From NCBI RefSeq assembly GCF_900185725.1, contig NZ_FYAU01000026.1, forward strand, positions 62,001-126,000: DNA of 64,000 nt, given 5' to 3'. Both the position numbers and the translations under genes were made by a program. This stretch comes from Stappia sp. TSB10P1A. Lineage in GTDB: Bacteria > Pseudomonadota > Alphaproteobacteria > Rhizobiales > Stappiaceae. The notes under the pieces were generated by a model. That model did no database searches. It was not told where the DNA came from and saw only the letters and a program-made list of their open reading frames with translations. Shown here piece after piece: positions 1 through 64,000 of the stretch. Position 1 is the stretch's first letter; the number at the start of each line of letters is the position of its first letter.

Positions 1-737
1 GCCGGGACGAAAGCCCGGTGCTGCACGAGCCCTTCCGCCAATGGGTGATCGAGGACGATTTCGTCGGCGGCGATCGGCCGGACCTTGGCGCCAGCGGCGC
101 GGAACTCGTCGCCAACGTCGCCCCGTACGAGCTGATGAAGCTGCGCTGCCTCAACGGCACGCACAGCTCGCTCGCCTATCTCGGCTACCTCGCCGGCTTT
201 GAGACCATCGCCGAGACCGTCGCCGATCCGACCTTCTCGACCTTTCTCGATCGCCTTTGGGCCGAGGAGATCCTGCCCGGCCTCACCCCGCCGCCCGGCG
301 TCGACCTTGCCGCCTATGCGGCACGGCTGAAGGAGCGCTACGCCAATCCGGCGATCCGCCACCGCACCTGGCAGATCGCCATGGACGGCTCGCAGAAACT
401 GCCCCAGCGCATCCTGGGCCAGCTCGAGGAAGGCCTTGTCGCCGGCCGGTCGATGGCGGGCCTCATCCTCGCGGTCGCCGCCTGGATGACCTATGTCGGC
501 GGCACCGATCTTTCGGGCAACCCCATCGACGTGCGCGATCCGATGGCCGACCGCCTGCGCGCCCTGTGCGATGCGGCCGAAGGTTCGGCCGCGAAGGTCG
601 CCGCCCTTTTGGCGCTGCGCGAGATCTTTCCGGCAAGCCTTGCCGGCAACACAGCGTTCCGCACCCGTCTCGTCGAGGCCCATGCCGGCCTTGCCGAGCG
701 GGGCGCCCGCGCCATGGTCGAGGCCTGTCATGCTTGA
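1..737 (+). CDS. uxuB: Mannitol dehydrogenase family oxidoreductase (fructuronate/tagaturonate reductase), 5' truncated
   Basis: C-terminal half of a polyol/uronate dehydrogenase of the mannitol dehydrogenase family; the reading frame is open to the window edge, so the NAD-binding N-terminus lies outside. The family's catalytic signature (K, then N five residues on, then H three further) is visible as KLRCLNGTH, with Lys at 138-140, Asn at 153-155 and His at 162-164. In hexuronate catabolism such enzymes reduce D-fructuronate to D-mannonate or D-tagaturonate to D-altronate. The two following genes are mannonate and altronate dehydratases, so this single oxidoreductase may feed both branches (inference). 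Its TGA overlaps the uxuA start by 8 nt, pointing to translational coupling. The exact substrate cannot be decided from the fragment. Confidence 0.85.
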   Translation, partial: RDESPVLHEPFRQWVIEDDFVGGDRPDLGASGAELVANVAPYELMKLRCLNGTHSSLAYLGYLAGFETIAETVADPTFSTFLDRLWAEEILPGLTPPPGVDLAAYAARLKERYANPAIRHRTWQIAMDGSQKLPQRILGQLEEGLVAGRSMAGLILAVAAWMTYVGGTDLSGNPIDVRDPMADRLRALCDAAEGSAAKVAALLALREIFPASLAGNTAFRTRLVEAHAGLAERGARAMVEACHA

Positions 738-1923
738 GAGCTGGCGCTGGTACGGACCGCTCGACCGCATCGGGCTTGACGAGATTGCGCAGACCGGCGC
801 GCGCGGCATCGTCACCGCGCTGCACGAGATCCCGTACGGGGAAATCTGGAGCCGCCAGGCCATCGCCGCCCGCAAGGCGATGATCGCTGCAAGCGGTCTC
901 GACCTCTCCTGGCAGGTGGTCGAGAGCCTGCCCGTGCACGAGCATATCAAGCGCGGCGACGGCGACCTCGCCCCGCTCTTTGCCAATTACCGCCAGTCTC
1001 TGGCGAACCTTGCGGCCGAGGGTATCTTCGCCGTCTGCTACAACTTCATGCCGCTGCTCGACTGGACGCGCACCGACCTTGCCAGCCCGGTCCGGGGCGG
1101 CGGCACCTGCCTGCGCTTCGACGCCGCGCGCATGTGCGCGCTGGAGATGTTCATGCTGGAGCGCGAGGGGGCGGAGGAGGACTATCCGGACGAGGTGCGC
1201 GCCCGCGCCCGCCGGTGGTTCGAGGCAAGCGATGAAGCCGCGCGCGAGGCGCTCGTCGCCGCGATCATGGCGGGCCTTCCCGGCGCCTATGACCGCTACG
1301 ACATCCCGGCCCTGCGCCGGGCATTGACGCTCTATGCCGGCATCGACACGCAGGCCCTGCGCGCCAACTTCGCCCGCTTCCTCGACGAGGTGGTGCCGGC
1401 GGCCGCAGAGCTCGGCATGCGCCTGTGCGTCCATCCGGACGACCCGCCGCGCGACATTCTCGGCCTGCCCCGCATCGTTTCGGATGCCGAGGATATCGCC
1501 TGGATCCTCGGCCGCGACGAGACGCCGGCGAACGGCCTGACCCTGTGCTCCGGCTCGCTCGGCGCCAATCCGGCGAACGACGTACCGGCCATCGCCCGCC
1601 GTTTCGCCCCGCGCATCCATTTCGCGCATCTGCGCAATGTCGCCAAGGAGCCAGACGGCAGCTTCGAGGAAGCCGCGCACCTTGCCGGCGACACCGACAT
1701 GGTGGCGCTCGCCGCAGCACTGCTCACCGAGGAGCGTCGCCGCCGGGACGAGGACCGGCGGGACGCGGAAATCCCCTTCCGCCCCGACCACGGACACGTG
1801 CTGCTGTCGGACTTCGACCGCGACACCCATCCGGGCTATCCTCTGATCGGACGCATGCGCGGCCTTGCCGAGTTGCGCGGCGTCGTCACGGCCCTCTCCC
1901 CCCCCGGAACCCGCCATGCCTGA
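730..1923 (+). CDS. uxuA: D-mannonate dehydratase
   Basis: 397 aa, the usual UxuA length. It dehydrates D-mannonate to 2-keto-3-deoxygluconate in cytoplasmic glucuronate catabolism. Family signatures are present: the HPDDPP block (around residue 237), GSLG, the H-R-N segment (HLRNV) and the C-terminal DHGHVL block, which in the family supply metal and catalytic ligands. The ATG at 730 is chosen because it starts the conserved WRWYGP segment a few residues in; longer in-frame extensions only run through uxuB. It overlaps uxuB by 8 nt and uxaA by 8 nt, both with the pattern ATGNNTGA, so the three genes form one coupled operon. Confidence 0.95.
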   Translation: MLESWRWYGPLDRIGLDEIAQTGARGIVTALHEIPYGEIWSRQAIAARKAMIAASGLDLSWQVVESLPVHEHIKRGDGDLAPLFANYRQSLANLAAEGIFAVCYNFMPLLDWTRTDLASPVRGGGTCLRFDAARMCALEMFMLEREGAEEDYPDEVRARARRWFEASDEAAREALVAAIMAGLPGAYDRYDIPALRRALTLYAGIDTQALRANFARFLDEVVPAAAELGMRLCVHPDDPPRDILGLPRIVSDAEDIAWILGRDETPANGLTLCSGSLGANPANDVPAIARRFAPRIHFAHLRNVAKEPDGSFEEAAHLAGDTDMVALAAALLTEERRRRDEDRRDAEIPFRPDHGHVLLSDFDRDTHPGYPLIGRMRGLAELRGVVTALSPPGTRHA

Positions 1924-3478
1924 CACCGAAACCGGCCTCGCAGATCGACCACCGCTCGTCCTTTCGGAGCGCGACAATGTCGCGGTGCTTGCCGCCCGCG
2001 CGGAGGCCGGCAGCGATCCGCTGGGGCTGGGGGCACAGCTTTCGGCGGCGGTCGCGCCGGGGCACAAGATCGCCCGCCGGGCGATTGCGACGGGCGAACC
2101 GGTGGTCAAATACGGCCAGGTGATCGGCTATGCGACGGACGAAATTGTCGCCGGCGCGCATGTCCATTCGCACAATTGCGAGATCGGCGCGCATGAGCGC
2201 GCCTACCGCATCTCCGACAAGCTGGAGGAGGCGCGCGCCGCGATCCCGCGCCTTGCCGAGGGGGATATCGCCGGCAGCTTCCTCGGCTACCCGCGCACTG
2301 ATGGGCGCGCCGGCACGCGCAACATGATCGCGCTGGTCGCCACGGTGAACTGCTCGGCGACCGTGGTGCGGCGGGCCGCCGACATCCTCAACGCCTCCGG
2401 CGTGCTTGACGACTGGCCGAACATCGACGGCGTCGTCGCCTTCGCCCACGGCACCGGCTGCGGCATGTCCTCGAGCGGCCCGGGCTGGGAGATCCTCCAG
2501 CGGGTGCTGTGGGGCCATGCGACCCATCCCAATGTCGGCGCTGCGGTTTTCGTCGGCCTCGGCTGCGAGGTGATGCAGGTGGCGCGCATGAAGGCGCTCT
2601 ATTCGGACGGCGCGGAGACCCGCTTCCACGGCCTTGCGATCCAGGAGAACGGCGGCACACGCGCCACCATCGAGCGGATCGTCGCGACCGTCCACGAGCT
2701 GCTGCCGGAGGTGAACCGCACCGCCCGCCGGCCGGTGCCGATCTCGGCGCTGAAGCTCGGCCTGCAATGCGGCGGCTCCGACGGCTGGTCGGGGATAACC
2801 GCCAACCCGGCGCTCGGCATCGCCTGCGACCTCTTGGTGGCGCAGGGCGCGACCGTCGTCCTGTCGGAAACCCCGGAAATCTTTGGCGCCGAACAGCTTT
2901 TGCTGTCGCGCGCGGCCTCGCAGGAGGTCGCCGACCGCCTGATCGAGCGCATCCGCTGGTGGGAGGGCTACGCGGCGCAGAACGGCGCCTCGCTCGACCA
3001 GAACCCCAGCCCCGGCAACAAGGCCGGCGGCCTCACCACCATCCTGGAAAAGTCGCTCGGCGCCGTTGCCAAGGCCGGCGCCACGCCTCTGAACGAAGTG
3101 GTCGGCTACGGCGAACAGGTGAAGGGGCCGGGCCTCGTCTTCATGGACACGCCCGGCTACGACCCGGTCTCGGCGACCGGCCAGATTGCCGGCGGCTGTC
3201 AGCTCGTCGCCTTCACCACCGGGCGCGGCTCGGCCTTCGGCTCCAAACCGGCCCCGACCCTGAAGATCGCCACCAGCGACCGGCTCTACCGGGCAATGCG
3301 CGAGGACATGGACGTCAATGCCGGCGAGGTGCTGGAAACCGGCGTCTCATTGGCCGAAAAAGGCCGCGAGATCCATGCCCGGCTGATCGCCGCCGCCTCG
3401 GGCGAACGCACGAAATCCGAGGCTTTGGGCCTCGGCGACCACGAATTCGTGCCCTGGCAGATCGGCGCGGTGCTGTAG
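1916..3478 (+). CDS. uxaA: Altronate dehydratase (UxaA/GarD family)
   Basis: 520 aa, full length. The N-terminal SAF-type domain (about residues 45-115, with VHSHNCEIG) is fused to the large UxaA/GarD catalytic domain, which shows TRNMIALVATVNCSATV, HGTGCGM and CGGSDGWSGITANPALG. The family uses iron to dehydrate D-altronate to 2-keto-3-deoxygluconate in galacturonate breakdown. Having uxaA and uxuA together means both galacturonate and glucuronate branches converge here. The ATG at 1916 overlaps uxuA by 8 nt. The operon ends with a strong hairpin at 3505-3526. A paralogous sugar-acid dehydratase role (for example galactarate) is possible but less likely beside uxuA/uxuB. Confidence 0.9.
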   Translation: MPDTETGLADRPPLVLSERDNVAVLAARAEAGSDPLGLGAQLSAAVAPGHKIARRAIATGEPVVKYGQVIGYATDEIVAGAHVHSHNCEIGAHERAYRISDKLEEARAAIPRLAEGDIAGSFLGYPRTDGRAGTRNMIALVATVNCSATVVRRAADILNASGVLDDWPNIDGVVAFAHGTGCGMSSSGPGWEILQRVLWGHATHPNVGAAVFVGLGCEVMQVARMKALYSDGAETRFHGLAIQENGGTRATIERIVATVHELLPEVNRTARRPVPISALKLGLQCGGSDGWSGITANPALGIACDLLVAQGATVVLSETPEIFGAEQLLLSRAASQEVADRLIERIRWWEGYAAQNGASLDQNPSPGNKAGGLTTILEKSLGAVAKAGATPLNEVVGYGEQVKGPGLVFMDTPGYDPVSATGQIAGGCQLVAFTTGRGSAFGSKPAPTLKIATSDRLYRAMREDMDVNAGEVLETGVSLAEKGREIHARLIAAASGERTKSEALGLGDHEFVPWQIGAVL

Positions 3479-3504
3479 GGATCGGGATCGCCCCAAAACG
3501 CAAA

Positions 3505-3526
3505 AAGGCCGGGCGAACCCGGCCTT
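3505..3526 (+). terminator. Terminator hairpin after uxaA
   Basis: AAGGCCGGG-CGAA-CCCGGCCTT: a perfect 9-bp stem with a tetraloop, 26 nt after the uxaA stop. A-rich before (CAAAA) and partly T-rich after, so it may work in both directions. Confidence 0.8.
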
Positions 3527-3617
3527 CCCTTGTGCCTCGATGAGTGCTGCCAGTACATCCGTGGTCAGCGCTCAGAAGCACGATTGCGTTCGTCGGGGCG
3601 TCGCCGTTGAGGGCGCC

Positions 3618-3650
3618 TGACAGGCGGGGATATGTCCGCCAAGCCTGTCA
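3618..3650. repeat. Inverted repeat between uxaA and cspA
   Basis: TGACAGGC (3618-3625) pairs with GCCTGTCA (3643-3650), with a second possible inner stem GGCGG/CCGCC. It lies 20 nt beyond the cspA stop and has no T-tract on the minus strand. It could protect the cspA transcript or act as a weak terminator. Confidence 0.5.
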
Positions 3651-3669
3651 GTCCCGACGCTGCAGGTCC

Positions 3670-3879
3670 TTACGCGGCCTGCAGGTTGTCGGCGGCAGCC
3701 TTGCCGCTGCGGCGGTCGGTGACGATCTCGAAGCTGACCTTCTGGCCCTCGACGAGGCTGGTCATGCCAGCGCGCTCGACCGCAGAGATGTGAACGAAGA
3801 CGTCGGGCTTGCCGCCGCCCTGCTCGATGAAACCGAAGCCCTTGGTGGTGTTGAAGAACTTCACGGTACCGGTGTTCAT
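3670..3879 (-). CDS. Cold-shock domain protein (CspA family)
   Basis: 69 aa, a single cold-shock domain. RNP1 (KGFGFIE) and RNP2 (DVFVHISA) nucleic-acid-binding motifs are intact, after the usual GTVKFF start. Such proteins bind single-stranded RNA/DNA and act as RNA chaperones in cold, stationary phase or stress. The ATG at 3879 is preceded by AAGGAAAT; the frame stays open further upstream, but the extra sequence has no family similarity. The more than 200 nt of non-coding sequence upstream leaves room for the long leader often found on csp mRNAs. Confidence 0.95.
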
Positions 3880-4182
3880 GGCGATTTCCTTTTCATATCG
3901 CGAACGGGTAGATGCCTGCCCAGCAAAAGCAAACGGCAGACGGTTCAGATCGATTTTGAGAGAGGAAGATCGCCGTTCACGCGCCACGCGCGCTCAGGAA
4001 CAAAGTTCGACAACCCAGATCGATATGCCCCTATATGGACGCCAACGGTGACCAAAACAAGGCCTCATATCGCGGGGACAAAATAAATCGCACGGCCACC
4101 CCGCCAGCCCCTTTCGCTGTCGCAGGCCTCCCGCCCGGTCATCCGTCCCCCCGCCCGCTGGACCGGCAATAGAACAGCCCGG
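3880..4182. other. Intergenic region: cspA leader and promoter side
   Basis: About 300 nt between the cspA start and the 3' end of the SH3b gene. It should hold the cspA promoter and 5' leader, and is more AT-rich around 3890-4085. No coding potential and no convincing -35/-10 pair could be fixed by eye. Confidence 0.5.
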
Positions 4183-6096
4183 TCAGCGGCAGATCCGCAG
4201 CAGGATGTCGTGGCCGCCGCCGCTGCGATGCGACAGGTTGGTGGCCAGCGCCAGCGACCCGTCCGGCAGGACAGCGGCGGGCCCGGCCGAGGTCGCCCGC
4301 TCGAGCCGAGCATCGTCCTGCGGCGGACGGTTGTCGCTGCGCGTCTCCGGCGACCAGGCACCCGAAGCGCCGTCGAAGCGCAGCATCCGGTCGATCCCCC
4401 AGCCACGCTGGACCAGCCAGAAGCCGCCGTCGCGCGTCGGCTCGACCTGCGGCACCCCGGTGGAGCGCTTCATGTCCAGCCCCTCGATGGGCTGCGGCGC
4501 GCTCATCGCTCCGTCCTGGATACGCACCCAGCTATTGCTACCCCTTTGATGTTCAAGGACAAACAGCGCATCTCCCCAAGGCGAAGCGCCGCCCGCCAGC
4601 AGAGTGTGCGCCCCTTCGGGCTCCAGCACCGGCCCGATTGCTGCCCCGTCAAGGCCGACCCGAACCGCCCGCAGCGGCGCCCCCACATCCGACCACCAGA
4701 GCAGCAGTTCGCCGCCGAGACCGACCGCGCCGGTATAGCCGTTGGTCATCGCCACCCGGTCGCTGCCCGTCGCAGTGATCCGCGCGGGAGCGCCCCAACG
4801 GCCGGACGCCGCCTCGCGCGTCACCATATAGAGGTGCGGCCGGGCCAAGCTTGCCCCGTCCGCGAAGGGCTCGCTCCAGATCGCCGTCAGGTCGCCATTG
4901 GGATGCGAGGCGCCAATGACATGGCCGATCCGGGCGCCAGAACCGCCGGATTGCACCTCTTCCACCTGCCAGCCTCCTGCCCGCCCGGCGCGCACAGCCA
5001 CCAACGAGCGATCCGAAAAGCCTTTAAGCATCAATAGGATCAGACTACCATCGCCGTTGCGATGGGCATGCAGGGGGCCTGCCGCAGGCGACGGGGCGCG
5101 GGTCTCGATCTCGCCGCCCGACGGGCCGCCGGGATCGATCAGACCCAGTGCCTGATCGCGGTAACCGGAGGCGGAGCGGACGGTGCCGGTCCAAACGCCG
5201 ACGTGGCGGAGGGTCTGGTCGCGGAGCAGCACCGGGTCGCCGGACCCGACTTCGCCGCCGCCGGACGGCAGCGGCCCGGCCAGCGCCGGGCTGAGGCGCG
5301 CGAGCCGGACATCGGGCCGCAGCGCCGTCCACAGCACCTGCGGCGTGCCAGCGGCGTCGGCGAGGACAAAGTGGCCGAGGCCGCGCTCCGAGGGAACGAG
5401 CTGGCGGCTCTCGCAGATCGGCGGCGCCGAGACATCGACCGGGGCGGAGGCCACAGGTTGCGGCCGGGCAGCGGGCGCAAGCGGCGCCGGCGCGGCGGCC
5501 GCCGCCTGGCGCTGCCGCTCCTCTTCCTCCGCATCCTCGCGGGCATAGAGCGAGCCGCCCTCCAGCACCTCACCATAGCCTTCCCGCACCAGCATCGCCT
5601 CATAGGCCGGCGTCGCCACATCGAGCACCCGCCGGCTCTGCGGGTGGTCGGGATTGTTGAGATGCAGGTCGTGGTAAGGGTCCCAGGGACCGAGCGTGAC
5701 GTCGCGGCCGCCGATCCGCGATCCGGCAAGGCCAGCGACCGCCGGATCGTGCAACACCTGGCACATGCCGGTCACGGTCAGCCGCGCCAGAACATAGCCG
5801 TCGAGCTCGAACCCGTGCACCTCGCCCTGCAGGTCGTCGAGCAGTTCCACCCGCAGCCAGGATCGCGGGTCGCGGGGATTGCCTGAGCGGACCCGGAGGC
5901 CGGTGCCGTTTTCCAGGGTCGCCAGAACCGGGTGCTGGGTGCCCGGCCCGGCGCGGACATTGAGCGTGTCGCCGCTCGCCGTGCAGCTCTCGATCAGCCA
6001 GCCGGCGCCGTCGTCGGAGGCAGACCCGGACGCGACCTCGGCAAGCATGACGACGGGGACAAGAAGCAGTGTCAGAAGGAAACCAATCGCCCGCAT
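4183..6096 (-). CDS. Secreted SH3b-domain protein of unknown function
   Basis: 637 aa. A hydrophobic signal peptide (about residues 1-25) is followed by a bacterial SH3 domain (about 36-105; DTLNVRAGPG is the classic SH3b start). After that come a region with a cluster of acidic and Ala/Pro-rich sequence (about 235-265) and a long C-terminal half rich in short Gly/Trp segments such as VLWTALRPD and GGFWLVQRGW, which could form repeated beta blades. SH3b domains usually bind peptidoglycan or envelope partners, so an envelope role is likely, but no enzyme motif was recognised. The ATG at 6096 follows AAAGGGGAC and starts the signal peptide; an upstream in-frame ATG at 6246 would bury it. Neighbours give no functional hint. 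Confidence 0.75.
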   Translation of the reverse strand: MRAIGFLLTLLLVPVVMLAEVASGSASDDGAGWLIESCTASGDTLNVRAGPGTQHPVLATLENGTGLRVRSGNPRDPRSWLRVELLDDLQGEVHGFELDGYVLARLTVTGMCQVLHDPAVAGLAGSRIGGRDVTLGPWDPYHDLHLNNPDHPQSRRVLDVATPAYEAMLVREGYGEVLEGGSLYAREDAEEEERQRQAAAAAPAPLAPAARPQPVASAPVDVSAPPICESRQLVPSERGLGHFVLADAAGTPQVLWTALRPDVRLARLSPALAGPLPSGGGEVGSGDPVLLRDQTLRHVGVWTGTVRSASGYRDQALGLIDPGGPSGGEIETRAPSPAAGPLHAHRNGDGSLILLMLKGFSDRSLVAVRAGRAGGWQVEEVQSGGSGARIGHVIGASHPNGDLTAIWSEPFADGASLARPHLYMVTREAASGRWGAPARITATGSDRVAMTNGYTGAVGLGGELLLWWSDVGAPLRAVRVGLDGAAIGPVLEPEGAHTLLAGGASPWGDALFVLEHQRGSNSWVRIQDGAMSAPQPIEGLDMKRSTGVPQVEPTRDGGFWLVQRGWGIDRMLRFDGASGAWSPETRSDNRPPQDDARLERATSAGPAAVLPDGSLALATNLSHRSGGGHDILLRICR

Positions 6097-6267
6097 CCCG
6101 TCCCCTTTGCCGGTCTTTCGCAACAGCCGTGCCGTCATGCTGGGCGACAAACGGCCGGGGATCAACCCCTTGCGGCCGCCTTTTCCGGCCGGATCGGTCT
6201 TGCGCGACCCAACTCGCGGAATCACAAGGAAGTTCTGTTTTTTCAAAGGCTTGAACGCAATTTCAGG

Positions 6268-6328
6268 TTGCGACGATTTTTGCGAAATTCGCTCTCAAAA
6301 TGCCCGAAAATTGAGACTCGCGTCGCAA
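6268..6328. repeat. Nested inverted repeats after lysR
   Basis: TTGCGACG (6268-6275) pairs with CGTCGCAA (6321-6328), enclosing TCTCAA (6293-6298) and TTGAGA (6311-6316). AT-rich, and 7 nt beyond the stop of the minus-strand lysR gene, so probably its transcription end or a processing structure. Confidence 0.45.
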
Positions 6329-6335
6329 TCGCCGC

Positions 6336-7223
6336 TCAGACGGCAAGTTGCCGGGCGACCTCCGACAGGGTCGCCAGCAGCGGCGTCAGCGGTTCGCGCT
6401 GCACCATGACGAGGCCGATCGGCTCTCCCGCATCCGCGCTGTCGCCGGAGATCGGCACGGCGGCGATGGCGCCGGCGGAGACGAACATGCCGGCGAGCTT
6501 TTCCGGCACCACGGAGGCCCATTTGCCGGTGATAACATGGGCGACGAGGGCGATGATCGAGTTGGATTCGACCTGGGCCTTCGGCGTCACCCCGGCGGCC
6601 GCAAGATGCCGGTCGACAATGGCGCGGTTCTGCATGTCGGGGGTCAGGAGGCAGAGCTGCTCGCCGCCGAGCTCGTGCCAGCCGATCCGGTCGCGCGCTG
6701 CCAGCGGATCGGACACGGAGACAAGCAGACGATAGCGCTCGGCGTAGAGCGGCAGCACGGTGCGGCGGCGCCGGGCGTCGGCGTCGAGATAGGTGATGCC
6801 GGCATCGAGGTCGAGCCGGTCCATCTGCTCGAGGATCTCGGCCGAGGTGCGCGACAGGATCTGGAAGCGCACGCGCGGGTGGCGCAGCGCATAAGGAGAG
6901 ACCAGATCGGCGACCATCGGCAGCGCCGTCGGGACGACGCCGATGCGCAAGGTGCCCTCCAGATCGGAGCGCACGGCGCGCATCTCCTCGCGCAGGGCAC
7001 GCATGTCGCCGACGATCCGCAGGGCCAGCGCATGCACCCGCTCGCCCTCCGGCGTCAGCCCCTGGAAACGCGAGCCGCGATGGACGAGCTGGACGTTGAG
7101 CTGGTCCTCAAGCTGGCGGATCGCCGAAGACAGGGTCGGCTGGGTGACGCCGATGCTCTCCGCCGCGCGGCCGAAATGGCGCTCGCGCACCAAGGCAATG
7201 AACATTTCCAGCTTGTCGATCAT
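6336..7223 (-). CDS. LysR-family transcriptional regulator
   Basis: 295 aa, the usual LTTR length. N-terminal winged helix-turn-helix (residues 1-60; FGRAAESIGVTQPTLSSAIRQLE) and C-terminal effector-binding domain (about 90-290). The ATG at 7223 begins the conserved MIDKLEMF start; the frame is open further upstream without similarity. The N-terminus resembles, from memory, LTTRs found next to NAD-dependent formate dehydrogenase genes, but no such gene is here, so the target is unknown. It lies downstream of arsH in the same direction with a 153-nt gap and is probably separately expressed. Confidence 0.9.
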   Translation of the reverse strand: MIDKLEMFIALVRERHFGRAAESIGVTQPTLSSAIRQLEDQLNVQLVHRGSRFQGLTPEGERVHALALRIVGDMRALREEMRAVRSDLEGTLRIGVVPTALPMVADLVSPYALRHPRVRFQILSRTSAEILEQMDRLDLDAGITYLDADARRRRTVLPLYAERYRLLVSVSDPLAARDRIGWHELGGEQLCLLTPDMQNRAIVDRHLAAAGVTPKAQVESNSIIALVAHVITGKWASVVPEKLAGMFVSAGAIAAVPISGDSADAGEPIGLVMVQREPLTPLLATLSEVARQLAV

Positions 7224-7376
7224 GCCGCCGTACCCGTTTCCGCCCTTTATCGACGATCCGCCTTGCGGCAGCCGTCGCGATTGCGCCGGACGATAGCACG
7301 GGCGCGACCGCGCCAGACAGAGCATGGGCGCGACCGCGACGGGCGGCAGCGGCAGGCAAGGACAGTGGAAACCGCG

Positions 7377-8126
7377 TCAGATCGAACGCTGGTTGACGCG
7401 CGCCGACACCTCGGCCGCCGTCTCCACCCGCTCAGAATAGCGGTCGACCAACGCGTTGGAGCGCCCGCGCACCATCAGCGTGAACTTCACCAGTTCCTCG
7501 GTGACGTCGACGATGCGGTTGTAATAGGAGGACGGCTTCATCCGGTCGTCCTCGCCGAATTCGGCGAAGGCGCGGGCGACGGAAGACTGGTTGGGGATGG
7601 TGACCATCCGCATCCAGCGGCCGAGAATGCGCATCTGGTTGACCGCGTTGAAGCTCTGCGAGCCGCCGCAGACCTGCATCACCGCCAGCGTCTTGCCCTG
7701 GGTCGGGCGGATGCCGCCGAGCGACAGCGGCAGCCAGTCGATCTGCGTCTTCATCAGGCCGGTCATCGCCCCGTGCCGCTCCGGCGAGACCCAGACCATG
7801 CCTTCCGACCACATGGCGAGCTCGCGCAGCTCCCGCACCTTGGGGTGCTCCGGATCGGCCCCGTCGACCAGCGGCAAGTCGCGCGGGTCGAACATCCGCG
7901 TCTCGCAGCCGTGCCAGTCGAGCAGGCGGCGGGCTTCTTCCGCAACGAGGCGCGAGAAGGAGCGCGGACGCAGCGAGCCGTAGAGCAGCAGGATGCGCGG
8001 GGGATGGAAGGCCTCGCCCGGCAGGGCGTAATCGGCCGGGTCGATCCGGCGCATCTGCGAAAAATCGATGTTCGGCAGGTCGGCGGCGGCAAGATCGGCG
8101 ACGGCAAGATCGGCGACGGAACTCAC
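7377..8126 (-). CDS. arsH: ArsH, NADPH-dependent organoarsenical oxidase
   Basis: 249 aa flavodoxin-fold protein. The FMN-binding GSLRPRSFS loop (about residues 50-58) and the ArsH-typical [18 protein letters not shown] block are present. ArsH oxidises trivalent methyl- and aryl-arsenicals using FMN and NADPH and can give broader redox protection. The start is a GTG at 8126 that overlaps the arsC stop (GTGA), so translation is coupled. The first residues contain a 5-aa near-repeat ([15 protein letters not shown]) coded by a perfect 15-nt direct repeat at 8088-8117, so the exact N-terminus may be longer than functionally needed. Confidence 0.93.
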
Positions 8127-8581
8127 GAGGCGGCCTCCCCCGCCCCGGAAGCTGCCCCCGAAGCGGTACCGGAAGCGGAGCCGGCGACGACGATCTCGCC
8201 GTCCTCCTTGCGGAACGTGCCGATCGCCGCATTCGGCAGGATCTCCAGCACGGCTTCCGAAGGGCGGCAGAGGCGAATGCCCTTTTCGCTGACGACGATC
8301 GGCCGGTTGACCAGAATGGGATGCTCCAGCATGGCGGCAAGGATGGTCTCGTCGTCGACGGCGGGGTCGGTGAGGCCGAGCTCCTCGGCCGGCGACTTCG
8401 ATACGCGCAGGGCGCTGCGCGGCGTCAGCCCGGCGCCGGCGAACAAGGCCTGTAGCTGCGGCCGGGTCCAGCCGGTCTTGAGATACTCGATGATGACAGG
8501 CTCCTCGCCGGAAGCGCGGATCATCTCCAGCACGTTGCGCGAGGTGCCGCAGTCGGGATTGTGGTGAATGACGATGGTCAT
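8123..8581 (-). CDS. arsC: Arsenate reductase (glutaredoxin-type ArsC)
   Basis: 152 aa. The N-terminus [16 protein letters not shown] carries the catalytic Cys11 of the glutaredoxin-dependent ArsC family; the arsenate-binding arginines are in LTPRSALR and LVNRPIV. It reduces arsenate to arsenite in the cytoplasm. The C-terminus has a low-complexity Ser/Gly/Ala tail (about 20 residues) coded by degenerate 12-nt repeats, longer than normal for the family. It sits 8 nt after arsR and overlaps arsH by 4 nt. Confidence 0.94.
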
Positions 8582-8589
8582 GAGGGTCC

Positions 8590-8943
8590 TTAACGTATCA
8601 CGGGGTCCGGCGCGCAGCAGGCCGGCAGCGACGCCAGCAGCGGACGGCAGACATCGGGCGCGCCGCCGCAGCAGTCTTCCATCAGGAAGGCAAGCAGCGC
8701 CGTCAGGCCGCCCATATCGGCGACATAGCGGATCGTCCGCCCCTGCCGGTGGCTGCGCAGCAGGCCGGCACGGGTGAGGATCGCCAGATTGGTCGACAGC
8801 GTGTTCTGCCGCACGCCGAGCGCGGCGGCGATGTCGCCGGCCGCCATCCCCGCGCTCCCCGCCCGGATCAGCAGGCGCAACACGTCGAGACGGGTCTCCT
8901 GCGACAGGGCGGCGAAGGCCGAAAGAGCGTCTGTCTTTTCCAT
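8590..8943 (-). CDS. arsR: ArsR-family metalloregulator
   Basis: 117 aa winged-helix repressor. The HTH is around residues 33-60 ([28 protein letters not shown], shown in part by its core [10 protein letters not shown]). The metal-binding cysteines are not in the classic ELCVCDL helix; instead there are Cys pairs near the C-terminus ([11 protein letters not shown] and a terminal CC), a pattern like the C-terminal-site ArsR types that sense As(III) or methylarsenicals. First gene of arsR-arsC-arsH. Its ATG lies inside a palindrome at 8941-8966, giving a simple autorepression model. Confidence 0.92.
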
Positions 8944-8966
8944 ATTTCGAGAATAGTCGATATATG
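8941..8966 (-). promoter_or_regulatory. Palindromic ArsR operator overlapping the arsR start
   Basis: CATATTTCGA-GAATAG-TCGATATATG is a 10-nt inverted repeat with one mismatch. It covers the arsR start codon and the bases just upstream, where an ArsR dimer would block initiation. Confidence 0.6.
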
Positions 8967-8989
8967 AAGCCCGTCAAGCCCCATCAAAT

Positions 8990-9044
8990 CCCCGGCGAAC
9001 CCCCGGCGAACCCCCGGCGAGACCCTGGCGAGACCCTGGCGAGA
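8990..9044. repeat. 11-nt tandem repeat, five units
   Basis: Units CCCCGGCGAAC, CCCCGGCGAAC, CCCCGGCGAGA, CCCTGGCGAGA and CCCTGGCGAGA follow each other without gaps between arsR and the 3' end of the Na/Pi gene. Confidence 0.9.
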
Positions 9045-9061
9045 CCCGCCCGAAACGAAGG

Positions 9062-9087
9062 CGGGCCGCGCGATCCCGCACGGCCCG
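9062..9087 (-). terminator. Possible terminator of the Na/Pi cotransporter gene
   Basis: CGGGCCG and CGGCCCG form a 7-bp GC stem around a 12-nt loop, about 50 nt past the stop; the following minus-strand sequence has only a short T run. Confidence 0.4.
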
Positions 9088-9134
9088 TCCGGTTATCGGC
9101 TCCGCCGGGCGGGCGGCGCGGGCGGGCGGCGCGG

Positions 9135-10850
9135 TCAGGCCGGCTGTTCGCCGCCGGTGCCGCGATAGGCTGCGTCCTCGCGGCGCGCGCCGCCTGCCGG
9201 CGCGGCGACCAGCCGCGTGTCGGCCAGTTCGCCGCAGGCCTCCAGGATCGGCTGGGCGACCACGACGAAATGGCCATGGATGCGCTTGAGGTCACGCAGC
9301 ACGTCCATATGGATGGAGGTCGTCTCCATCGACAGCTTCACCCCATCGCGCAGCCGCGCGTAATGGCGCTCGGCATAGTGCCGCTCGAGATCGCGGATCG
9401 CCGTCTTTTCGGCGAAGAGCCGGCGTGCCAGGTCGACATCGCCGGTGGCGAAGACGTTGAGCGCGGTGGCGAAGTTCGACGCGACGCGGGAATGGAAGGT
9501 CTTGAGGTCGGCAAGCCCTTCGGAGGAGAAGGCGAGATTGCCGCGCCCCTTCTTCTCCGCCAGTTCCAGGAGCTGCTTGTCGATGACGTCGCCGATATGC
9601 TCCAGATTGGTGGTGAAGGAGAGGATCTCCATGAAGCGGCGGGAATCCTCCTCCGACATGCCCTTGCGCGACATGCGCACCAGATGCAGCTTGATCGCCT
9701 CGTTGACCGCGTCGACCGCGTCGTCGCTGGCGCGGATGTCGCGGATCAGCTTCGGATCGCCGGTCTCCAGCGCCTCCATCGAGCGGATCAGCATCGCCTC
9801 GACCCGGTCGCCGAGCGCCAGCGCCTCGCGATGGGCGGCGGCCAGCGCCTCCGACGACATGTCGGTGGCGGCGCTGCCGAGATAGCGCGGCCGCTTCGGA
9901 TCGGCGGGCTGCGCCGCGGCCGGCACGAGCCGCTCCAGCAGCCGCGACACCGGCCCGACCAGCGGAATGAAGATCAGCGCGACAAGGATGTTGTAGGCCA
10001 GATGCACGTCGACGGTCAGCCGCGCGCCGACCAGCCCGTGGCTGGTGGCGAGATCGGCCAGCACGCCGGAAAACGGCACCAGCACCGCCGCGACCGCGCC
10101 GCGCATCAGCATGTTGCCGAGCGGCACCCGCTTGGTCTCCGGCGGCCCGCCCCAGTTGGCCGAAAGCGGCGCCGCGGCGGCTCCGACATTGGCGCCGAGC
10201 ACGGCGGCGATGGCGAGCGTCGGCGTGACCGCGCCGGTGAGCGCCAGGGTGGCGATGACGAGCACCACGGCGAGCGAGGAATGCGCCGCCCAGGTGATGC
10301 CGGCGGCCAGGATGGCGGCGAGGATCGGCTCGCTGCCGAGCGCGGCGAGCACCAGGGCGAAGGTCTCGGACTCCGTGAGCGGCACCACGGTCGCCCGCAG
10401 CGCCTGCAGCGACAGGGTCAGCAGGCCGAGGCCGATCAGCGCCCGGCCGATGCACTGCGCCCGGTCGGCCTCCATCGACAGGAAGGTGACGACGCCGGCG
10501 GTGACGAAGACCGGCCACAGATAGGAGACGTCGAGCGACAGGATCTGCGCGGCGATGGCCGAGCCGACATCGGCGCCGAGCACCACCGCCAGCGCCATGG
10601 CGAGCGGCACCAGCCCGCGCCGCGAGAACGAGGTGAGCAGCATCGCCGTCGCCGTGGCGCTCTGCATCAACACGGTGACCCCGGCGCCGGCCAGCGCCGC
10701 TGTCGCCCGGTTGCGCGTCGCCGAGGCGAGCACCGCCCTCAGCGAGGAGCCGAACGCCCGCACCACGCCGGTGCGCACCATCCGCACCGCCCAGATCAGC
10801 AGCGCAACGCCGCCGATAAGCTGCACGAAGACCGCACTCGCACTCATCAT
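9135..10850 (-). CDS. Na+/Pi cotransporter family protein with C-terminal PhoU-like domain
   Basis: 571 aa. The N-terminal ~330 residues hold two Na/Pi-cotransporter repeats, each with the family QS/TS signature (LMQSATATAMLLTSF and AAHSSLAVVLVI), and about eight to nine membrane segments. The C-terminal ~220 residues are charged and helical and resemble PhoU (VEAMLIRSMEAL, NLEHIGDVIDKQLL). The family imports phosphate with sodium at the inner membrane, with the PhoU part probably controlling it. There are two adjacent ATGs at 10850 and 10847; the first is taken. A much longer N-terminus up to 11021 is possible in frame but is Arg/Asp-rich and made by the 15-nt repeat array, so it was not used. 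No pho genes are nearby. Confidence 0.88.
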   Translation of the reverse strand: MMSASAVFVQLIGGVALLIWAVRMVRTGVVRAFGSSLRAVLASATRNRATAALAGAGVTVLMQSATATAMLLTSFSRRGLVPLAMALAVVLGADVGSAIAAQILSLDVSYLWPVFVTAGVVTFLSMEADRAQCIGRALIGLGLLTLSLQALRATVVPLTESETFALVLAALGSEPILAAILAAGITWAAHSSLAVVLVIATLALTGAVTPTLAIAAVLGANVGAAAAPLSANWGGPPETKRVPLGNMLMRGAVAAVLVPFSGVLADLATSHGLVGARLTVDVHLAYNILVALIFIPLVGPVSRLLERLVPAAAQPADPKRPRYLGSAATDMSSEALAAAHREALALGDRVEAMLIRSMEALETGDPKLIRDIRASDDAVDAVNEAIKLHLVRMSRKGMSEEDSRRFMEILSFTTNLEHIGDVIDKQLLELAEKKGRGNLAFSSEGLADLKTFHSRVASNFATALNVFATGDVDLARRLFAEKTAIRDLERHYAERHYARLRDGVKLSMETTSIHMDVLRDLKRIHGHFVVVAQPILEACGELADTRLVAAPAGGARREDAAYRGTGGEQPA

Positions 10851-11056
10851 CTCTTCGTCGTCCTCTTGCCCGTCATCTTGGCGCCCGTCATGTCGGTGCC
10901 TGTCGTCTTGGCACCTGTCGTCTTGGCGCCTGTTGTTTTGGCGCCTGTCGTCTTGCCGCCCGTCTTTTGCCGGCGGTCTCGCGGCCCCTCTCCGGGTCGC
11001 CGGACGGACGCCGCCAAACACCGAACCGTCGTCAAACCGTAATGTTCATCCGCCAT
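10847..11056 (-). CDS. Possible small repeat-coded basic ORF upstream of the Na/Pi gene
   Basis: 69-aa reading frame whose second half is built of KTTGA units coded by a 15-nt repeat. Its TGA overlaps the Na/Pi start (ATGA), which would suit translational coupling, but there is no good ribosome binding site and no recognised domain. It may be only the open frame of a 15-nt (multiple of three) repeat. Confidence 0.2.
   Translation of the reverse strand: MADEHYGLTTVRCLAASVRRPGEGPRDRRQKTGGKTTGAKTTGAKTTGAKTTGTDMTGAKMTGKRTTKR
10856..10960. repeat. 15-nt tandem repeat, seven units
   Basis: Seven consecutive 15-mers, best copies TGTCGTCTTGGCGCC and close variants at 10901-10945, with degenerate ends. 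The array lies directly upstream of the Na/Pi cotransporter start, in its presumed leader. Confidence 0.9.
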
Positions 11057-11132
11057 TGCTGCGCGTGCCGGAGCCAGGGACCGTCCGGCACGGAGCGTTC
11101 TGAAGTCTCGCCGTCAAACATGGCGGCAGGAT

Positions 11133-11197
11133 GCCGACAAACCGCTTTTCCATCGGCCGAATACGTGGAAAAACAAAGATGGCAGATATTTGTCGGC
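11133..11197 (+). promoter_or_regulatory. Structured leader upstream of the phosphatase/AfuABC-like operon
   Basis: An outer stem GCCGACAAA (11133-11141) with TTTGTCGGC (11189-11197) encloses an inner hairpin TTTTCCA (11146-11152) with TGGAAAA (11166-11172). The structure ends 16 nt before the ATG at 11214, just ahead of the AAGAGGAAAG ribosome binding site, a position suited to control of translation or to an operator. No known riboswitch class was recognised. Confidence 0.5.
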
Positions 11198-11213
11198 TAA
11201 GTAAGAGGAAAGC

Positions 11214-12056
11214 ATGAGCGCACCCCTGAATCCGGACGTGACGTTGCGGTTTCTTGCCCTTCAAGGACTTGCGGCCGAAGCCGCGGCCCTTGCCATGCGG
11301 TATTTCGACAATCGCGACGCCATGGCCGTCTCGCTGAAAGGCGCCCAGGACTGGCTCACCGAGGCCGACGGGGCGGTGGAAGCCCTGATTCGCGCCCGCA
11401 TCGCCGAAGTGTTCCCGCAGGACAGCGTGCTGGGCGAGGAAGGCGGCGGCGAGGTGAGCGAGCGGGTGTGGATCGTCGACCCGATCGACGGCACCTCCAA
11501 TTTCGCCCATGGCGACCGCACCTGGTGCATTTCCATCGGCTTCCTCCTCAACGGCACCCCGGAACTCGGCTGCATCGCCGCCCCGGCGCTCGGCGAGACC
11601 TATCTGGCGCGGCGCGGCCATGGCGCGACGCTGAACGGCAAGCCGATCAAGGCGGCCGCCACCGACACCATCACCCGCGCCACGCTGGAGCACGGCTGGT
11701 CGCCGCGCCTGCCGGTCGGCCGCTTCATCGACACGGTCCGCGCCCTGTTCGAGGCCGGCGCCAATGTCAAGCGCTCCGCCTCCGGCGCGATGGGCCTTGC
11801 CTCCGTCGCCTGCGGCCGCAGCGACGGCTATCTGGAAGGCCATATCGACTCCTGGGACGTCGCCGCCGGGATCGTCATCGCCAGCGAGGCGGGCGCCCGC
11901 GTCAGCGACTTCTTCAGCGGCGACTGGACGAACGGAAATCCGATCCTCGTCGCAGCCCCCGCTGTCGCCGAGGAGACCGCGCGCGTCGCCGGTCTGTCGC
12001 TCCCCTCGCCTGCCTCAGCCCTGGCAGTTTCCCCAGGGTCAAAGGCGGGAGATTGA
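11214..12056 (+). CDS. Inositol monophosphatase family phosphatase
   Basis: 280 aa. All three metal-binding signatures of the Li+-sensitive Mg2+-dependent phosphatase family are present: GEEGG (about residue 63), DPIDGTSNF (about 83-91) and SWDVAAG (about 216-222). The family includes inositol-1-phosphatase, histidinol phosphatase and sugar phosphatases. It is the first gene before an ABC importer (76 nt to the binding-protein gene), so its likely job is to dephosphorylate the imported compound rather than housekeeping SuhB function (inference). A good RBS (AAGAGGAAAG) fixes the start at 11214. The C-terminal ~20 residues are low-complexity. Confidence 0.88.
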   Translation: MSAPLNPDVTLRFLALQGLAAEAAALAMRYFDNRDAMAVSLKGAQDWLTEADGAVEALIRARIAEVFPQDSVLGEEGGGEVSERVWIVDPIDGTSNFAHGDRTWCISIGFLLNGTPELGCIAAPALGETYLARRGHGATLNGKPIKAAATDTITRATLEHGWSPRLPVGRFIDTVRALFEAGANVKRSASGAMGLASVACGRSDGYLEGHIDSWDVAAGIVIASEAGARVSDFFSGDWTNGNPILVAAPAVAEETARVAGLSLPSPASALAVSPGSKAGD

Positions 12057-12099
12057 CGATCGGCCTCGCGCAATTCAAGTTGAACGCACGAATGCACAG

Positions 12100-12117
12100 G
12101 TTTGCAAGCCTGTTTCG
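12100..12117 (+). other. Small intra-operon hairpin
   Basis: ACAGG-TTTGCAAG-CCTGT followed by TTTCG, between the phosphatase and binding-protein genes, just ahead of the AGGGAGGAAATC ribosome binding site. May tune the relative level of the binding protein. Confidence 0.35.
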
Positions 12118-12132
12118 TAAAGGGAGGAAATC

Positions 12133-13191
12133 ATGAAAACGACTGCCAGCAAGATCACCGTCAGCCTGCGCGCGCTCGCGTCAAGCGCCGCCTTCGGTCT
12201 CGCCGGACTGGTGTGGGCCGTGCCCGCCTCGGCCTCCGGCGAACTCACCCTTTACTGCTCGGTCCAGGAGGAATGGTGCCGGCCGATGGCGCTGGCCTTC
12301 GAGCGCGAGACCGGCATCAAGGTCAACATGACCCGCAAGTCGTCCGGCGAGACGCTGGCCCAGATCAAGGCGGAAGCCGCCAATCCGCGCGGCGACGTGT
12401 GGTGGGGCGGCACCGGCGACCCGCATCTGCAGGCGGCCGAGGAGGACCTGACGGCCGAATACCAGTCGCCGATGCTGGCCGAGCTGCAGCCCTGGGCCGT
12501 GTCCCAGGCCGAGCAGTCCGGCTTCAAGACCGTCGGCATCTATGCCGGCGCGCTCGGCTACTCGTTCAACACCGAGATGCTCGCCTCCACCGGCGCGCCG
12601 GAGCCGGCCTGCTGGTCTGACCTTCTGCGCGAGGAATTCCGCGACGAGGTGCAGGTCGCCAACCCGAACTCGTCGGGCACCTCCTACACGATGGTCGCGA
12701 CGCTGGTGCAGTTGATGGGCGAGGATGCGGCCTTCGACTACATGAAGGCCCTGCACAAGAACATCAACCAGTACACCAAGTCGGGCGCGGCCCCGGCGCG
12801 TGCCGCCGCCACCGGCGAATCGCTGATCGGCATCACCTTCCAGCATGACGGCGTCACCCAGGTCGTCCAGGGCGCGCCGATCAAGGTGGTCTCCCCCTGC
12901 GAGGGCACCGGCTACGAGATCGGCTCCATGTCGATCATCAAGGGCGGCCCGAACCCGGACAATGCCAAGAAGTGGTACGACTGGGCGCTGACCCCGGCGG
13001 CGCAGGAAATCGGCGCGGCGGCGAACTCGTTCCAGGTGCCGTCCAACAAGGCGGCCAAGGCCCCCGAGGAGGCGCCGGACCTGTCGTCGGTCAAGCTGAT
13101 CGACTATGATTTCGCCAAATACGGCTCGTCGGCCGAGCGCAGCCGCCTGCTGTCGAAGTGGGATGCGGAGGTCGGTGCCGCGCCGAAGTGA
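12133..13191 (+). CDS. ABC transporter substrate-binding protein (AfuA-like)
   Basis: 352 aa with a signal peptide (about 1-35, cut after ASA). Type II periplasmic binding protein of the group holding Fe(III), phosphonate and hexose-phosphate binders. It lacks the paired tyrosines of FbpA iron binders. In its second lobe it has H238-D239 and, 23 residues later, E262; this spacing agrees with the His-Asp...Glu sugar contacts I recall for the hexose-phosphate binder AfuA. With the adjacent phosphatase this supports a phosphorylated sugar or polyol as ligand (inference). Strong RBS AGGGAGGAAATC. Followed by the permease gene after 34 nt. Confidence 0.85.
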   Translation: MKTTASKITVSLRALASSAAFGLAGLVWAVPASASGELTLYCSVQEEWCRPMALAFERETGIKVNMTRKSSGETLAQIKAEAANPRGDVWWGGTGDPHLQAAEEDLTAEYQSPMLAELQPWAVSQAEQSGFKTVGIYAGALGYSFNTEMLASTGAPEPACWSDLLREEFRDEVQVANPNSSGTSYTMVATLVQLMGEDAAFDYMKALHKNINQYTKSGAAPARAAATGESLIGITFQHDGVTQVVQGAPIKVVSPCEGTGYEIGSMSIIKGGPNPDNAKKWYDWALTPAAQEIGAAANSFQVPSNKAAKAPEEAPDLSSVKLIDYDFAKYGSSAERSRLLSKWDAEVGAAPK

Positions 13192-13225
13192 GGCGCGCCA
13201 CCGTCCCTCGACCGACAACATCGCG

Positions 13226-15345
13226 ATGATCGACCGATTTCCGGTGATCCTGGCCGCCGCCGGGCTGATTGGCCCGGCGGTGCTGGCCTACCATGCCGAC
13301 GACGGCACCCGCCTCGGCGGCGTGCTCGCCGCCGGCCATCTGGCACCGGCACTCGGGTGCCTCGCGCTCGCCCTGTCGGGCGCCGCAAGCCTTGCCGGCG
13401 CCCAGCGCGCCGGCGCCCTTTTCGGGTCGATCGGCGGCGCGCTGGCGCTCGCCGCGCTCGTCGTCGCCGGTTTCTTCCCCGTCCTCGCGCTCTCTCTCGG
13501 CTTTGCCGCGAGCGAGGTCGCCCGGCCGCTCGGCCCCGGCGCCGGCATTCTCGCCCTAGCGCTGATCGCCCTGGCCGCCGGCGCCATCGCCCGCTTCGGC
13601 GCCTTCCGCAACGACCGCTTCGTCTCGGTCAGCGTCGTCACCATCGGCGCGCTGGTGGTGCTGTTCGTGTTCTGGCCGGTGCTGCGCATGCTCTCGGAAG
13701 CCTTCCAGGGCGACCGGCAGGCCGACGCCGGCGTGTTCCTCGACCGGCTGCTGCAGGCCGACATCTGGGCGCTCGACTGCCTGTGGTCGAGCGCGCGCTG
13801 CGGCGTTGCCCCCAACACCGTCATTCTCGGCATTCTCGCCGCCTTCTTCTCCACGACGCTGGCGCTCGGCCTTGCCCTGATCGCGGTGCGCACCAAGGTG
13901 CGCTTCCCGCGCGCCTTCGACGCGCTCGCCATCCTGCCGATCATCACCCCGCCCTTCGTCATCGGCCTGGCGCTGATCGTGCTGTTCGGCCGCACCGGCA
14001 TCATCACCACGTTCCTGTGGGAGTGGTTCGGCATTCCGCGCACCCGCTGGCTCTACGGCATGCCCGGCGTGCTGCTGGCGCAGGTGCTGTCGCAGGTGCC
14101 GCTGTCCTTCCTGATCCTGGTCGGCGCGCTGAAGGCGCTGTCGCCGACGCTGGAGGAGGCGGCGCAGACCCTGCGCGCCAACCGCACCCGCATCCTGTTG
14201 ACCGTGACGCTGCCGCTCCTGCTGCCGGCCATCGCCAACACCTATCTGCTGGCCTTCGTCGAGAGCCTCGCCGATTTCGGCAACCCCCTGGTGCTCGGCG
14301 GCAATTTCGAGGTCCTGTCGACCAAGATCTTCTTCGCCATCGTCGGCGCCCAGCACGAGCCCGGCCGCGCCGCGGTGCTCGCCATGGTGCTGCTCGCCTT
14401 CACGCTGGCCGCCTTCCTGGTGCAGATGCGCCTGCTCGCCAACACCTCCTTCGTCACCGTGTCCGGCAAGGGCGACAGCGGCGTGCCCGCCGCCCTGCCG
14501 AAGGGCCTGCCGGCCGGCCTGTGGGGCGTCATCGTGCCGTGGATCGGCCTGACCGTCGCCGTCTACACGATCGTGCTGATCGGCGGCTTCGTGAAGGACA
14601 TCGGCCGTCTCGACATGACGCCGACGCTCGACCACCTGCGCACGGGCTTCCTGGTGGAATGGTCCGGCGGCGGCCTGTTGTGGGCCGGCTCGGCCTGGAA
14701 CTCGTTCTGGACCACGGTGATGGTCTCGGCGGCGGCAGCGCCGCTGACCACGATCATCGGCCTGCTGACCGCCTATGTGCTGGCGCGCCAGCGCTTCCGC
14801 GGCCGCAGGACGCTGGAGTTCTTGACCATGCTGTCCTTCGCCATTCCCGGCACGGTGATCGGCGTTGCCTATATCCTCGCCTTCAACGTGCCGCCGGTGG
14901 AGATCACCGGCACCGGCTTCATCCTCATCGCCTGCTTCGTCTTCCGCAACATGCCGGTCGGCGTGCGCGCCGGGATCGCCGCCCTGTCGCAGATCGACAC
15001 CTCGCTGGACGAGGCCTCGGCGACCTTGCGGGCGCGCACCGGCCGCACGCTGGTCGCGGTCGTGCTGCCCCTGATGAAGCCGGCCATCGTCGCCACCCTC
15101 GTCTTCTCCTTCGTCCAGGCGATGACGGCGGTCTCGGCGATCATCTTCCTCGTCACGGCGCGCTACAACATGGCGACCGCCTATATCGTCGGCCGGGTGG
15201 AGGCGGGCGAATACTCGCTCGCCATCGCCTATTGCGCCTTCATGATCGTCTTCATGATCGCCGCCATCGCCACCATCCGCTTCCTCGTCGGGGAGGCGAG
15301 GCTGGGCCGGCGCGGCAGCGACTCCATCGTCGCAGGGGGACACTG

Positions 15346-15346
<1 letters not shown>
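13226..15346 (+). CDS. ABC transporter permease, fused double-module (AfuB/FbpB-like)
   Basis: 706 aa inner-membrane permease with two binding-protein-dependent transport modules in one chain; each has an EAA-type loop (EEAAQTLRANRTRILLTVTLP in part around residue 310, DEASATLRARTGRTL around 595). An extra hydrophobic N-terminal stretch (about 1-130) precedes the first module and is longer than in typical FbpB proteins. The ATG at 13226 begins the first membrane segment; the frame is open farther upstream through the end of the binding-protein gene. Ends TGATG with the ATPase start, so the two are coupled. Confidence 0.9.
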
Positions 15347-16407
<1,061 letters not shown>

Positions 16408-16431
16408 CCGGCACGCGCTCCGCCCACGACA

Positions 16432-16454
16432 CGGCGGGGCGGAAAACCCCGCCG
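16432..16454 (+). terminator. Hairpin after the AfuABC-like operon
   Basis: CGGCGGGG-CGGAAAA-CCCCGCCG, an 8-bp GC stem 24 nt after the ATPase stop; no T-tract follows, so termination strength is uncertain. Confidence 0.5.
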
Positions 16455-16524
16455 CATCCGCGACATGGACGAGGAGCGCGCCAGCGTGGGCGCGCCTCCC
16501 GGCCGCGACAGAGCGGCGCAGGTT

Positions 16525-16542
16525 ATAGGGCTGCGCAATAGC
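16525..16542 (+). promoter_or_regulatory. Shared regulatory motif, copy 1
   Basis: ATAGGGCTGCGCAATAGC, 112 nt before the acyl-CoA dehydrogenase start. It agrees with the copies at 22199 and 30550 in ATAG-N6-GCAATAGC. It fits the LysR T-N11-A pattern and contains ATAG twice, 13 nt apart. Confidence 0.6.
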
Positions 16543-16653
16543 TCCGTGCATGCAAAGATATTTCCGGCAAGGCCCCGGACCTGCGATTTTGCGCCCAGCC
16601 AATTTCCGGGCCGGGCTAAACGCCGTGGCCTGCTGGACGTCTCGGGAAACACC

Positions 16654-17835
16654 ATGAACGCCTTCGATCCGACAGCCGAATACAGCGCCATTCGCGACGG
16701 TGTCGCCAAGGTCTGCGCCGGGTTCCCCGGCGAGTACTGGCGCGACCTCGACGCCCGCCGCGCCTATCCCAAGGACTTCGTCGACGCGCTGATCCGCGAG
16801 GGCTATCTCGCCGCGATGATCCCGGAGGAATACGGCGGGTCGGGCCTCAACCTGTCGGCCTCCGCCGTTATCCTGGAAGAGATCCACCGCAACGGCTGCA
16901 ACGCCGCCGCCTGCCACGCCCAGATGTACACGATGGGCACGGTGCTGCGGCACGGCAGCGACGCGCAGAAGCAGCAATACCTGCCGGGCATCGCCGACGG
17001 CACGCTGCGCCTGCAGGCCTTCGGCGTCACCGAGCCGACCAGCGGCACCGACACGCTGGCGCTGAAGACGACGGCAAAGCGCGACGGCGACGACTACATC
17101 GTCAACGGCCAGAAGATCTGGATCTCCCGCGCCGAGCACTCCGACCTGATGGTGCTGCTGGCCCGCACGACGCCGCGCGACCAGGTGAAATCCAAGACCG
17201 ACGGCCTGTCGGTGTTCCTCATCGACCTGCGCGAGCTGAAGGGCAACGGCGTCGAGATCCGCCCGATCCGCACGATGATCAACCACGCGACGACGGAGAT
17301 CTTCTTCGACAACGCGCGCATTCCCGCCTCCAGCCTGATCGGCGAGGAGGGCAAGGGCTTCCGCTACATCCTCTCGGGCATGAATTCCGAGCGCATCCTG
17401 ATCGCCGCCGAGTGCATCGGCGATGCCAAGTGGTTCATCGAGAAGGGCTCCAACTACGCCAAGGAGCGGGTGATCTTCGGCGCGCCGATCGGCCGGAACC
17501 AGGGCGTGCAGTTCCCGCTCGCCCGCGCCTATGCGCATATGATGGCGGCCGAGGCGATCGTCTACCGCGCCGCCGCCATGTATGATGCCGGACACAATCC
17601 GGGGGTGGAGGCCAACAGCGCCAAGATGCTGGCCGCCGATGCGAGCTGGGAGGCGGCCGAGGCCTGCCTGCAGACCCATGGCGGCTTCGGCTTCGCCGAG
17701 GAATACGACGTGGAGCGCAAGTTCCGCGAGGCGCGGCTCTACCAGGTGGCACCGATCTCCACCAACCTGATCCTGTGCTTCATCGCCGAGCAGGTGCTCG
17801 GCCTGCCGAAATCCTACGGGGCCCCGAAGGCATGA
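16654..17835 (+). CDS. Acyl-CoA dehydrogenase
   Basis: 393 aa FAD-dependent flavoprotein, full length. The family's FAD/substrate block (VTEPTSGTDT, then QKIWISRAEHSD) and C-terminal signature (QTHGGFGFAEEYDVER and the following REAR) are present. It would oxidise a short or branched acyl-CoA to the enoyl-CoA. The ATG at 16654 has a GGGAAA upstream; the frame stays open farther up but covers the promoter motif. It overlaps the MmgE/PrpD gene (ATGA). The same trio (acyl-CoA dehydrogenase, MmgE/PrpD, MaoC-like hydratase) occurs in itaconate gene clusters of pseudomonads, where the role of the dehydrogenase is not essential to the core pathway. Confidence 0.92.
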   Translation: MNAFDPTAEYSAIRDGVAKVCAGFPGEYWRDLDARRAYPKDFVDALIREGYLAAMIPEEYGGSGLNLSASAVILEEIHRNGCNAAACHAQMYTMGTVLRHGSDAQKQQYLPGIADGTLRLQAFGVTEPTSGTDTLALKTTAKRDGDDYIVNGQKIWISRAEHSDLMVLLARTTPRDQVKSKTDGLSVFLIDLRELKGNGVEIRPIRTMINHATTEIFFDNARIPASSLIGEEGKGFRYILSGMNSERILIAAECIGDAKWFIEKGSNYAKERVIFGAPIGRNQGVQFPLARAYAHMMAAEAIVYRAAAMYDAGHNPGVEANSAKMLAADASWEAAEACLQTHGGFGFAEEYDVERKFREARLYQVAPISTNLILCFIAEQVLGLPKSYGAPKA

Positions 17836-19151
17836 CGCTGATCGACCGCATCCTCGACCTTGCCCTGCTGCCGGCAGGTGAGCTGCCGACCCCGGCTCTC
17901 GCCATGGCCCGCTTCTCGCTGTTCGACTGGCTGGTCTGCGGACGGGCCGGCATCACCGAGCCGCTGGCCGGCAAGCTGCGGCAGCTTGCGGAGGAGGAAG
18001 GCGGCCGCGGCACCGCCTCGGTGTTCGGCGGCGCGCCCGCCCCGGCCCGCATGGCGGCGCTGGTCAACGGCGCGACCAGCCACGCGCTCGACTATGACGA
18101 CACCCATTTCGGCCATATCGGCCATACCTCCGTCGGCATCTACCCGGCGGCGCTCGCGGCCGGCGAAACGGTCGGCGCCAGCGCCGAGGCCGTGGTCGAG
18201 GCGTTTCTGGTCGGCGCGGAAGCCTCCATCCGCATCGGCATGGCGCTGGGGTCCGTTCACTACAATCGCGGCTTCCACCAGACGGCGACGGCCGGCGCCT
18301 TCGGCGCGGCGATCGCTGCCGGGCGGCTCTTCGGCCTGACCCGCGACGAGATGCGCGTCGCCATCGGGCTGTGCGCCACCCGCGCCTCCGGCCTCAAGTC
18401 GCAGTTCGGCACCATGGGCAAGCCGTACAATGCCGGCATCGCCGCCGCCAATGGCGTCGAATGCGCAAGGCTCGCGGCGCTCGGCTTCACCTCCGCCGAC
18501 GACGGCTTGATGAACGCGCAAGGCTTCATCCCCACCCATTCCGATGCGCCCGATCCGGACGCCGGATGGGAGACGCCGCCGCCGGGAACGTTCCTCTTCG
18601 AGGACATCAAGTACAAGCTGCATGCCTGCTGCCACGGCACCCATGCGATGATCGAGGCGCTGCGCACGGTGCGTGCCGACGAAGGCATCGGCATCGGCGA
18701 TATCGCCGCGATGGTGCTGCGCACCAACCCGCGCTGGCTGTCGGTCTGCGACATCAAGGCGCCGCGCACCGGGCTGGAGGTGAAGTTCAGCTACAATTGG
18801 CTGGCCGGCATGGTGCTGGACGGGCGCGACACCGCCCGCGACGACACCTATACCGACGCGCTGGCCGCCGATGCAGAGCTTGCCGTCTTCGCCGACGGCA
18901 TCACCGTCGACGGCGATCCGGCCTTGAGCGACATGCAGGCCGAGGGCCTGTTGCAGCTCACCGACGGCCGCAGCCTCGCCTTCTCGCACGATCTCGCTCG
19001 CCGGCTGGGCGAAGAGGAACTTGCCGCCGGCCTTGCCGCCAAGGCGGCGGCGCTGCTCGGCGAAGAGGGCGACCGGCTGCGGCAGGCGGTCGAAACGCTG
19101 GACCGGCTGACCGCCGCAGACCTCGGCGCCCTGGTGGGGGCACCGGCATGA
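17832..19151 (+). CDS. MmgE/PrpD family protein
   Basis: 439 aa, full length for the family that includes 2-methylcitrate dehydratase, cis-aconitate decarboxylase and iminodisuccinate epimerase. Conserved blocks are LDYDDTHFGHIGH (about 79-91), the KPYNAGIAAANG loop (about 197-208) and KYKLHACCHGTHAMIEAL (about 260-277). The substrate cannot be read from sequence. It is coupled to both neighbours by ATGA overlaps (17832-17835 and 19148-19151), so it belongs to the same pathway as the acyl-CoA dehydrogenase and the hydratase. Confidence 0.88.
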   Translation: MTLIDRILDLALLPAGELPTPALAMARFSLFDWLVCGRAGITEPLAGKLRQLAEEEGGRGTASVFGGAPAPARMAALVNGATSHALDYDDTHFGHIGHTSVGIYPAALAAGETVGASAEAVVEAFLVGAEASIRIGMALGSVHYNRGFHQTATAGAFGAAIAAGRLFGLTRDEMRVAIGLCATRASGLKSQFGTMGKPYNAGIAAANGVECARLAALGFTSADDGLMNAQGFIPTHSDAPDPDAGWETPPPGTFLFEDIKYKLHACCHGTHAMIEALRTVRADEGIGIGDIAAMVLRTNPRWLSVCDIKAPRTGLEVKFSYNWLAGMVLDGRDTARDDTYTDALAADAELAVFADGITVDGDPALSDMQAEGLLQLTDGRSLAFSHDLARRLGEEELAAGLAAKAAALLGEEGDRLRQAVETLDRLTAADLGALVGAPA

Positions 19152-19969
19152 GCGACTATGGGGAGTGGATCGGCAGGCAGCGGCGGGTGAGCGAGACGCT
19201 CGACCGCGAGCTGCTGCAGCGCTACCGCGCGACCCTGTCCGGCATGCTGTGGCAGACCGAGGTGCCGGCCGGCGTGCACTGGTGCCTGGCACCGGACGTG
19301 GTCGAGCCCGGCGATCTCGGCCGCGACGGCCATCCGCGCACGGGGATCTTCCTGCCGGCGCTGCCCCTGCCCCGGCGCATGTGGGCGGGCGGCCATCTGG
19401 AATACCGCAAGGCGTTCTCGCCCGGCGACGAGGTCACCCGCGTCACCACCATCCGCGACGTGACCTTCAAGCAGGGCCGCAGCGGGCCGCTCGGCTTCGT
19501 CACGCTGGACCATGTCTATGAAGTCGCCGGCGAGGCGCATGTCGTCGAGCGCCACGACATCGTCTATCGCGAGGATCCGAAGCCCGGCGCCGCCACCGCG
19601 CCGCTGCCGGCAGAAGACTGGCAGGCGCTGGCACGCTGGCAGGTTGAGCCGACGCCGACGCTTCTCTTCCGCTATTCGGCGCTGACCTTCAACGGCCACC
19701 GCATCCACTATGACCAACCTTACGCGACCGGCGTCGAGGGCTATGACGGGCTGGTGGTGCACGGGCCGCTGCAATCGATCTGGATGCAGAACCTTGCCGC
19801 CGCCCTGCTCGGCAAGCTGCCCGGCGACTTCAGCTATCGGGGCCTGTCGCCGCTGACCTGTGGCCGGCCGGTCACCGTCGAAGCGCGCGAGGCCGAGGAC
19901 GGCGGACTGGAGCTGCGCGTGCGGCGCGACGAGGATGGGGTGGTGACCATGCAAGCCACCGCCCGTTAA
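19148..19969 (+). CDS. MaoC/HTD2-like hydratase, probable itaconyl-CoA (or mesaconyl-C4-CoA) hydratase
   Basis: 273 aa double-hotdog protein of the fungal-FAS1-dehydratase/HTD2 type. The N-terminal half is a degenerate hotdog; the C-terminal half has the active-site segment FNGHRIHYDQPY followed by GYDGLVVHGPLQ. This subfamily includes mesaconyl-C4-CoA hydratase and the itaconyl-CoA hydratase Ich. Together with the CoA-transferase and CitE-like lyase found 10 kb on, hydration of itaconyl-CoA to citramalyl-CoA is the best-fitting role (inference from family and set). Last gene of its operon; it converges on the lysR gene with only 9 nt between them. Confidence 0.8.
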   Translation: MSDYGEWIGRQRRVSETLDRELLQRYRATLSGMLWQTEVPAGVHWCLAPDVVEPGDLGRDGHPRTGIFLPALPLPRRMWAGGHLEYRKAFSPGDEVTRVTTIRDVTFKQGRSGPLGFVTLDHVYEVAGEAHVVERHDIVYREDPKPGAATAPLPAEDWQALARWQVEPTPTLLFRYSALTFNGHRIHYDQPYATGVEGYDGLVVHGPLQSIWMQNLAAALLGKLPGDFSYRGLSPLTCGRPVTVEAREAEDGGLELRVRRDEDGVVTMQATAR

Positions 19970-19978
19970 GGAACAGCC

Positions 19979-20917
19979 TCAGCTTTCGATCAGGTTGCCT
20001 TCCCAGATCCCGCGCCGCACCAGGTCGCGGGCGACCTCCAGCGTGATCTGCTCGACCGCGCGGCAGGCGCGGCTGGTCGAGCGGGAGGGCTTGCTGACCA
20101 GATAGACCGGGCGCGAGATCGTCGGCTCGACGATCGGCGCCTTGAGCAATTCGCCGCGCGCGACGAAGTCGTGAACGGCGGCGGGGGCGAAGATCGTGTG
20201 GCCGGAGCCCCGCGCCACCAGCTCCTTGATCTGGGTCATCGCATCCATCTCGATGACGACGTTGAGATTGACGTCGCAGGCCGCCGCGTGCCGCTCGATG
20301 GTCTTGCGCAGCCCGTGCGAGACGCCGGGCAGGATCATCTCCAGCTTCTCCAGCGCCTGCATCGGCACCGGCGCGCCGGGCGGGGTATCGAGCGGCCAGG
20401 TGTCGGGCGCGGAGAAGAAGAAGAGCTGCTCGTCCAGAACGTGGATGATGCGGAAATGCTCGACCTTCTCCAGGTCGTAGATGAAGCCGATATCGACCGT
20501 CTCGTCCTCGATCCAGTTCTTGATATAGCCGCTCATCGCCTCGATGGCGCGCAGCCGCACGTCCGGCAGCTCGACGCGGACGGTCTCGGCCAGCGGCACC
20601 GACATCACCATGGAGACCGACGGCGGCATGCCGAAGCCGACCTTGCCCCGGATCGCCCCGCCAAGGTCGCGCATTTCCGCGATGCAATGCTCCATGCTGG
20701 CGCAGATCTCGCGGGCATGGCGCACCAGGAGGTGCCCCTCCTCGGTCAGCACCGTGCCGCGCGGCGAGCGCGCGACGAGCTGCACGCCGAGCTCCTGTTC
20801 CATCCGCTGGACATATTGCGACAGCGACGGCTGGGCGACGCCGAGCACCTGCGCCGCCGCGGAGAGCGACGGCGCCTCGGAAATGGCGATGAAATAGCGA
20901 AGGTGGCGAATGTCCAT
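19979..20917 (-). CDS. LysR-family regulator, candidate controller of the surrounding regulon
   Basis: 312 aa. HTH in residues 1-60 (LSAAAQVLGVAQPSLSQYVQRME) and a full effector-binding domain. Downstream of the alcohol dehydrogenase gene on the same strand (21-nt gap), and convergent with the hydratase gene. LTTRs commonly bind T-N11-A sites near divergent promoters; a motif of that kind lies in the adjacent divergent promoter (22199), before the acyl-CoA dehydrogenase (16525) and before the CoA-transferase (30550). Regulation of all three by this protein is an inference. Itaconate clusters of pseudomonads and Yersinia likewise carry an itaconate-responsive LTTR. Confidence 0.88.
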   Translation of the reverse strand: MDIRHLRYFIAISEAPSLSAAAQVLGVAQPSLSQYVQRMEQELGVQLVARSPRGTVLTEEGHLLVRHAREICASMEHCIAEMRDLGGAIRGKVGFGMPPSVSMVMSVPLAETVRVELPDVRLRAIEAMSGYIKNWIEDETVDIGFIYDLEKVEHFRIIHVLDEQLFFFSAPDTWPLDTPPGAPVPMQALEKLEMILPGVSHGLRKTIERHAAACDVNLNVVIEMDAMTQIKELVARGSGHTIFAPAAVHDFVARGELLKAPIVEPTISRPVYLVSKPSRSTSRACRAVEQITLEVARDLVRRGIWEGNLIES

Positions 20918-20938
20918 GGAGGGCAGATTAGCGGTTTG

Positions 20939-22063
20939 TCAGCCGAACTCCACCACCTGGCGGATCGCCGAACCGTCTTCCAGCCGGTCCATCGCCACGT
21001 TGATATCGGCAAGCGGCAGGCGGTGGCTCAGCATCTTCTCCACCGGCAGCAGGCCTCGGCGATGCAGCGCGAACATGCGCGGCAGGTCGCGCTGCGGCAC
21101 GCAGGAGCCGATATAGCTGCCCTTCAGCGAGCGCTCCTCGGCGACCAGCTTCAAGGCGTTGAGCGCCATGCGCGAATCCGGATGCGGCAGGCCGGCGGTG
21201 ACCGTGGTGCCGCCGCGCCGGGTGATGTCGTAGGCGGTCTCCAGCGCCCGCACCGAGCCGGCGAGCTCGAACGCATAGTCGACGCCGCCCTTGGTGAGGT
21301 CCCGCACCGCCTCGACGGTCGCCTCGTCCGCCTTGACCGCGTCGGTCGCGCCCATCTGCCGGGCGACGGCGAGCTTGTTCTCGAACGGGTCGATGGCGAC
21401 GATCTGCCCGGCCCCGGCGGCGGCTGCGCCGAGGATCGCGGCCATGCCGACACCGCCGATGCCGACCACCGCGACCTTGGCGCCCGGCTTGATATGGGCG
21501 GTGTTGAACACCGCGCCGGCGCCCGTCAGCATGGCGCAGGAGAACAGCGTCGAGATATGCGGGGCGATGTCCTGGTCGGCCTTGACCAGCGACTGGCGGG
21601 CGACCACCGCATGGCTGGCGAAGGCGGAGATGCCGACGTGATGATGCACGGGCCGCCCGTCCATCGACAATCGGCGGTGGCCGGTCATCAGCTCGCCGAC
21701 GCCGTGATGCTTCGCCGCCTTCTCGCACAGGGCCGGCCGGCCTTCCGCACACGGGGTACAGCGGCCGCAGCCGGGCGCGAAGATGCACACGACGTGATCG
21801 CCGGGCGCAAGGTCGTCGACGCCCGCGCCGACCTCCTCGACATAGCCGGAGGCCTCGTGGCCAAGCACCATCGGCAGCGGCCGCGGCCGAGTGCCGTTGA
21901 TCACCGAGAGGTCGGAATGGCAGACGCCCGCTGCGGCGATGCGGATCAGCACCTCGCCGGGACCGGGCGGCGCCAGCTCGACCTCGCGCACGGTCAGCGG
22001 CTTCTCCGCCGCGTAGTTGCCCTTGACCTCGCCGCGCTCCAGCACCGCCGCCGTGATCTTCAT
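20939..22063 (-). CDS. Zinc-dependent alcohol dehydrogenase (MDR family)
   Basis: 374 aa. Catalytic zinc ligands are visible: Cys in AGVCHSD (about 49), the GHE motif (about 69-71) and Cys of LFSCAMLTGAGAV (about 180). Structural zinc cysteines are in CGRCTPCAEGRPALC (about 99-113). The Rossmann motif GIGGVG (about 208-213) follows. It resembles class III/NAD-dependent medium-chain dehydrogenases that oxidise primary alcohols or reduce aldehydes. RBS AAGGGTGGAGA. It is transcribed away from the Liv operon and towards lysR, and would fit ahead of the aldehyde dehydrogenase in an alcohol-to-acid route. Confidence 0.9.
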   Translation of the reverse strand: MKITAAVLERGEVKGNYAAEKPLTVREVELAPPGPGEVLIRIAAAGVCHSDLSVINGTRPRPLPMVLGHEASGYVEEVGAGVDDLAPGDHVVCIFAPGCGRCTPCAEGRPALCEKAAKHHGVGELMTGHRRLSMDGRPVHHHVGISAFASHAVVARQSLVKADQDIAPHISTLFSCAMLTGAGAVFNTAHIKPGAKVAVVGIGGVGMAAILGAAAAGAGQIVAIDPFENKLAVARQMGATDAVKADEATVEAVRDLTKGGVDYAFELAGSVRALETAYDITRRGGTTVTAGLPHPDSRMALNALKLVAEERSLKGSYIGSCVPQRDLPRMFALHRRGLLPVEKMLSHRLPLADINVAMDRLEDGSAIRQVVEFG

Positions 22064-22079
22064 GTCTCCACCCTTCATT

Positions 22080-22111
22080 GTCTTCTTCGCCCGGGGTCTT
22101 CTTCGCCCAGG
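22080..22111. repeat. 16-nt direct repeat, two units
   Basis: GTCTTCTTCGCCCGGG followed at once by GTCTTCTTCGCCCAGG, just upstream of the alcohol dehydrogenase start. Confidence 0.9.
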
Positions 22112-22198
22112 CGCCCGCGATGCGGCCCCATTGTTCGGGGGGATGCTAGCGGCAAACGCCCCCGAGGACAGACCCTAAATGGCGTTTCGTCCCGGGCC

Positions 22199-22216
22199 AT
22201 AGGTTTTTGCAATAGC
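22199..22216 (+). promoter_or_regulatory. Shared regulatory motif, copy 2
   Basis: ATAGGTTTTTGCAATAGC, between the divergent alcohol dehydrogenase (136 nt from its start) and Liv operon (279 nt). It matches copy 1 at 14 of 18 positions and copy 3 at 15 of 18. Confidence 0.6.
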
Positions 22217-22494
22217 CGAGCACCAAGCAAATTATTGGTGCACCCTGTCGGCAATACCTAGGCTCGCTCGTCTCACATGCTCTGGGAGGGAAGCGATGAG
22301 AGCCGACTGCCGACCCGCGCAAGCCATGCGCCGCCGACAGCCCCGCGCAAGCCGTGGCACACGCCCCGCGCCGGCGGTCCCAGGCCGAGTTCACCAGACG
22401 AGACCCCTCGCAGCCTCCGCCAGCAACTGACGGAGCGAACCGACACGCGGGCGGCACGCAATCGCCCGCGGCAACCTTGAAAGGGAGTGAAACC

Positions 22495-23781
22495 ATGCGG
22501 AAATTCCTGCTTACCACGGCGGCGATCCTCGCGGCCCCGTTTGCCGCCCTGGCGGCGGAAAAGCCGGCCGAGCTGAGGGTCGGCATCACCACCTTCCTGA
22601 CCGGCCCGGCCTCGGTCTTCGGCGTGCCGGCGCGCGATGCGGCCGAGATCATCGTCGAGAAGCTCAATGCCGAAGGCGGCATCGGCGGCGTGCCGGTGCG
22701 CCTGTCCTTCATCGACGAGGGCGCCGGCGCCGAGGCGCTGACCACCGAGTTCCGCCGCCAGGTCGAGGCCGGTGCCCATGCGATGATGGGCGCGATCTCC
22801 TCCGGCAACTGCCAGACGCTGGCCCCGCTCGCCGAGGACCTCAAGGTGCTCAACCTGATGTGGGACTGCGGCACCCAGCAGATCTTCGAGCAGAACGACT
22901 ACAAATACGTCTTCCGCACCCAGGCCAACGCCACGCCGGAAATGCTCGCCACCGTGCTCTACCTGCTGAAGGTCAAGCCGGACTTCAAGACCATCGCCGT
23001 CGTCAACCAGGACTATGCCTGGGGCCGCGATAGCTGGCAGATCTTCTCCGCCGCGCTGAAGGCCTTGAAGCCGGACGTCCAGGTGGTCGGCGAGTTCTTC
23101 CCCAAGTTCGGCGCCGCCGACTTCTCCACCGAGATCTCCCGCCTGCAGGCGATGCAGCCGGACGTCATCCTGTCGACCTCCTGGGGCGGCGACCTCGACA
23201 CGTTCATCCAGCAGGCGGCCCAGCGCGGCCTGATGAACTCCTCGACCTTCGTCATTCCGCTCGCCGAAAGCTCGCTGGAGCGGCTCGGCTCGACCCTGCC
23301 GGCCGGCCATATCATCGGCGCGCGCGGCGACCACTACTTCCTGCATCCCGAGCGCCGGGACGATGCCGACTTCCAGGCGTTCATGACCGCCTTCCGCGAG
23401 AAGACCGGCGCCCATGCGATCTATCCCGTCTTCCACATGTCGCAGGCGCTCGCCGCGCTGAAGGCGGCCTATGACAAGGCGATCGCGGCCAAGGGCGGCG
23501 AGTGGCCGGAGAAGGACGACGTCGTCGCCGCCTTCGAGGGCCTGACCTTCCAGGGCCTCGGCCGCGAGGTGACGATCCGCGAGGACAACCAGGGCATCGA
23601 GGCGCAGCTCCTCGGCATGAGCGTCCAGACCGGCGACTATCCCTTCGCCACGCTGGAGAACATCATGATCTTCGACGGCGCCGCGCTGACCACCCCGGTC
23701 GGCCAGGAGTCGGTCGCCTGGGTCAGCCAGCTCACCCCGGAATATGTCGAGAGCGTCAAGATCGACGCTTACGAGAAGTAA
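22495..23781 (+). CDS. Liv-type ABC transporter substrate-binding protein
   Basis: 428 aa with signal peptide (1-22, cut after ALA). Periplasmic type I binding protein (Peripla_BP_6) of the branched-chain amino acid/HAAT group; ELRVGITTFLTGPASVFGVP is the typical start. Members bind amino acids, amides, aromatic and small carboxylic acids, so the name does not fix the ligand. Linkage to aldehyde dehydrogenase, SDR and CoA-thioester enzymes argues for an organic acid, alcohol or amide ligand. The stop codon is copied in a 15-nt repeat (23776-23835). It is separated from the permease gene by 187 nt with two strong hairpins. Confidence 0.9.
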   Translation: MRKFLLTTAAILAAPFAALAAEKPAELRVGITTFLTGPASVFGVPARDAAEIIVEKLNAEGGIGGVPVRLSFIDEGAGAEALTTEFRRQVEAGAHAMMGAISSGNCQTLAPLAEDLKVLNLMWDCGTQQIFEQNDYKYVFRTQANATPEMLATVLYLLKVKPDFKTIAVVNQDYAWGRDSWQIFSAALKALKPDVQVVGEFFPKFGAADFSTEISRLQAMQPDVILSTSWGGDLDTFIQQAAQRGLMNSSTFVIPLAESSLERLGSTLPAGHIIGARGDHYFLHPERRDDADFQAFMTAFREKTGAHAIYPVFHMSQALAALKAAYDKAIAAKGGEWPEKDDVVAAFEGLTFQGLGREVTIREDNQGIEAQLLGMSVQTGDYPFATLENIMIFDGAALTTPVGQESVAWVSQLTPEYVESVKIDAYEK

Positions 23782-23835
23782 CCTGGCGACAAGTAAGCCG
23801 GCGACACGTAAGCCGGCGAAGCATGAGCGGGCGGG
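23776..23835 (+). repeat. 15-nt tandem repeat carrying the binding-protein stop codon
   Basis: AAGTAACCTGGCGAC, AAGTAAGCCGGCGAC and ACGTAAGCCGGCGAA plus a degenerate fourth unit. Because 15 is a multiple of three, each unit puts a TAA (the last a TGA) in frame with the gene. Confidence 0.9.
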
Positions 23836-23894
23836 GCCGGCGCGCCCCGCCCTCCTCCCGAACCGCCCCGGACGGCCTCCCGCCCGGGGCGGTT
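23829..23894 (+). other. Two intergenic hairpins between binding protein and permease genes
   Basis: GGGCGGGGC (23829-23837) pairs with GCCCCGCCC (23844-23852), and AACCGCCCCGG (23861-23871) with CCGGGGCGGTT (23884-23894). Such stems after a binding-protein gene commonly stabilise its mRNA or partly terminate, giving more binding protein than membrane parts. Confidence 0.6.
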
Positions 23895-23968
23895 TCGAAA
23901 CAGCCGCCGCGCCCCGCCTCGCGCGCCGTGCCGCCCCCTGATCCGCCCATTGACCTGAATGGACGACC

Positions 23969-24874
23969 ATGAACCTCACCATATTCCTTCTGGCCCTGTT
24001 CGACGGCATCGCCTATGCGGCCCTCGTCTTCAGTGTCGCCGTGGGGCTCACGCTGATCTTCGGCGTGATGCGCATCCTCAATGTCGCGCACGGCTCGCTC
24101 TATGCGGTCGGGGCGTATCTGACGGCCACGCTCACCGGCTATGCGCTGGCGCTCGGCTTCGCGCCGCTGCTCGCCTTCCCGCTGATGATCGCCTCGGCGG
24201 TGCTGGTCGGCGTGCTGGTCGGCGGCCCGATCGAATGGCTGCTGCTGCGCCGGATCTACAACAAGCCGGAAGTGCTGCAACTGCTGGTGACCTTCGCCGT
24301 GTTCATGATCCTGGAGGACGTGCAGCGGCTGGTCTGGGGCACCCAGCCCTATTTCCAGGCCGCGGCGCTGCAGGCGCTCGGCATGGTGCGGGTGTTCGGC
24401 GTCAACTACACGGTCTATCAGTTGATCCTGCTGCCGCTGCTGGCCCTGACGCTGCTGGTGGGCCTGCGCTTCTTCCTGCGCCACACCATCCTCGGCAAGC
24501 TGATCCTGGCGACCACCGAGGACCGCGAGGCGGCGCAGTCGATCGGCATCAATGCCGACAAGGTGTTCCTGGTGACCTTCATCGTCGGCGCCGCCCTTGC
24601 CGGGCTCGGCGGCGCGCTGGCCTCGCCCACCACCTCGATCCTGCCGGGCATGGGCGCGGACATGATCGTGCTGTCCTTCGCCGTGGTGGCGACCGCCGGC
24701 CTCGGCCAGATCGAGGGCGCGGCCTTCACCGCGCTGCTGATCGGCCTCGGCCGCTCCTTCGCCGTCTATGTCTGGCCGGAGACGGCGGTGCTCGTCCCCT
24801 ATCTCATCATGCTGATCGTCCTGCTGGTGCGCCCGGAAGGGCTGTTCGGCAGCCCGACCGCCCGCAAGATCTGA
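23969..24874 (+). CDS. Liv-type ABC transporter permease (LivH-like)
   Basis: 301 aa, about eight membrane helices. Family signatures include GLTLIFGVMRILNVAHGS (about 27-44) near the N-terminus and the cytoplasmic loop ATTEDREAAQSIGIN (about 186-200) that meets the ATPase. First inner-membrane subunit; 10 nt before LivM-like. Confidence 0.92.
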   Translation: MNLTIFLLALFDGIAYAALVFSVAVGLTLIFGVMRILNVAHGSLYAVGAYLTATLTGYALALGFAPLLAFPLMIASAVLVGVLVGGPIEWLLLRRIYNKPEVLQLLVTFAVFMILEDVQRLVWGTQPYFQAAALQALGMVRVFGVNYTVYQLILLPLLALTLLVGLRFFLRHTILGKLILATTEDREAAQSIGINADKVFLVTFIVGAALAGLGGALASPTTSILPGMGADMIVLSFAVVATAGLGQIEGAAFTALLIGLGRSFAVYVWPETAVLVPYLIMLIVLLVRPEGLFGSPTARKI

Positions 24875-24884
24875 GGAGGAGCGG

Positions 24885-25853
24885 ATGACCCTTCGTCTGG
24901 CCATTCCGGCCCTTCTCATACTCGCCGTCGCCGCGATCCCCTTCGCCGCGCCGCAGCTCCAGCTCCTGATGAACCTGGCGCTCGCCAAGGGCATTGCCGT
25001 CGTCGGCGTGACGGTGCTGCTGCGCGCCGGCCAGGTCTCCTTCGGCCACGCGCTCTATTTCGCCATCGCCGCCTATGCCGCCGCCTTCCTGTCGGCCTCC
25101 ATGCCCGGCGCCGACCTTGCCCTGGTGCTCCTCGTCGCGATTTCCGGCGCGGTGCTGTCGGGCATCGTTGTCGGCCTGTTCGTGGTGCGCTATCGCGGCA
25201 TCTTCTTCGGCATGCTGAACCTTGCCTTCTCGATGATCTTCTGGTCGATCCTGGAGAAGTTCTACCACTACACGGGCGGCGCCGACGGCATCCGCCTGCC
25301 GCGCCCGACCGTGTTCGGCATGGCGCTGGAGCGCGGGCCGTTCGAGCTGATCATGTTCTACCTGTCGGTGGCGCTGGTGCTCCTTCTCGGCTGGTTCACC
25401 ATCCGCTGGTTCGCCTCGCCGACCGGGCAGATCTTCCAGACCATCAAGACCAACGAGACCCGCCTGCAATATCTCGGCGTCTCGCCGCAGCGCGCGCTGC
25501 TGTCCGGCTATATCCTGTCGGCGGCGCTGTGCGGCACCGGCGGCGTCATCATGGGCATCGTCCAGGGTGTGGTGACGCCGGAATTCGCCTGGTGGATCCG
25601 CTCCGGCGAGATGGTGTTCATCGCCGTGCTCGGCGGGGCCGGCTCCGTCGCCGGCGCCTTTGTCGGCGCGGTGATCTACGAGGCCGTGCGCGTCTATGCC
25701 TCCGCCTTCGCCGGCGACATCTGGCAGTTGGTGCTCGGCGGCTTCCTGCTGGTCATCATCCTGTTCGCCCCCAAGGGCGTGATCGGCATCTACGACGCGG
25801 CGCTTGCCCGACTGACCGGCAAAGGCCTGACCGGCAAAGGGAGGTCGGAATGA
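24885..25853 (+). CDS. Liv-type ABC transporter permease (LivM-like)
   Basis: 322 aa membrane protein with the LivM loop IKTNETRLQYLGVSPQR (about 187-203). RBS GAGGAGCGG precedes the ATG. The extreme C-terminus contains a duplicated LTGKG coded by a 15-nt direct repeat (about 25813-25842), another case of short duplication at a gene end. The stop overlaps the next gene (ATGA). Confidence 0.92.
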   Translation: MTLRLAIPALLILAVAAIPFAAPQLQLLMNLALAKGIAVVGVTVLLRAGQVSFGHALYFAIAAYAAAFLSASMPGADLALVLLVAISGAVLSGIVVGLFVVRYRGIFFGMLNLAFSMIFWSILEKFYHYTGGADGIRLPRPTVFGMALERGPFELIMFYLSVALVLLLGWFTIRWFASPTGQIFQTIKTNETRLQYLGVSPQRALLSGYILSAALCGTGGVIMGIVQGVVTPEFAWWIRSGEMVFIAVLGGAGSVAGAFVGAVIYEAVRVYASAFAGDIWQLVLGGFLLVIILFAPKGVIGIYDAALARLTGKGLTGKGRSE

Positions 25854-26599
25854 GCGAGATCCTTCTCGAAGCCCGCAACCTGCAGATCAGCTTCGGCGGC
25901 GTCGTCGCCGCCGACGACGTGTCGCTCGCCATCGAGCGGGGCAAGAACCTTGCGATCATCGGCCCGAACGGCGCCGGCAAGACGACATTCCTCAACATCT
26001 GCACCGGCTGGATCAAGCCGACCAGGGGCAGGGTCTATTTCGAGGGCCAGGACGTGACGCCGCTGCCGCCGCGCCGCATCGTGCGGCTCGGCGTCGCCCG
26101 CGCCTTCCAGATCCCGCAGCTCTTCACCGAGCACACGGCGCTGGAGAACCTCCTGATCTCGGCCGCCGCCCGCGAGCAGCTCGGCAATCCCTTGCAGGAC
26201 CTGCACCGGATCCGCGAGCGGGCGGAGATGCTGCACCTGCTCGACATGGTCGGCTGCGCCGATGTCGCCGACCGGCTGGTGGTGGAACTCTCGGAAGGCC
26301 AGCGCAAGCTGGTCGACATCGCCGTGGCGCTGGCCCTGCGGCCGAAGCTGCTGCTGATGGACGAGCCGACCTCGGGCGTCGCCTCCTCGGAGAAGTTCAA
26401 GGTCATGGAAATCCTGGTCAAGGCGCTGGCCGAGGCGAAGGTGACGAGCGTCTTCGTCGAGCACGACATGGGCATCGTCTCGCGCTATGCCGACGAGGTC
26501 GCCGTGTGGGCCGCCGGGCGGCTGCAGATGCAGGGATCGCCGGAGGAAATCCTGCGCCATCCCGACGTGATCCGCGACGTCATCGGGGAGGCCGTGTGA
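25850..26599 (+). CDS. Liv-type ABC transporter ATP-binding protein (LivG-like)
   Basis: 249 aa. Walker A GPNGAGKTT, Walker B LLLMDEPTSG and H-loop VEHDM are present. The signature motif is LSEGQRKLVDIA instead of LSGGQ, a variation known in LivG/LivF proteins. LivG-type C-terminus. Coupled by ATGA to LivM-like and by TGATG to LivF-like. Confidence 0.92.
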   Translation: MSEILLEARNLQISFGGVVAADDVSLAIERGKNLAIIGPNGAGKTTFLNICTGWIKPTRGRVYFEGQDVTPLPPRRIVRLGVARAFQIPQLFTEHTALENLLISAAAREQLGNPLQDLHRIRERAEMLHLLDMVGCADVADRLVVELSEGQRKLVDIAVALALRPKLLLMDEPTSGVASSEKFKVMEILVKALAEAKVTSVFVEHDMGIVSRYADEVAVWAAGRLQMQGSPEEILRHPDVIRDVIGEAV

Positions 26600-27276
26600 T
26601 GCTGGAACTGAGCAATGTCGGCGCCTCGATCGGCATCATCCCGATCCTGCGCAATCTCGACGTTTCCATCGCCGCCGCCGAGACGGTGGCCCTGATCGGC
26701 CGCAACGGCGCCGGCAAGACCACCCTGCTGCGCTCGATCATGGGCTTCACTACGGTCACCGGCAGCATCCGCTTCGATGGTGAGGACATCACCGGCCTGA
26801 TGCCGGCGAAGCGTCCGGGCCTTGGCATCGGCTACGCGCCGGAGGACCGGCGGCTGTTCTCCGCCTTCACCGTGGAGGAGAACATCCTGCTGCCGGCGCA
26901 GGTCGCCAAGCTGGATGCGGCGGAGACCCAGCGCCGGCTCGACCGGGTCTACACGATCCTGCCCGAGCTGCGGGAAATGGCCGGCCGCCCGGCCGGCAAT
27001 GTCTCCGGCGGCCAGGGCAAGATGGTGGCGCTCGGCCGCGCCCTGATGCTCGGCACCCGCCTGATCATGCTCGACGAGCCGTTCCAGGGCCTCGCCCCGG
27101 CGCTGGCGCTGCGCTATGCCGAGGCGCTGAAGGCGCTGCGCGACGCCGACCGCACCGTCACCCTGATCATCACCGAATCCAACCCCGCACTGCTGCGCGG
27201 CTTCGCCAGCCGCACGCTGCTGATCGAGCGCGGAGAGATCTCCGAAAGCTCGCTCGAGCACGAAAGGACCCACTGA
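26599..27276 (+). CDS. Liv-type ABC transporter ATP-binding protein (LivF-like)
   Basis: 225 aa. Walker A GRNGAGKTT, signature VSGGQGKMVALGRAL, Walker B LIMLDEPFQGLAP; the H-loop region reads IITESN, so the usual switch histidine is not seen. Second ATPase of the importer. Overlaps its neighbours by single bases (TGATG at both ends), so importer and aldehyde dehydrogenase are translated as one unit. Confidence 0.9.
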   Translation: MLELSNVGASIGIIPILRNLDVSIAAAETVALIGRNGAGKTTLLRSIMGFTTVTGSIRFDGEDITGLMPAKRPGLGIGYAPEDRRLFSAFTVEENILLPAQVAKLDAAETQRRLDRVYTILPELREMAGRPAGNVSGGQGKMVALGRALMLGTRLIMLDEPFQGLAPALALRYAEALKALRDADRTVTLIITESNPALLRGFASRTLLIERGEISESSLEHERTH

Positions 27277-28730
27277 TGAAAGCCACCAACGTCCCCCTGC
27301 CCCGCGCCCTCAACCTGATCGACGGGAGATGGGTGCCGGCGGCCTCCGGCAAGGAGATGGACGTGCGCTCGCCGATCGACGGCGAGGTGTTCACGAGGAT
27401 TGCCGACAGCGGCCCGGAGGATGTCGATGCGGCGGTCGCCGCCGCCCGCGCCGCCTTCGACGGCGGGCCCTGGTCGAAGCTGACGGCGGCCGAGCGCGGC
27501 CAGCTGATGATGGCCCTCGGCGCCCGCATCCTGGAGGAGGCCGAGGCGCTGGCCCGGCTGGAGACCCTGGACAACGGCAAGCCGATCAAGCAGTCGCGCG
27601 CCGACATGATCGCCACCGCCCGCTACTTCGAATATTACGGCGGCGCCGCCGACAAGGTGCATGGCGAGGTCATTCCGTTCCTCAACGGCTACAATGTGCA
27701 GGTGCTGCGCGAGCCGCATGGCGTCACCGGCCATATCATCCCGTGGAACTACCCGGCGCAGATGTTCGGCCGCTCGATCGCCCCGGCGCTGGCCATGGGC
27801 AACGCCACCGTGCTGAAGCCGGCCGAGGACGCCTGCCTGACCGCCCTGCGCCTCGGCGAGCTGGCGATGGAGGTCGACTTCCCGGCCGGCGCCATCAACA
27901 TCGTCACCGGCCGCGGCGAGGTCGCCGGCAAGGCCCTGTCGGAGCATCGCAAGGTCGACTTCCTGTCCTTCACCGGCTCGCCGGAGGTCGGCGTGCTGAT
28001 CCAGACGGCGGCGGCGCGCAACTTCATCGGCTGCACGCTGGAGCTCGGCGGCAAGTCGCCGCAGATCATCTTCGACGATGCCGATCTCGACGCGGTCTAT
28101 CCGGTGCTGGTCAACGCCATCATCCAGAACGGCGGCCAGACCTGCTCGGCCGGCTCGCGCGTGCTGATCCAGCGCGGCATCTACGACACGGTGATGGCCG
28201 AGTTGAAGACCCGCTTTGCGGCCGTCGCGGCCTCCGATTCCGGCGAGGATGCGGTGCTCGGGCCGCTGATCTCGGCCCGCCAGAAGAAGCGGGTGGAGAC
28301 CTATATCGCCGAGGCCGACGCGCCGCTGGTCGCCCGCGGAACCATCGCCGAGGGCTCGCCGGAGGGCGGCTACTATGTCGCCGCCGCGCTGTTCGGCCCC
28401 TGCGACCCGAACTCGAAGATCGCCCAGGAGGAAGTGTTCGGACCGGTGCTCTGCGCCATCCCTTTCGAGGACGAGGCGGAGGCGATCCGCATCGCCAACG
28501 GCACCGACTACGGCCTCGTCGCCGGCATCTGGACCCGCGACGGCGGCCGCCAGCAGCGCGTCGCCAAGGCGATGCATTGCGGCCAGGTCTTCATCAACGG
28601 CTATGGCGCGGGCGGCGGCATCGAGCTGCCCTTCGGCGGCATCCGCAAGTCCGGCCATGGCCGCGAGAAGGGCTTCGCGGCGCTGCACGAGTTCTCCCAC
28701 ATCAAGACCGTCGTCCACAATCACGGCTGA
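27276..28730 (+). CDS. NAD(P)-dependent aldehyde dehydrogenase
   Basis: 484 aa, the standard ALDH length. Catalytic Cys290 lies in GGQTCSAGSR and the general base Glu256 in LELGGKSP; the Rossmann SFTGSPEVG loop (about 229-237) is present. It oxidises an aldehyde to the carboxylic acid. Its start overlaps livF by one base, which ties it to the imported compound. With the alcohol dehydrogenase across the promoter it could convert an imported alcohol or aldehyde to the acid that the CoA-transferase activates (inference). Confidence 0.94.
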   Translation: MKATNVPLPRALNLIDGRWVPAASGKEMDVRSPIDGEVFTRIADSGPEDVDAAVAAARAAFDGGPWSKLTAAERGQLMMALGARILEEAEALARLETLDNGKPIKQSRADMIATARYFEYYGGAADKVHGEVIPFLNGYNVQVLREPHGVTGHIIPWNYPAQMFGRSIAPALAMGNATVLKPAEDACLTALRLGELAMEVDFPAGAINIVTGRGEVAGKALSEHRKVDFLSFTGSPEVGVLIQTAAARNFIGCTLELGGKSPQIIFDDADLDAVYPVLVNAIIQNGGQTCSAGSRVLIQRGIYDTVMAELKTRFAAVAASDSGEDAVLGPLISARQKKRVETYIAEADAPLVARGTIAEGSPEGGYYVAAALFGPCDPNSKIAQEEVFGPVLCAIPFEDEAEAIRIANGTDYGLVAGIWTRDGGRQQRVAKAMHCGQVFINGYGAGGGIELPFGGIRKSGHGREKGFAALHEFSHIKTVVHNHG

Positions 28731-28743
28731 GGACAGCAAGGAC

Positions 28744-29493
28744 ATGCGACTTCAAGGAAAGACCACTCTCGTCACCGGTGCCGCCTCCGGCTTCGGCAAG
28801 GGCATCGCCGAGACCTATGTGCGCGAAGGCGCCAAGGTGGCGATCGTCGACCTCAACGAGGACGGCGCGAAGGCTGTCGCCGCCGAGCTCGGCGATGCGG
28901 CCATCGCCATCAAGTGCGACGTCTCCAGGGCCGAGGACGTGGCGGCGGCCGTTGCGAAGACCTGCGAGGCCTTCGGCTCGCTCGACATCGTGGTCAACAA
29001 TGCCGGCTGGACCAACCCGAACCGGCCGTTGATGGAGACCGACGAGGCGACCTTCCGCAAGATCTACGACATCAACGTGCTGTCGATCTTCCACATGACC
29101 AAGACCTGCGTGCCGGTGTGGCGCGAGCAGGGCGCCGGCGTGATGATCAATATCGGCTCGACCGCCGGCATCCGGCCGCGTCCGGGCCTGACCTGGTACA
29201 ACTCGTCGAAGGGCGCGGTGAACCTGATGACCCGCAGCCTTGCCGTCGAGCTCGCCCCCGACAGGATCCGCGTCAACGGCATCGCCCCGGTGATGGGCGT
29301 CACCGGCCTGCTGGAGCAGTTCATGGGCATGCCGGACACGCCGGAGAACCGCGAGAAGTTCCTCGCCACCATCCCGCTCGGCCGCCTGTCGCAGCCGCGC
29401 GACATCGCCAATGCGGCGCTCTACCTTGCCTCCGACGAAGCCGACTTCATCACCGGCGTCATCCTCGAGGTCGATGGCGGCCGCACCATCTGA
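28744..29493 (+). CDS. Short-chain dehydrogenase/reductase (SDR)
   Basis: 249 aa classical SDR. Cofactor-binding TGAASGFGKG (about 11-20), NNAG (about 86-89), catalytic Ser in INIGSTAG and Tyr152/Lys156 in WYNSSKG. Acidic Asp at the end of beta-2 (VDLNEDG) suggests NAD(H) preference. RBS AAGGAC, 13 nt after the aldehyde dehydrogenase. The substrate is unknown; a hydroxyacyl or alcohol intermediate is likely. A strong terminator follows, so this ends the Liv operon. Confidence 0.92.
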   Translation: MRLQGKTTLVTGAASGFGKGIAETYVREGAKVAIVDLNEDGAKAVAAELGDAAIAIKCDVSRAEDVAAAVAKTCEAFGSLDIVVNNAGWTNPNRPLMETDEATFRKIYDINVLSIFHMTKTCVPVWREQGAGVMINIGSTAGIRPRPGLTWYNSSKGAVNLMTRSLAVELAPDRIRVNGIAPVMGVTGLLEQFMGMPDTPENREKFLATIPLGRLSQPRDIANAALYLASDEADFITGVILEVDGGRTI

Positions 29494-29521
29494 GCAGCCT
29501 GGGGTCCCCTGCCCCGCGACT

Positions 29522-29555
29522 GACGCCCGTGCCGATGGCGCGGGCGTCTTTTTTT
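29522..29555 (+). terminator. Rho-independent terminator of the Liv-ALDH-SDR operon
   Basis: GACGCCCGTGCC-GAT-GGCGCGGGCGTC: 12-bp stem with one G-T pair, 3-nt loop, then seven T (29549-29555). Confidence 0.93.
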
Positions 29556-29570
29556 GCGAAGAGGCACCTG

Positions 29571-30410
29571 TCAGCCGGCGGCGGAGCCGGCGCGGGCCAG
29601 GATCTGCCGGGCCCTGGCGATCACCGGCGCATCGACCATCGCCCCGTCGACGGCGACCGCCGCAGCGCCCCCTTCCACCGCCGCCAGCACCCGCTGCGCC
29701 CATTCGCACTCGGCCTCAGACGGCGCAAAGCCACGGCGGGCCGGCGCGATCTGCGCCGGATGGATGAGCAGCTTGCCGGCAAAGCCCATGTCCACGGCAT
29801 GGCGGCAGTCGCCGATGATCGCCTCCTCGTCCCTGAGCGCCGTCGTCACCCCGTCGATGGGGCCGGACTGGCCGGCAAGGCGCGCGGCCATCGCCAGCGC
29901 GAACCGCGCCGGGCGCAGCACCTCGCGCTCATGCGCCATGCCGAGATCGGCGGCGAAATCGATGGAGCCGAAGGCGAGCCGGGTGCTGGCACCGGCGACC
30001 TCGCCGGCATTGGCAAGGCCGCGGGCGCTCTCGATGAGCGCGATCACCGGCAGGCCGGTGGCATCCGTAACGCGCGCGCAATCACCCGCCGTCTCCGCCT
30101 TGGGCAGGACGATGCCGGCAAGGCCGGCAATGCCGGCGCAGGCGGCAAGGTCCGCCGCGTGCCAGGGCGTGCCGCCGGCATTGACGCGCACAAGGACGCG
30201 CGCCGGCCTCAGAAGCGGCGCCAGCGCCTCGGCAAGCCCGGCGCGCGCGGCCTCCTTGGCGGCGGGGGCGACCGCGTCCTCCAGATCGACGATGACCGCA
30301 TCGGCGCCGGCGGCGACCGCCTTGGCGAAGCGCTCCGGCCGGTCGCCGGGCACGAACAGCGGCAGGGTGATGCGGCCGATTCCAGCGGCCGTCTCGTTCG
30401 GGTGCGTCAT
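29571..30410 (-). CDS. CitE-like lyase, probable citramalyl-CoA lyase
   Basis: 279 aa TIM-barrel protein of the HpcH/HpaI aldolase/CitE family. The metal and substrate block VDLEDAVAP (about 42-50), VRVNAGGTPW, LIESARGL (Glu ligand) and the C-terminal KLLIHPAQIAPARRGFAPS segment are conserved. Free-standing CitE-like enzymes act on malyl-, citramalyl- or methylmalyl-CoA. Next to the divergent CoA-transferase, cleavage of citramalyl-CoA to acetyl-CoA and pyruvate is the best guess. The ATG at 30410 is used; the frame extends to a TTG at 30458 without family similarity. Confidence 0.82.
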   Translation of the reverse strand: MTHPNETAAGIGRITLPLFVPGDRPERFAKAVAAGADAVIVDLEDAVAPAAKEAARAGLAEALAPLLRPARVLVRVNAGGTPWHAADLAACAGIAGLAGIVLPKAETAGDCARVTDATGLPVIALIESARGLANAGEVAGASTRLAFGSIDFAADLGMAHEREVLRPARFALAMAARLAGQSGPIDGVTTALRDEEAIIGDCRHAVDMGFAGKLLIHPAQIAPARRGFAPSEAECEWAQRVLAAVEGGAAAVAVDGAMVDAPVIARARQILARAGSAAG

Positions 30411-30549
30411 GATGTCATCCGCCAGATGCGTTGTTCGGAAAAGGTGCAAGGAGCACAAGAGCCCGGCGGCGGCGGCCGCGCCAATAGCGATTTCGGCCCG
30501 CTCTCATTGATCGCGGCTATGACCGGCGGCCGGACAATGCCCATCAGGC

Positions 30550-30567
30550 ATAGATTGTGGCAATAGC
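30550..30567 (+). promoter_or_regulatory. Shared regulatory motif, copy 3
   Basis: ATAGATTGTGGCAATAGC in the divergent promoter between the CitE-like lyase (140 nt from its start) and the CoA-transferase (78 nt). It fits ATAG-N6-GCAATAGC, shared with 16525 and 22199. Confidence 0.6.
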
Positions 30568-30644
30568 TGCGGGCACTCCCCTCTATTACTCCGGGCAGTG
30601 CGCTTCGGGCATACTGGGGCCAACAATAGGGAGAAGCGTTGAAA

Positions 30645-31778
30645 ATGCAGGGTGATCTGTCCGGTCTCTTCGTGGTGTCCGTCGAGCAGGCGGTGGCCGC
30701 GCCCTATCTGTCCGGGCGGCTGGCGGAAGCCGGCGCGCGGGTCGTCAAGGTGGAGCGGCCGGAGGGCGATTTCGCCCGCGCCTACGATCACCTGGTGCAT
30801 GGCGAGAGCGCCTATTTCGTCTGGCTCAACCGCGGCAAGGAGTCCGTCTGCCTCGACCTGCGCAGTGAAGCCGACCGCGACCTGCTGGCGGCGATGATCG
30901 CCAGGGCCGACGTCTTCATCCAGAACCTTGCGCCCGGCGCCATCGACCGGCTGGGCTTCGCGCCCGAGCGGCTGCGGCAGGAGAACCCGCGGCTGATCAC
31001 CGTGTCGATCTCCGGCTATGGCGACGAGGGCCCGTTCCGCGACCTGAAGGCCTATGACCTGCTGGTGCAGGCGGAAAGCGGACTGTCGGCGATCACCGGC
31101 AATGCGGAAGGCCCGGCGCGCGTCGGCGTCTCGGTCTGCGACATCGCCGCCGGCATGACCGCGCATCAGGCGGTGCTGCAGGCGCTCTTCGCCCGCGAGC
31201 GCAGCGGCGAGGGCCGCCACATCGCCGTGTCGCTGTTCCACGCGCTCGCCGACTGGATGAACGTGCCTTACCTGCAATTTGCCTATGGCGGCAAGGAGCC
31301 GGAGCGCAACGGCCTCAACCACCCGACCATCGCCCCCTATGGCGCCTATTCGGGCAGCGACGGCAAGGACGTGCTGTTCTCGATCCAGAACGAGCGCGAA
31401 TGGGTCAATTTCTGCCGCGACGTGCTGGAGCGGCCTGAAGTGGCGACCGACACCCGCTTCACCAGCAATTCGCGCCGCGTCGCCCACCGCGCCGAACTGG
31501 ACGCGATCATCAACGAGGTGTTCTCGGCCCATACCCGCGACGAACTGGCCGACCGGCTGCGCGAGGCCCGCATCGCCTTCGGCCGGGTCAGCACCATGGA
31601 CGACCTGGTCCGCCACCCGCAGAACCGCCATGTCGAGACGGACACGCCGTCCGGCCCGGTGCGCCTGCTCGCCCCCGGCGCGCTGGTCGACGGCAAGTCG
31701 CCGGACTTCGGCCCGGTGCCGGCGCTCGGCGCCGATACCGACAGGGTCCGCGCGGAGTTCTCCCATGTCGACGCCTGA
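30645..31778 (+). CDS. CaiB/BaiF class III CoA-transferase, probable itaconate CoA-transferase
   Basis: 377 aa from the ATG at 30645; a TTG two codons earlier (30639) is closer to the AGGGAG ribosome binding site and could be the true start. Family catalytic Asp is D138 in KAYDLLVQAESG; RVVKVERPEGDFAR and FVWLNRGKESV are typical CoA-binding blocks. It moves CoA from a donor such as succinyl-CoA to a carboxylic acid. In itaconate catabolism a class III transferase of this kind (Ict) makes itaconyl-CoA. Overlaps the methyltransferase gene by 14 nt. Confidence 0.85.
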   Translation: MQGDLSGLFVVSVEQAVAAPYLSGRLAEAGARVVKVERPEGDFARAYDHLVHGESAYFVWLNRGKESVCLDLRSEADRDLLAAMIARADVFIQNLAPGAIDRLGFAPERLRQENPRLITVSISGYGDEGPFRDLKAYDLLVQAESGLSAITGNAEGPARVGVSVCDIAAGMTAHQAVLQALFARERSGEGRHIAVSLFHALADWMNVPYLQFAYGGKEPERNGLNHPTIAPYGAYSGSDGKDVLFSIQNEREWVNFCRDVLERPEVATDTRFTSNSRRVAHRAELDAIINEVFSAHTRDELADRLREARIAFGRVSTMDDLVRHPQNRHVETDTPSGPVRLLAPGALVDGKSPDFGPVPALGADTDRVRAEFSHVDA

Positions 31779-32478
31779 GGCTCCGGTTTCCCAGCAGGCC
31801 CCGCAGACCGGCGAGCGGCTGCTGGCGATCCTCAACGACCGCAAGGCACGCAAGGTGCTGGATATCGGCTGCGGCCATGGCGCGCTGTCGCGCTCGCTCG
31901 CCGCCAAGGGGTTCGAGACGACCGGCATCGACCCGGACGCGGCCGCCGTCTCCGCCGCCCGCGAGGCGGTGCCGCACGCGCGCTTCGAGCAGGCGACCGC
32001 CGAGGCGCTGCCGTTTGCGGATGCCAGCTTCGACGCGGCGATCTTCCTCAACGCCCTGCACCATGTGCCGGAAGCGGTGATGCGCCAGGCGCTGGCCGAG
32101 GCGCGGCGGGTGATCGGGCCCGCCGGCGCGCTGATCGTCGTCGAACCGCTCGCCCGCGGCAGCTTCTTCGAGGTGATGCGCCCGGTCGAGGACGAGACGC
32201 AGATCCGCGCCGCTGCCCTGCGTGCGCTCGAGGCCGACATCGCCTCCGGCACCTGGCAGGTCGCCCGGCACGACACCTATGACCGGCTCTCGGACTTCGC
32301 CGCGCTGGAGGAGTTCATCGCCTATCTCGTCGCCGTCGATCCGGCGCGCAAGGCGGTGGCCGATGAGCGCCGCGCCGAGCTGGACGCCCTGTTCAGGGCC
32401 AAGGCAACAGCGAGCGAAAAGGGCTTCCGGCTGATCCAGCCGCTCACCCTCTACGAGCTGCATCCGGCCGCAGGCTGA
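31765..32478 (+). CDS. Class I SAM-dependent methyltransferase
   Basis: 237 aa. Motif I VLDIGCGHGALSRSLA (about 31-46), acidic loop GIDPDAAAV, and DAAIFLNALHHVPE as post-I/motif II region: a Methyltransf_11 fold. Substrate unknown. Its start lies 14 nt inside the CoA-transferase gene, so the two are co-translated and probably in one pathway. A carboxyl methyltransferase acting on an unsaturated dicarboxylic acid, as for trans-aconitate methyltransferase, is one speculation. Converges with the tctA gene (26-nt gap). Confidence 0.85.
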   Translation: MSTPEAPVSQQAPQTGERLLAILNDRKARKVLDIGCGHGALSRSLAAKGFETTGIDPDAAAVSAAREAVPHARFEQATAEALPFADASFDAAIFLNALHHVPEAVMRQALAEARRVIGPAGALIVVEPLARGSFFEVMRPVEDETQIRAAALRALEADIASGTWQVARHDTYDRLSDFAALEEFIAYLVAVDPARKAVADERRAELDALFRAKATASEKGFRLIQPLTLYELHPAAG

Positions 32479-32504
32479 CGGCGCGTCACCGACCGCGAAC
32501 GGGC

Positions 32505-34031
32505 TCAACCCGCCTCGCGATCCGGCGGCCGGCGGCGGCGCAGCGCCGCGCGCGCCAGCCGGGGCAGCGGCGTCTGCGAGATCAGCAGCGCCAGGAAGGC
32601 GATCAGCAGCACGCAGGAAATCGGGTGCGACAGGAAATCCCAGAGGAAGGTCGCCGGATCGTTGCGCGCCCCGATCATCGCCCGGCGGTAATTGGCATCC
32701 ATCATCGGTCCGAGGATGACGCCGAGGATCACCGGTCCGACCTGGAAACCGTAGACTTTCAGGAAATAGCCGAACACGCCGAACAGCAGCATCCAGTAGA
32801 TGTCGATCGGGTTGTTCTGGATGGCGTAGGAGCCGACCGCCGACAGGATGATGATCAGCGGGATCAGCACCGCCTTCGGGCACTCGACGATCTTGGTGAA
32901 GATGCGAATGCCGGTCAGGCCGAAGATCAGCAGGAAGACATTGGCGAGCGCCAGGTTGCCGACGGTGAACCAGAACAGGTGCGGGGTCTCGACCAAGAGC
33001 AGGGGCCCCGGCTTCAGCCCGTGGATGAACAGCGCGCCGATGATCACGGCGGTCACCGCATCGCCCGGAATGCCGAGTGTCAGCATCGGCACGAAGGCGC
33101 CGCCCACCGCCGCGTTGTTGGCCGCTTCCGGCGCCACCAGCCCCTCGCGGGCGCCCTCGCCGAACGGCACCTGCGGGTTCTTCGTCGCCCGCTTGGCATC
33201 GTCATAGGCAAGCAGCGCGGCGATGTCGCCGCCGGTGCCCGGCAGCGCGCCGATCACCGTGCCGATGCCCGAGGCGCGCAGGGCGACGCGGAAATAGCGG
33301 CGCAGGTCGGCAAGGCGCGGGATCACCCGATCGATCTTCTGCTTCACCGCCGGCAGGTCGAGCCGGTGCAACTGCACGAAGGCCTCGGCGACGCCGAAGA
33401 AGCCGATCATCGCCACCACGTAAGGGATGCCGCCCATCAGGGTGATCGTATCGAAGGTGAAGCGCCCCTCCGCCGTCATCGGATCGAGACCGACCATGCC
33501 GATCAGCACGCCGAGCGCGCCGGCGAAGACGCCCTTGGCGAAGCTCTCGCCCGACAGGGTGCCGACCAAGAGGATGCCGATCAGCGCCAGCAGCAGATAG
33601 TCGCGCGAGGTGAACATCAGCGCGAAATCGGCGAGCAGCGGCGCGAACAGGGCGAGCGCGGCGATGCCGACGAAGCCGCCGAACACCGACATCACCGTGG
33701 TCAGGCCGACCGCCTCGCCGGCCTCGCCGCGCTTGGCCATCGGGTAGCCGTCGAGCGCGGTGGCAATCGCGCTCGGCGCGCCGGGAATGTTGAGCAGGAT
33801 CGCGGTGCGCGAGCCGCCATAGACGCCGCCGACGAAGACCCCGGCGATCAGCGCCAGGGCGTCGTTGACGCTCCACTTGAACGTGAAGGAGATCAGGATC
33901 GACACGGCCATCGTCACCGACAGGCCGGGGATCGCGCCGACATAGATGCCGGCGAGCGTGCCCGCCGCCGTCAGCATCAACAGCCAGGGGTCGAGCCAGG
34001 AAAGGGTGAGGTAGCCGAGCGTTTCCAGCAT
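32505..34031 (-). CDS. tctA: Tripartite tricarboxylate transporter large membrane subunit (first system)
   Basis: 508 aa, about 12 membrane helices. TctA signatures: GAIPGLSVTMAVSI (about 32-45), GGSRTAILLNIPG (about 70-82) and GALPGTGGDIAALLAYDDAKR (in part, about 265-280), then TLGIPGDAVTAV. Transports carboxylates with the periplasmic TctC and small TctB subunits, driven by ion gradients. The ATG at 34031 is one base after the tctB stop. The C-terminus is Arg-rich. Confidence 0.94.
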   Translation of the reverse strand: MLETLGYLTLSWLDPWLLMLTAAGTLAGIYVGAIPGLSVTMAVSILISFTFKWSVNDALALIAGVFVGGVYGGSRTAILLNIPGAPSAIATALDGYPMAKRGEAGEAVGLTTVMSVFGGFVGIAALALFAPLLADFALMFTSRDYLLLALIGILLVGTLSGESFAKGVFAGALGVLIGMVGLDPMTAEGRFTFDTITLMGGIPYVVAMIGFFGVAEAFVQLHRLDLPAVKQKIDRVIPRLADLRRYFRVALRASGIGTVIGALPGTGGDIAALLAYDDAKRATKNPQVPFGEGAREGLVAPEAANNAAVGGAFVPMLTLGIPGDAVTAVIIGALFIHGLKPGPLLLVETPHLFWFTVGNLALANVFLLIFGLTGIRIFTKIVECPKAVLIPLIIILSAVGSYAIQNNPIDIYWMLLFGVFGYFLKVYGFQVGPVILGVILGPMMDANYRRAMIGARNDPATFLWDFLSHPISCVLLIAFLALLISQTPLPRLARAALRRRRPPDREAG

Positions 34032-34032
34032 C

Positions 34033-34515
34033 TCAGATGAGACCCCGCAGCAGGGTTCCCTTCGGCAGCACCACCTGGAAGACGAGCGTGAACACCACAT
34101 GGATCGCCGCGAGCCCGGCAAGGCTGACCAAGGCCGTCAGCACCACGCTGCGCCGCCACAGGAACTGGATCGAGGCGAACAGGAAGAGGCCCGAGGCGGC
34201 AAGGAAGCCGAGGTAAGGCATCGCCGCGATATAGGCAAAGACCAGCGCCACCATCACGGCCTGGCGCAGCGGCGTGATATCGGCGAGGAAGCGGCGCAGG
34301 CCGCCGCCGGCCGGGCCCATCGCCAGCACCTTCACCAGGATCGCCAGCGACGAGGCGACCATCAGGCCGCTCGCCAGCATCGGGAAGACGCCGGGCGTCG
34401 ACAGGCCGGAAAAGCCGGAAATCTTGTAGGCTTCGGCGAACAGCCACAGGCTGAACGCGAGCAGGGCGACGGCGAAGGCAAGCTCGCCCGGTCGCCGCTG
34501 GGCGCGCGGGGACAT
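34033..34515 (-). CDS. tctB: Tripartite tricarboxylate transporter small membrane subunit (first system)
   Basis: 160 aa with four predicted helices and the TctB GLSTPGVFPMLASGLM segment after helix 1. Between tctC (63-nt gap) and tctA (1-nt gap). Confidence 0.9.
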   Translation of the reverse strand: MSPRAQRRPGELAFAVALLAFSLWLFAEAYKISGFSGLSTPGVFPMLASGLMVASSLAILVKVLAMGPAGGGLRRFLADITPLRQAVMVALVFAYIAAMPYLGFLAASGLFLFASIQFLWRRSVVLTALVSLAGLAAIHVVFTLVFQVVLPKGTLLRGLI

Positions 34516-34578
34516 GATGACCCTCCAGGCGGAGCGCGGGACCGCGGCCGGCCACGAGGAGCCGGCCGCGGCGCGGTA

Positions 34579-35571
34579 TTACGGGCGCGGGATGCCGAGG
34601 CTCTCCGGGCTGACCTTGGCGCCGCCCGTGTCCTGCAGCGCCCAGGCGGTGACCTGCTGCCACTTGACGAGGAAGGCCTCGGCCTCCTCGCCGGAGATGT
34701 TCATCAAGACGTTGCCGCGATTGGCCATCAGCGTCTTGAACTCGTCGCTTGCGGCGGCGCTCGCGAAGGCCTCGACCAGCTTGGCGGTGACGTCGTCCGG
34801 CGTGTCCTTGCGCACGAAGACGCCGTAGAACGGCCCCCACGGCAGATAGGCGGACATGCCCGGAAGCGTGTCGGTCACCGCCGGAACGCCCGGCAGCGTG
34901 TCGACCGGCTCGTTGTTGACGACGGCGAGCGCGCGCATCGTGCCGGCCTTGATCTGCTCGGCCGCCGCCGACAGGCCGGACGGCATGAAGTCGACCTCGC
35001 CGCCCAGCATCGCGGTCAGGCCGGGGCCTTCGCCGTCGAAGGGAATGGCGGTGACGTCGAACGGCGCGGAGTTGGACAGAAGCGCGCTGACCGTCGAAGG
35101 CAGGCCGCCGGGGCCGGTGGAGCCCATCTTGACCTTGCCCGGATTGGCCTTGATGTCGTCCAGCAGCTCGGCCAGCGTCTGGTACTTGGAGGCCTGCGGC
35201 ACGACGATCACGGCAACGCCGCGGCCGAGAATGTTGACCGGCGAGAAGTTGGAATAGTCGAGCTTGCTGACGCCCATGATCGGGTGCAGTTGCGGGTTCT
35301 CGGCGCCATAGAGGAAGGTGTAGCCGTCGGCGGGCGCGGCGTTGACATAGGCGGTGGAAATGGCGCCGGCGCCGCCCGCCTTGTTGAGCACGACGATGGG
35401 CTTGCCGAGGGCGGCTTCCGCGGCCGGGTTGACCGCACGGGCGACCACGTCGGTGGCGCCGCCCGCACCCCACATCACCACGCCGAGGAGCTCGCGCTCC
35501 GGGAAGTCGGCGCTGGCAACACCGGCGGACAGGGCAAGAGCAGCAACTGCTCCGGCAAGACTGCGGATCAT
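34579..35571 (-). CDS. tctC: Tripartite tricarboxylate transporter substrate-binding protein (first system)
   Basis: 330 aa. Signal peptide (1-20, cut after ASA), then the Bug/TctC fold; VVMWGAGGATDVVARAV (about 29-45) and PIVVLNKAGGAGAISTAYV are typical ligand-loop segments. Bug proteins bind carboxylates through two water-mediated carboxyl contacts. The ligand is unknown; the amidohydrolase upstream on the same strand and the CoA-transferase cluster downstream suggest a di- or tricarboxylate. RBS GGGAGGAAACG. Confidence 0.93.
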   Translation of the reverse strand: MIRSLAGAVAALALSAGVASADFPERELLGVVMWGAGGATDVVARAVNPAAEAALGKPIVVLNKAGGAGAISTAYVNAAPADGYTFLYGAENPQLHPIMGVSKLDYSNFSPVNILGRGVAVIVVPQASKYQTLAELLDDIKANPGKVKMGSTGPGGLPSTVSALLSNSAPFDVTAIPFDGEGPGLTAMLGGEVDFMPSGLSAAAEQIKAGTMRALAVVNNEPVDTLPGVPAVTDTLPGMSAYLPWGPFYGVFVRKDTPDDVTAKLVEAFASAAASDEFKTLMANRGNVLMNISGEEAEAFLVKWQQVTAWALQDTGGAKVSPESLGIPRP

Positions 35572-35751
35572 CGTTTCCTCCCAGGGATCGTTGTGGCGGT
35601 TCTCCGGGCCCTCCCAGGCCCGCAAGATGGCGGCCGCTTTTGCCTGTCAAAACTTGCATGACAGAAAACGCAAGGCAAATGCCAATCAGGGCGAAATCAA
35701 CAAGCTGGCTTCCTGTCGCCCGCCGGCCCGCAGATCCGGGGCCGCTCCGCC

Positions 35752-36531
35752 TCAGGCCGGCGACAGGCCGTAAAGCGCCTGCACCGCCGCAGTGTCGTCG
35801 CCGATGCCGAAGGTCTCGCGGGCGGACGCCGCCCGGTCGTAGTCGGTGATCGCCTCGTGCTGAGTGTGCGGCCAGTCGCTGCCCCAGACCACATGGCCGG
35901 GCGGCAACAGGTCGAGCAGCGCGCGCGCATGCGGGGCGACATCGACCGGCGCGCGGTAGGGGGCGGAGAATTTCACGAAAAGCCGCGACAGGTCGACCCC
36001 GCGCGACAGCGATGCCAGCCAGGGCTCGCGGGCGGGATCGGCCGCCTCCGGCAGGCCGAAATGATCGACCACCACGGTGACGCCGCGCGACAGCAGCGGG
36101 CTGACAAGGGCGGCCAAGCGCGGCCCCTCGAGCTGGATCTCCAGATGCAGGCCGCGCTCGCAAAGGCGCTGAAGCAGCCCGGCGACGGCCGGGCTTTCGA
36201 GGTCGGGCAGCGGCGCGCCGCGCACCAGGTTCCAGCGGATGCCGCGAATGCCGCCGGCAACCAGCGCATCGAGGCCGGCCGCGTCGATCTCTTCCGGCAC
36301 CACGGCGACGCCGGCAAAGCGCTGCGGGTCGAGCTGCGACAGGGCGCCGAGCAACTGGGAATTGTCGACGCCGAGAAAGCTGACCTGGACGATGACGCCG
36401 CCGGCAAGCCCGTGCCGCGCCAGGCCGGCCTGCCAGTGCCCCAGCGGCGCCGGGCCCGCCGGCACGTAGCGCGCGCCGCGCGTCGCGCTCACTTCCTCAT
36501 AGACATGAACGTGGCAATCGAACCGGATCAT
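35752..36531 (-). CDS. Amidohydrolase family protein (lactonase/decarboxylase type)
   Basis: 259 aa amidohydrolase_2 TIM barrel. N-terminal FDCHVHVYE (metal-type HxH at about residues 6-8), the VVDHFGLPEA strand and the C-terminal VVWGSDWPHTQHE, whose Asp is the family catalytic residue. Close families include 2-pyrone-4,6-dicarboxylate lactonase (LigI) and sugar-lactone hydrolases. A lactone hydrolase making a dicarboxylate or sugar acid carried by one of the flanking Tct systems is plausible. The ATG at 36531 has GGAGGG at proper spacing; the GTG at 36537 is too close to it. Confidence 0.85.
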   Translation of the reverse strand: MIRFDCHVHVYEEVSATRGARYVPAGPAPLGHWQAGLARHGLAGGVIVQVSFLGVDNSQLLGALSQLDPQRFAGVAVVPEEIDAAGLDALVAGGIRGIRWNLVRGAPLPDLESPAVAGLLQRLCERGLHLEIQLEGPRLAALVSPLLSRGVTVVVDHFGLPEAADPAREPWLASLSRGVDLSRLFVKFSAPYRAPVDVAPHARALLDLLPPGHVVWGSDWPHTQHEAITDYDRAASARETFGIGDDTAAVQALYGLSPA

Positions 36532-36548
36532 CCGCACCCTCCGACAGA

Positions 36549-36584
36549 AGTCATATATATGACTAGTTGACTGAATGGGTCAAC
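36549..36584. promoter_or_regulatory. Paired palindromes and overlapping divergent promoters between amidohydrolase and gntR
   Basis: A perfect 16-nt palindrome AGTCATATATATGACT (36549-36564) sits beside GTTGAC-N7-GTCAAC (36566-36584). Plus strand: TTGACT (36567) 18 nt before TAAAAC fits a gntR promoter. Minus strand: TTGACC (36583-36578) 18 nt before TATATA fits the amidohydrolase promoter. The palindromes overlap both, as expected for GntR operators. Confidence 0.65.
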
Positions 36585-36616
36585 ATCCGCTAAAACTGCT
36601 GCGAGGAGGAGACGGA

Positions 36617-37348
36617 ATGACCCACAGGATCCCCAGCGCGGACGAGCGGCTGCCGGCCTATGCGAAGCTGCGCGACGCGCTGGCCGCGCGCATCGCCAGC
36701 GGCGAGTGGGGGCCGAACCATCCGATTCCCTCCGAGGCGCGGCTGGCGCGCGACTACGGCATCTCCATCGGCACGGTCCGCAAGGCGGTCGACGGGCTGG
36801 TGGCGGAGGGCCTGCTGGAGCGGCGCCAGGGCTCGGGCACCTATCTGCGCCGCCCGTCCTTCGACGCGACGCTGTTCCGTTTCTTCCAGGTGCGCGGGCC
36901 GGACGGCGCCCCCTCCTCGATCCCGACTAGCGAGCTGATCCTGCGCGCCCGCACCGCGGCGCCGAAGGAGGCGGCGGCGGCGCTCGGCACCGACGACGTC
37001 ATCGGCATCATCCGGTTGCGCTCCCTGTCGGACCAGCCGGTGCTGTTCGAGGAGCTCTACATTCGCGCCGATCGCTTTGCCGGCTTCGAAAGCCTGCCCG
37101 ACAGCGCCTTCGGGCCGCTGCTGTATCCGCTCTACTTCGAGCGCTTCGGCGTTTTGGTGAAGCGGGCGACCGACGATCTGTCGTTCGGCCATGCCGACGC
37201 GCAGGTCGCCGCCCGGCTGAAGCTCAAAGCCGGCGATCCGCTGGCGATCATCAAGCGCACCGCCTTCGACATCGACGGCACGCCGGTCGAATGGCGCATC
37301 GCCCGCGGCAGTGCCGCGCAATTCCACTACCGCAGCGAAATCGGCTGA
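36617..37348 (+). CDS. GntR-family regulator (HutC/UTRA subfamily)
   Basis: 243 aa. N-terminal GntR winged helix (about residues 10-80; PIPSEARLARDYGISIGTVRKAVDGL in part, LERRQGSGTYL as the wing) and a C-terminal UTRA ligand-binding domain (about 95-240). UTRA regulators usually sense the substrate or a derivative of the pathway they control. Placed between two divergent Tct systems and next to paired palindromes. Strong RBS GGAGGAGACGG. First gene of gntR-tctC-tctB-tctA. Confidence 0.93.
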   Translation: MTHRIPSADERLPAYAKLRDALAARIASGEWGPNHPIPSEARLARDYGISIGTVRKAVDGLVAEGLLERRQGSGTYLRRPSFDATLFRFFQVRGPDGAPSSIPTSELILRARTAAPKEAAAALGTDDVIGIIRLRSLSDQPVLFEELYIRADRFAGFESLPDSAFGPLLYPLYFERFGVLVKRATDDLSFGHADAQVAARLKLKAGDPLAIIKRTAFDIDGTPVEWRIARGSAAQFHYRSEIG

Positions 37349-37377
37349 CAAAAGCCGCCTCACGGGAGAGAAAGTCC

Positions 37378-38334
37378 ATGAAAATCAACAAGATCATTGT
37401 CGCGACCGCTTTGCTCGCCGGCACCACTATGCCCGCGCTCGCCGACTATCCGCAGCGCCCCATCGAGCTCACCGTCCCGGCCGGCGCCGGCGGCGGCACC
37501 GACACCAGCGCCCGCAAGCTGGCCGTGCTGCTGGAACAAAAGCTCGGCACCTCGATCGCCGTGCTCAATGTCGGCGGCGGCGGCGGCTCGGTCGGCGCCT
37601 CGCAGTTCATGCAAGCGAGGCCCGACGGCTACGCGCTCTTCGCCACCTGGAACAGCCCGCTGACCACCGTGCCGCAGGTCCAGAACGTCGCCTACACGCT
37701 CGACAGCTTCACGCCGATCGCGTCGACCTCCGAGACGGCCTACACGCTTTGCGTCCATCCGGAGTTTCCGGCCGAGACCGGCGAGGAGTTTCTGGCCGAG
37801 CTCGCCGCCAACCCGGACAAGTACACCTATGGCAATGACGGCATCGGCGGCACGATGCAACTGGCGGCCGAACGCATCTTCCAGGCCCGCGACATCAAGG
37901 CGGTCGCCATTCCGTTCGGCGGCGCCGGCGAGACCTTGCAGAACTTTCTCGGCAAGCATGTCGACATCTATGGCGGCTCGATCTCGCCGGTCCTGCCGTA
38001 TGTGGGCTCCAAGGAGGCCAAGTGCCTGGTCGTGACCTCGGCCGCCGACGTGCCGGCGCTGCCGCAGGCGGCCGGCCTTGAGAGCCTCGGCCTCGGCGAC
38101 AAGGAGACCCTGCTGTGGCGGGCGATCCTGGGCCCGAAGGGCCTCGACCAGGCGATCGTCGACACCCTCGCGAGCGCCATCGACGAGGCGGTCAACGATC
38201 CCTCCTATGTCGAGTTCCTGGCCGCCAACGGCGAGATCCCGAACGTCGTCAAGGGCGAGGCGCTCGCCGAGCGGCTGAAGAGCGAGTTCGACGCGCTCGC
38301 CGCCGTCTCCAAGGCCCTGGGCCTGGCGAAGTAA
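37378..38334 (+). CDS. tctC: Tripartite tricarboxylate transporter substrate-binding protein (second system)
   Basis: 318 aa. Signal peptide 1-20 (cut after ALA), then Bug/TctC fold with LTVPAGAGGGTDTSARKLA (about 26-44) and VGGGGGSVGASQFM. Divergent in sequence from the first TctC of the window, so the two likely bind different carboxylates. RBS ACGGGAGAG; 29 nt after gntR, so probably co-transcribed with its regulator. Confidence 0.93.
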   Translation: MKINKIIVATALLAGTTMPALADYPQRPIELTVPAGAGGGTDTSARKLAVLLEQKLGTSIAVLNVGGGGGSVGASQFMQARPDGYALFATWNSPLTTVPQVQNVAYTLDSFTPIASTSETAYTLCVHPEFPAETGEEFLAELAANPDKYTYGNDGIGGTMQLAAERIFQARDIKAVAIPFGGAGETLQNFLGKHVDIYGGSISPVLPYVGSKEAKCLVVTSAADVPALPQAAGLESLGLGDKETLLWRAILGPKGLDQAIVDTLASAIDEAVNDPSYVEFLAANGEIPNVVKGEALAERLKSEFDALAAVSKALGLAK

Positions 38335-38335
38335 C

Positions 38336-38782
38336 ATGGAACGCAGCCAGGACCTCGCCCTTGGCCTGCTCGTCGCGGGCCTGGGCCTGGCGGCGGCATG
38401 GCAGGCCGGCTCCTATCACGGAGCCGGCGGCACCTACCCGATGGTGCTGGGCCTGGTCCTGGCGCTGTGCGGCGGTCTCGTCATGCTGCGCGCCGCCCGC
38501 GCCAAAACCGATGCGCCGCGACGGCTCGTCGACGTGCCGGCCAACCTCGTCAAGGCGCTGGCCGCCGGCGTCATCTACGTGGCGCTGATCCTGCCGCTCG
38601 GCTTCTACACCGCCTCGGCGCTCCTGATGCTGGCGCTGCCGCCGGTGCTGGGCTTCCGCCGGCCGCTCTACACGGCGGTGGTGGCGGCGAGCTTCGTCGC
38701 GCTGGTCTGGGCGGTCTTCTCGCTGGTGCTCAACAAGCCGCTGCCGGCCGAGCTTTGGGCCGCCTCGCGCCTGGGAGGCTGA
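38336..38782 (+). CDS. tctB: Tripartite tricarboxylate transporter small membrane subunit (second system)
   Basis: 148 aa, four predicted membrane helices, with the TctB GGTYPMVLGLVLALCGG segment in the first third. One base separates it from each neighbour. Confidence 0.9.
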   Translation: MERSQDLALGLLVAGLGLAAAWQAGSYHGAGGTYPMVLGLVLALCGGLVMLRAARAKTDAPRRLVDVPANLVKALAAGVIYVALILPLGFYTASALLMLALPPVLGFRRPLYTAVVAASFVALVWAVFSLVLNKPLPAELWAASRLGG

Positions 38783-38783
38783 G

Positions 38784-40292
38784 ATGGACTTCTTCCTGAA
38801 CGCCGCCTCGGCCGTGCTGACGACCGGGCCGCTCGCCGCCATGCTGGGGGCGACGCTGCTCGGCGTGCTGATCGGCGCCCTGCCCGGCCTCAACCCGGTG
38901 ATGGCCATAGCCCTCTTGCTGCCGCTGACCTACTCGATGGACCCGCTGGTGGCGCTGGCGATGGTCGCCGGCATCTATAACGGCTCGATGTATGGCGGCG
39001 CGATTCCGGCGATTCTCCTGCGGATTCCGGGCACTCCGGCCTCCATCGCCACCACTTTCGACGGCTTCCCGATGGCCGAGAAGGGCGAAGCGGCCAAGGC
39101 GCTGAAGATCGCCTGCTGGTCGTCGGCGATCGGCGGCATCGCCAGCGCGCTGGCCTTGATGAGCGTCGGGCCGCTGCTGGCCCGGGCGACGCTGCAGTTC
39201 GGGCCGGCCGAATATTTCTGGATCGCCATGTTCGGCATGGCCTCGGTCGGCGTCATGGTCGGCAGCGATCCGGTCAAGGGCATCCTGGCGGCGGTGCTCG
39301 GCCTGCTGGTCGGGACGGTCGGCATCGACTCCCTGTCGGGCCAGGCGCGCTTCACCTTCGGCCAGCCCTGGCTGCTCGGCGGGCTCGACCTGGTGGTGGT
39401 GCTGGTCGGCCTCTACGCCTTGCCGCCGGTGCTGCAACTGGCCGAAAAGTGCGATCTTAGAGGCCTTTCGGCCGCCCAACTGAAGCTCGCCAGCGTGCCG
39501 TTCCGCAAAGGCGAGGTGCGAAGCCTGCTGCCGACCTGGGGCCGCTCGTCGCTGATCGGCATCTTTGTCGGCGTGCTGCCGGGAGCGGGCGGCAACATCG
39601 CCGCGTTCCTGAGCTACAACGCCGCCAGGAGCGCCAGTTCCGAGCCGGAAAGCTTCGGAAAGGGCAACCCGCAAGGGGTGGCGGCTGCCGAATGCGGCAA
39701 CAACGCCGACAACGCCGCCTCGATGATTCCGGCGCTGACCCTTGGCATTCCTGGCAATGTGGTGGCGGCGCTGGTGCTGAGCGCGCTGATGATCCACGGG
39801 CTGCAGCCGGGGCCGCAACTGTTCCACCAGAACCCGGTGCTGGTCGGCGGCTTCATGATCGAGATGCTGCTGACCTCGGTGCTGATCCTGCTGGTCGGCG
39901 GGGCTGCCGCAACACGAATTTTCGCGCAAATTCAAAGGCTTCCGGGCGTTCTGCTGGTGCCCTCGATCCTGGTGCTGATGTGCGTCGGCGTCTATGTGAT
40001 CAACGGACGGCCGGTCGATCTTTGGGTGATGCTGGCGGCAGGCGCCGCCGGCTACCTGCTGGAAAAGCTGAACGTGCCGCTGGCGCCGATCATCCTGGGC
40101 ATGATCCTGGGGCCGATGGCCGAGCAGAGCGTCCGGCGGGCGCTCCTGATCAGCCGGGGCGACCCGACAGAGCTGCTGACCCGGCCGATCTCGGCGGTGC
40201 TGGCACTGGCGACGCTCGGCATGATCCTGTGGCCGCTGCTGCGGGCGATCAAGCGCCGCCGCGCCAAAAAGGCGAGCGAAAACAAGCCTTAA
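38784..40292 (+). CDS. tctA: Tripartite tricarboxylate transporter large membrane subunit (second system)
   Basis: 502 aa, about 12 helices. GALPGLNPVMAIALLLPLTY (in part, about 31-45), YGGAIPAILLRIPGTPAS, GVLPGAGGNIAAFLSYNAAR (in part, about 263-278) and TLGIPGNVVAALVLS are the TctA blocks. Ends the gntR-tctCBA operon; AT-rich sequence and a hairpin follow. Confidence 0.94.
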   Translation: MDFFLNAASAVLTTGPLAAMLGATLLGVLIGALPGLNPVMAIALLLPLTYSMDPLVALAMVAGIYNGSMYGGAIPAILLRIPGTPASIATTFDGFPMAEKGEAAKALKIACWSSAIGGIASALALMSVGPLLARATLQFGPAEYFWIAMFGMASVGVMVGSDPVKGILAAVLGLLVGTVGIDSLSGQARFTFGQPWLLGGLDLVVVLVGLYALPPVLQLAEKCDLRGLSAAQLKLASVPFRKGEVRSLLPTWGRSSLIGIFVGVLPGAGGNIAAFLSYNAARSASSEPESFGKGNPQGVAAAECGNNADNAASMIPALTLGIPGNVVAALVLSALMIHGLQPGPQLFHQNPVLVGGFMIEMLLTSVLILLVGGAAATRIFAQIQRLPGVLLVPSILVLMCVGVYVINGRPVDLWVMLAAGAAGYLLEKLNVPLAPIILGMILGPMAEQSVRRALLISRGDPTELLTRPISAVLALATLGMILWPLLRAIKRRRAKKASENKP

Positions 40293-40547
40293 GAGAATTT
40301 CGAGAATTTTCGAGACGGATTTTGCAAAATTTCGAGAAATTTTGACGCGCACGCTCTCAATCGTCGCAAAAACCGGCGCCCGGACGAAGACCCGTCCGGG
40401 CGCTGTCGTTTCGGGGATAAGCGGGAACCATCCCCGAGAGGCCGGCGGGCGCCGGCAGGGCGCTTCTCCCCCCGCAACCGGAAACTAACCCCCGCCGGTC
40501 CGAGCCGTGGCATGATGGCGACGGATCGGACGAGCGGGAAGACCGGT
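40293..40547. other. Intergenic region between tctA and the M20 peptidase gene
   Basis: An AT-rich start with three copies of TTTCGAGA or TTTTCGAGA (about 40296-40340), the hairpin at 40376-40403, then GC-rich sequence up to the repeat array. No gene seen. Confidence 0.5.
40376..40403 (-). terminator. Terminator of the peptide-utilisation operon
   Basis: GCGCCCGGACG-AAGACC-CGTCCGGGCGC, an 11-bp perfect stem. On the minus strand it is followed by GGTTTTTG, giving a T-tract for the operon that ends with the M20 gene. It may also stop tctA transcripts. Confidence 0.8.
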
Positions 40548-40589
40548 TCAGGCAGTGGCGTTCAGGCAGTCGCGTTCAGGCGGTGGCTT
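40548..40589 (-). repeat. 14-nt tandem repeat carrying the M20 peptidase stop codon
   Basis: Plus-strand units TCAGGCAGTGGCGT, TCAGGCAGTCGCGT and TCAGGCGGTGGCTT. The TCA in each is TGA on the minus strand; the one at 40576-40578 is the real stop, and the other two copies fall in other frames. Confidence 0.9.
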
Positions 40590-41991
40590 CGGCGACCTTT
40601 CCGGCGCGGGCGGCGTTCGCCTCGCCGATGTCCCAGAACAGGCCGGCCATCATCGCCAGCGCCTCGCGGGTCGTGGAATGGAGCGCGTGCTCGTTCGGCG
40701 CGTGCTGGGAGCAGCCGGGGTAGGAATGCGGCACCCAGACGGTCGGCAGGCCGAGAATGTCGGCGAAGGTCTCGTTCGGCAGCGAGCCGGCGAGGTTGGG
40801 CAGGATCGCCAGCTTCTTGCCCGTCGTCGCCTCGATCGAGGTCCTGACGCGCGTCACCCAGGGATGGCCGGGGTCGAGGCGCGTTGCGTGGAAGAAGCCG
40901 CGATCGGCCGGAACGATCTCGACCATCTCGAAGCCGTTGGCGTCGAGATGGCGACGCAGCGCCGGCAGGATGTCGTCGGGATCGGTGCCGACCACATAGC
41001 GGAGCTGGCAATGGGCATGGGCACGGCCCGAGATGGCATTGACCGGGGCGGAGGGAACGCCGCTGGTCTGGGCGAGCACGGCGAAGCTGTTCCAGCCGAA
41101 GGCGCGCTCGGACGGGGTGAGGCTCTCCTCGCCCCAGTCGGTGTCGACGGTCGGGCCGTCGAAACCGCCGACCGGGCAGTCCTTCAGCGCCTCGCGCACC
41201 GCCGGGGTCAGGCTGGTCGGGCGCCATTCCGGCACCTTGATCTGGCCGCGGCGGTCGGTGATCGAGGCGAGCGCATGGGCGAGCACGATGGCCGGGTCGC
41301 GCAGCAGCCCGCCCCAGTTGCCCGAATGGTGGGCGCCCTCGCGCAGCTCGACGCGCAGGTCGAAATTCACCGCCCCGCGCGAGCCCATGAACAGGGTCGG
41401 CCGGTCGGGATGCAGGCGCGGGCCGTCGGAGGCGATCAGCACGTCGGCGGCGAAGGTCTCGCGGTTCTGCGAAAACAGCTCGGCAAGGCCGGGCGAGCCG
41501 CATTCCTCGCCCATCTCGATGATGATCTTGCAGTTGAAGCCGAGCGCGCCGCGCTCCTCGAGAATGGTCCGCAGCGCCGCGATGTTGATGCAGTGCTGGC
41601 CCTTGTTGTCGGCGGTGCCGCGCCCGTAGAGCTTGTCGCCCTCGCGCACCAGGCGGAAGGGATGCAGCCCCTCGCGCCACTGGTCGGTCTGGGCGCGGAT
41701 GACGTCGCCATGGCCATAGGTGAGGACGGTCTCGAAGGCCGGATCCTCGATGCGCTCGGCGAAGAGGAAGGGCACGGACGGGTCGACCGGGTTGGTCATG
41801 ATGCGGCAGGTGAAGCCGAGCCCGGTGAGCTTGGGCTCCATCTCCTCGACGAGATAGCGCATCAGCTCCGCCCGGCGGGACGGGTCCTGGCTCTCGGTCT
41901 CGAAGGCGAGCATGCGGGCCAGCTCGCTCTCGTAGCCGCCGCTCGAAAGGTAATTGTCGATGCGCGCGATGGCGCTCTCACGGTTCGCCAT
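40576..41991 (-). CDS. M20 family metallopeptidase (dipeptidase/deacylase type)
   Basis: 471 aa. Metal ligands of the M20 family are readable: His94 in YGHGDVI, Asp128 in GRGTADNKG, Glu162-Glu163 in EMGEECGS, and a late His in PNEHALHS. No signal peptide, so cytoplasmic. M20 enzymes cleave dipeptides (including Cys-Gly), acylated amino acids or C-terminal residues. Last gene of the Dpp-GGT operon, one base after the gamma-glutamyltransferase, which suggests it finishes hydrolysis of gamma-glutamyl peptide products. Its stop codon lies in a 14-nt repeat. Confidence 0.9.
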
Positions 41992-41992
41992 G

Positions 41993-43576
41993 TCAGGCTC
42001 CCTCGGTTTCGGGCACGGCGTCGCCCCATGGCGACATGATCTCCGTGCAGCCCATGTTCATGCCGTCCTGCCGCAAGACGCCGGCCGGGCAGGCGAAGGC
42101 GTATGGGAAGACGGTGCGGCGGGGCGCCGTCACCGGATGGACGGCGGCAAGCGCGGCAAGGACCGGCTGCGGCAGCGTCTCGTCGGCGAGGATCGCCCCG
42201 CCGCCGCTGTTGTCGATGCGCGGCTGGTGGAACGCCGCCTCCAGCGACATGTCGAAGTCCAGCAGGAAGGAGGTGAGATTGAGCACGGCGGGAAGGATCT
42301 TGCGGCCCCCCGAGGCGCCGATGGCGAAGCGCCGGCCGTCCTTGCTGCCGACCGCCGGACAGACATTCATCAAGCAGGCCTTGTTCGGCGCCAGCGAGTT
42401 CGGCTTGCCGGGCTCGGGATCGAACCACATGATGCCGTTGTTCATGAGCAGGCCCGTCGAGGGCGAGACGACGCGCGAGCCGAACACCGACAGCAGGGTC
42501 TGGGTGACGGCGCACATGTTGCCGTGCCGGTCGACGACGCTGAAATGGGTGGTGCAGGACGGCGTGCCGGAGCCCTCCGCCTCGCCGGTGTCGCCCATTT
42601 CGCGCAGGCGCCGCGCGTAAGCGACCGACAGGGCGCGGGCCATCTCGGCATAGCTGGTGCCGTCCGGCGCGGAGGCAGGCGTGAAGGCCGCCTCCATCAT
42701 CGCCAGACACTCGACCAGATTGGCGCCGGCCGTCAGCCCGCGCGCGGTGTGGATGGTGCCGCCGCGATAGGAGGTCTTGAGCGCGGGAGCGAGCACCGGC
42801 CGGTAGGCGGCAAGGTCGGCCTGCGACAGCGAGCCGCCCTTGGCCTGGACATCGGCGGCCATCGCCACGGCGATGTCGCCCTCGTAGAAGTCGCGCGCGC
42901 CGCCTTCCGCGATGCGGCGCAGCGTGTCGGCAAGCCGGCCCTGATCGAGGCGGATGTCGGAAATCGCCGTCCAGCCGGCGGATTTCGGCCAAACCCCGTC
43001 ATCGAGGAACATCGCCGCCGCATCCGGGTCCTTGGCAAGGTCGCGGGCGACCGAGGCGATGATCAGCGACGCATACCAGTCGACCAGCATGCCCTTTGCG
43101 GCAAGTTCGGCCGCCGGCAGGACGAGGTCCTTCCACGCCATCCGGCCCCAGGTGGCATGCGCCAGCTCCATGCCGGCGACGGTGCCGGGGACCGCGATCG
43201 CCGTGGCGCCCTGGACGTTGCGATCCCCCTCGACCGCCGGCCAGGGGAAGAGGTCGCCGGCCTTGCCGTCGCTGGACAGCGGATAGTCGGCCGGATCGAG
43301 GCCGGCCGGCGAGCGCATGCCGAAATTGACGCTGTGCGCCTGCTGCTCGCCCTCGCGCCAGACCACCATGGCACCGCCCCCGGCCGGGCCGCTCATCCAC
43401 GGCTCGACGACGCCGACGGCGAAGGAGACGGCGACCGCCGCATCCACCGCATCGCCGCCGGCGGCAAGGACGGCGGCGCCGATCTCGGCGGCCACCCGGT
43501 GCTGCGAGGCGACGACGCCGCCTCTTGTCTCGAGGACATGCTTTCGCACGGACTGGGTGCGCGACAGGTTGCTCAT
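41993..43576 (-). CDS. Gamma-glutamyltransferase family protein, no signal peptide
   Basis: 527 aa. N-terminal nucleophile hydrolase: the autocleavage/nucleophile Thr342 lies in [13 protein letters not shown], with [13 protein letters not shown] and [13 protein letters not shown] as family blocks. Known GGTs start with a signal peptide and work in the periplasm; this one starts [20 protein letters not shown] with no hydrophobic segment. It therefore probably acts in the cytoplasm on peptides brought in by the ABC importer of the same operon. Related subfamilies include acylases. The ATG at 43576 is chosen over a long, dissimilar upstream extension. Confidence 0.88.
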
Positions 43577-43622
43577 GGGCGGGTCTTCACCGAACGGGAT
43601 GGAACGGAACGTCAACAGGGCA

Positions 43623-44645
43623 TCAATGGGCGGGAACCGCGTGCAGATGGCAGTCGACATGGCCCTGCGCGCTCCTGACATGGGGCGGCGGGGTGGTCTT
43701 GCAGATCTCCAGCGCACTGGCGCAGCGCGGATGGAAATGACAGCCGGACGGCGGGTCGATCGGGTTGGGATAGGTCGCGCCGAGATGGGTGTCGGGCACC
43801 GAAAGGTTCGGGTCCGGCGTCAGCACGGATTCCAGCAGCGCCTTCGTATAGGGATGGCGCGGCCCGGCAAAGAGCTCAGCCGCCGGCGCCTCCTCGACGA
43901 TCTTGCCGAGATACATGACGGCAACGCGGGTCGCCAGATGCTCGACCACCGCCAGATTGTGGCTGATGAACAGATAGGTGAGGCCGAGTTCCTCGCGCAG
44001 GTCGCCGAGCAGGTTGAGGATCTGCGACTGCACCGACACGTCGAGCGCCGAGGTCGGCTCGTCGCAGATGACGATCTCCGGGTTCATCACCAGGGCGCGG
44101 GCGATGGCGACGCGCTGGCGCTGGCCGCCGGAGAGCTGGTTGGGATAGCCGCGCAGCACCCGCTGCGGCAGGCCGACGAGATCGAGCATGCGGGCGACGG
44201 ACTTCGCCCGCGAGGCGCTGTCGCCGATCTTGTGGACGACCAGCGGCAGGGCGATGATGTCCTCGATGCTCTTGCGCGGATTGAGCGAGGAATAGGGATC
44301 CTGGAAGATCGGCTGGATGCGGCGGGCGAGCACGGTGCGCTCGCGCGCCGTGACCTCGCGCCCGTCGATCAAGACCTGGCCCGAGGTCGGCGCCTCCAGC
44401 CCGAGCAGGATCTTGGCAAGGGTCGACTTGCCGCAGCCGCTCTCGCCGACAAGGCCGAGCACGTCCTTGCGATAGATCCGCAGGCTGACGCCGCCGAGCG
44501 CATGCAGGGGCCTCGCGGCGGAGAACATGCCCTGCTTGACCCGGTAGGTCTTGGTGACGGCGGCAAGCTCGAGAACGGGAGTGGCGCCGGCTTCGGGCGC
44601 GACGGCCTGGGCCGCGGCAGCTTGGGTCGTCGTGGTGGTGCTCAT
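43623..44645 (-). CDS. Dipeptide/oligopeptide ABC transporter ATP-binding protein (DppF-like)
   Basis: 340 aa. Walker A GESGCGKST (about 69-77), signature LSGGQRQR, Walker B VICDEPTSALD, H-loop SHNL, and the oligopeptide-type C-terminal Cys cluster (GCHFHPRCASALEICK). Start overlaps the DppD-like stop (ATGA). The first ~25 residues are a Thr/Ala-rich tail not usual in the family. Confidence 0.93.
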   Translation of the reverse strand: MSTTTTTQAAAAQAVAPEAGATPVLELAAVTKTYRVKQGMFSAARPLHALGGVSLRIYRKDVLGLVGESGCGKSTLAKILLGLEAPTSGQVLIDGREVTARERTVLARRIQPIFQDPYSSLNPRKSIEDIIALPLVVHKIGDSASRAKSVARMLDLVGLPQRVLRGYPNQLSGGQRQRVAIARALVMNPEIVICDEPTSALDVSVQSQILNLLGDLREELGLTYLFISHNLAVVEHLATRVAVMYLGKIVEEAPAAELFAGPRHPYTKALLESVLTPDPNLSVPDTHLGATYPNPIDPPSGCHFHPRCASALEICKTTPPPHVRSAQGHVDCHLHAVPAH

Positions 44646-45628
44646 GACGGGGCTCCTGGCTGGACCTCGTGGATGCAGCGATACATGTGATCCTCGCCGG
44701 TGCGGCGGACCGGCACGTCCGAGGCACAAGCGACTTCCGCCACGTCGCAGCGCGAGCGGAAGGCGCAGCCGTCCATATGGCCGATCAGCGAGGGCACGAT
44801 GCCGGGGATCGAGCCGAGATGCTCGCCGGGCCTGGTCTTGCCCGGAACCGGGATGCAGCGCAGCAGGCCGCGCGTATAGGGGTGGCGCGGGGTCTCGAAG
44901 ATCTCGCGGGCGCTGCCCTTTTCCACCACCTCGCCGGCATACATCACCACCACCTTGTCGGCGATGCGGGCGACGACGCCGAGATCGTGTGTGACCAGGA
45001 TCATCGCCATGTTCATCTCGCGCTGGAGATCGGCGAGCAGGCGCAGGATCTGCGCCTGGATGGTGACGTCGAGGGCGGTGGTCGGCTCGTCGGCGATGAT
45101 CAGCTCCGGCTCGCACATCAAGGCCATGGCGATCATCACGCGCTGGCGCAGGCCGCCGGAGAGCTGGTGCGGATATTGCGAGAGCCGGCTTTCCGCCGCG
45201 GTGATGCCGACCTTGCCGAGCAGCTCGATGGCGCGGGCCCGCGCCTCGGCCCGGCCGACCGGCCGGTGAAGCTGGAGCGCCTCCATCAACTGGTCGCCGA
45301 TGGTATAGGCCGGGTTCAGCGAGGTCATCGGCTCCTGGAAGATCATCGCCATGCGGTCGCCGCGCAGGGCCCGCATGGCGCGGGGCGACTGCTTGCGCAG
45401 ATCGATGCCGGAAAAGTCGAGCCTTGCCGCATTGCAGCGCATCTTCTTCGACAGAAGGCCCATGATGGCGAGCGAGGTCAGCGACTTGCCGCTGCCGCTC
45501 TCGCCGACGATACAGAGCGTCTCGCCGCGCTTCAGCTCGAAGTCGATGCCGCGCACCGCATGCAGCGTGCCCTGGGCCATCGGGATGTCGATGGTGAGGT
45601 TTTCTACCCTGAGGACGGGTTCGCTCAT
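44642..45628 (-). CDS. Dipeptide/oligopeptide ABC transporter ATP-binding protein (DppD-like)
   Basis: 328 aa. Walker A GESGSGKSL (about 43-51), signature LSGGLRQR, Walker B IIADEPTTALD, H-loop THDL, C-terminal Cys cluster (CAFRSRCDVAEVAC). Pairs with the DppF-like ATPase. Eight bases after the DppC-like gene. Confidence 0.93.
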   Translation of the reverse strand: MSEPVLRVENLTIDIPMAQGTLHAVRGIDFELKRGETLCIVGESGSGKSLTSLAIMGLLSKKMRCNAARLDFSGIDLRKQSPRAMRALRGDRMAMIFQEPMTSLNPAYTIGDQLMEALQLHRPVGRAEARARAIELLGKVGITAAESRLSQYPHQLSGGLRQRVMIAMALMCEPELIIADEPTTALDVTIQAQILRLLADLQREMNMAMILVTHDLGVVARIADKVVVMYAGEVVEKGSAREIFETPRHPYTRGLLRCIPVPGKTRPGEHLGSIPGIVPSLIGHMDGCAFRSRCDVAEVACASDVPVRRTGEDHMYRCIHEVQPGAPS

Positions 45629-45636
45629 GATCGCTC

Positions 45637-46536
45637 TCAGCCCCTGTTTTCCGGCGCGGTGACGTCGCGCAGCCCGTCGCCGAGCAGGTTGATGGCCAGC
45701 ACCAGGACGAACAGCGCGACGCCCGGAATGGCGATCAGCCAGGGCTCGAACAGCATCATCTGCTTGCCTTCGGAGATCATCAGGCCCCAGGACGGGGTCG
45801 GCGGCTGCACGCCGAGGCCGAGGAACGACAGCGCCGCCTCCAGCAGGATGGCATGGGCCATTTCCAGCGTCGCCACGACGATCAGGTTGTTGACCACGTT
45901 CGGCATGATCTCGCGCAGGATGATGCGCCGGGTCGAGCAGCCGATGGCCCTGGCGGCATTGACATATTCAAGGTCGCGCACCTGCAGCACCGAGGAGCGC
46001 ATGACCACCGCGAAGCGGTCCCACAAGAGCAGGCCGAGGACGCAGACCACCACCTGCAGCGAGCCGCCGAGAATGGCGACGACGGCGAGCGCCACCAGCA
46101 CCACCGGCATGGCGAGGCGCACGTTGATCAGGAAGGTGACGACGAGATCGACCCGGCCGCCGAAATAGCCGGCGGCAACGCCCATCGCCGTGCCGATGAG
46201 GCCGGAGATCAGCGCCGCGAACAGGCCGATGGCGAGCGAGATGCGGGCGCCGTACAGCAGCCGGGCGAGATAGTCGCGCCCGAGATAGTCGGTGCCGAGC
46301 AGATGGCTCGGGTCGGAACCTGCCATCCAGAACGGCGGCTTCATCCGCCCCATCAGGTCCTGGGCGTAGGGGTCGTGCGGCGTCAAGAGCGGCGCGAACA
46401 CCGCCAGCGCCACGACGATGGCGAGGGCGCAAAGGCCGAAGACCAGCCCGTAATGGCCGAAGACGCGCTTGCGCAATTGGGCGGCCGGGCTCGGGATGCG
46501 GAGCTCTTCCGCGACGGTTTCGATGGTGCGTGCCAT
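45637..46536 (-). CDS. Dipeptide ABC transporter permease (DppC-like)
   Basis: 299 aa. N-terminal OppC domain and five to six helices; DYLGRDYLARLLYGARISL (about 102-120) and the EAA loop EYVNAARAIGCSTRRIILREI (in part, about 195-210) are conserved. Six bases after the DppB-like gene. Confidence 0.93.
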   Translation of the reverse strand: MARTIETVAEELRIPSPAAQLRKRVFGHYGLVFGLCALAIVVALAVFAPLLTPHDPYAQDLMGRMKPPFWMAGSDPSHLLGTDYLGRDYLARLLYGARISLAIGLFAALISGLIGTAMGVAAGYFGGRVDLVVTFLINVRLAMPVVLVALAVVAILGGSLQVVVCVLGLLLWDRFAVVMRSSVLQVRDLEYVNAARAIGCSTRRIILREIMPNVVNNLIVVATLEMAHAILLEAALSFLGLGVQPPTPSWGLMISEGKQMMLFEPWLIAIPGVALFVLVLAINLLGDGLRDVTAPENRG

Positions 46537-46542
46537 GTCGGA

Positions 46543-47460
46543 TCAGCCCACCCGGATGCGCGGATCGAGCCAGGCATTGACCAGATCCGACAGGAACGTG
46601 AAGACGATGTAGAACAGCGAGAAGATCAGGATCAGCGCCTGCACGGTCGGCAGGTCGTTGCGGCCGATCGATTCCCAGGCGAGATAGCCGGCGCCGTGCA
46701 GGGCGAAGATCGACTCCACGACGATGGAGCCGCCGAGCATGAAGCCCATCTGCACCGCGGCGAGGCTGACCACCGGCACCACCGCGTTGCGCAGCGCATG
46801 CTTGAACATCACCCGCGTCTCGCTGGCGCCCTTGGCCCGCGCGGTGCGGATATAGTCGGCGTTGAGCACCTCCAGCATGCCGGCGCGGGTCAGGCGCATG
46901 ATCGCCGGCATGGCGTAATAGCCGAGCACGACGGTCGGCATGATGAAATGCCTCCAGGTCGAGGAGCCGGACGGCGGCAGCCAGCCGAGCTGGATCGAGA
47001 AGACGACGATCAGCACCAGGCCGAACCAGAAGCTCGGCATCGCCTGGCCCATCACCGACAGGAACAGCGCGGTGCGGTCGATCAGCGAATTCGGCCGCAT
47101 CGCCGCCGCGACGCCGAGCGGAATGGCGGTGAGCAGGGCGAAGGAAATGCCGCAGACGCCGAGCAGCATCGTCGTCGACAGCCGTTCGGCGATCAGCGTC
47201 GAGACCGGCATCTTGAAATAATAGCTCTGGCCGAAATCGCCGGACAGGGCGCCGAACAGCCAGTCGGCATATTGCACCAGGAAGGGCCGGTCGAACCCGT
47301 AGAGCGCGCGGATCGCCTCGATGTCGGTGGCGGTGGCGTTCTCGCCGGCGATCGCCGAGGCCGGATCGCCGGCCATGAACAGCAGGCTGAAGCTCAGCAG
47401 CGACACGGTGAAGGTCACCAGGATGGCGAGCCCCAGCCGTTTCAGGGTGAACATAAGCAT
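46543..47460 (-). CDS. Dipeptide ABC transporter permease (DppB-like)
   Basis: 305 aa. The OppB/DppB N-terminal motif (LYGFDRPFLVQYADWLFG, about 53-70), GDFGQSYYFKMPV and the EAA loop DYIRTARAKGASETRVMFKHA (in part) are present; six helices. A second ATG lies two codons in. 182 nt with a strong hairpin separate it from the binding-protein gene. Confidence 0.93.
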   Translation of the reverse strand: MLMFTLKRLGLAILVTFTVSLLSFSLLFMAGDPASAIAGENATATDIEAIRALYGFDRPFLVQYADWLFGALSGDFGQSYYFKMPVSTLIAERLSTTMLLGVCGISFALLTAIPLGVAAAMRPNSLIDRTALFLSVMGQAMPSFWFGLVLIVVFSIQLGWLPPSGSSTWRHFIMPTVVLGYYAMPAIMRLTRAGMLEVLNADYIRTARAKGASETRVMFKHALRNAVVPVVSLAAVQMGFMLGGSIVVESIFALHGAGYLAWESIGRNDLPTVQALILIFSLFYIVFTFLSDLVNAWLDPRIRVG

Positions 47461-47597
47461 CTCGGGTTCCGATCGTCAGGCGCCGCAACAGGCGGGGGGC
47501 GGAGCGAAACGCGCCGGCCAATGCCCGCTCCCGCCGCGCTCCGGAACGGGAGGCGGAGGGTCGCCCAGGCATGGCGAAGCTGCGAAGGACGCGGGAT

Positions 47598-47628
47598 CCG
47601 CGCCCGGCGAAAGCAAAGCCGGGCGCGG
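47598..47628 (-). other. Intergenic hairpin after the peptide-binding protein gene
   Basis: CCGCGCCCGGC and GCCGGGCGCGG form an 11-bp stem with a 9-nt loop, 15 nt beyond the binding-protein stop. It probably stabilises that part of the mRNA or partly terminates before the permease genes. Confidence 0.65.
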
Positions 47629-47642
47629 GCCGCAGTCTGACG

Positions 47643-49157
47643 TTAGTTCCAGCGAACGTGGAAGAAACGCACGACCTCGTCCGGGGTCGGGGTGAAGTCC
47701 GCCTCCTTCGTGAACACGTAGTTCGCGTTGTAGGAGAACAGCGGCACCCAATAGGCCTCGTCGGCGATCTTCTTCAACGCCTTGGAGTAGTTCTCCTTGC
47801 GCACTTCGGGATCGACCGAGGTGTCGGCGATGTCGAGCCAGGCCAGCACCTCGTCGTCGCGGGCGAAGTCCTCCGCCCCGTGCTTGAAGAACTGGCTGGT
47901 GATCGCCGAGGCGTCGTTGATCGAGTAGGAGCCCCAGGTCTGGAAGCTCATGCTGGTCTCGCCCTTGTGGCGCAGGTCGCGCAGGGCCGAGTACTGCAGG
48001 TACTTCAGGTTGGCCTTGATGCCGACATTGGCGAGATAGGACAGCATCGCCTCCGCATAGGAGCGGTCGCGATAGGCGTAGAAGTCGACCGAGAAGCCGT
48101 CCGGATAGCCGGCCTCGGCAAGCAGCGCCTTGGCCTTCTCCGGATCGAACTCATAGGCGGCGACGTCCTGCTCGCAGCCGAACTGGGTGGGGAAGCAGGC
48201 CGCGTCGACCACCTTCGAGGCGCCCTTGAGCAGGCTGTCGATGATGGTCTGGCGGTCGATCGCATGGTTGATCGCCTGACGCACCAGCTTGTTGGTCATC
48301 GGATTGTCGGCGCCGCTGCGGCCAGCCGCGTCCAGCTCCAGATAGCCGATGCGCATGGTGCTCTCGTTGACCACCGTCAGCCGGTCCATCAGCGCCAGCT
48401 TCTCGGCCTGGTCGGCCGGCACACCCCAGATGAAGTCGAGGCCGCCGCTGAACAGTTCGGCGAGCTGGGTGTTGATGTCGGGAATGGTGCGGATGTCGAC
48501 CGTGCCGATCGAGGCCATGCCCTTCGGGCCGCCGTGATAGCCCTCGTACTTCTTCAGCACGAAGCGCTTGCCCGGCTCGACGCTCTCGACCCGGTAAGGA
48601 CCGGTGCCGACCGGCTTCAGCGCCATGCCGGCCGGGCCGGCCTCGGCGTAATACTCGTTCGGATAGATCGACACCGGGCCGGCGAGATACTCGAGCGCGG
48701 CCGGGAACGGACCATTGGTGAAGATGCGGACGGTGTACTTGTCGACCTTCTCCGCGCCCTTCATCCAGTTGACGTTGCGCTGGGTGACGACGCCGTTCTC
48801 CGGCTTGGAAACGAACTCGACCGTGTAGACCACGTCGTCGGCGTCGAACTCCTCGCCATTGTGGAAGGTGACGCCCTCGCGCAGCTTCAGCTCCAGCGTG
48901 GTGTCGTCGACCCAGGTCCAGGAGGTCGCAAGGTTGCCCTCGTACTCGCCGGTCGCCTGGTTGAGATAGAGCAGGCCGTCCCAGATCGAGCGCTGCAGGA
49001 TGACGCCCTCGCGGGCCGAATTGAAATAGCTGTCGACCGATTCCAGTTCCTTGGTGAAGGCGGCATTCAGCGTGTCGTTGGCCTTGTCGGCCAGGGCGCT
49101 GCCGGCAGTCATGACGACGGCCAAGGCAACGGAGCTCATCAGGAGGCGTGTCTTCAT
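47643..49157 (-). CDS. Peptide-type ABC transporter substrate-binding protein (family 5)
   Basis: 504 aa with a signal peptide (about 1-23, cut after ALA). SBP_bac_5 signatures: LATSWTWVDDTTLELKLREG (in part), GVTFHNGEEFDADDVVYT, VGTGPYRVESVEPGKR and the LVRQAINHAIDRQTI segment. Binds small peptides or related compounds in the periplasm. The ATG at 49157 is preferred to a TTG four codons upstream. Expression probably controlled by the divergent IclR gene through the palindrome at 49211-49230. Confidence 0.92.
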   Translation of the reverse strand: MKTRLLMSSVALAVVMTAGSALADKANDTLNAAFTKELESVDSYFNSAREGVILQRSIWDGLLYLNQATGEYEGNLATSWTWVDDTTLELKLREGVTFHNGEEFDADDVVYTVEFVSKPENGVVTQRNVNWMKGAEKVDKYTVRIFTNGPFPAALEYLAGPVSIYPNEYYAEAGPAGMALKPVGTGPYRVESVEPGKRFVLKKYEGYHGGPKGMASIGTVDIRTIPDINTQLAELFSGGLDFIWGVPADQAEKLALMDRLTVVNESTMRIGYLELDAAGRSGADNPMTNKLVRQAINHAIDRQTIIDSLLKGASKVVDAACFPTQFGCEQDVAAYEFDPEKAKALLAEAGYPDGFSVDFYAYRDRSYAEAMLSYLANVGIKANLKYLQYSALRDLRHKGETSMSFQTWGSYSINDASAITSQFFKHGAEDFARDDEVLAWLDIADTSVDPEVRKENYSKALKKIADEAYWVPLFSYNANYVFTKEADFTPTPDEVVRFFHVRWN

Positions 49158-49201
49158 CTGCTCATTCAACCGGTGGTGATCCGGTTCCTCTGGTTTCGAT
49201 T

Positions 49202-49230
49202 ATTATATACTAATACGATTGACCGTATTA
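49202..49230 (-). promoter_or_regulatory. -10 box and IclR-type palindrome of the peptide operon
   Basis: On the minus strand a perfect TATAAT (49207-49202) lies just downstream of the perfect inverted repeat TAATACG-ATTGAC-CGTATTA (49211-49230), which covers the -35 area. A further half-site CGTATT occurs at 49239. On the plus strand TTGACC (49219) with TATTGA 16 nt on could drive iclR from within the same operator. Confidence 0.65.
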
Positions 49231-49328
49231 TGGTTCAGCGTATTGAGCAGTTTGGAATGTGTCAAGAATGCAGCAACGGGCCGGCGCAAGATCCTTGACG
49301 CCCGGCCCCAAAAAAACCGGAGGTGGCG

Positions 49329-50105
49329 ATGGCGAGGGAAAAGCAGGACACGTTGTTCGTGGGCTCGCTGGAGAAGGGCTTGCGGGTGCTGAGCCTGTTC
49401 AACGAGCATCACACGGTGCTCGGACTGACCGAGATCGCCGACCTCACCGGGCTCGACAAGAGCGCCGCCCAGCGCCTGACCAACACGCTGTACAAGACCG
49501 GTTTTCTCAACAAGGACCCGGAATCGCGGCGCTACAGTCCCTCGATCAAGTTCCTGGAACTGGGCAATGCCTATCTGTGGGCCGACCCGCTGGTGCAGCT
49601 CGCCATGCCCAAGGCGATCGAGCTCGGCCGCTCGCTCGGCGAGCGCGTCAATGTCGCAAGGCTCGCCGGCCAGGAGATCGTCTATGTCATCCGCATCCCG
49701 ACCCAGCTCACCGCTTTCGGCGCGATGGTGGCCGGGCGGCGGCTGTCGGCGCTGACCACCTCCAGCGGGCGGGCGATGATCGCACGGCTGAGCGAGGCGG
49801 AGCGCAAGGAGGCGGTCGAGACCTGGCCGATCAAGGTGCTGACGCCGAAGACGACGACCGACCGGCGCAAGATCGCCGAGGCCATCGAGGAGGCCGTGGC
49901 CTGCGGCTACGGACTGACCCATAGCGAGAACATCATGAGCGAGATCGGCATCGCCGCGCCGATCATGTCCGGCGACGGCCGGCCGGTCGCCACCGTGCAA
50001 TGTTCGGTCTCGAGCCTGAAATGGAGCGTGGAGCGGGTGCGCAGCGAGCTGGCGCCGCGCCTGATCGAGATCGCCAACTCGATCCACCTGCCGCGCGGCG
50101 CCTGA
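49329..50105 (+). CDS. IclR-family transcriptional regulator
   Basis: 258 aa. N-terminal winged helix (about residues 10-70; LTEIADLTGLDKSAAQRLTNTL in part) and an IclR effector domain (about 85-250; TSSGRAMIA, IAAPI). Divergent from the Dpp-GGT-M20 operon, with a palindrome between. The ATG at 49329 has GGAGG five bases upstream; a GTG two codons earlier would lie inside that site. Six 13-nt repeats start 15 nt after its stop. Confidence 0.93.
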   Translation: MAREKQDTLFVGSLEKGLRVLSLFNEHHTVLGLTEIADLTGLDKSAAQRLTNTLYKTGFLNKDPESRRYSPSIKFLELGNAYLWADPLVQLAMPKAIELGRSLGERVNVARLAGQEIVYVIRIPTQLTAFGAMVAGRRLSALTTSSGRAMIARLSEAERKEAVETWPIKVLTPKTTTDRRKIAEAIEEAVACGYGLTHSENIMSEIGIAAPIMSGDGRPVATVQCSVSSLKWSVERVRSELAPRLIEIANSIHLPRGA

Positions 50106-50120
50106 GGCCGCAAGCCTCTC

Positions 50121-50198
50121 TCAGGCCGCGAAATCAGGAAGCGAAGTCAGGCGGCAAAGTCAGGCAGTAAAGTCAGGCAGTAAAGTCAGGCGGCGAAC
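50121..50198 (-). repeat. 13-nt tandem repeat carrying the kinase stop codon, six units
   Basis: Period is exactly 13 from 50121 to 50198; plus-strand units begin TCAGGC or TCAGGA, with TCAGGCAGTAAAG occurring twice. TCA is TGA on the minus strand: the copy at 50186-50188 is the real stop of the kinase gene, and the others fall in all three frames downstream of it. Confidence 0.95.
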
Positions 50199-51469
50199 CG
50201 GTCGAAGAGATCGAGCGGGCCGACCTGCCCGCCCTTGAGCAGCAGCCGCAATCCGTCGAGCGGCGTGCCCGGCGCATGGCCCCGGCAGACGGCGACGCCC
50301 GAGCCGGCGCGGCCCTCGAAGGACAGGCTGTCGAAGCCGAGCCGGCGCACCACCGCCCCCGACGTGTCGCCGCCGGCGACCGCAAGACCGGCAGGGGGCT
50401 GCAGGGCGGCGATGCGCGCGGCAAGCTCCGCCAGCCGTTCCGACAGCGCGTCCGGGGCAATCCCGTAATCGGCGTCCGGCCGCAGATGGGCCAGCACATT
50501 CGCCCCCCGCGCCAGCATTCCGGCACAGCGGGCGGCGCAGTCCTCGCGCCCCGTCCCCTCCAGATCGTCAGGGCCGAGCGGCAGGCAGGCATAGCGCGTG
50601 GCGGCGGCGACCTGGGCGGCTGTGGCCGCCGAGCGGCTGCCGGCCAGCGCCAAGCGCGGCCCGGCGCGGACAGCGGGAGCCGCGAGCGCCCCGCCCCCTG
50701 CCTCGCCCCCTGCCCCGCCCCCTGCACGTCCCGCCACCGCCTCCGCAACGCCGCTTGCGCCGACCAGCAGCAGCGGCCGGCCGTGGGTCTCCAGCAGCGA
50801 CAGGGCAAGGCCCAGCATCTCGATATCGGTGTCGTCGACCGCATCGACCAGCACCCGGCGGCCCGTGCCGTCCGCCATCGCCGCGAGACTGGCTGCCGCA
50901 TCCGGCAGGTCGGGCCGCGCCAGCAGCGCGATGTCCCTGAGCCCTTGCGCGGCGAGATGCCGGCGCAGGTCCGCCTCCCCCATCGGCGTGACCGGATGCC
51001 GGCTCATCACCGGATGGCGGTCGATGCGATGCACTGCCCCGTCGGGGCCGGCCGCGAACAGCGTGCCGAACAGGCAGAAGCGCCGCAGGCTTGGCTGGCC
51101 GCCGAGGATGACGGTGAGCGCCGGCGACAGTTCCTCCTCCAGCACGGCGACCGCCGCGCCGATGCTGCCGACATGCGGAGCGGAATCGAAGGTGGAACAG
51201 ACCTTGTAATGCACGAAGCGGGGCTGGCCCGCCCGCACCAGCGACGTCAAGGCGCGCAGGCGCGGCGCGACCTCAGAGGGCGCGCAGGCGCGAAAATCCG
51301 TGGCGATGCCGACGGCCGGGAACGCCCCCCGCCCGCGCGGCGTCTGCGGCAGGCAGGCAAGGCCCGGCCGCTCCAGGCACAGGCGCGCGGCGATGCCGGC
51401 CTCGGCAAGCGTTGCCAGCGTGTCGGAGGCGCCGGTGAAATCGTCGCCGATGAAGACATAGCCGCTCAT
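50186..51469 (-). CDS. DUF1537/four-carbon acid sugar kinase family (3-oxo-isoapionate kinase-like)
   Basis: 427 aa. N-terminal substrate domain starts FIGDDFTGASDTLATLAEAG (in part, residues 5-16), with Asp7-Asp8 typical of the family; the C-terminal nucleotide-binding domain has GGDTSGAVVRRLG (about 370-382). DUF1537 kinases phosphorylate four-carbon acid sugars and, in apionate pathways, 3-oxo-isoapionate; there they pair with RuBisCO-like enzymes, as here (ATGA overlap). A Gly/Ala stretch in the middle is coded by a 12-nt repeat (50688-50723). The actual substrate is not proven. Confidence 0.85.
   Translation of the reverse strand: MSGYVFIGDDFTGASDTLATLAEAGIAARLCLERPGLACLPQTPRGRGAFPAVGIATDFRACAPSEVAPRLRALTSLVRAGQPRFVHYKVCSTFDSAPHVGSIGAAVAVLEEELSPALTVILGGQPSLRRFCLFGTLFAAGPDGAVHRIDRHPVMSRHPVTPMGEADLRRHLAAQGLRDIALLARPDLPDAAASLAAMADGTGRRVLVDAVDDTDIEMLGLALSLLETHGRPLLLVGASGVAEAVAGRAGGGAGGEAGGGALAAPAVRAGPRLALAGSRSAATAAQVAAATRYACLPLGPDDLEGTGREDCAARCAGMLARGANVLAHLRPDADYGIAPDALSERLAELAARIAALQPPAGLAVAGGDTSGAVVRRLGFDSLSFEGRAGSGVAVCRGHAPGTPLDGLRLLLKGGQVGPLDLFDRFAA
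50688..50723. repeat. 12-nt in-gene tandem repeat, three units
   Basis: GCCCCGCCCCCT, GCCTCGCCCCCT, GCCCCGCCCCCT inside the kinase gene, coding a Gly/Ala/Glu linker between the two domains. Confidence 0.85.
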
Positions 51470-52761
51470 CCCCGCCCCCCGAAAAACGCCAGGGCGCCGG
51501 CAAGCTCCGGCCGCGAGCTTGCGGCCTCTTCGAGATCCTCGTTCGCCGCCACCGCCTCCCATGCCTGGCGCAGGCTGGCGACGCCGGCCGCCGGACCCGA
51601 AGGATGGGCGAGAATGCCGCCGCCGGCCATGAACAGGAAGTCGCTCGACCCGGCGGCGCGCGCGGTGACCGGCAACGTGCCGGCCCACTGGCCGGAGGAA
51701 AAAGCCGGCATCACCGCGTCCGAGGTATCCGGCGCGTCGACCGCGAGCGGCTCAAGGCAGCGGCGCGCCGATGCCTCGACTTCCGATGGTGCGTCGGAGA
51801 ACTTGCCGCCGATGCCGTGCACATGCATGTGGTCGACACCGGCAAGGCGATAGAGCGCCTGATAGGCGTCGAAGCCGATGCCGAGCAGCGGATGGCGGGA
51901 GACGGCGCCGAAGCCGTTGCGATGGCCATGCACAACGAGCGGCGTCGAGCGGCGCAGCGACTGCATCGCCGACAGGCCGCACCAGTTGAGGCTGGCCATG
52001 ACGCAGGACCCGCCCTCGCGCTCCACCAGATCCGCATGGCGGCGCATGGCGTCGAGTTCGTCGGTGATGTTGAAGGCGACCATGACATCGCGGCCGGAGC
52101 GCTGGCGATAGGCCCGCACCCGCGCCATCACCGCGCGCACCCGTGCCTCCAGCGGCGCGTGGTCGGGATCGGCGCAGATCTCGTCGTCCTTGATGAAGTC
52201 GACGCCGGCCTCGCACAGATCCGCGACGAGGGCGGCGATCTCTTCGGCGCTGAGGCCGACATTCGGCTTGATGATGGTGCCGAACAGCGGCCGGCCAGCG
52301 ACGCCGAGCGCGGCGCGGGTGCCGGCAACGCCGTGGCGCGGCAGGTCGAAGCGGGCGCGATAGGCCTGCGGCAGGGCGACGTCGACGAGGCGCAGCCCCG
52401 TGACCTCGCCGAGATCGTAGAGATTGCCCGCAACCGTCGCGGCAAGGGTCGGCAGGTTGGCGCTGATATTGGCGAGCGGATAGGCGATGCGCACCCGCGC
52501 CCGCCGCCAGGGGCCGGGCGTGCCCTGACGCTCCAGCCATGCGCTGGCAAGACTCGGGGCGCTCGCCGGCGCCAGTTCTTCCACGGCGAGAACCTCGGCA
52601 CCGGCACGGGCGCGCAATTCGTCGCTCTCGCCGGCCACCCTCACGAAGGTGCCGCAGCTCTGCTCGCCGGCCATGATCGCCGCGATCCTGTGCGGATCGA
52701 GCGGCGTCTCGACCAGATAGGTCGCCTCGACGCTGCCGGGTTTGAGGGGGATCGCCCGCAT
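51466..52761 (-). CDS. RuBisCO-like protein (OiaT/OiaX-type, form IV)
   Basis: 431 aa with RuBisCO large-subunit fold. The carbamylated-lysine motif is intact as K191-D-D-E194 in GVDFIKDDE; K165 in GTIIKPNVGLS corresponds to catalytic Lys175 of RuBisCO, but the second Lys (177) is Asn167. K320 in GIGGKF is the loop-6 lysine and GGG at 380-382 the phosphate site. Form IV relatives enolise or decarboxylate phosphorylated sugar acids rather than fix CO2. Linked to a DUF1537 kinase, it probably acts on a 3-oxo-acid sugar phosphate as in apionate catabolism (decarboxylase or transcarboxylase/hydrolase). The ATG at 52761 is 8 nt after the VOC gene. Confidence 0.88.
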   Translation of the reverse strand: MRAIPLKPGSVEATYLVETPLDPHRIAAIMAGEQSCGTFVRVAGESDELRARAGAEVLAVEELAPASAPSLASAWLERQGTPGPWRRARVRIAYPLANISANLPTLAATVAGNLYDLGEVTGLRLVDVALPQAYRARFDLPRHGVAGTRAALGVAGRPLFGTIIKPNVGLSAEEIAALVADLCEAGVDFIKDDEICADPDHAPLEARVRAVMARVRAYRQRSGRDVMVAFNITDELDAMRRHADLVEREGGSCVMASLNWCGLSAMQSLRRSTPLVVHGHRNGFGAVSRHPLLGIGFDAYQALYRLAGVDHMHVHGIGGKFSDAPSEVEASARRCLEPLAVDAPDTSDAVMPAFSSGQWAGTLPVTARAAGSSDFLFMAGGGILAHPSGPAAGVASLRQAWEAVAANEDLEEAASSRPELAGALAFFGGRG

Positions 52762-52769
52762 GACGCGCC

Positions 52770-53309
52770 TCAGATCGACGAAAGGTCGGGGAAGGGACGG
52801 ACCGGATCGCTGCCGTCCCAGCCTTCGGACGCCTTGCGGATCATGTCGAACATCCGCCCCTTCGGCCCCATCACCTCGGACAGCTCGATCACCGTGCCGG
52901 GATGGGCCTCGCGGTCGAAATAGGCAAAGCGGCCGTTGGCGCCGACCTTGCCGCTCATCTTGACGCGGAAGCCCTCGGCCTCCATGCGGGCAAGATCGGC
53001 ATCGTAAGCTTGCGTCCAATAGGCGACATGCTGCAGCCCGCGATGGCCGGCGAGGCGGAAGTCGCGATACATCGACGGGGCGTCGTTGCGGGTCTGGATC
53101 AGCTCGACCTGCACCTCGCCGCTGTTGGCGAGCGCGACGGAATTGTGCACCTCGAAGGACTGGCCGTCATAGCGGTAGTCCTCGATCGGCACCTTGGGAT
53201 TGTAGTACCACGGGCCGACGCCCATGACCCGGTGCCAGTGGTCCATCGCCGCCTCGATGTCGTCGACCACGTAGCCGAGCTGGCGGATTGCGCCGAGAAA
53301 CCTGCTCAT
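52770..53309 (-). CDS. VOC (glyoxalase-fold) protein, candidate isomerase or epimerase
   Basis: 179 aa with two vicinal-oxygen-chelate modules. First module starts RQLGYVVDDIEAAMDHWHRVMG (in part, residues 9-20); metal-type His in GLQHVAYWT (about 117) and Glu in VIELSEVMG (about 152). VOC enzymes include methylmalonyl-CoA epimerase, glyoxalase I and sugar-acid isomerases. Its place between TRAP permease and RuBisCO-like genes suggests an isomerisation or epimerisation step before or after phosphorylation. I do not know this gene from described apionate clusters. Confidence 0.8.
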   Translation of the reverse strand: MSRFLGAIRQLGYVVDDIEAAMDHWHRVMGVGPWYYNPKVPIEDYRYDGQSFEVHNSVALANSGEVQVELIQTRNDAPSMYRDFRLAGHRGLQHVAYWTQAYDADLARMEAEGFRVKMSGKVGANGRFAYFDREAHPGTVIELSEVMGPKGRMFDMIRKASEGWDGSDPVRPFPDLSSI

Positions 53310-53317
53310 GACAAATC

Positions 53318-54595
53318 CTATTGCGAGAGAAGACGGGGCAGCCAGGTCGACACCGCCGGCACGGCCGAGACGACCAGCAGCGACAGGACCAGCGGCAGGA
53401 AGAAGGGCAGCACGCCGCGGATCACCGAGTGCACCGGCATCTTCGAGACGATGGAGACCATGTAGAGGCTCATGCCGATGGGCGGGGTCAGCAGGCCGAT
53501 CATCAGGTTGAGCACGAAGACGATGCCGAGCTGCAGCGGATCGACGCCGGCCTGGTGCAGCGCCGGGGCAACGATCGGCGCGATGATCAGGATCGCCGCG
53601 ATGGATTCCAGGAACATGCCGACGACGAGCAGCAGCACGTTGACCAGCAGCAGCAGCACCAGCGGATTGTCGGAGAGGCCGAGCAGCATCTGCCCGGCCA
53701 TCGCCGGCACCTGGTCGAGGGTGAGCACCCAGGCGAAGACGGCCGCCGTCGAGACGATGAAGAGGATGCCGGCAGTCGCCTCCACCGTCTCGCGCAGGCT
53801 CTCCCACACCGCCCGGACGGTCAGCGTGCGATAGACCAGAAAGCCGATGGCGAGCGCATAGGCGACGGTGACGCCGGCAACCTCCGTCGGGCCGAAATAG
53901 CCGCTGAGCAGACCGCCGATCAGGATCACCGGGGCGGCCAGCGCCGGCAGCGAGATCACCGCCTTGCGGGCGACCGCGGAAAGCGACGGGCTGACCGTGT
54001 CGCGCGGCAGGTTGAAGATCCGCGCCATGACGGCGACCTGCAGCATCAGGAAGGCGGTGATCAGCAGCGCCGGGACGATGCCGGCGACGAGCAGTTGCAC
54101 CGCCGAGACATTGGTGACGCTGGCATAGATGATCAGCGGGATGGAGGGCGGGAAGATCGGGCCGATGGTCGCCGCTGCGATGGTGATGCCGGCGGCGAAA
54201 TCGCGCCGGTAGCCCTGGCCCGACATCTGGTCGATCTGGATCTTGCCGAGCGCGCCGATATCGGCGAGGGCGGCGCCCGAGACGCCGGAGAAGATCAGGC
54301 TGACCAGGATCGAGACCTGCGCCACCGCGCCGCGGATGCGCCCGACGACGAGGCGCACCAGATCGAAGATATGGGTGGTGACGCCCATCGCGTTGAGCAG
54401 GCTCGCCGCCAGGATGAACAGCGGCACGGCGAGCAGCGGCGTCGAATCGAGCGCATTGATGCCGCGCTGCGCCAGCACATGCAGCGGCAGGTCGAAGCCG
54501 ACGATGGCGACCGCCGAGGCAAGGCCGAGGGCGACGGCGATCGGCGCGCCGAGCAGCAGCGCGGCGATGAAGACAAGGAGCAGCACGAGGCTCAT
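53318..54595 (-). CDS. dctM: TRAP transporter large permease (DctM-like)
   Basis: 425 aa, about 12 helices. DctM blocks: LGAPIAVALGLAS (about 15-27), FSGVSGAALADIGALG (about 94-109), IGPIFPPSIPLIIYA and the C-terminal GLLTPPIGMSLYM. Sodium-driven import of an organic acid together with DctP and the small subunit. The start overlaps the small-subunit stop (ATGA). Confidence 0.94.
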   Translation of the reverse strand: MSLVLLLVFIAALLLGAPIAVALGLASAVAIVGFDLPLHVLAQRGINALDSTPLLAVPLFILAASLLNAMGVTTHIFDLVRLVVGRIRGAVAQVSILVSLIFSGVSGAALADIGALGKIQIDQMSGQGYRRDFAAGITIAAATIGPIFPPSIPLIIYASVTNVSAVQLLVAGIVPALLITAFLMLQVAVMARIFNLPRDTVSPSLSAVARKAVISLPALAAPVILIGGLLSGYFGPTEVAGVTVAYALAIGFLVYRTLTVRAVWESLRETVEATAGILFIVSTAAVFAWVLTLDQVPAMAGQMLLGLSDNPLVLLLLVNVLLLVVGMFLESIAAILIIAPIVAPALHQAGVDPLQLGIVFVLNLMIGLLTPPIGMSLYMVSIVSKMPVHSVIRGVLPFFLPLVLSLLVVSAVPAVSTWLPRLLSQ

Positions 54596-55131
54596 GGCAG
54601 GGCCTGATCGGAACCGGGGGGCGTCTCGCCGCGAAGAAGGGCGACGAGGCGGGCAAGGGTGACCAGCGCCAGCAGCACCATGGCGACGATGGCGGGCGCG
54701 TAGAACAGCCAGTTGGGAATGCCGAGGGTCGGGGTGGCGAATTTCCACGCCCGCCCGAGGAAGCGGTAGAGCCCGTAGAGGAAGAACAGCGCGAAGGCGA
54801 GGACGCAGAGCTCGACCAGCAGACCGGTCCAGCGCCGGGCCGGCGCCGGCAGCGCCATCGGCACCAGCTCCACCGCCACATGCCGGCCCTGCAGGGCGAG
54901 CAGCGGCACGCAGAGGAAGACCAGCGCGACGCCGCAGAAGCGGGCGAGCTCGTCCGCCCAGGGCATGCCGAGATCAAGCAGGTTGCGGCCGAGCACCTGG
55001 CCGACGACCAGCACGCTCATCGCCACCAGCAGCAGTACGGCAAGGGTGCGGCAGGCGCCCGCCGCCCCCGCCAGCAGCCTGCCGCCCGGAGGTACCGGAC
55101 CAGGGAGGACGGGATCAGTCGCGCCGGTCAT
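54592..55131 (-). CDS. dctQ: TRAP transporter small permease (DctQ-like)
   Basis: 179 aa, four helices. VGQVLGRNLLDLGMPWADELARF (in part, about 51-68) is the DctQ signature. The ATG at 55131 is chosen; the frame stays open upstream through the dctP tail. The N-terminal ~25 residues are Pro/Gly-rich. Confidence 0.9.
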   Translation of the reverse strand: MTGATDPVLPGPVPPGGRLLAGAAGACRTLAVLLLVAMSVLVVGQVLGRNLLDLGMPWADELARFCGVALVFLCVPLLALQGRHVAVELVPMALPAPARRWTGLLVELCVLAFALFFLYGLYRFLGRAWKFATPTLGIPNWLFYAPAIVAMVLLALVTLARLVALLRGETPPGSDQALP

Positions 55132-55162
55132 CGCCGCACCCTTTTCATCCGTGTCCGGGAGA

Positions 55163-56182
55163 TCAGGAGATCGCCCGGATCTTCTCGTAGAGGGCACCGT
55201 ATTTGGCGCCGAAGCGCTCATTGACGAGCTTGCTGACCGAGGCGCGGAAGGCCTCGACATCGAGCCCGTCCTCGGGGCCGATCACCGTCATGCCGGCCTC
55301 GCGCAGCGCCTCAGTGTCCTTCTCCTCGTTGTCCTCGATCGCCTTGGTGGCGCGCTCGCGGATCTCCAGCGAAGCGGCGGCGACCGCCTCCTTCTGGGCC
55401 GGCGACAGGGCCTGCCAGGCGTCCTCGTTCATCACGACGACCTCGGCATTCGACATGTGGCCGGTCAGCATCAGATGCGACTGCACGTCGAAGAGCTTGA
55501 CGTTGAGGATGACGTTGACCGGGTTTTCCTGCCCCGCGACGATGCCGGTGGCAAGCGCCGTCGGCACCTCCGACCAGTCGACCGGAACGGGGGCCGCGCC
55601 CATGCCCTCGACGGCGGCCTGGTAGATCGGGAAAGGCACGGCGCGGATCTTCTCGCCGGCAAGGTCCTCCGGCCGGTACACCGCCTTGTTGGCGGTGAGA
55701 TTGCGGCGGCCGAAATAATGGGCGTAGATCACCCGGACATTGGCCGCCTGGATCAGGCCCTCATTGAGCTCGCGCATCACCGGCGAATTGATGTCCATCA
55801 CCTTCATCAGGTGGTCGACGTCGCGGTAGAGATAGGGCGTGTCGAGCGCCGCGAAAGGCTCGTAGAGCGAACCGATGCCGCCGGCGGTGTTGTGCGAGAA
55901 GGCGATGGTGCCGAGCGACACCGCCTCGGCCAGCTCCTGCAGCTTGCCGAGCTGCGAGGACGGGTAGACCTGCACGGCGATGTCGCCGCCCGAATGCTTG
56001 GCCACCGCCTCGGCGAACCAGTCGGCCTGGGCGCCGGCGACGCTGGCCGGCTCGTTGTTGTGGCCGTAGCGCAGGGTCAGCGACTGGGCGCGGGCGAAGC
56101 CCGGCGCCAGGGCGAAGGCACCGGCCCCGAGACCGAGCGCCAGGGCGCCGCGCCGGCTGACGGAAAACAACTGTCTGGTCAT
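55163..56182 (-). CDS. dctP: TRAP transporter substrate-binding protein (DctP-like)
   Basis: 339 aa. The N-terminus (SRRGALALGLGAGAF) has a twin-arginine followed by a hydrophobic stretch and ends ARA, so export by Tat is likely. DctP fold with the conserved Arg in EKIRAVPFPIYQAAVEGMG (in part, about residue 165-175), which in the family forms the salt bridge to the ligand carboxylate. It points to a carboxylated ligand such as a sugar acid. First gene of the operon dctP-dctQ-dctM-VOC-RLP-kinase. Confidence 0.92.
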   Translation of the reverse strand: MTRQLFSVSRRGALALGLGAGAFALAPGFARAQSLTLRYGHNNEPASVAGAQADWFAEAVAKHSGGDIAVQVYPSSQLGKLQELAEAVSLGTIAFSHNTAGGIGSLYEPFAALDTPYLYRDVDHLMKVMDINSPVMRELNEGLIQAANVRVIYAHYFGRRNLTANKAVYRPEDLAGEKIRAVPFPIYQAAVEGMGAAPVPVDWSEVPTALATGIVAGQENPVNVILNVKLFDVQSHLMLTGHMSNAEVVVMNEDAWQALSPAQKEAVAAASLEIRERATKAIEDNEEKDTEALREAGMTVIGPEDGLDVEAFRASVSKLVNERFGAKYGALYEKIRAIS

Positions 56183-56342
56183 TGCATCCTCCCATGATGG
56201 ATTGAGGCGGCCGTCTCCTTCGGCCTCCATGAGGTATTTTGACGGGCAAGGCAGGAAATCTTGCCGGAAACCCGTTCCTCTTGACAAAAGGCTACGAAGC
56301 CATGAGCATCACGTCAAACATCAATTATTGAGGTTTTTTGAG
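56183..56342. promoter_or_regulatory. Divergent promoter region between dctP and the LacI-family gene
   Basis: 160 nt. A plus-strand TTGACA is at 56281-56286, but no good -10 at the right distance. Presumed site of LacI-type operators; no clear palindrome was found by eye. Confidence 0.35.
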
Positions 56343-57398
56343 GTGCCCTCAGGAGAGATCCAGCTCCCCGCCCAGATCCCCTCCATGGCCGACCTGGCCG
56401 CAGCGGCCGGGGTGTCGCTGGCGACCGTCGACCGGGTGCTGAACCGGCGCAAGGGCGTCAAGCAGCGCACCGTCGCCCGGGTGCTCGCGGCGGCGGTGGA
56501 GATCGGCTACATGAGCGCGGAGGAGCGCGAGAGGCTGGGCGGCCAGCGCCCGCCGAACGTCGCCTTCCTGCTGCCGATGGGCAGCAACCCCTATCTGCGC
56601 CTGCTCGGCGACAAGGTGCGCGGCGTCGCCGACACCCAGACGCGCGATGCCCCGCCGCTGCGCTGCTTCTTCATCGAGAGCTTCGATGCCGGCGCGCTGG
56701 CCGCGGCGCTGCGCCACCACGCCCGCTGGGCCGACGGCATCGCCTTCATGGCGATCGACCACCCCTTGGTGCGCGAGGCGGCGGAAGAGGTGAGCGCCGC
56801 CGGCACCCGGCTCGTCACCATCGTCTCCGACCTGCCGCACCCGGCGCGCGAGGCCTATGTCGGGCTCGACAACCAGGCGGCCGGCCGCACGGCAGCGCTG
56901 CTGCTCGGCCGGTTCTGCGGCGCCCGCGAAGGCAGCGTCGCGCTGGTCGCCGGCAGCCGCACCTACCGCGCCCATGCGGAGCGCGAGATGGGCTTTCTCG
57001 GCCTCTTGGAGGAAGCCTATCCGGGCCTTCGGGTCATCGGCATGCGCGAGGGCCATGACGACCGCAACCAGAACTACCACCATGCCCGCTCCTTGATCGA
57101 CCAGAACCCGGACCTCGTCGGCATCTACAATGTCGGCGGCGCCTCGGACGGCATCGGCCGGGCGCTGGCCGAAAACGGCATGGGCGGGCGGATCGTCTTC
57201 ATCGGCCACGGCCTGACCGCCGACACCCGCCGCCTCCTGATCGAGGGCACGATGGACGCGGTGATCAACTCCGACCCGGACCAGGTGATCGGCGAGACGC
57301 TGGCCCGTTTCGCCCGGCCGGCCGAGGGGGCCGGCCTGCGCCCGCCGCTGAAGATGGACCTGATCTTCCGCGAAAACATTCCGCCGCAATACCAGTAG
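56343..57398 (+). CDS. LacI-family transcriptional regulator
   Basis: 351 aa from a GTG at 56343, which has GAGG nine bases upstream. HTH with hinge at about residues 15-65 (MADLAAAAGVSLATVDRVLN; VNRRK-type wing LNRRKGVKQRTV) and a periplasmic-binding-protein-like sensor domain (about 72-350). A shorter start at the ATG 56385 would cut into the HTH lead. Divergent from the TRAP/RuBisCO-like operon, so probably its substrate-responsive regulator. Confidence 0.92.
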   Translation: MPSGEIQLPAQIPSMADLAAAAGVSLATVDRVLNRRKGVKQRTVARVLAAAVEIGYMSAEERERLGGQRPPNVAFLLPMGSNPYLRLLGDKVRGVADTQTRDAPPLRCFFIESFDAGALAAALRHHARWADGIAFMAIDHPLVREAAEEVSAAGTRLVTIVSDLPHPAREAYVGLDNQAAGRTAALLLGRFCGAREGSVALVAGSRTYRAHAEREMGFLGLLEEAYPGLRVIGMREGHDDRNQNYHHARSLIDQNPDLVGIYNVGGASDGIGRALAENGMGGRIVFIGHGLTADTRRLLIEGTMDAVINSDPDQVIGETLARFARPAEGAGLRPPLKMDLIFRENIPPQYQ

Positions 57399-57423
57399 GC
57401 CGGCACGCTCCCCGACCCATGCC

Positions 57424-57449
57424 GGAACCGAACGCCCGGGCCCGACGTT
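57424..57449 (+). promoter_or_regulatory. EcfG-type promoter before the PLDc_N gene
   Basis: GGAAC (57424-57428), 17-nt spacer, CGTT (57446-57449): an exact match to the general stress response consensus, 86 nt before the ATG at 57536. Confidence 0.8.
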
Positions 57450-57535
57450 CCTCTCCTGTACGCCGCCAGTCCGGCCGAGGTGGATCCCCCACCCGGCCGG
57501 CGCGTCGCGGTTTTGGCGCGGAAAGGAGCCCGCAG

Positions 57536-57727
57536 ATGGGTATCGAGGTGGGAGGCCTGCTCGGCCTCGTCATTCTGGTTCTGGATGTCTACGCGATCGT
57601 CAAGATCGTCGGTTCGGGTGCTTCGACGGGCGCCAAGGTGATCTGGGTCGTGCTGATCCTGCTGCTTCCGGTGCTCGGCTTCCTGCTGTGGCTGCTGGCG
57701 GGACCCTCGCGGCCAAGGGCGGCGTGA
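57536..57727 (+). CDS. PLDc_N domain small membrane protein
   Basis: 63 aa, two hydrophobic helices separated by a short basic/Gly loop (IVKIVGSGASTGAKVIWVVLI), the phospholipase D-nuclease N-terminal (PLDc_N) family also seen at the start of cardiolipin synthases. Function of free-standing members is unknown. RBS GAAAGGAG. An EcfG promoter match upstream and its place beside nepR-ecfG mark it as a stress-response gene. Confidence 0.85.
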   Translation: MGIEVGGLLGLVILVLDVYAIVKIVGSGASTGAKVIWVVLILLLPVLGFLLWLLAGPSRPRAA

Positions 57728-57784
57728 GACCTGCCTCCGGTTCCTGTCTGGATTCTACCCTTGCGGAATTTTCCGAGGGTGGAT

Positions 57785-57809
57785 GGAACCAAGATCTCGC
57801 TCGTGCGTT
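57785..57809 (+). promoter_or_regulatory. EcfG-type promoter before nepR (first copy)
   Basis: GGAAC (57785-57789), 16-nt spacer, CGTT (57806-57809), 34 nt before the nepR ATG. It implies autoregulation of this nepR-ecfG pair. Confidence 0.8.
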
Positions 57810-57843
57810 TACCTGCCCGAAGCCGAAGAAGGAATATCCCCGC

Positions 57844-58044
57844 ATGCTCAACTTCAGCGAGAAGGCCCTGCCAAAAGAGCCACCGCGCCCCAGCGATGGC
57901 GACGTGCACACGCGCATCACCAACCAGTTGCAGACCTATTACAACCAGATCCTCACCCAGCCCCTGCCCGACCGGTTCCAGGACCTGCTGCGGCGACTTG
58001 CGGACGAAGAGCCGTCCGCGACCGAAGGGGAGCGCGGGGAATGA
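57844..58044 (+). CDS. nepR: NepR-type anti-sigma factor (first copy)
   Basis: 66 aa. The two-helix NepR core is visible: ITNQLQTYYNQILTQPLPDRFQDLLRRL in part (about residues 25-52), matching the family pattern of helix, P-[DE]-[RK]-[FL], helix. NepR holds EcfG inactive until phosphorylated PhyR takes it away. Its stop overlaps the ecfG start (ATGA). Confidence 0.88.
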   Translation: MLNFSEKALPKEPPRPSDGDVHTRITNQLQTYYNQILTQPLPDRFQDLLRRLADEEPSATEGERGE

Positions 58045-58619
58045 GCGAGACGAAAGCCGAGCTTCGCGACGAGATGGTGGCCTGCATCCCCAGCCTGCGC
58101 GCCTTCGCGGCATCGCTGGTGGGCATGGGCGACCGCGCCGACGATCTGGTCCAGGAAGCCCTGGTGAAGGCCTGGGCCAATCTCGGCCGCTTCGAGCCGG
58201 GCACCAACATGAAGGCCTGGCTGTTCACCATCCTGCGCAACACGCTCTACTCGACGCATCGCAAGCGCAAGCGCGAGGTGCAGGACGTCGACGGCCGCTA
58301 CTCCGCGATGCTGGCCTCCCAGCCGAACCAGACCGGCTATCTCGATCTGGACGACTTCTGCCGCGCCCTCGACCAACTGCCCGACGACCAGCGCGAGGCG
58401 CTGATCCTGATCGGCGCCTCCGGCTTCTCCTACGAGGAGGCGGCGGAGATTTGCGGCTGCGCCATCGGCACGGTAAAAAGTCGGGTCAACCGGGCGAGAA
58501 GCCGGCTCGCCGACATTCTGGGCGCGGATGCCGCCAGCGATTTCGGACCCGACCGCGCCGTCGCGGCCGTCCTTGCCACCTCTCCGGGTTCGGCGGTGAA
58601 GATCAGTGCCATGGAGTAA
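58041..58619 (+). CDS. ecfG: EcfG-family ECF sigma factor (first copy)
   Basis: 192 aa. Region 2 (DDLVQEALVKAWAN, FEPGTNMKAWLFTILRN) and region 4 (LPDDQREALILIGASGFSYEEAAEICGCAIGTVKSRVNRAR in part) typical of the EcfG group. Directs RNA polymerase to GGAAC-N16/17-CGTT promoters in general stress. It has a ~20-residue C-terminal tail after region 4. The sensor kinase gene starts 14 nt before its stop. Confidence 0.94.
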   Translation: MSETKAELRDEMVACIPSLRAFAASLVGMGDRADDLVQEALVKAWANLGRFEPGTNMKAWLFTILRNTLYSTHRKRKREVQDVDGRYSAMLASQPNQTGYLDLDDFCRALDQLPDDQREALILIGASGFSYEEAAEICGCAIGTVKSRVNRARSRLADILGADAASDFGPDRAVAAVLATSPGSAVKISAME

Positions 58620-60270
58620 ACTGCCCCCCAACAGCACCCGGCTCGACCGCCGCCTGTTCGCCCATATCGCGGCGGCGCTGATCCCGCTCGCCGCCCTCGC
58701 CTTCCTGCTGTCCTATTCCGACCTGCAGCGGCGCTCGGCGGAGGAACACCGGCGCTTTCTCGACTATGCCCGGCTGATCGGCCAGTCCAGCGCCAAGGTG
58801 ATCGCCCGTGCGGAAGGCTATGCCAGCGCGCTGACCTCCCAGGACCTGCAGGTCCTGGGAGAGTGCCGTCGCGTGTTCTCCGCCATGCGCGAGGATCTGA
58901 TCGAGGCGACGGAGCTTGCCGTCTTCCGCGCCGGCGCGCCGGTCTGCGCCGTCGGCCTCGCCGGGGACGGCCAGATCGTCGACCATCTGGCGGGTCCGGC
59001 CGCCGAGCAAGAGCCCGAGGCGAGGGTGATCACCATCTCGCGCCAGAACGAGGCCAGCCGCACCCGCATCGACATCGGCTTGCGCCCGCAGACCCTGCTG
59101 ACGGCCCCGATCACCGCGACCGCCGCGACCAATATCGGCTTCGCCCTGGTCGACGGCACGGGCACCGTGCTCGCCTCCCATACCTATCAGGAACAGGACG
59201 CGGCGGATTTCCTGCAGGCCGCCGGCGAGACGCCGGCAGGCGGCGAGACCTTCGTCGAAACCGATCGGGGCTGGTATATCGGCTCGACCCCCCTGCCCGG
59301 CACCACCTACCGCGTCGTCACCGCCAGCCGGTCGCCGGAGCAGCGGCTGGCGCTGTGGCTCACCGTGCTGCGCGCCCTGCTGCCGCCGCTGGTGCTGCTG
59401 GCGGTGGTCTTCATCGTGCTGCGCTACGGCATCCAGCGTTTCCTGCTGCGCTATCTCAGCCATATCTACGCGACGTTCCGCCGATACGGCACCGGCGACA
59501 CCCATGCCCGCGTCGGCATGCTCTCCGCCGCGCCGCCGGAGATCGACCTTTTGGGCGTCACCTTCGACATGATGGCCGACCGGATCGACCGGCGCACCCA
59601 CGACACCGAGACGGCGCTCGCCGAACAGCGGCGGCTGAGCCTGGAACTGCACCACCGCATCAAGAACACCCTGCAGATGATCATCAGCCTGGTCAGCATG
59701 CAGCAGCGCGACGCCACCGGCCCGCGCGAGAAGGCGGCGCTGCGGGTGACGCTCGAGCGGATCCTCGCCATCTCCGCCGCCTACCGGGTCTCCTATGCCT
59801 CGAGCGAGGGAACCGACGTGGAAATGGAAGCCCTGGTCCGCGAGGTGGTGGAAGCGCTGCGAGGCCCGGCAATGCTGCCGCAGGGGCGGGTCCGCATCCG
59901 CGCCGGATCGGGCACGGACGGCGCGCTGATCGACCTCGACCGGGCGATTCCGCTGGCCTTCATCCTGGCCGAACTGCTGCCGCCCCGCTTCGATTCGCTG
60001 CTGCCCGGCGAAACGATCGCCGTCGAACTGAGCGCCCCCGACAGGATGGCCGTGACGATTTCCGGCGCCAGCCAGATCCACGACACGCTCGACGACAACG
60101 GCACCGGCTCGCCCCCCCCGCTGCGCGTGCGGCTGGTGCGCGCCTATCTCCACCAGCTCGGCGCCACCTGCGAGATCGACGGCGCCACCGCCCGGCTGGA
60201 GATCCCGCTGCGCTCGGGAACGGGGGCGGCCGTCCTGCCGCCGGAGGCCGCCGCCGCCGCGCCTCCCTGA
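58606..60270 (+). CDS. Membrane HisKA_2-type sensor kinase with degenerate ATPase domain
   Basis: 554 aa. TM1 about 17-37, extracytoplasmic sensor about 40-245, TM2 about 250-272, HAMP-like linker, then HisKA_2 phosphoacceptor block with His350 in LHHRIKNTL; the HRxxN pattern is typical of kinases that activate PhyR. The ATPase domain looks altered: where an NELVTNA-type N-box is expected it reads AELLPPR (455-461), and the second Gly box reads LRVRLV, although DNGTG (497-501) remains. It may be a weak kinase, phosphatase or pseudokinase. The start is a GTG inside the ecfG end; a later start is possible. Confidence 0.85.
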   Translation: MPWSKLPPNSTRLDRRLFAHIAAALIPLAALAFLLSYSDLQRRSAEEHRRFLDYARLIGQSSAKVIARAEGYASALTSQDLQVLGECRRVFSAMREDLIEATELAVFRAGAPVCAVGLAGDGQIVDHLAGPAAEQEPEARVITISRQNEASRTRIDIGLRPQTLLTAPITATAATNIGFALVDGTGTVLASHTYQEQDAADFLQAAGETPAGGETFVETDRGWYIGSTPLPGTTYRVVTASRSPEQRLALWLTVLRALLPPLVLLAVVFIVLRYGIQRFLLRYLSHIYATFRRYGTGDTHARVGMLSAAPPEIDLLGVTFDMMADRIDRRTHDTETALAEQRRLSLELHHRIKNTLQMIISLVSMQQRDATGPREKAALRVTLERILAISAAYRVSYASSEGTDVEMEALVREVVEALRGPAMLPQGRVRIRAGSGTDGALIDLDRAIPLAFILAELLPPRFDSLLPGETIAVELSAPDRMAVTISGASQIHDTLDDNGTGSPPPLRVRLVRAYLHQLGATCEIDGATARLEIPLRSGTGAAVLPPEAAAAAPP

Positions 60271-60324
60271 AAAACCCGCCTCGTCCGAGAGCTCGACGTC
60301 CTGAAGACAGGCCTGCCGGCGACG

Positions 60325-60380
60325 GGTTCGGCGCAGGGGGTTCGGCGCAGCGGGCTTGGCGCAGTGGGCTTGGCACCTGG
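60325..60380. repeat. 14-nt tandem repeat, four units
   Basis: GGTTCGGCGCAGGG, GGTTCGGCGCAGCG, GGCTTGGCGCAGTG and GGCTTGGCACCTGG between the kinase and DUF1328 genes. Confidence 0.9.
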
Positions 60381-60410
60381 GCGTGGGAGGCAATCGACCC
60401 GAACAAAAAG

Positions 60411-60438
60411 GCGCCGCGGGGAACGTGCCCCGCGGCGC
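60411..60438 (-). terminator. Terminator of the DUF1328 gene
   Basis: GCGCCGCGGGG-AACGTG-CCCCGCGGCGC, an 11-bp perfect stem. On the minus strand it is followed by CTTTTTG, so it reads as a factor-independent terminator for the gene at 60512-60691. Confidence 0.85.
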
Positions 60439-60511
60439 AGCAGGCGGTCAGGCGAGGGAGGAGAAGGCATGCCGCCCGCATGCAATCCGGTGCCGGTCGG
60501 ACCGGTGCCGA

Positions 60512-60691
60512 TCAGACCGGCGGCGGCCGGCGGCCGCTGATCAGGCCATAGACCAGAGAGATCACGAAGAGGATCAACGCGACCACGAAGATCAGTTGGG
60601 CGATGCCCATGGCTGTGCCGGCGATGCCGCCGAACCCGAACACCGCCGCGATCAACGCGACGACCAGAAAGGTCAGAGCCCATCCAAACAT
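60512..60691 (-). CDS. DUF1328 (YtjA-like) small membrane protein
   Basis: 59 aa, two hydrophobic helices. It begins [19 protein letters not shown] and goes on with [14 protein letters not shown], then [11 protein letters not shown]; this is the usual length and pattern of DUF1328. Strong RBS AAGGAGATG. Function unknown, but members are commonly part of the general stress regulon. A weak EcfG-like site (CGAAC-N16-CGTT, minus strand, 60863-60839) lies about 150 nt upstream. Confidence 0.88.
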
Positions 60692-61001
60692 GTTTCATCT
60701 CCTTCAGTCACAGCCGGATCGGACGTCGAAAAGCGCCGGAAGCCGGGTAATCGTACCGCAGGCGATGGCAGGTCTTCGTCATTCACCGGGAACGACAAGG
60801 ATGACCGCAGGCGATACATCGTTCAGTGTCGGGATACGAACGCACCAGCAGCGTTTTTGTTCGGCCGCACCCGTGTTTTTTTAAGATTTGCCTTTTTTCA
60901 ACGATCGCCCGCCCTCTCTCGTGCGCATGTTTCCTCCTTGCTCACCCACGCCTTGCGCGCGGCCTTAGCTTACGCGCGCCTTACGCGCGCAGCGCGCGCG
61001 T

Positions 61002-61066
61002 GCCGTTTCACGGGGCGGTTTCATGGGTCGGTTTCATGGGTCGGTTTCATGGGGCCGACGCATCGG
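61002..61066. repeat. 13-nt tandem repeat, four to five units
   Basis: GCCGTTTCACGGG, GCGGTTTCATGGG, TCGGTTTCATGGG (twice) and a degenerate fifth unit. Confidence 0.9.
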
Positions 61067-61108
61067 GGCCGGATCGACTGGGGCCGGATCGTTTTTCGGG
61101 AAAGGTCC

Positions 61109-61133
61109 GGAACCTTTTCCCCGCGCCGGGGTT
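61109..61133 (+). promoter_or_regulatory. Near-match EcfG promoter before the PRC-barrel gene
   Basis: GGAAC (61109-61113), 16-nt spacer, GGTT (61130-61133) in place of CGTT. One mismatch from consensus, about 95 nt before the start. Confidence 0.4.
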
Positions 61134-61226
61134 GATCTGGCGTGACTGATCCGAACCCGCGGCCCTGATCGAAGCGGCAGGCGGGCGACGATCGCGGGAC
61201 AATCCGAGCATCAGGAGATCAACGAC

Positions 61227-61751
61227 ATGATCCGCAAGCTTCTGACCACCACCGCCCTCGCCGCTGCCCTGGTTGCCGGCACCATGACCACCGGTGCCAT
61301 GGCGCAGGACCAGCCGCTCAACGAGGACACCGGCATGACGCCGGCACCGGCGACCCCGGGCATGGACATGCCGGCGACCGGGTCTGACGCCACGGCCGCT
61401 CCCACCACCCCCATGGGCGACCGCAACATCCTGTCCGAGTTCGGCGCCACCAGCGCCGACGAGCTGATCGGCAGCACCGTCTACAGCAACCAGGACGAGG
61501 ATCTCGGCAGCGTCTCCGACGTGGTGGTGTCCAGCACCGGTGAGGTCGACGCCATCGTGATCGATGTCGGCGGCTTCCTCGGCATCGGCGCCAAGCCGGT
61601 GGCCGTCGAGGTTTCCTCGATCGACATCCGCCGGGACGAGAACGGCGATCCGCGCATCTACACCAACTACACCCAGGAGACCCTGGAGGCCCTGCCGGAG
61701 TATTCGGCGGACGCCACGGACGGTGTCCGCGACGTCGCCCCGGCCCAGTAA
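61227..61751 (+). CDS. Secreted PRC-barrel domain protein
   Basis: 174 aa. Signal peptide 1-26 (cut after AMA), an acidic Pro/Met/Ala-rich linker (about 27-65), then a PRC-barrel (about 75-150: ELIGSTVYSNQDEDLGSVSDVVV in part, AIVIDVGGFLGIGAKPVAV). Periplasmic PRC-barrel proteins of this form are common in Alphaproteobacteria and are often stress induced; their role is unclear. Independent gene by spacing. Confidence 0.9.
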   Translation: MIRKLLTTTALAAALVAGTMTTGAMAQDQPLNEDTGMTPAPATPGMDMPATGSDATAAPTTPMGDRNILSEFGATSADELIGSTVYSNQDEDLGSVSDVVVSSTGEVDAIVIDVGGFLGIGAKPVAVEVSSIDIRRDENGDPRIYTNYTQETLEALPEYSADATDGVRDVAPAQ

Positions 61752-61873
61752 GGCGTCGGCCACGGTTCGACCGAGGACGAAGCGAAAGGGAGGTGCCGGC
61801 GCGGCCGGCGCCTCCTTTCCTGTCGCGGCGCCCGCCGCCACCGGACGCTCCCCGAGGCCGGTTCCAGGCATCG

Positions 61874-61894
61874 GGTTTCAGGTTTCAGGTTTCA
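61874..61894 (+). repeat. 7-nt tandem repeat, three units
   Basis: GGTTTCA three times, just before the ribosome binding site of the DUF883 gene. Confidence 0.85.
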
Positions 61895-61910
61895 GCAAAG
61901 GAGAGGCACG

Positions 61911-62270
61911 ATGCCGACCACCGCCACCACCGAAAACGGCAGCGCCGCCGCTGCCGCCGCCAGGGGCGCCCGGGCACAGGACGAGGCCGCCAACATCCAG
62001 GACAATATCGAGCGCCTGCGCGGCGACATTTCGGCCCTCGCCCAGTCGATCTCCCGCTACGGCTCCGAGAAGACCAGCGAATACAGCGAGCGTGCCAGCA
62101 AGGCCGGCAAGGATCTTGCCGATGCCTCGCAGCAGACGCTCGACAGCCTGACCGAGGAGTTGAACCGGCTGGAGCACTCGCTGGCCACGCATGTCCGCCG
62201 CAAGCCGCTGCAATCGCTGGGGATTGCCGCCGGCATCGGCTTTCTGGTCGCCCTGCTGTCGCGGCGCTGA
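61911..62270 (+). CDS. DUF883/ElaB/YqjD-like membrane-anchored protein
   Basis: 119 aa. A long helix (about 25-95) with heptad-like spacing is followed by a single C-terminal membrane segment ending in a basic tail (KPLQSLGIAAGIGFLVALLSRR in part). In E. coli the YqjD group is sigma-S induced and binds ribosomes at the membrane. RBS AAAGGAGAGG. Probably co-transcribed with the next gene, as yqjD is with yqjE. Confidence 0.88.
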   Translation: MPTTATTENGSAAAAAARGARAQDEAANIQDNIERLRGDISALAQSISRYGSEKTSEYSERASKAGKDLADASQQTLDSLTEELNRLEHSLATHVRRKPLQSLGIAAGIGFLVALLSRR

Positions 62271-62275
62271 GCGCG

Positions 62276-62707
62276 ATGCTGCGCCTTGCCCCGCTCCTCG
62301 CCTCGCTGCTGACGCGCGACCTCGGCGCGGCGCTGCGCCGGCTTCGCCGCTCGGCACTGGTCTGGGCGCTGGCCGGCCTCTTCGCCCTTGCCGCCTATGC
62401 GGCGGGGCTGATCGCCGCCGGCCTGGCGCTTGCCACTGTGGTTGCTCCGGCGGCGGCGGCGCTTGCGGTCGGCCTGTCGCAACTGCTGCTCGCCGCGCTG
62501 GCGCTCAGTTGGCTCGCCCTCGTCAATGCGCGGGAGCGGCGGCGGCTGAGACACGACGACGGCCACCGGACGCTGGCGACGACGGCGGCGCTCGCCGCCG
62601 CCCTGCCCCTCCTCGGCTCGCGCAAGGGGCTGGCGCTGGCGGCGCTCGGCGGTCTGGCGCTGCTGCTCGCCGCAAGACGCGCGGCAGAGGGGCCCGGCCC
62701 CGACTGA
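62276..62707 (+). CDS. YqjE-like/phage-holin-family membrane protein
   Basis: 143 aa. Two adjacent hydrophobic helices (about 27-75) and a third hydrophobic stretch near the C-terminus (about 100-130), with a basic loop NARERRRLR between. It follows the DUF883 gene by 5 nt, the order seen for yqjD-yqjE. Very Ala/Leu-rich, so the family call is tentative. Confidence 0.65.
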   Translation: MLRLAPLLASLLTRDLGAALRRLRRSALVWALAGLFALAAYAAGLIAAGLALATVVAPAAAALAVGLSQLLLAALALSWLALVNARERRRLRHDDGHRTLATTAALAAALPLLGSRKGLALAALGGLALLLAARRAAEGPGPD

Positions 62708-62750
62708 CGGGCACCTGCGACTGGGGGGGGGCCGGCCAAAGGGAGGGCGG

Positions 62751-63347
62751 CTAAAGGGCGGAGCCGAACGTCTCCGCTCCCTCGTCCTCGGTCAGTGCCA
62801 TCACCTCGCGCAGCCGCGCCCTGGCGCGGTGGACGCGGCTCTTCAGCGTGCCGGTGGCGCAGCCGCAGATCTCCGCCGCCTCCTCGTAGGAGAAGCCGGA
62901 GGCGCCGACGAGAATGATCGCCTCGCGCTGGTCGCCCGGCAGCGCGTCGAGCGCGCGGCGCATCTCATGCATGGCGAGCGAGGCGTGCTGCGGCGGCGCC
63001 ACCGCAAGCTGCGCGGCCAGCCGCTCGCCGCTGTCCGGAACCTCGCGCGAGGTCTTGCGCAGCCGGCTGTAGAAGCCGTTGCGCAGGATGCGGAACAGCC
63101 AGGCGCGCATGTTGGAGCCCGGCACGAAGCCGTCCCGGCCGGCCCAGGCCCCCAGCACCGCGTCCTGGACGAGATCGTCGGCAACATCGCTCCGCCCGCA
63201 GAGCGACACGGCGAAGGCGCGCAGGCCCGGCAGTTGCGCCAGCATCTCGCGCCGGAAGTCGGATCCGGATTCGGATCTGGAAGCAGGCGCGGCAGGAGAC
63301 GCCGGCGCGCCCGGCTTTGCTTCGGGCTTTCCGGCGCCGGGCTTCAT
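62751..63347 (-). CDS. ecfG: EcfG-family ECF sigma factor (second copy)
   Basis: 198 aa. A Pro/Ala/Ser-rich N-terminal tail (about 1-28), then region 2 (VADDLVQDAVLGAWAG, VPGSNMRAWLFRILRNGFYSRLRK in part) and region 4 (LPGDQREAIILVGASGFSYEEAAEICGCATGTLKSRVHRAR in part). Region 4 is nearly the same as in the first EcfG, so the two probably recognise the same promoters. Start overlaps nepR by one base (TGATG). Confidence 0.94.
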   Translation of the reverse strand: MKPGAGKPEAKPGAPASPAAPASRSESGSDFRREMLAQLPGLRAFAVSLCGRSDVADDLVQDAVLGAWAGRDGFVPGSNMRAWLFRILRNGFYSRLRKTSREVPDSGERLAAQLAVAPPQHASLAMHEMRRALDALPGDQREAIILVGASGFSYEEAAEICGCATGTLKSRVHRARARLREVMALTEDEGAETFGSAL

Positions 63348-63547
63348 CACTCGGGGTTCTCCGAGGCCTTCGTCTCCGCCTCGTCGAGCCGGTCGAGCAG
63401 GTCGAGAAAGCGGTCGGGCGTGCCCTCGTCCTGGACGGAATCGTAGAAGTCCCGTAGCCGCTGCATGATCGGGTCGTGGCTCGCCGCCGCCTGTCCCGGC
63501 ATGCCCGCCGGGATGCGCCCCGCGCCCGTTTTCTTCGCTTCCGTCAT
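63347..63547 (-). CDS. nepR: NepR-type anti-sigma factor (second copy)
   Basis: 66 aa. Core helices MQRLRDFYDSVQDEGTPDRFLDLLDRL (in part) match NepR, including the P-D-R-F turn. Divergent from phyR, the classic arrangement. The ATG at 63547 is used; one three codons upstream (63556) is also possible, and neither has a strong RBS. Confidence 0.85.
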   Translation of the reverse strand: MTEAKKTGAGRIPAGMPGQAAASHDPIMQRLRDFYDSVQDEGTPDRFLDLLDRLDEAETKASENPE

Positions 63548-63619
63548 CGCGCCCATCCGGTTCAAAGCCCCGCCGCCAGTATAGGCCAAGCGGCGAAGCC
63601 AAAAAAAGGGACGCGGCAG

Positions 63620-63644
63620 GGAACTTTCTCCCGCCGATTGCGTT
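63620..63644 (+). promoter_or_regulatory. EcfG-type promoter before phyR
   Basis: GGAAC (63620-63624), 16-nt spacer, CGTT (63641-63644), 44 nt before the phyR ATG. It indicates positive feedback on the response regulator. Confidence 0.8.
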
Positions 63645-63688
63645 AGCCTTGCTGTTGAATGTCCGGACGGGCAGACAGGGAGTTCCAC

Positions 63689-64000
63689 ATGCCACTTTCC
63701 ACCCGCATTGCGTCCCATCTCCCCTACTTGCGTCGATACGCAAGAGCGGTGACGGGATCGCAGCAATCGGGCGATGCCTATGTCGCCGCCACTCTGGAGA
63801 CGCTGATCGCGGATGTCTCCTCCTTCCCGCAGACCAGCAGCGATCGCGTGTCCCTGTACAAGGTCTTCGCCGCGGTCTTCGGCTCCGTCCGGATGGACCT
63901 GCCGCCGAGCGACTCGCCCTTCGCCTGGGAGCGGCGGGCCAGCGCCAACCTTGCCGCGCTCCCCTCGTCGGAGCGCCAGGCCTTCCTGCTCACCTCCGTC
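63689..64000 (+). CDS. phyR: PhyR, anti-anti-sigma response regulator (3' truncated by window)
   Basis: First 104 residues of PhyR: the sigma-factor-like domain (STRIASHLPYLRRYARAVTGSQQ in part, DVSSFPQTSSDRVSLYK, then LPSSERQAFLL). The C-terminal receiver domain lies beyond the window. When phosphorylated, PhyR uses the sigma-like part to bind NepR and free EcfG. Divergent from nepR-ecfG (second pair), with an EcfG promoter upstream. Confidence 0.93.
   Translation, partial: MPLSTRIASHLPYLRRYARAVTGSQQSGDAYVAATLETLIADVSSFPQTSSDRVSLYKVFAAVFGSVRMDLPPSDSPFAWERRASANLAALPSSERQAFLLTSV

Follow-up and report, generated by a model that had tools for sequence, protein, structure and literature searches.

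What is taken up and degraded by an operon that joins a TRAP importer to a RuBisCO-like protein (RLP), a DUF1537-family kinase and a VOC protein, and at which step does the VOC protein act? These questions are raised by a locus of Stappia sp. TSB10P1A that lies within the window, the whole 64,000-nucleotide stretch of DNA analysed here.

Organization and conservation of the operon

Six genes on the reverse strand, in the order DctP-DctQ-DctM-VOC-RLP-DUF1537 and with successive gaps of 31, -4, 8, 8 and -4 bp, diverge from a LacI-family regulator gene; all six have ATG starts, lack internal stops and show a coding bias with high GC3. Pfam gathering scores are exceeded by all six products and by the regulator, with queries in which 17 residues were missing from the N terminus of the RLP, while the VOC protein, DctQ and LacI were a few to ~30 N-terminal residues too long. 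The importer consists of the solute-binding protein DctP (56182-55163; PF03480, 191.8 bits), the small permease DctQ (55131-54592; PF04290, 97.2 bits) and the large permease DctM (54595-53318; PF06808, 361.4 bits), the genes of the last two overlapping by 4 bp. The regulator gene (56385..57398, forward strand) matches PF00356 at 44.6 bits and PF13407 at 125.8 bits with a query from 56289, and the intergenic region of 56183..56384 is expected, from its position, to hold the promoter and operator. The start of LacI (about 56385) is uncertain, and a TTG or GTG further upstream is possible. A preliminary description of this DNA had proposed a six-gene operon divergent from a LacI-type regulator and lacking the dedicated oxidoreductase and lactonase of 3-oxo-isoapionate breakdown; coordinates, gaps and Pfam scores agree with the first proposal, and the second holds in that a Pfam search found neither enzyme within the window operon.

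The same-strand order VOC>RLP>kinase is present in all 80 relatives kept (the best 80 of 241), and a LacI orthologue is divergent and upstream in 78 of them, which excludes a chance arrangement; LacI was not found at L020 and L050, both short contigs. Many bacteria of soil and sea carry this gene set. An ApdH-like gene occurs in one relative (L021, at the locus edge), a DerI-like gene in one and an L088-type hydrolase in two, the latter genes all far from the operon.

With regard to the importer, the window-type TRAP system is found in 39 of the 80 loci and another TRAP type in 37 (with a fused permease in 35, not found for L024 and L073), and the remaining four have neither; three of these (L049, L068, L072) carry ABC-type importer genes, and the 6 kb contig of L050 has no importer genes. 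The solved chains nearest to the window DctP are 4p9k/4pak, 4pdh, 4p47, 4pdd and 4nq8, and a DctP structure prediction made without an alignment was too poor to be of use (pLDDT 36.5). The DctP of Paraburkholderia xenovorans LB400 (L029) is 61% identical to 4oan. Closer relatives of 4oan (66-87% identity) are located outside this operon type, in loci (L109-L119) of which all 11 searched gave no VOC, RLP or DUF1537 match, and the ligand of 4oan was therefore rejected as the ligand here.

The RuBisCO-like protein and its kinase

The RLP (52761-51466, reverse strand) scores 214.5 bits against PF00016 (cut-off 30.1) and carries at Lys191-Glu194 the KDDE motif that the preliminary description had read as intact. 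The lysine of this motif (Lys191) is kept in all 81 RLPs of the VOC-linked clade, the window protein among them, as are ten RuBisCO catalytic positions, which we take to be K175, K201, D203, E204, H294, R295, H327, K334, E60 and N123 in RuBisCO numbering. S379 was left out of this count, its alignment row being apparently one column off.

The protein was rejected as an MtnW enolase of methionine salvage (TIGR03332, 134.7 bits against a cut-off of 513.6; NF007095, 156.2 against 409), a separation on which the preliminary description had depended, and as a RuBisCO (TIGR03326, 235.3 against 497.45; NF003252, 226.3 against 438). It was likewise rejected as OiaX, both by score (NF042437, 384.1 bits against 700, with the query lacking its first 17 residues) and by partners, as ApdH and DerI/LerI are absent from the window operon. 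Across the order, OiaX is found at 758-791 bits in 20 of 297 genomes and forms a separate 20-row clade (100/100). The window RLP falls apart from that clade in one of its own (100/97), together with the solved structure 3nwr (646.6 bits), which presumably comes from Burkholderia fungorum and to which, to our knowledge, no function has been assigned. The L029 RLP is identical to 3nwr across 432 residues and is encoded within a VOC-RLP-DUF1537 operon, so that the RLP clade of 3nwr gains a tight genomic context; unlike the window locus, that of 3nwr adjoins the other TRAP type, and it is known as a structure only.

The kinase gene (51469-50186, reverse strand) overlaps that of the RLP by 4 bp, and its product belongs to the DUF1537, or four-carbon acid sugar kinase, family (PF07005, 164.2 bits with a cut-off of 25; PF17042, 68.8 bits with a cut-off of 28.3). 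It falls below the cut-offs for OiaK (NF042436, 218.3 bits against 700), OtnK (NF043035, 151.3 against 350) and DtnK (NCBIfam). The nearest named NCBIfam models for the window pair are thus OiaX for the RLP and OiaK for the kinase, both far under cut-off. The host genome holds two further RLP-kinase pairs, one of which adjoins an ApdH-like (PGDH_C) gene (L085), and its RuBisCO candidate is encoded at L081 (461.3 bits to PF00016).

The VOC protein and the exchange of its partners

The VOC protein (53309-52770, reverse strand) is a member of the Glyoxalase_4 family (PF13669, 86.4 bits against a cut-off of 27) with a putative metal site, Gln10-Glu69-His94-Glu142, that is invariant in all 95 aligned VOCs and presumably corresponds to the metal ligands of human glyoxalase I. 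From this residue pattern an isomerase function is inferred. The quartet is also kept in the distant VOCs of L156-L158, which lie in unrelated gene context. Methylmalonyl-CoA epimerase was rejected as an identity (TIGR03081, 23.6 bits against 114.95). A role as an accessory gene is rejected as well, because none of the 80 loci lacks the VOC and its mean identity (77%) exceeds that of the kinase (46%).

In the 297 genomes of the order, where coordinates were compared by eye, a VOC gene adjoins 12 of 12 RLPs that are at least 65% identical and one of 61 below that value. VOC genes also occur without an adjoining RLP: in L121, L123, L154, L155 and L160 a PdxA gene, a DUF1537 kinase, DeoR and an aldolase of the DeoC/LacD type are found instead, and in L159 PdxA stands alone beside the VOC, with no kinase match there and the aldolase elsewhere in the same genome. 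L159 and L160 are 59-63% identical to the window in LacI, 76-78% in DctP, 72-73% in DctM and 73-74% in VOC, and their VOCs are nested within the VOC-RLP clade (99/83, 100/94). From these identities and this nesting, the lower half of the pathway appears to have been exchanged under a related LacI/TRAP/VOC upper half, which suggests that a RuBisCO-like step is replaceable by PdxA2 (plus an aldolase). Two single genomes extend the pattern. L212 has LacI, TRAP and VOC, and within its 17.5 kb no RLP, DUF1537, PdxA or aldolase was matched; the RLP that accompanies the VOC in L120 belongs to the ApdH/SDR-linked clade (99/96).

Importer and RLP are therefore exchangeable around a constant VOC, and the association of the VOC is stronger with the importer than with the RLP, an observation that is new here. 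Because the VOC joins the importer in clusters that lack an RLP, it more likely acts on the imported acid, which suggests that acid-sugar catabolism can have a VOC enzyme among its first steps. The preliminary description had envisaged a possible variant route for a branched or four-carbon acid sugar, in which a VOC-type isomerase takes the place of the oxidoreductase and lactonase. That idea is supported in part by an RLP-DUF1537 operon of acid-sugar type, by an RLP distinct from MtnW, by OiaX and OiaK being the nearest named models, and by an integral VOC with isomerase-like residues; the notion of a simple stand-in has to be given up, as the VOC also accompanies the importer where there is no RLP.

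Candidate substrates and routes

Catabolism of D-apionate reportedly proceeds by ApdH, OiaK and OiaX or OiaT (Carter et al., said to have appeared in Nat Chem Biol in 2018). The window operon is of the same general pathway kind, with an RLP and a DUF1537 kinase presumably for a phosphorylated 3-oxo branched acid, and differs in lacking ApdH and DerI/LerI and in having a TRAP importer and a constant VOC. The D-threonate pathway is said to combine a DUF1537 kinase (DtnK) with PdxA2, as Zhang et al. reportedly described in 2016. The RLP-free sister clusters likewise pair a PdxA-family protein with a DUF1537 kinase and, unlike that pathway, add the VOC and the DeoC/LacD-type aldolase; in L154 the PdxA protein reaches 302.7 of 583 bits with the D-threonate-4-phosphate dehydrogenase model, and the kinase, for which OiaK is again the best-scoring named model, scores 469 with OiaK and 51 with DtnK. 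A similar series of kinase, carbonyl-shifting isomerase and C-C cleaving enzyme is seen in AI-2 catabolism (LsrK-LsrG-LsrF). The aldolase of the RLP-free clusters matches LsrF at 136.8 bits, under the cut-off of 297, and their kinase and isomerase are from other families.

The reading that we favour, with somewhat less than even confidence, is a LacI-regulated, self-contained operon that takes up a single small (hydroxy/oxo) sugar acid and degrades it by a VOC-kinase-RLP route; the acid is likely branched at the carbon adjoining the carboxylate. The TRAP system would import it, and the VOC, as a glyoxalase-I-like metal enzyme, would shift a carbonyl by enediol(ate) chemistry of the aldose-ketose or ketol-acid type. 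The product would be a 2-hydroxy-2-R-3-oxo-4-hydroxybutanoate-type acid, the same kind of 3-oxo acid that ApdH yields by oxidation in apionate catabolism. The DUF1537 kinase would convert the 4-OH to a 4-phosphate, and the RLP, with a carbamylatable lysine and Mg site, would release CO2 (OiaX-like) or transcarboxylate and hydrolyse (OiaT-like), its products passing to central metabolism. Where the RLP is replaced, PdxA2, which normally oxidises a 3-hydroxyl before decarboxylation, would act as a beta-keto-acid decarboxylase, and the aldolase would then cleave a ketose 1-phosphate. The starting redox state may differ between the two lower halves, in which case the proposed VOC product would fail, and their kinases, being only 32-36% identical, may act on different substrates. 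A dehydrogenase encoded elsewhere may also take part, and two of the 80 relatives (L054, L067) have an SDR inside the operon.

TRAP-fed apionate catabolism, in which 3-oxo-isoapionate (or apionate, with ApdH elsewhere) would be degraded by OiaK and OiaX/OiaT-like steps and the VOC would be accessory, is unlikely. The closeness of both enzymes to OiaX and OiaK speaks for it, as does the ApdH-like gene of the host genome; that gene, however, already has an RLP-kinase pair of its own, such genes are near the operon in a single relative, the window RLP and OiaX fall into different clades, and the VOC is too constant and too well conserved. Improbable, too, is a four-carbon route. OtnI isomerises, OtnK phosphorylates and OtnC decarboxylates, and VOC, DUF1537 kinase and RLP match these steps one-to-one, with an oxo-tetronate as substrate and DHAP as product. 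The OtnK model does match the kinase, and 4p47 belongs to a group of solute-binding proteins otherwise bound to pantoate or erythronate, according to an excerpt of PMC11668362; yet OiaK outscores OtnK (both under cut-off), and the aldolase of the RLP-free version would be needless for a C4 acid. About as improbable is a last-step VOC that isomerises the ketose-phosphate product of the RLP in the role of LerI/DerI, for although the window operon lacks a DerI-like isomerase and the ApdH-containing OiaX cluster L221 (= L197; 786.5 bits) has one just under cut-off (NF051858, 230.8 of 240), the VOC occurs without an adjoining RLP and with LacI and TRAP alone, and therefore tracks the importer rather than an RLP product.

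In the open-licence PMC literature no paper was found that treats a RuBisCO-like protein, DUF1537 and TRAP together, apionate with a RuBisCO-like protein, or a four-carbon acid sugar kinase with RuBisCO. In the excerpts that were matched, 3-oxo-isoapionate is treated in PMC6302742, a Brucella erythronate paper (PMC10580937) deals with LtnD/OtnK/OtnI/DenD/OtnC, a set other than these clusters, and aceric acid catabolism is not described among the open-licence matches listed.

Within the favoured VOC-kinase-RLP route, a long shot for the substrate is a 3-C-carboxy aldose, HOOC-C(OH)(R)-CH(OH)-CHO, such as aceric acid. Aceric acid (3-C-carboxy-5-deoxy-L-xylose) is a natural 3-C-carboxy aldose found in the RG-II domain of plant pectin. 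In that case the VOC would be a new aldose-ketose isomerase forming HOOC-C(OH)(R)-CO-CH2OH, the counterpart of 3-oxo-isoapionate in the acerate series, without redox chemistry, and after phosphorylation to the 4-phosphate the RLP would give 3-phosphoglycerate and lactate (OiaT-like) or CO2 and 5-deoxypentulose 1-phosphate (OiaX-like); with PdxA2 in place of the RLP, PdxA2 would decarboxylate and the aldolase would yield DHAP and acetaldehyde. With such a substrate three enzymes would be enough, a conserved dehydrogenase would not be expected, and the aldolase would be called for in the PdxA2 version only. The operon may hold a reaction new to the RuBisCO superfamily and might show how a plant acid is broken down.

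Operon layout, conservation and importers

The operon is a real and widely conserved variant of acid-sugar catabolism by a RuBisCO-like protein (RLP) and a DUF1537 kinase, of which a description was not found in the open-licence literature. Six genes lie on the minus strand in the order DctP (56182-55163), DctQ (55131-54592), DctM (54595-53318), the Glyoxalase_4-type VOC protein (53309-52770), RLP (52761-51466) and DUF1537 kinase (51469-50186), with a LacI-type regulator starting at about 56385 and divergent from DctP. Each product matches its Pfam family above the gathering score, the six genes contain no internal stops, and the intergenic spacings from DctP to the kinase are 31, -4, 8, 8 and -4 bp. 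Coordinates, spacing and Pfam matches thus bear out the tight six-gene operon divergent from a LacI-type regulator that was claimed in the preliminary description.

Conservation was counted in the best 80 of 241 relatives from a collection scan. The VOC, RLP and kinase genes are consecutive and on the same strand in all 80 loci, and the LacI gene is divergent upstream in 78. Mean identity to the window is 77% for VOC, 71% for RLP, 57% for LacI (78 loci) and 46% for the kinase. Clustering pointed to one further enzyme recurring in at least eight of these loci, an SDR found mainly outside the operon. By direct search of the 80 loci, only L054 and L067 have an SDR within the operon; one ApdH-like gene and one DerI-like isomerase gene turned up, PdxA occurs once (L072, at the locus edge), and a PdxA2-type aldolase was not found. 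Because these additional enzymes are rare or absent, VOC, RLP and kinase appear to be enough.

The importer is of the window's TRAP type in 39 of the same 80 loci (L020 counted from DctM alone) and of another TRAP type in 37, with a fused permease detected in 35 of these but not for L024 and L073. Genes for an ABC-type importer are present at L049, L068 and L072, and L050 shows no importer genes on its 6 kb contig. Solute-binding proteins of the second TRAP type are 56-64% identical to 4oan, a TRAP protein of Rhodopseudomonas palustris HaA2 whose ligand is presumably 2-acetolactate.

Elsewhere in the window, small genes of NepR-like and sigma-factor-like type, which occur twice, accompany a histidine-kinase-like gene (57844-63556); by eye this looks like a general stress response cluster.

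Identity and phylogeny of the RLP

The window RLP is 94% and 91% identical to the RLPs of two Stappia species, and its closest solved structure is 3nwr (646.6 bits), which is identical across 432 residues to the RLP of Paraburkholderia xenovorans LB400 (L029). Queried against NCBIfam with its first 17 residues missing, it scores 384.1 for the apionate enzyme OiaX (cut-off 700), 235.3 for type III RuBisCO (cut-off 497.45) and 134.7 for MtnW (cut-off 513.6); none of these names is applicable, since all three scores fall under the cut-offs. By the MtnW score the protein does not group with the enolases of methionine salvage. Ten catalytic positions, assigned by what we take to be the RuBisCO numbering, are conserved in 81 of 81 aligned VOC-clade RLPs, a count that leaves out S379, for which the alignment column is apparently one off.

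The RLP tree comprised 69 rows; the close RLPs, 81 in all, are represented by the window and 25 of the 80 loci (26 rows), and three more VOC-linked RLPs were added. Within it, 28 of 29 VOC-linked RLPs form a single clade (support 100/97), OiaX forms a separate 20-row clade (100/100), and the RLPs whose clusters encode an SDR or a PGDH_C (ApdH-like) protein stand outside both. The ApdH-like assignment rests on a Pfam check at L085, L213 and the OiaX-type cluster L221, and on inspection by eye at L214 and L217-L219. The sole VOC-linked RLP outside the VOC clade, that of L120, groups with the ApdH/SDR-linked RLPs (99/96). Deep branching order is not claimed because the outgroup branch is very long. 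One RLP reading frame (L184, G262:C317:291-1547) carries one internal TGA, which may mark a pseudogene or an error in the assembly.

VOC, with proposed alternative lower halves and chemistry

Gene neighbourhoods were surveyed in 297 genomes of the order, which gave RLPs at 73 places and VOCs at 29. Every one of the 12 RLPs with 65% identity or more adjoins a VOC gene, as does one of the remaining 61 (L120, in genome G194). VOC places with 57% identity or more number 22, and all but two of them (G149 and G239) are covered here: 13 adjoin an RLP, six lie in PdxA clusters (L121, L123, L154, L155, L159 and L160), and L212 combines LacI, TRAP and VOC with no match to RLP, DUF1537, PdxA or aldolase in 17.5 kb. 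The other seven VOC places show 53-56% identity and form an outgroup; at the three that were read (L156-L158), LacI, TRAP, RLP, DUF1537 and PdxA were not matched. Their VOCs, 55-56% identical, keep the Q/E/H/E residues and have SDR, P450 or solute-binding genes nearby, as judged by eye.

At L159 and L160, LacI, DctP, DctM and VOC are 59-78% identical to those of the window and PdxA replaces the RLP. L160 adds a DUF1537 kinase, DeoR and an aldolase to this set; at L159 no kinase was matched nearby, and the aldolase lies elsewhere in the same genome. In a 95-row VOC tree the VOCs of these two loci nest within the VOC-RLP clade (99/83 for a 13-row set, 100/94 for a 15-row set), and those of the other four PdxA clusters are a sister group (99/92). 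VOC tracks the importer. On the simplest reading it acts ahead of two alternative lower halves, one made up of RLP and kinase, the other of PdxA2, kinase and aldolase, both handling the same imported compound or a similar one.

Residues Gln10, Glu69, His94 and Glu142 of VOC are kept in 95 of 95 aligned sequences and correspond to what we take to be the ligand set of human glyoxalase I, which shifts protons by way of an enediol. At L120 the VOC gene lies next to an RLP that belongs to the ApdH/SDR-linked clade, so a 2-hydroxy-2-R-3-oxo-4-hydroxybutanoate may be the type of product that VOC and ApdH have in common. VOC would make it without redox from an aldehydo acid HOOC-C(OH)(R)-CH(OH)-CHO or its ketol-acid isomer. 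The kinase would form the 4-phosphate of the VOC product, from which the RLP, by analogy, could either remove CO2 (as OiaX) or release 3-phosphoglycerate and a hydroxy acid (as OiaT). In the RLP-free version, PdxA2 acting as a beta-keto-acid decarboxylase would turn the same phosphate into a ketose 1-phosphate, a potential substrate for a DeoC/LacD-type aldolase; the aldolase of the PdxA clusters scores 88.5 bits for DeoC and 136.8 for the LsrF model (cut-off 297). The weak point of the scheme is that the two lower halves might lack a common intermediate, since PdxA2 usually oxidises the 3-hydroxyl first.

Aceric acid of RG-II is a natural 3-C-carboxy aldose, and it is a long shot that the substrate is such a compound, degraded without any dehydrogenase step. 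With aceric acid (R = CH(OH)CH3), the RLP would yield 3-phosphoglycerate and lactate, and PdxA2 with the aldolase would yield DHAP and acetaldehyde. The compound name of aceric acid, 3-C-carboxy-5-deoxy-L-xylose, occurs in a reference title within PMC12168206.

Other RLP-kinase pairs

The 5.13 Mb genome that carries the window has four RuBisCO-domain genes: the window RLP, a RuBisCO candidate (L081) and two further RLPs (L085 and L086), each followed by a DUF1537 kinase. The L085 pair adjoins a PGDH_C-domain protein, and the L086 pair (7405-10549) is preceded by a Glycolipid_bind (PF06475) protein. The three RLPs, each with its own kinase, are apparently for different substrates, and given the two further pairs the window operon probably constitutes a third and distinct pathway. 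Near the L086 pair, inspection by eye also showed a TRAP importer and an aminotransferase-like gene.

RLP-kinase-TRAP clusters at L088 (a Cupriavidus pinatubonensis plasmid), L089 and L095 include an SDR-type gene and are flanked by pyruvate kinase, to which L088 adds enolase and PEP carboxylase, as if the RLP product there were 3-phosphoglycerate. On a plasmid of Natronosalvus rutilus (L096, 7602-11692), a haloarchaeal RLP-DUF1537 pair has a shorter VOC gene about 1 kb upstream, an association that may have arisen independently.
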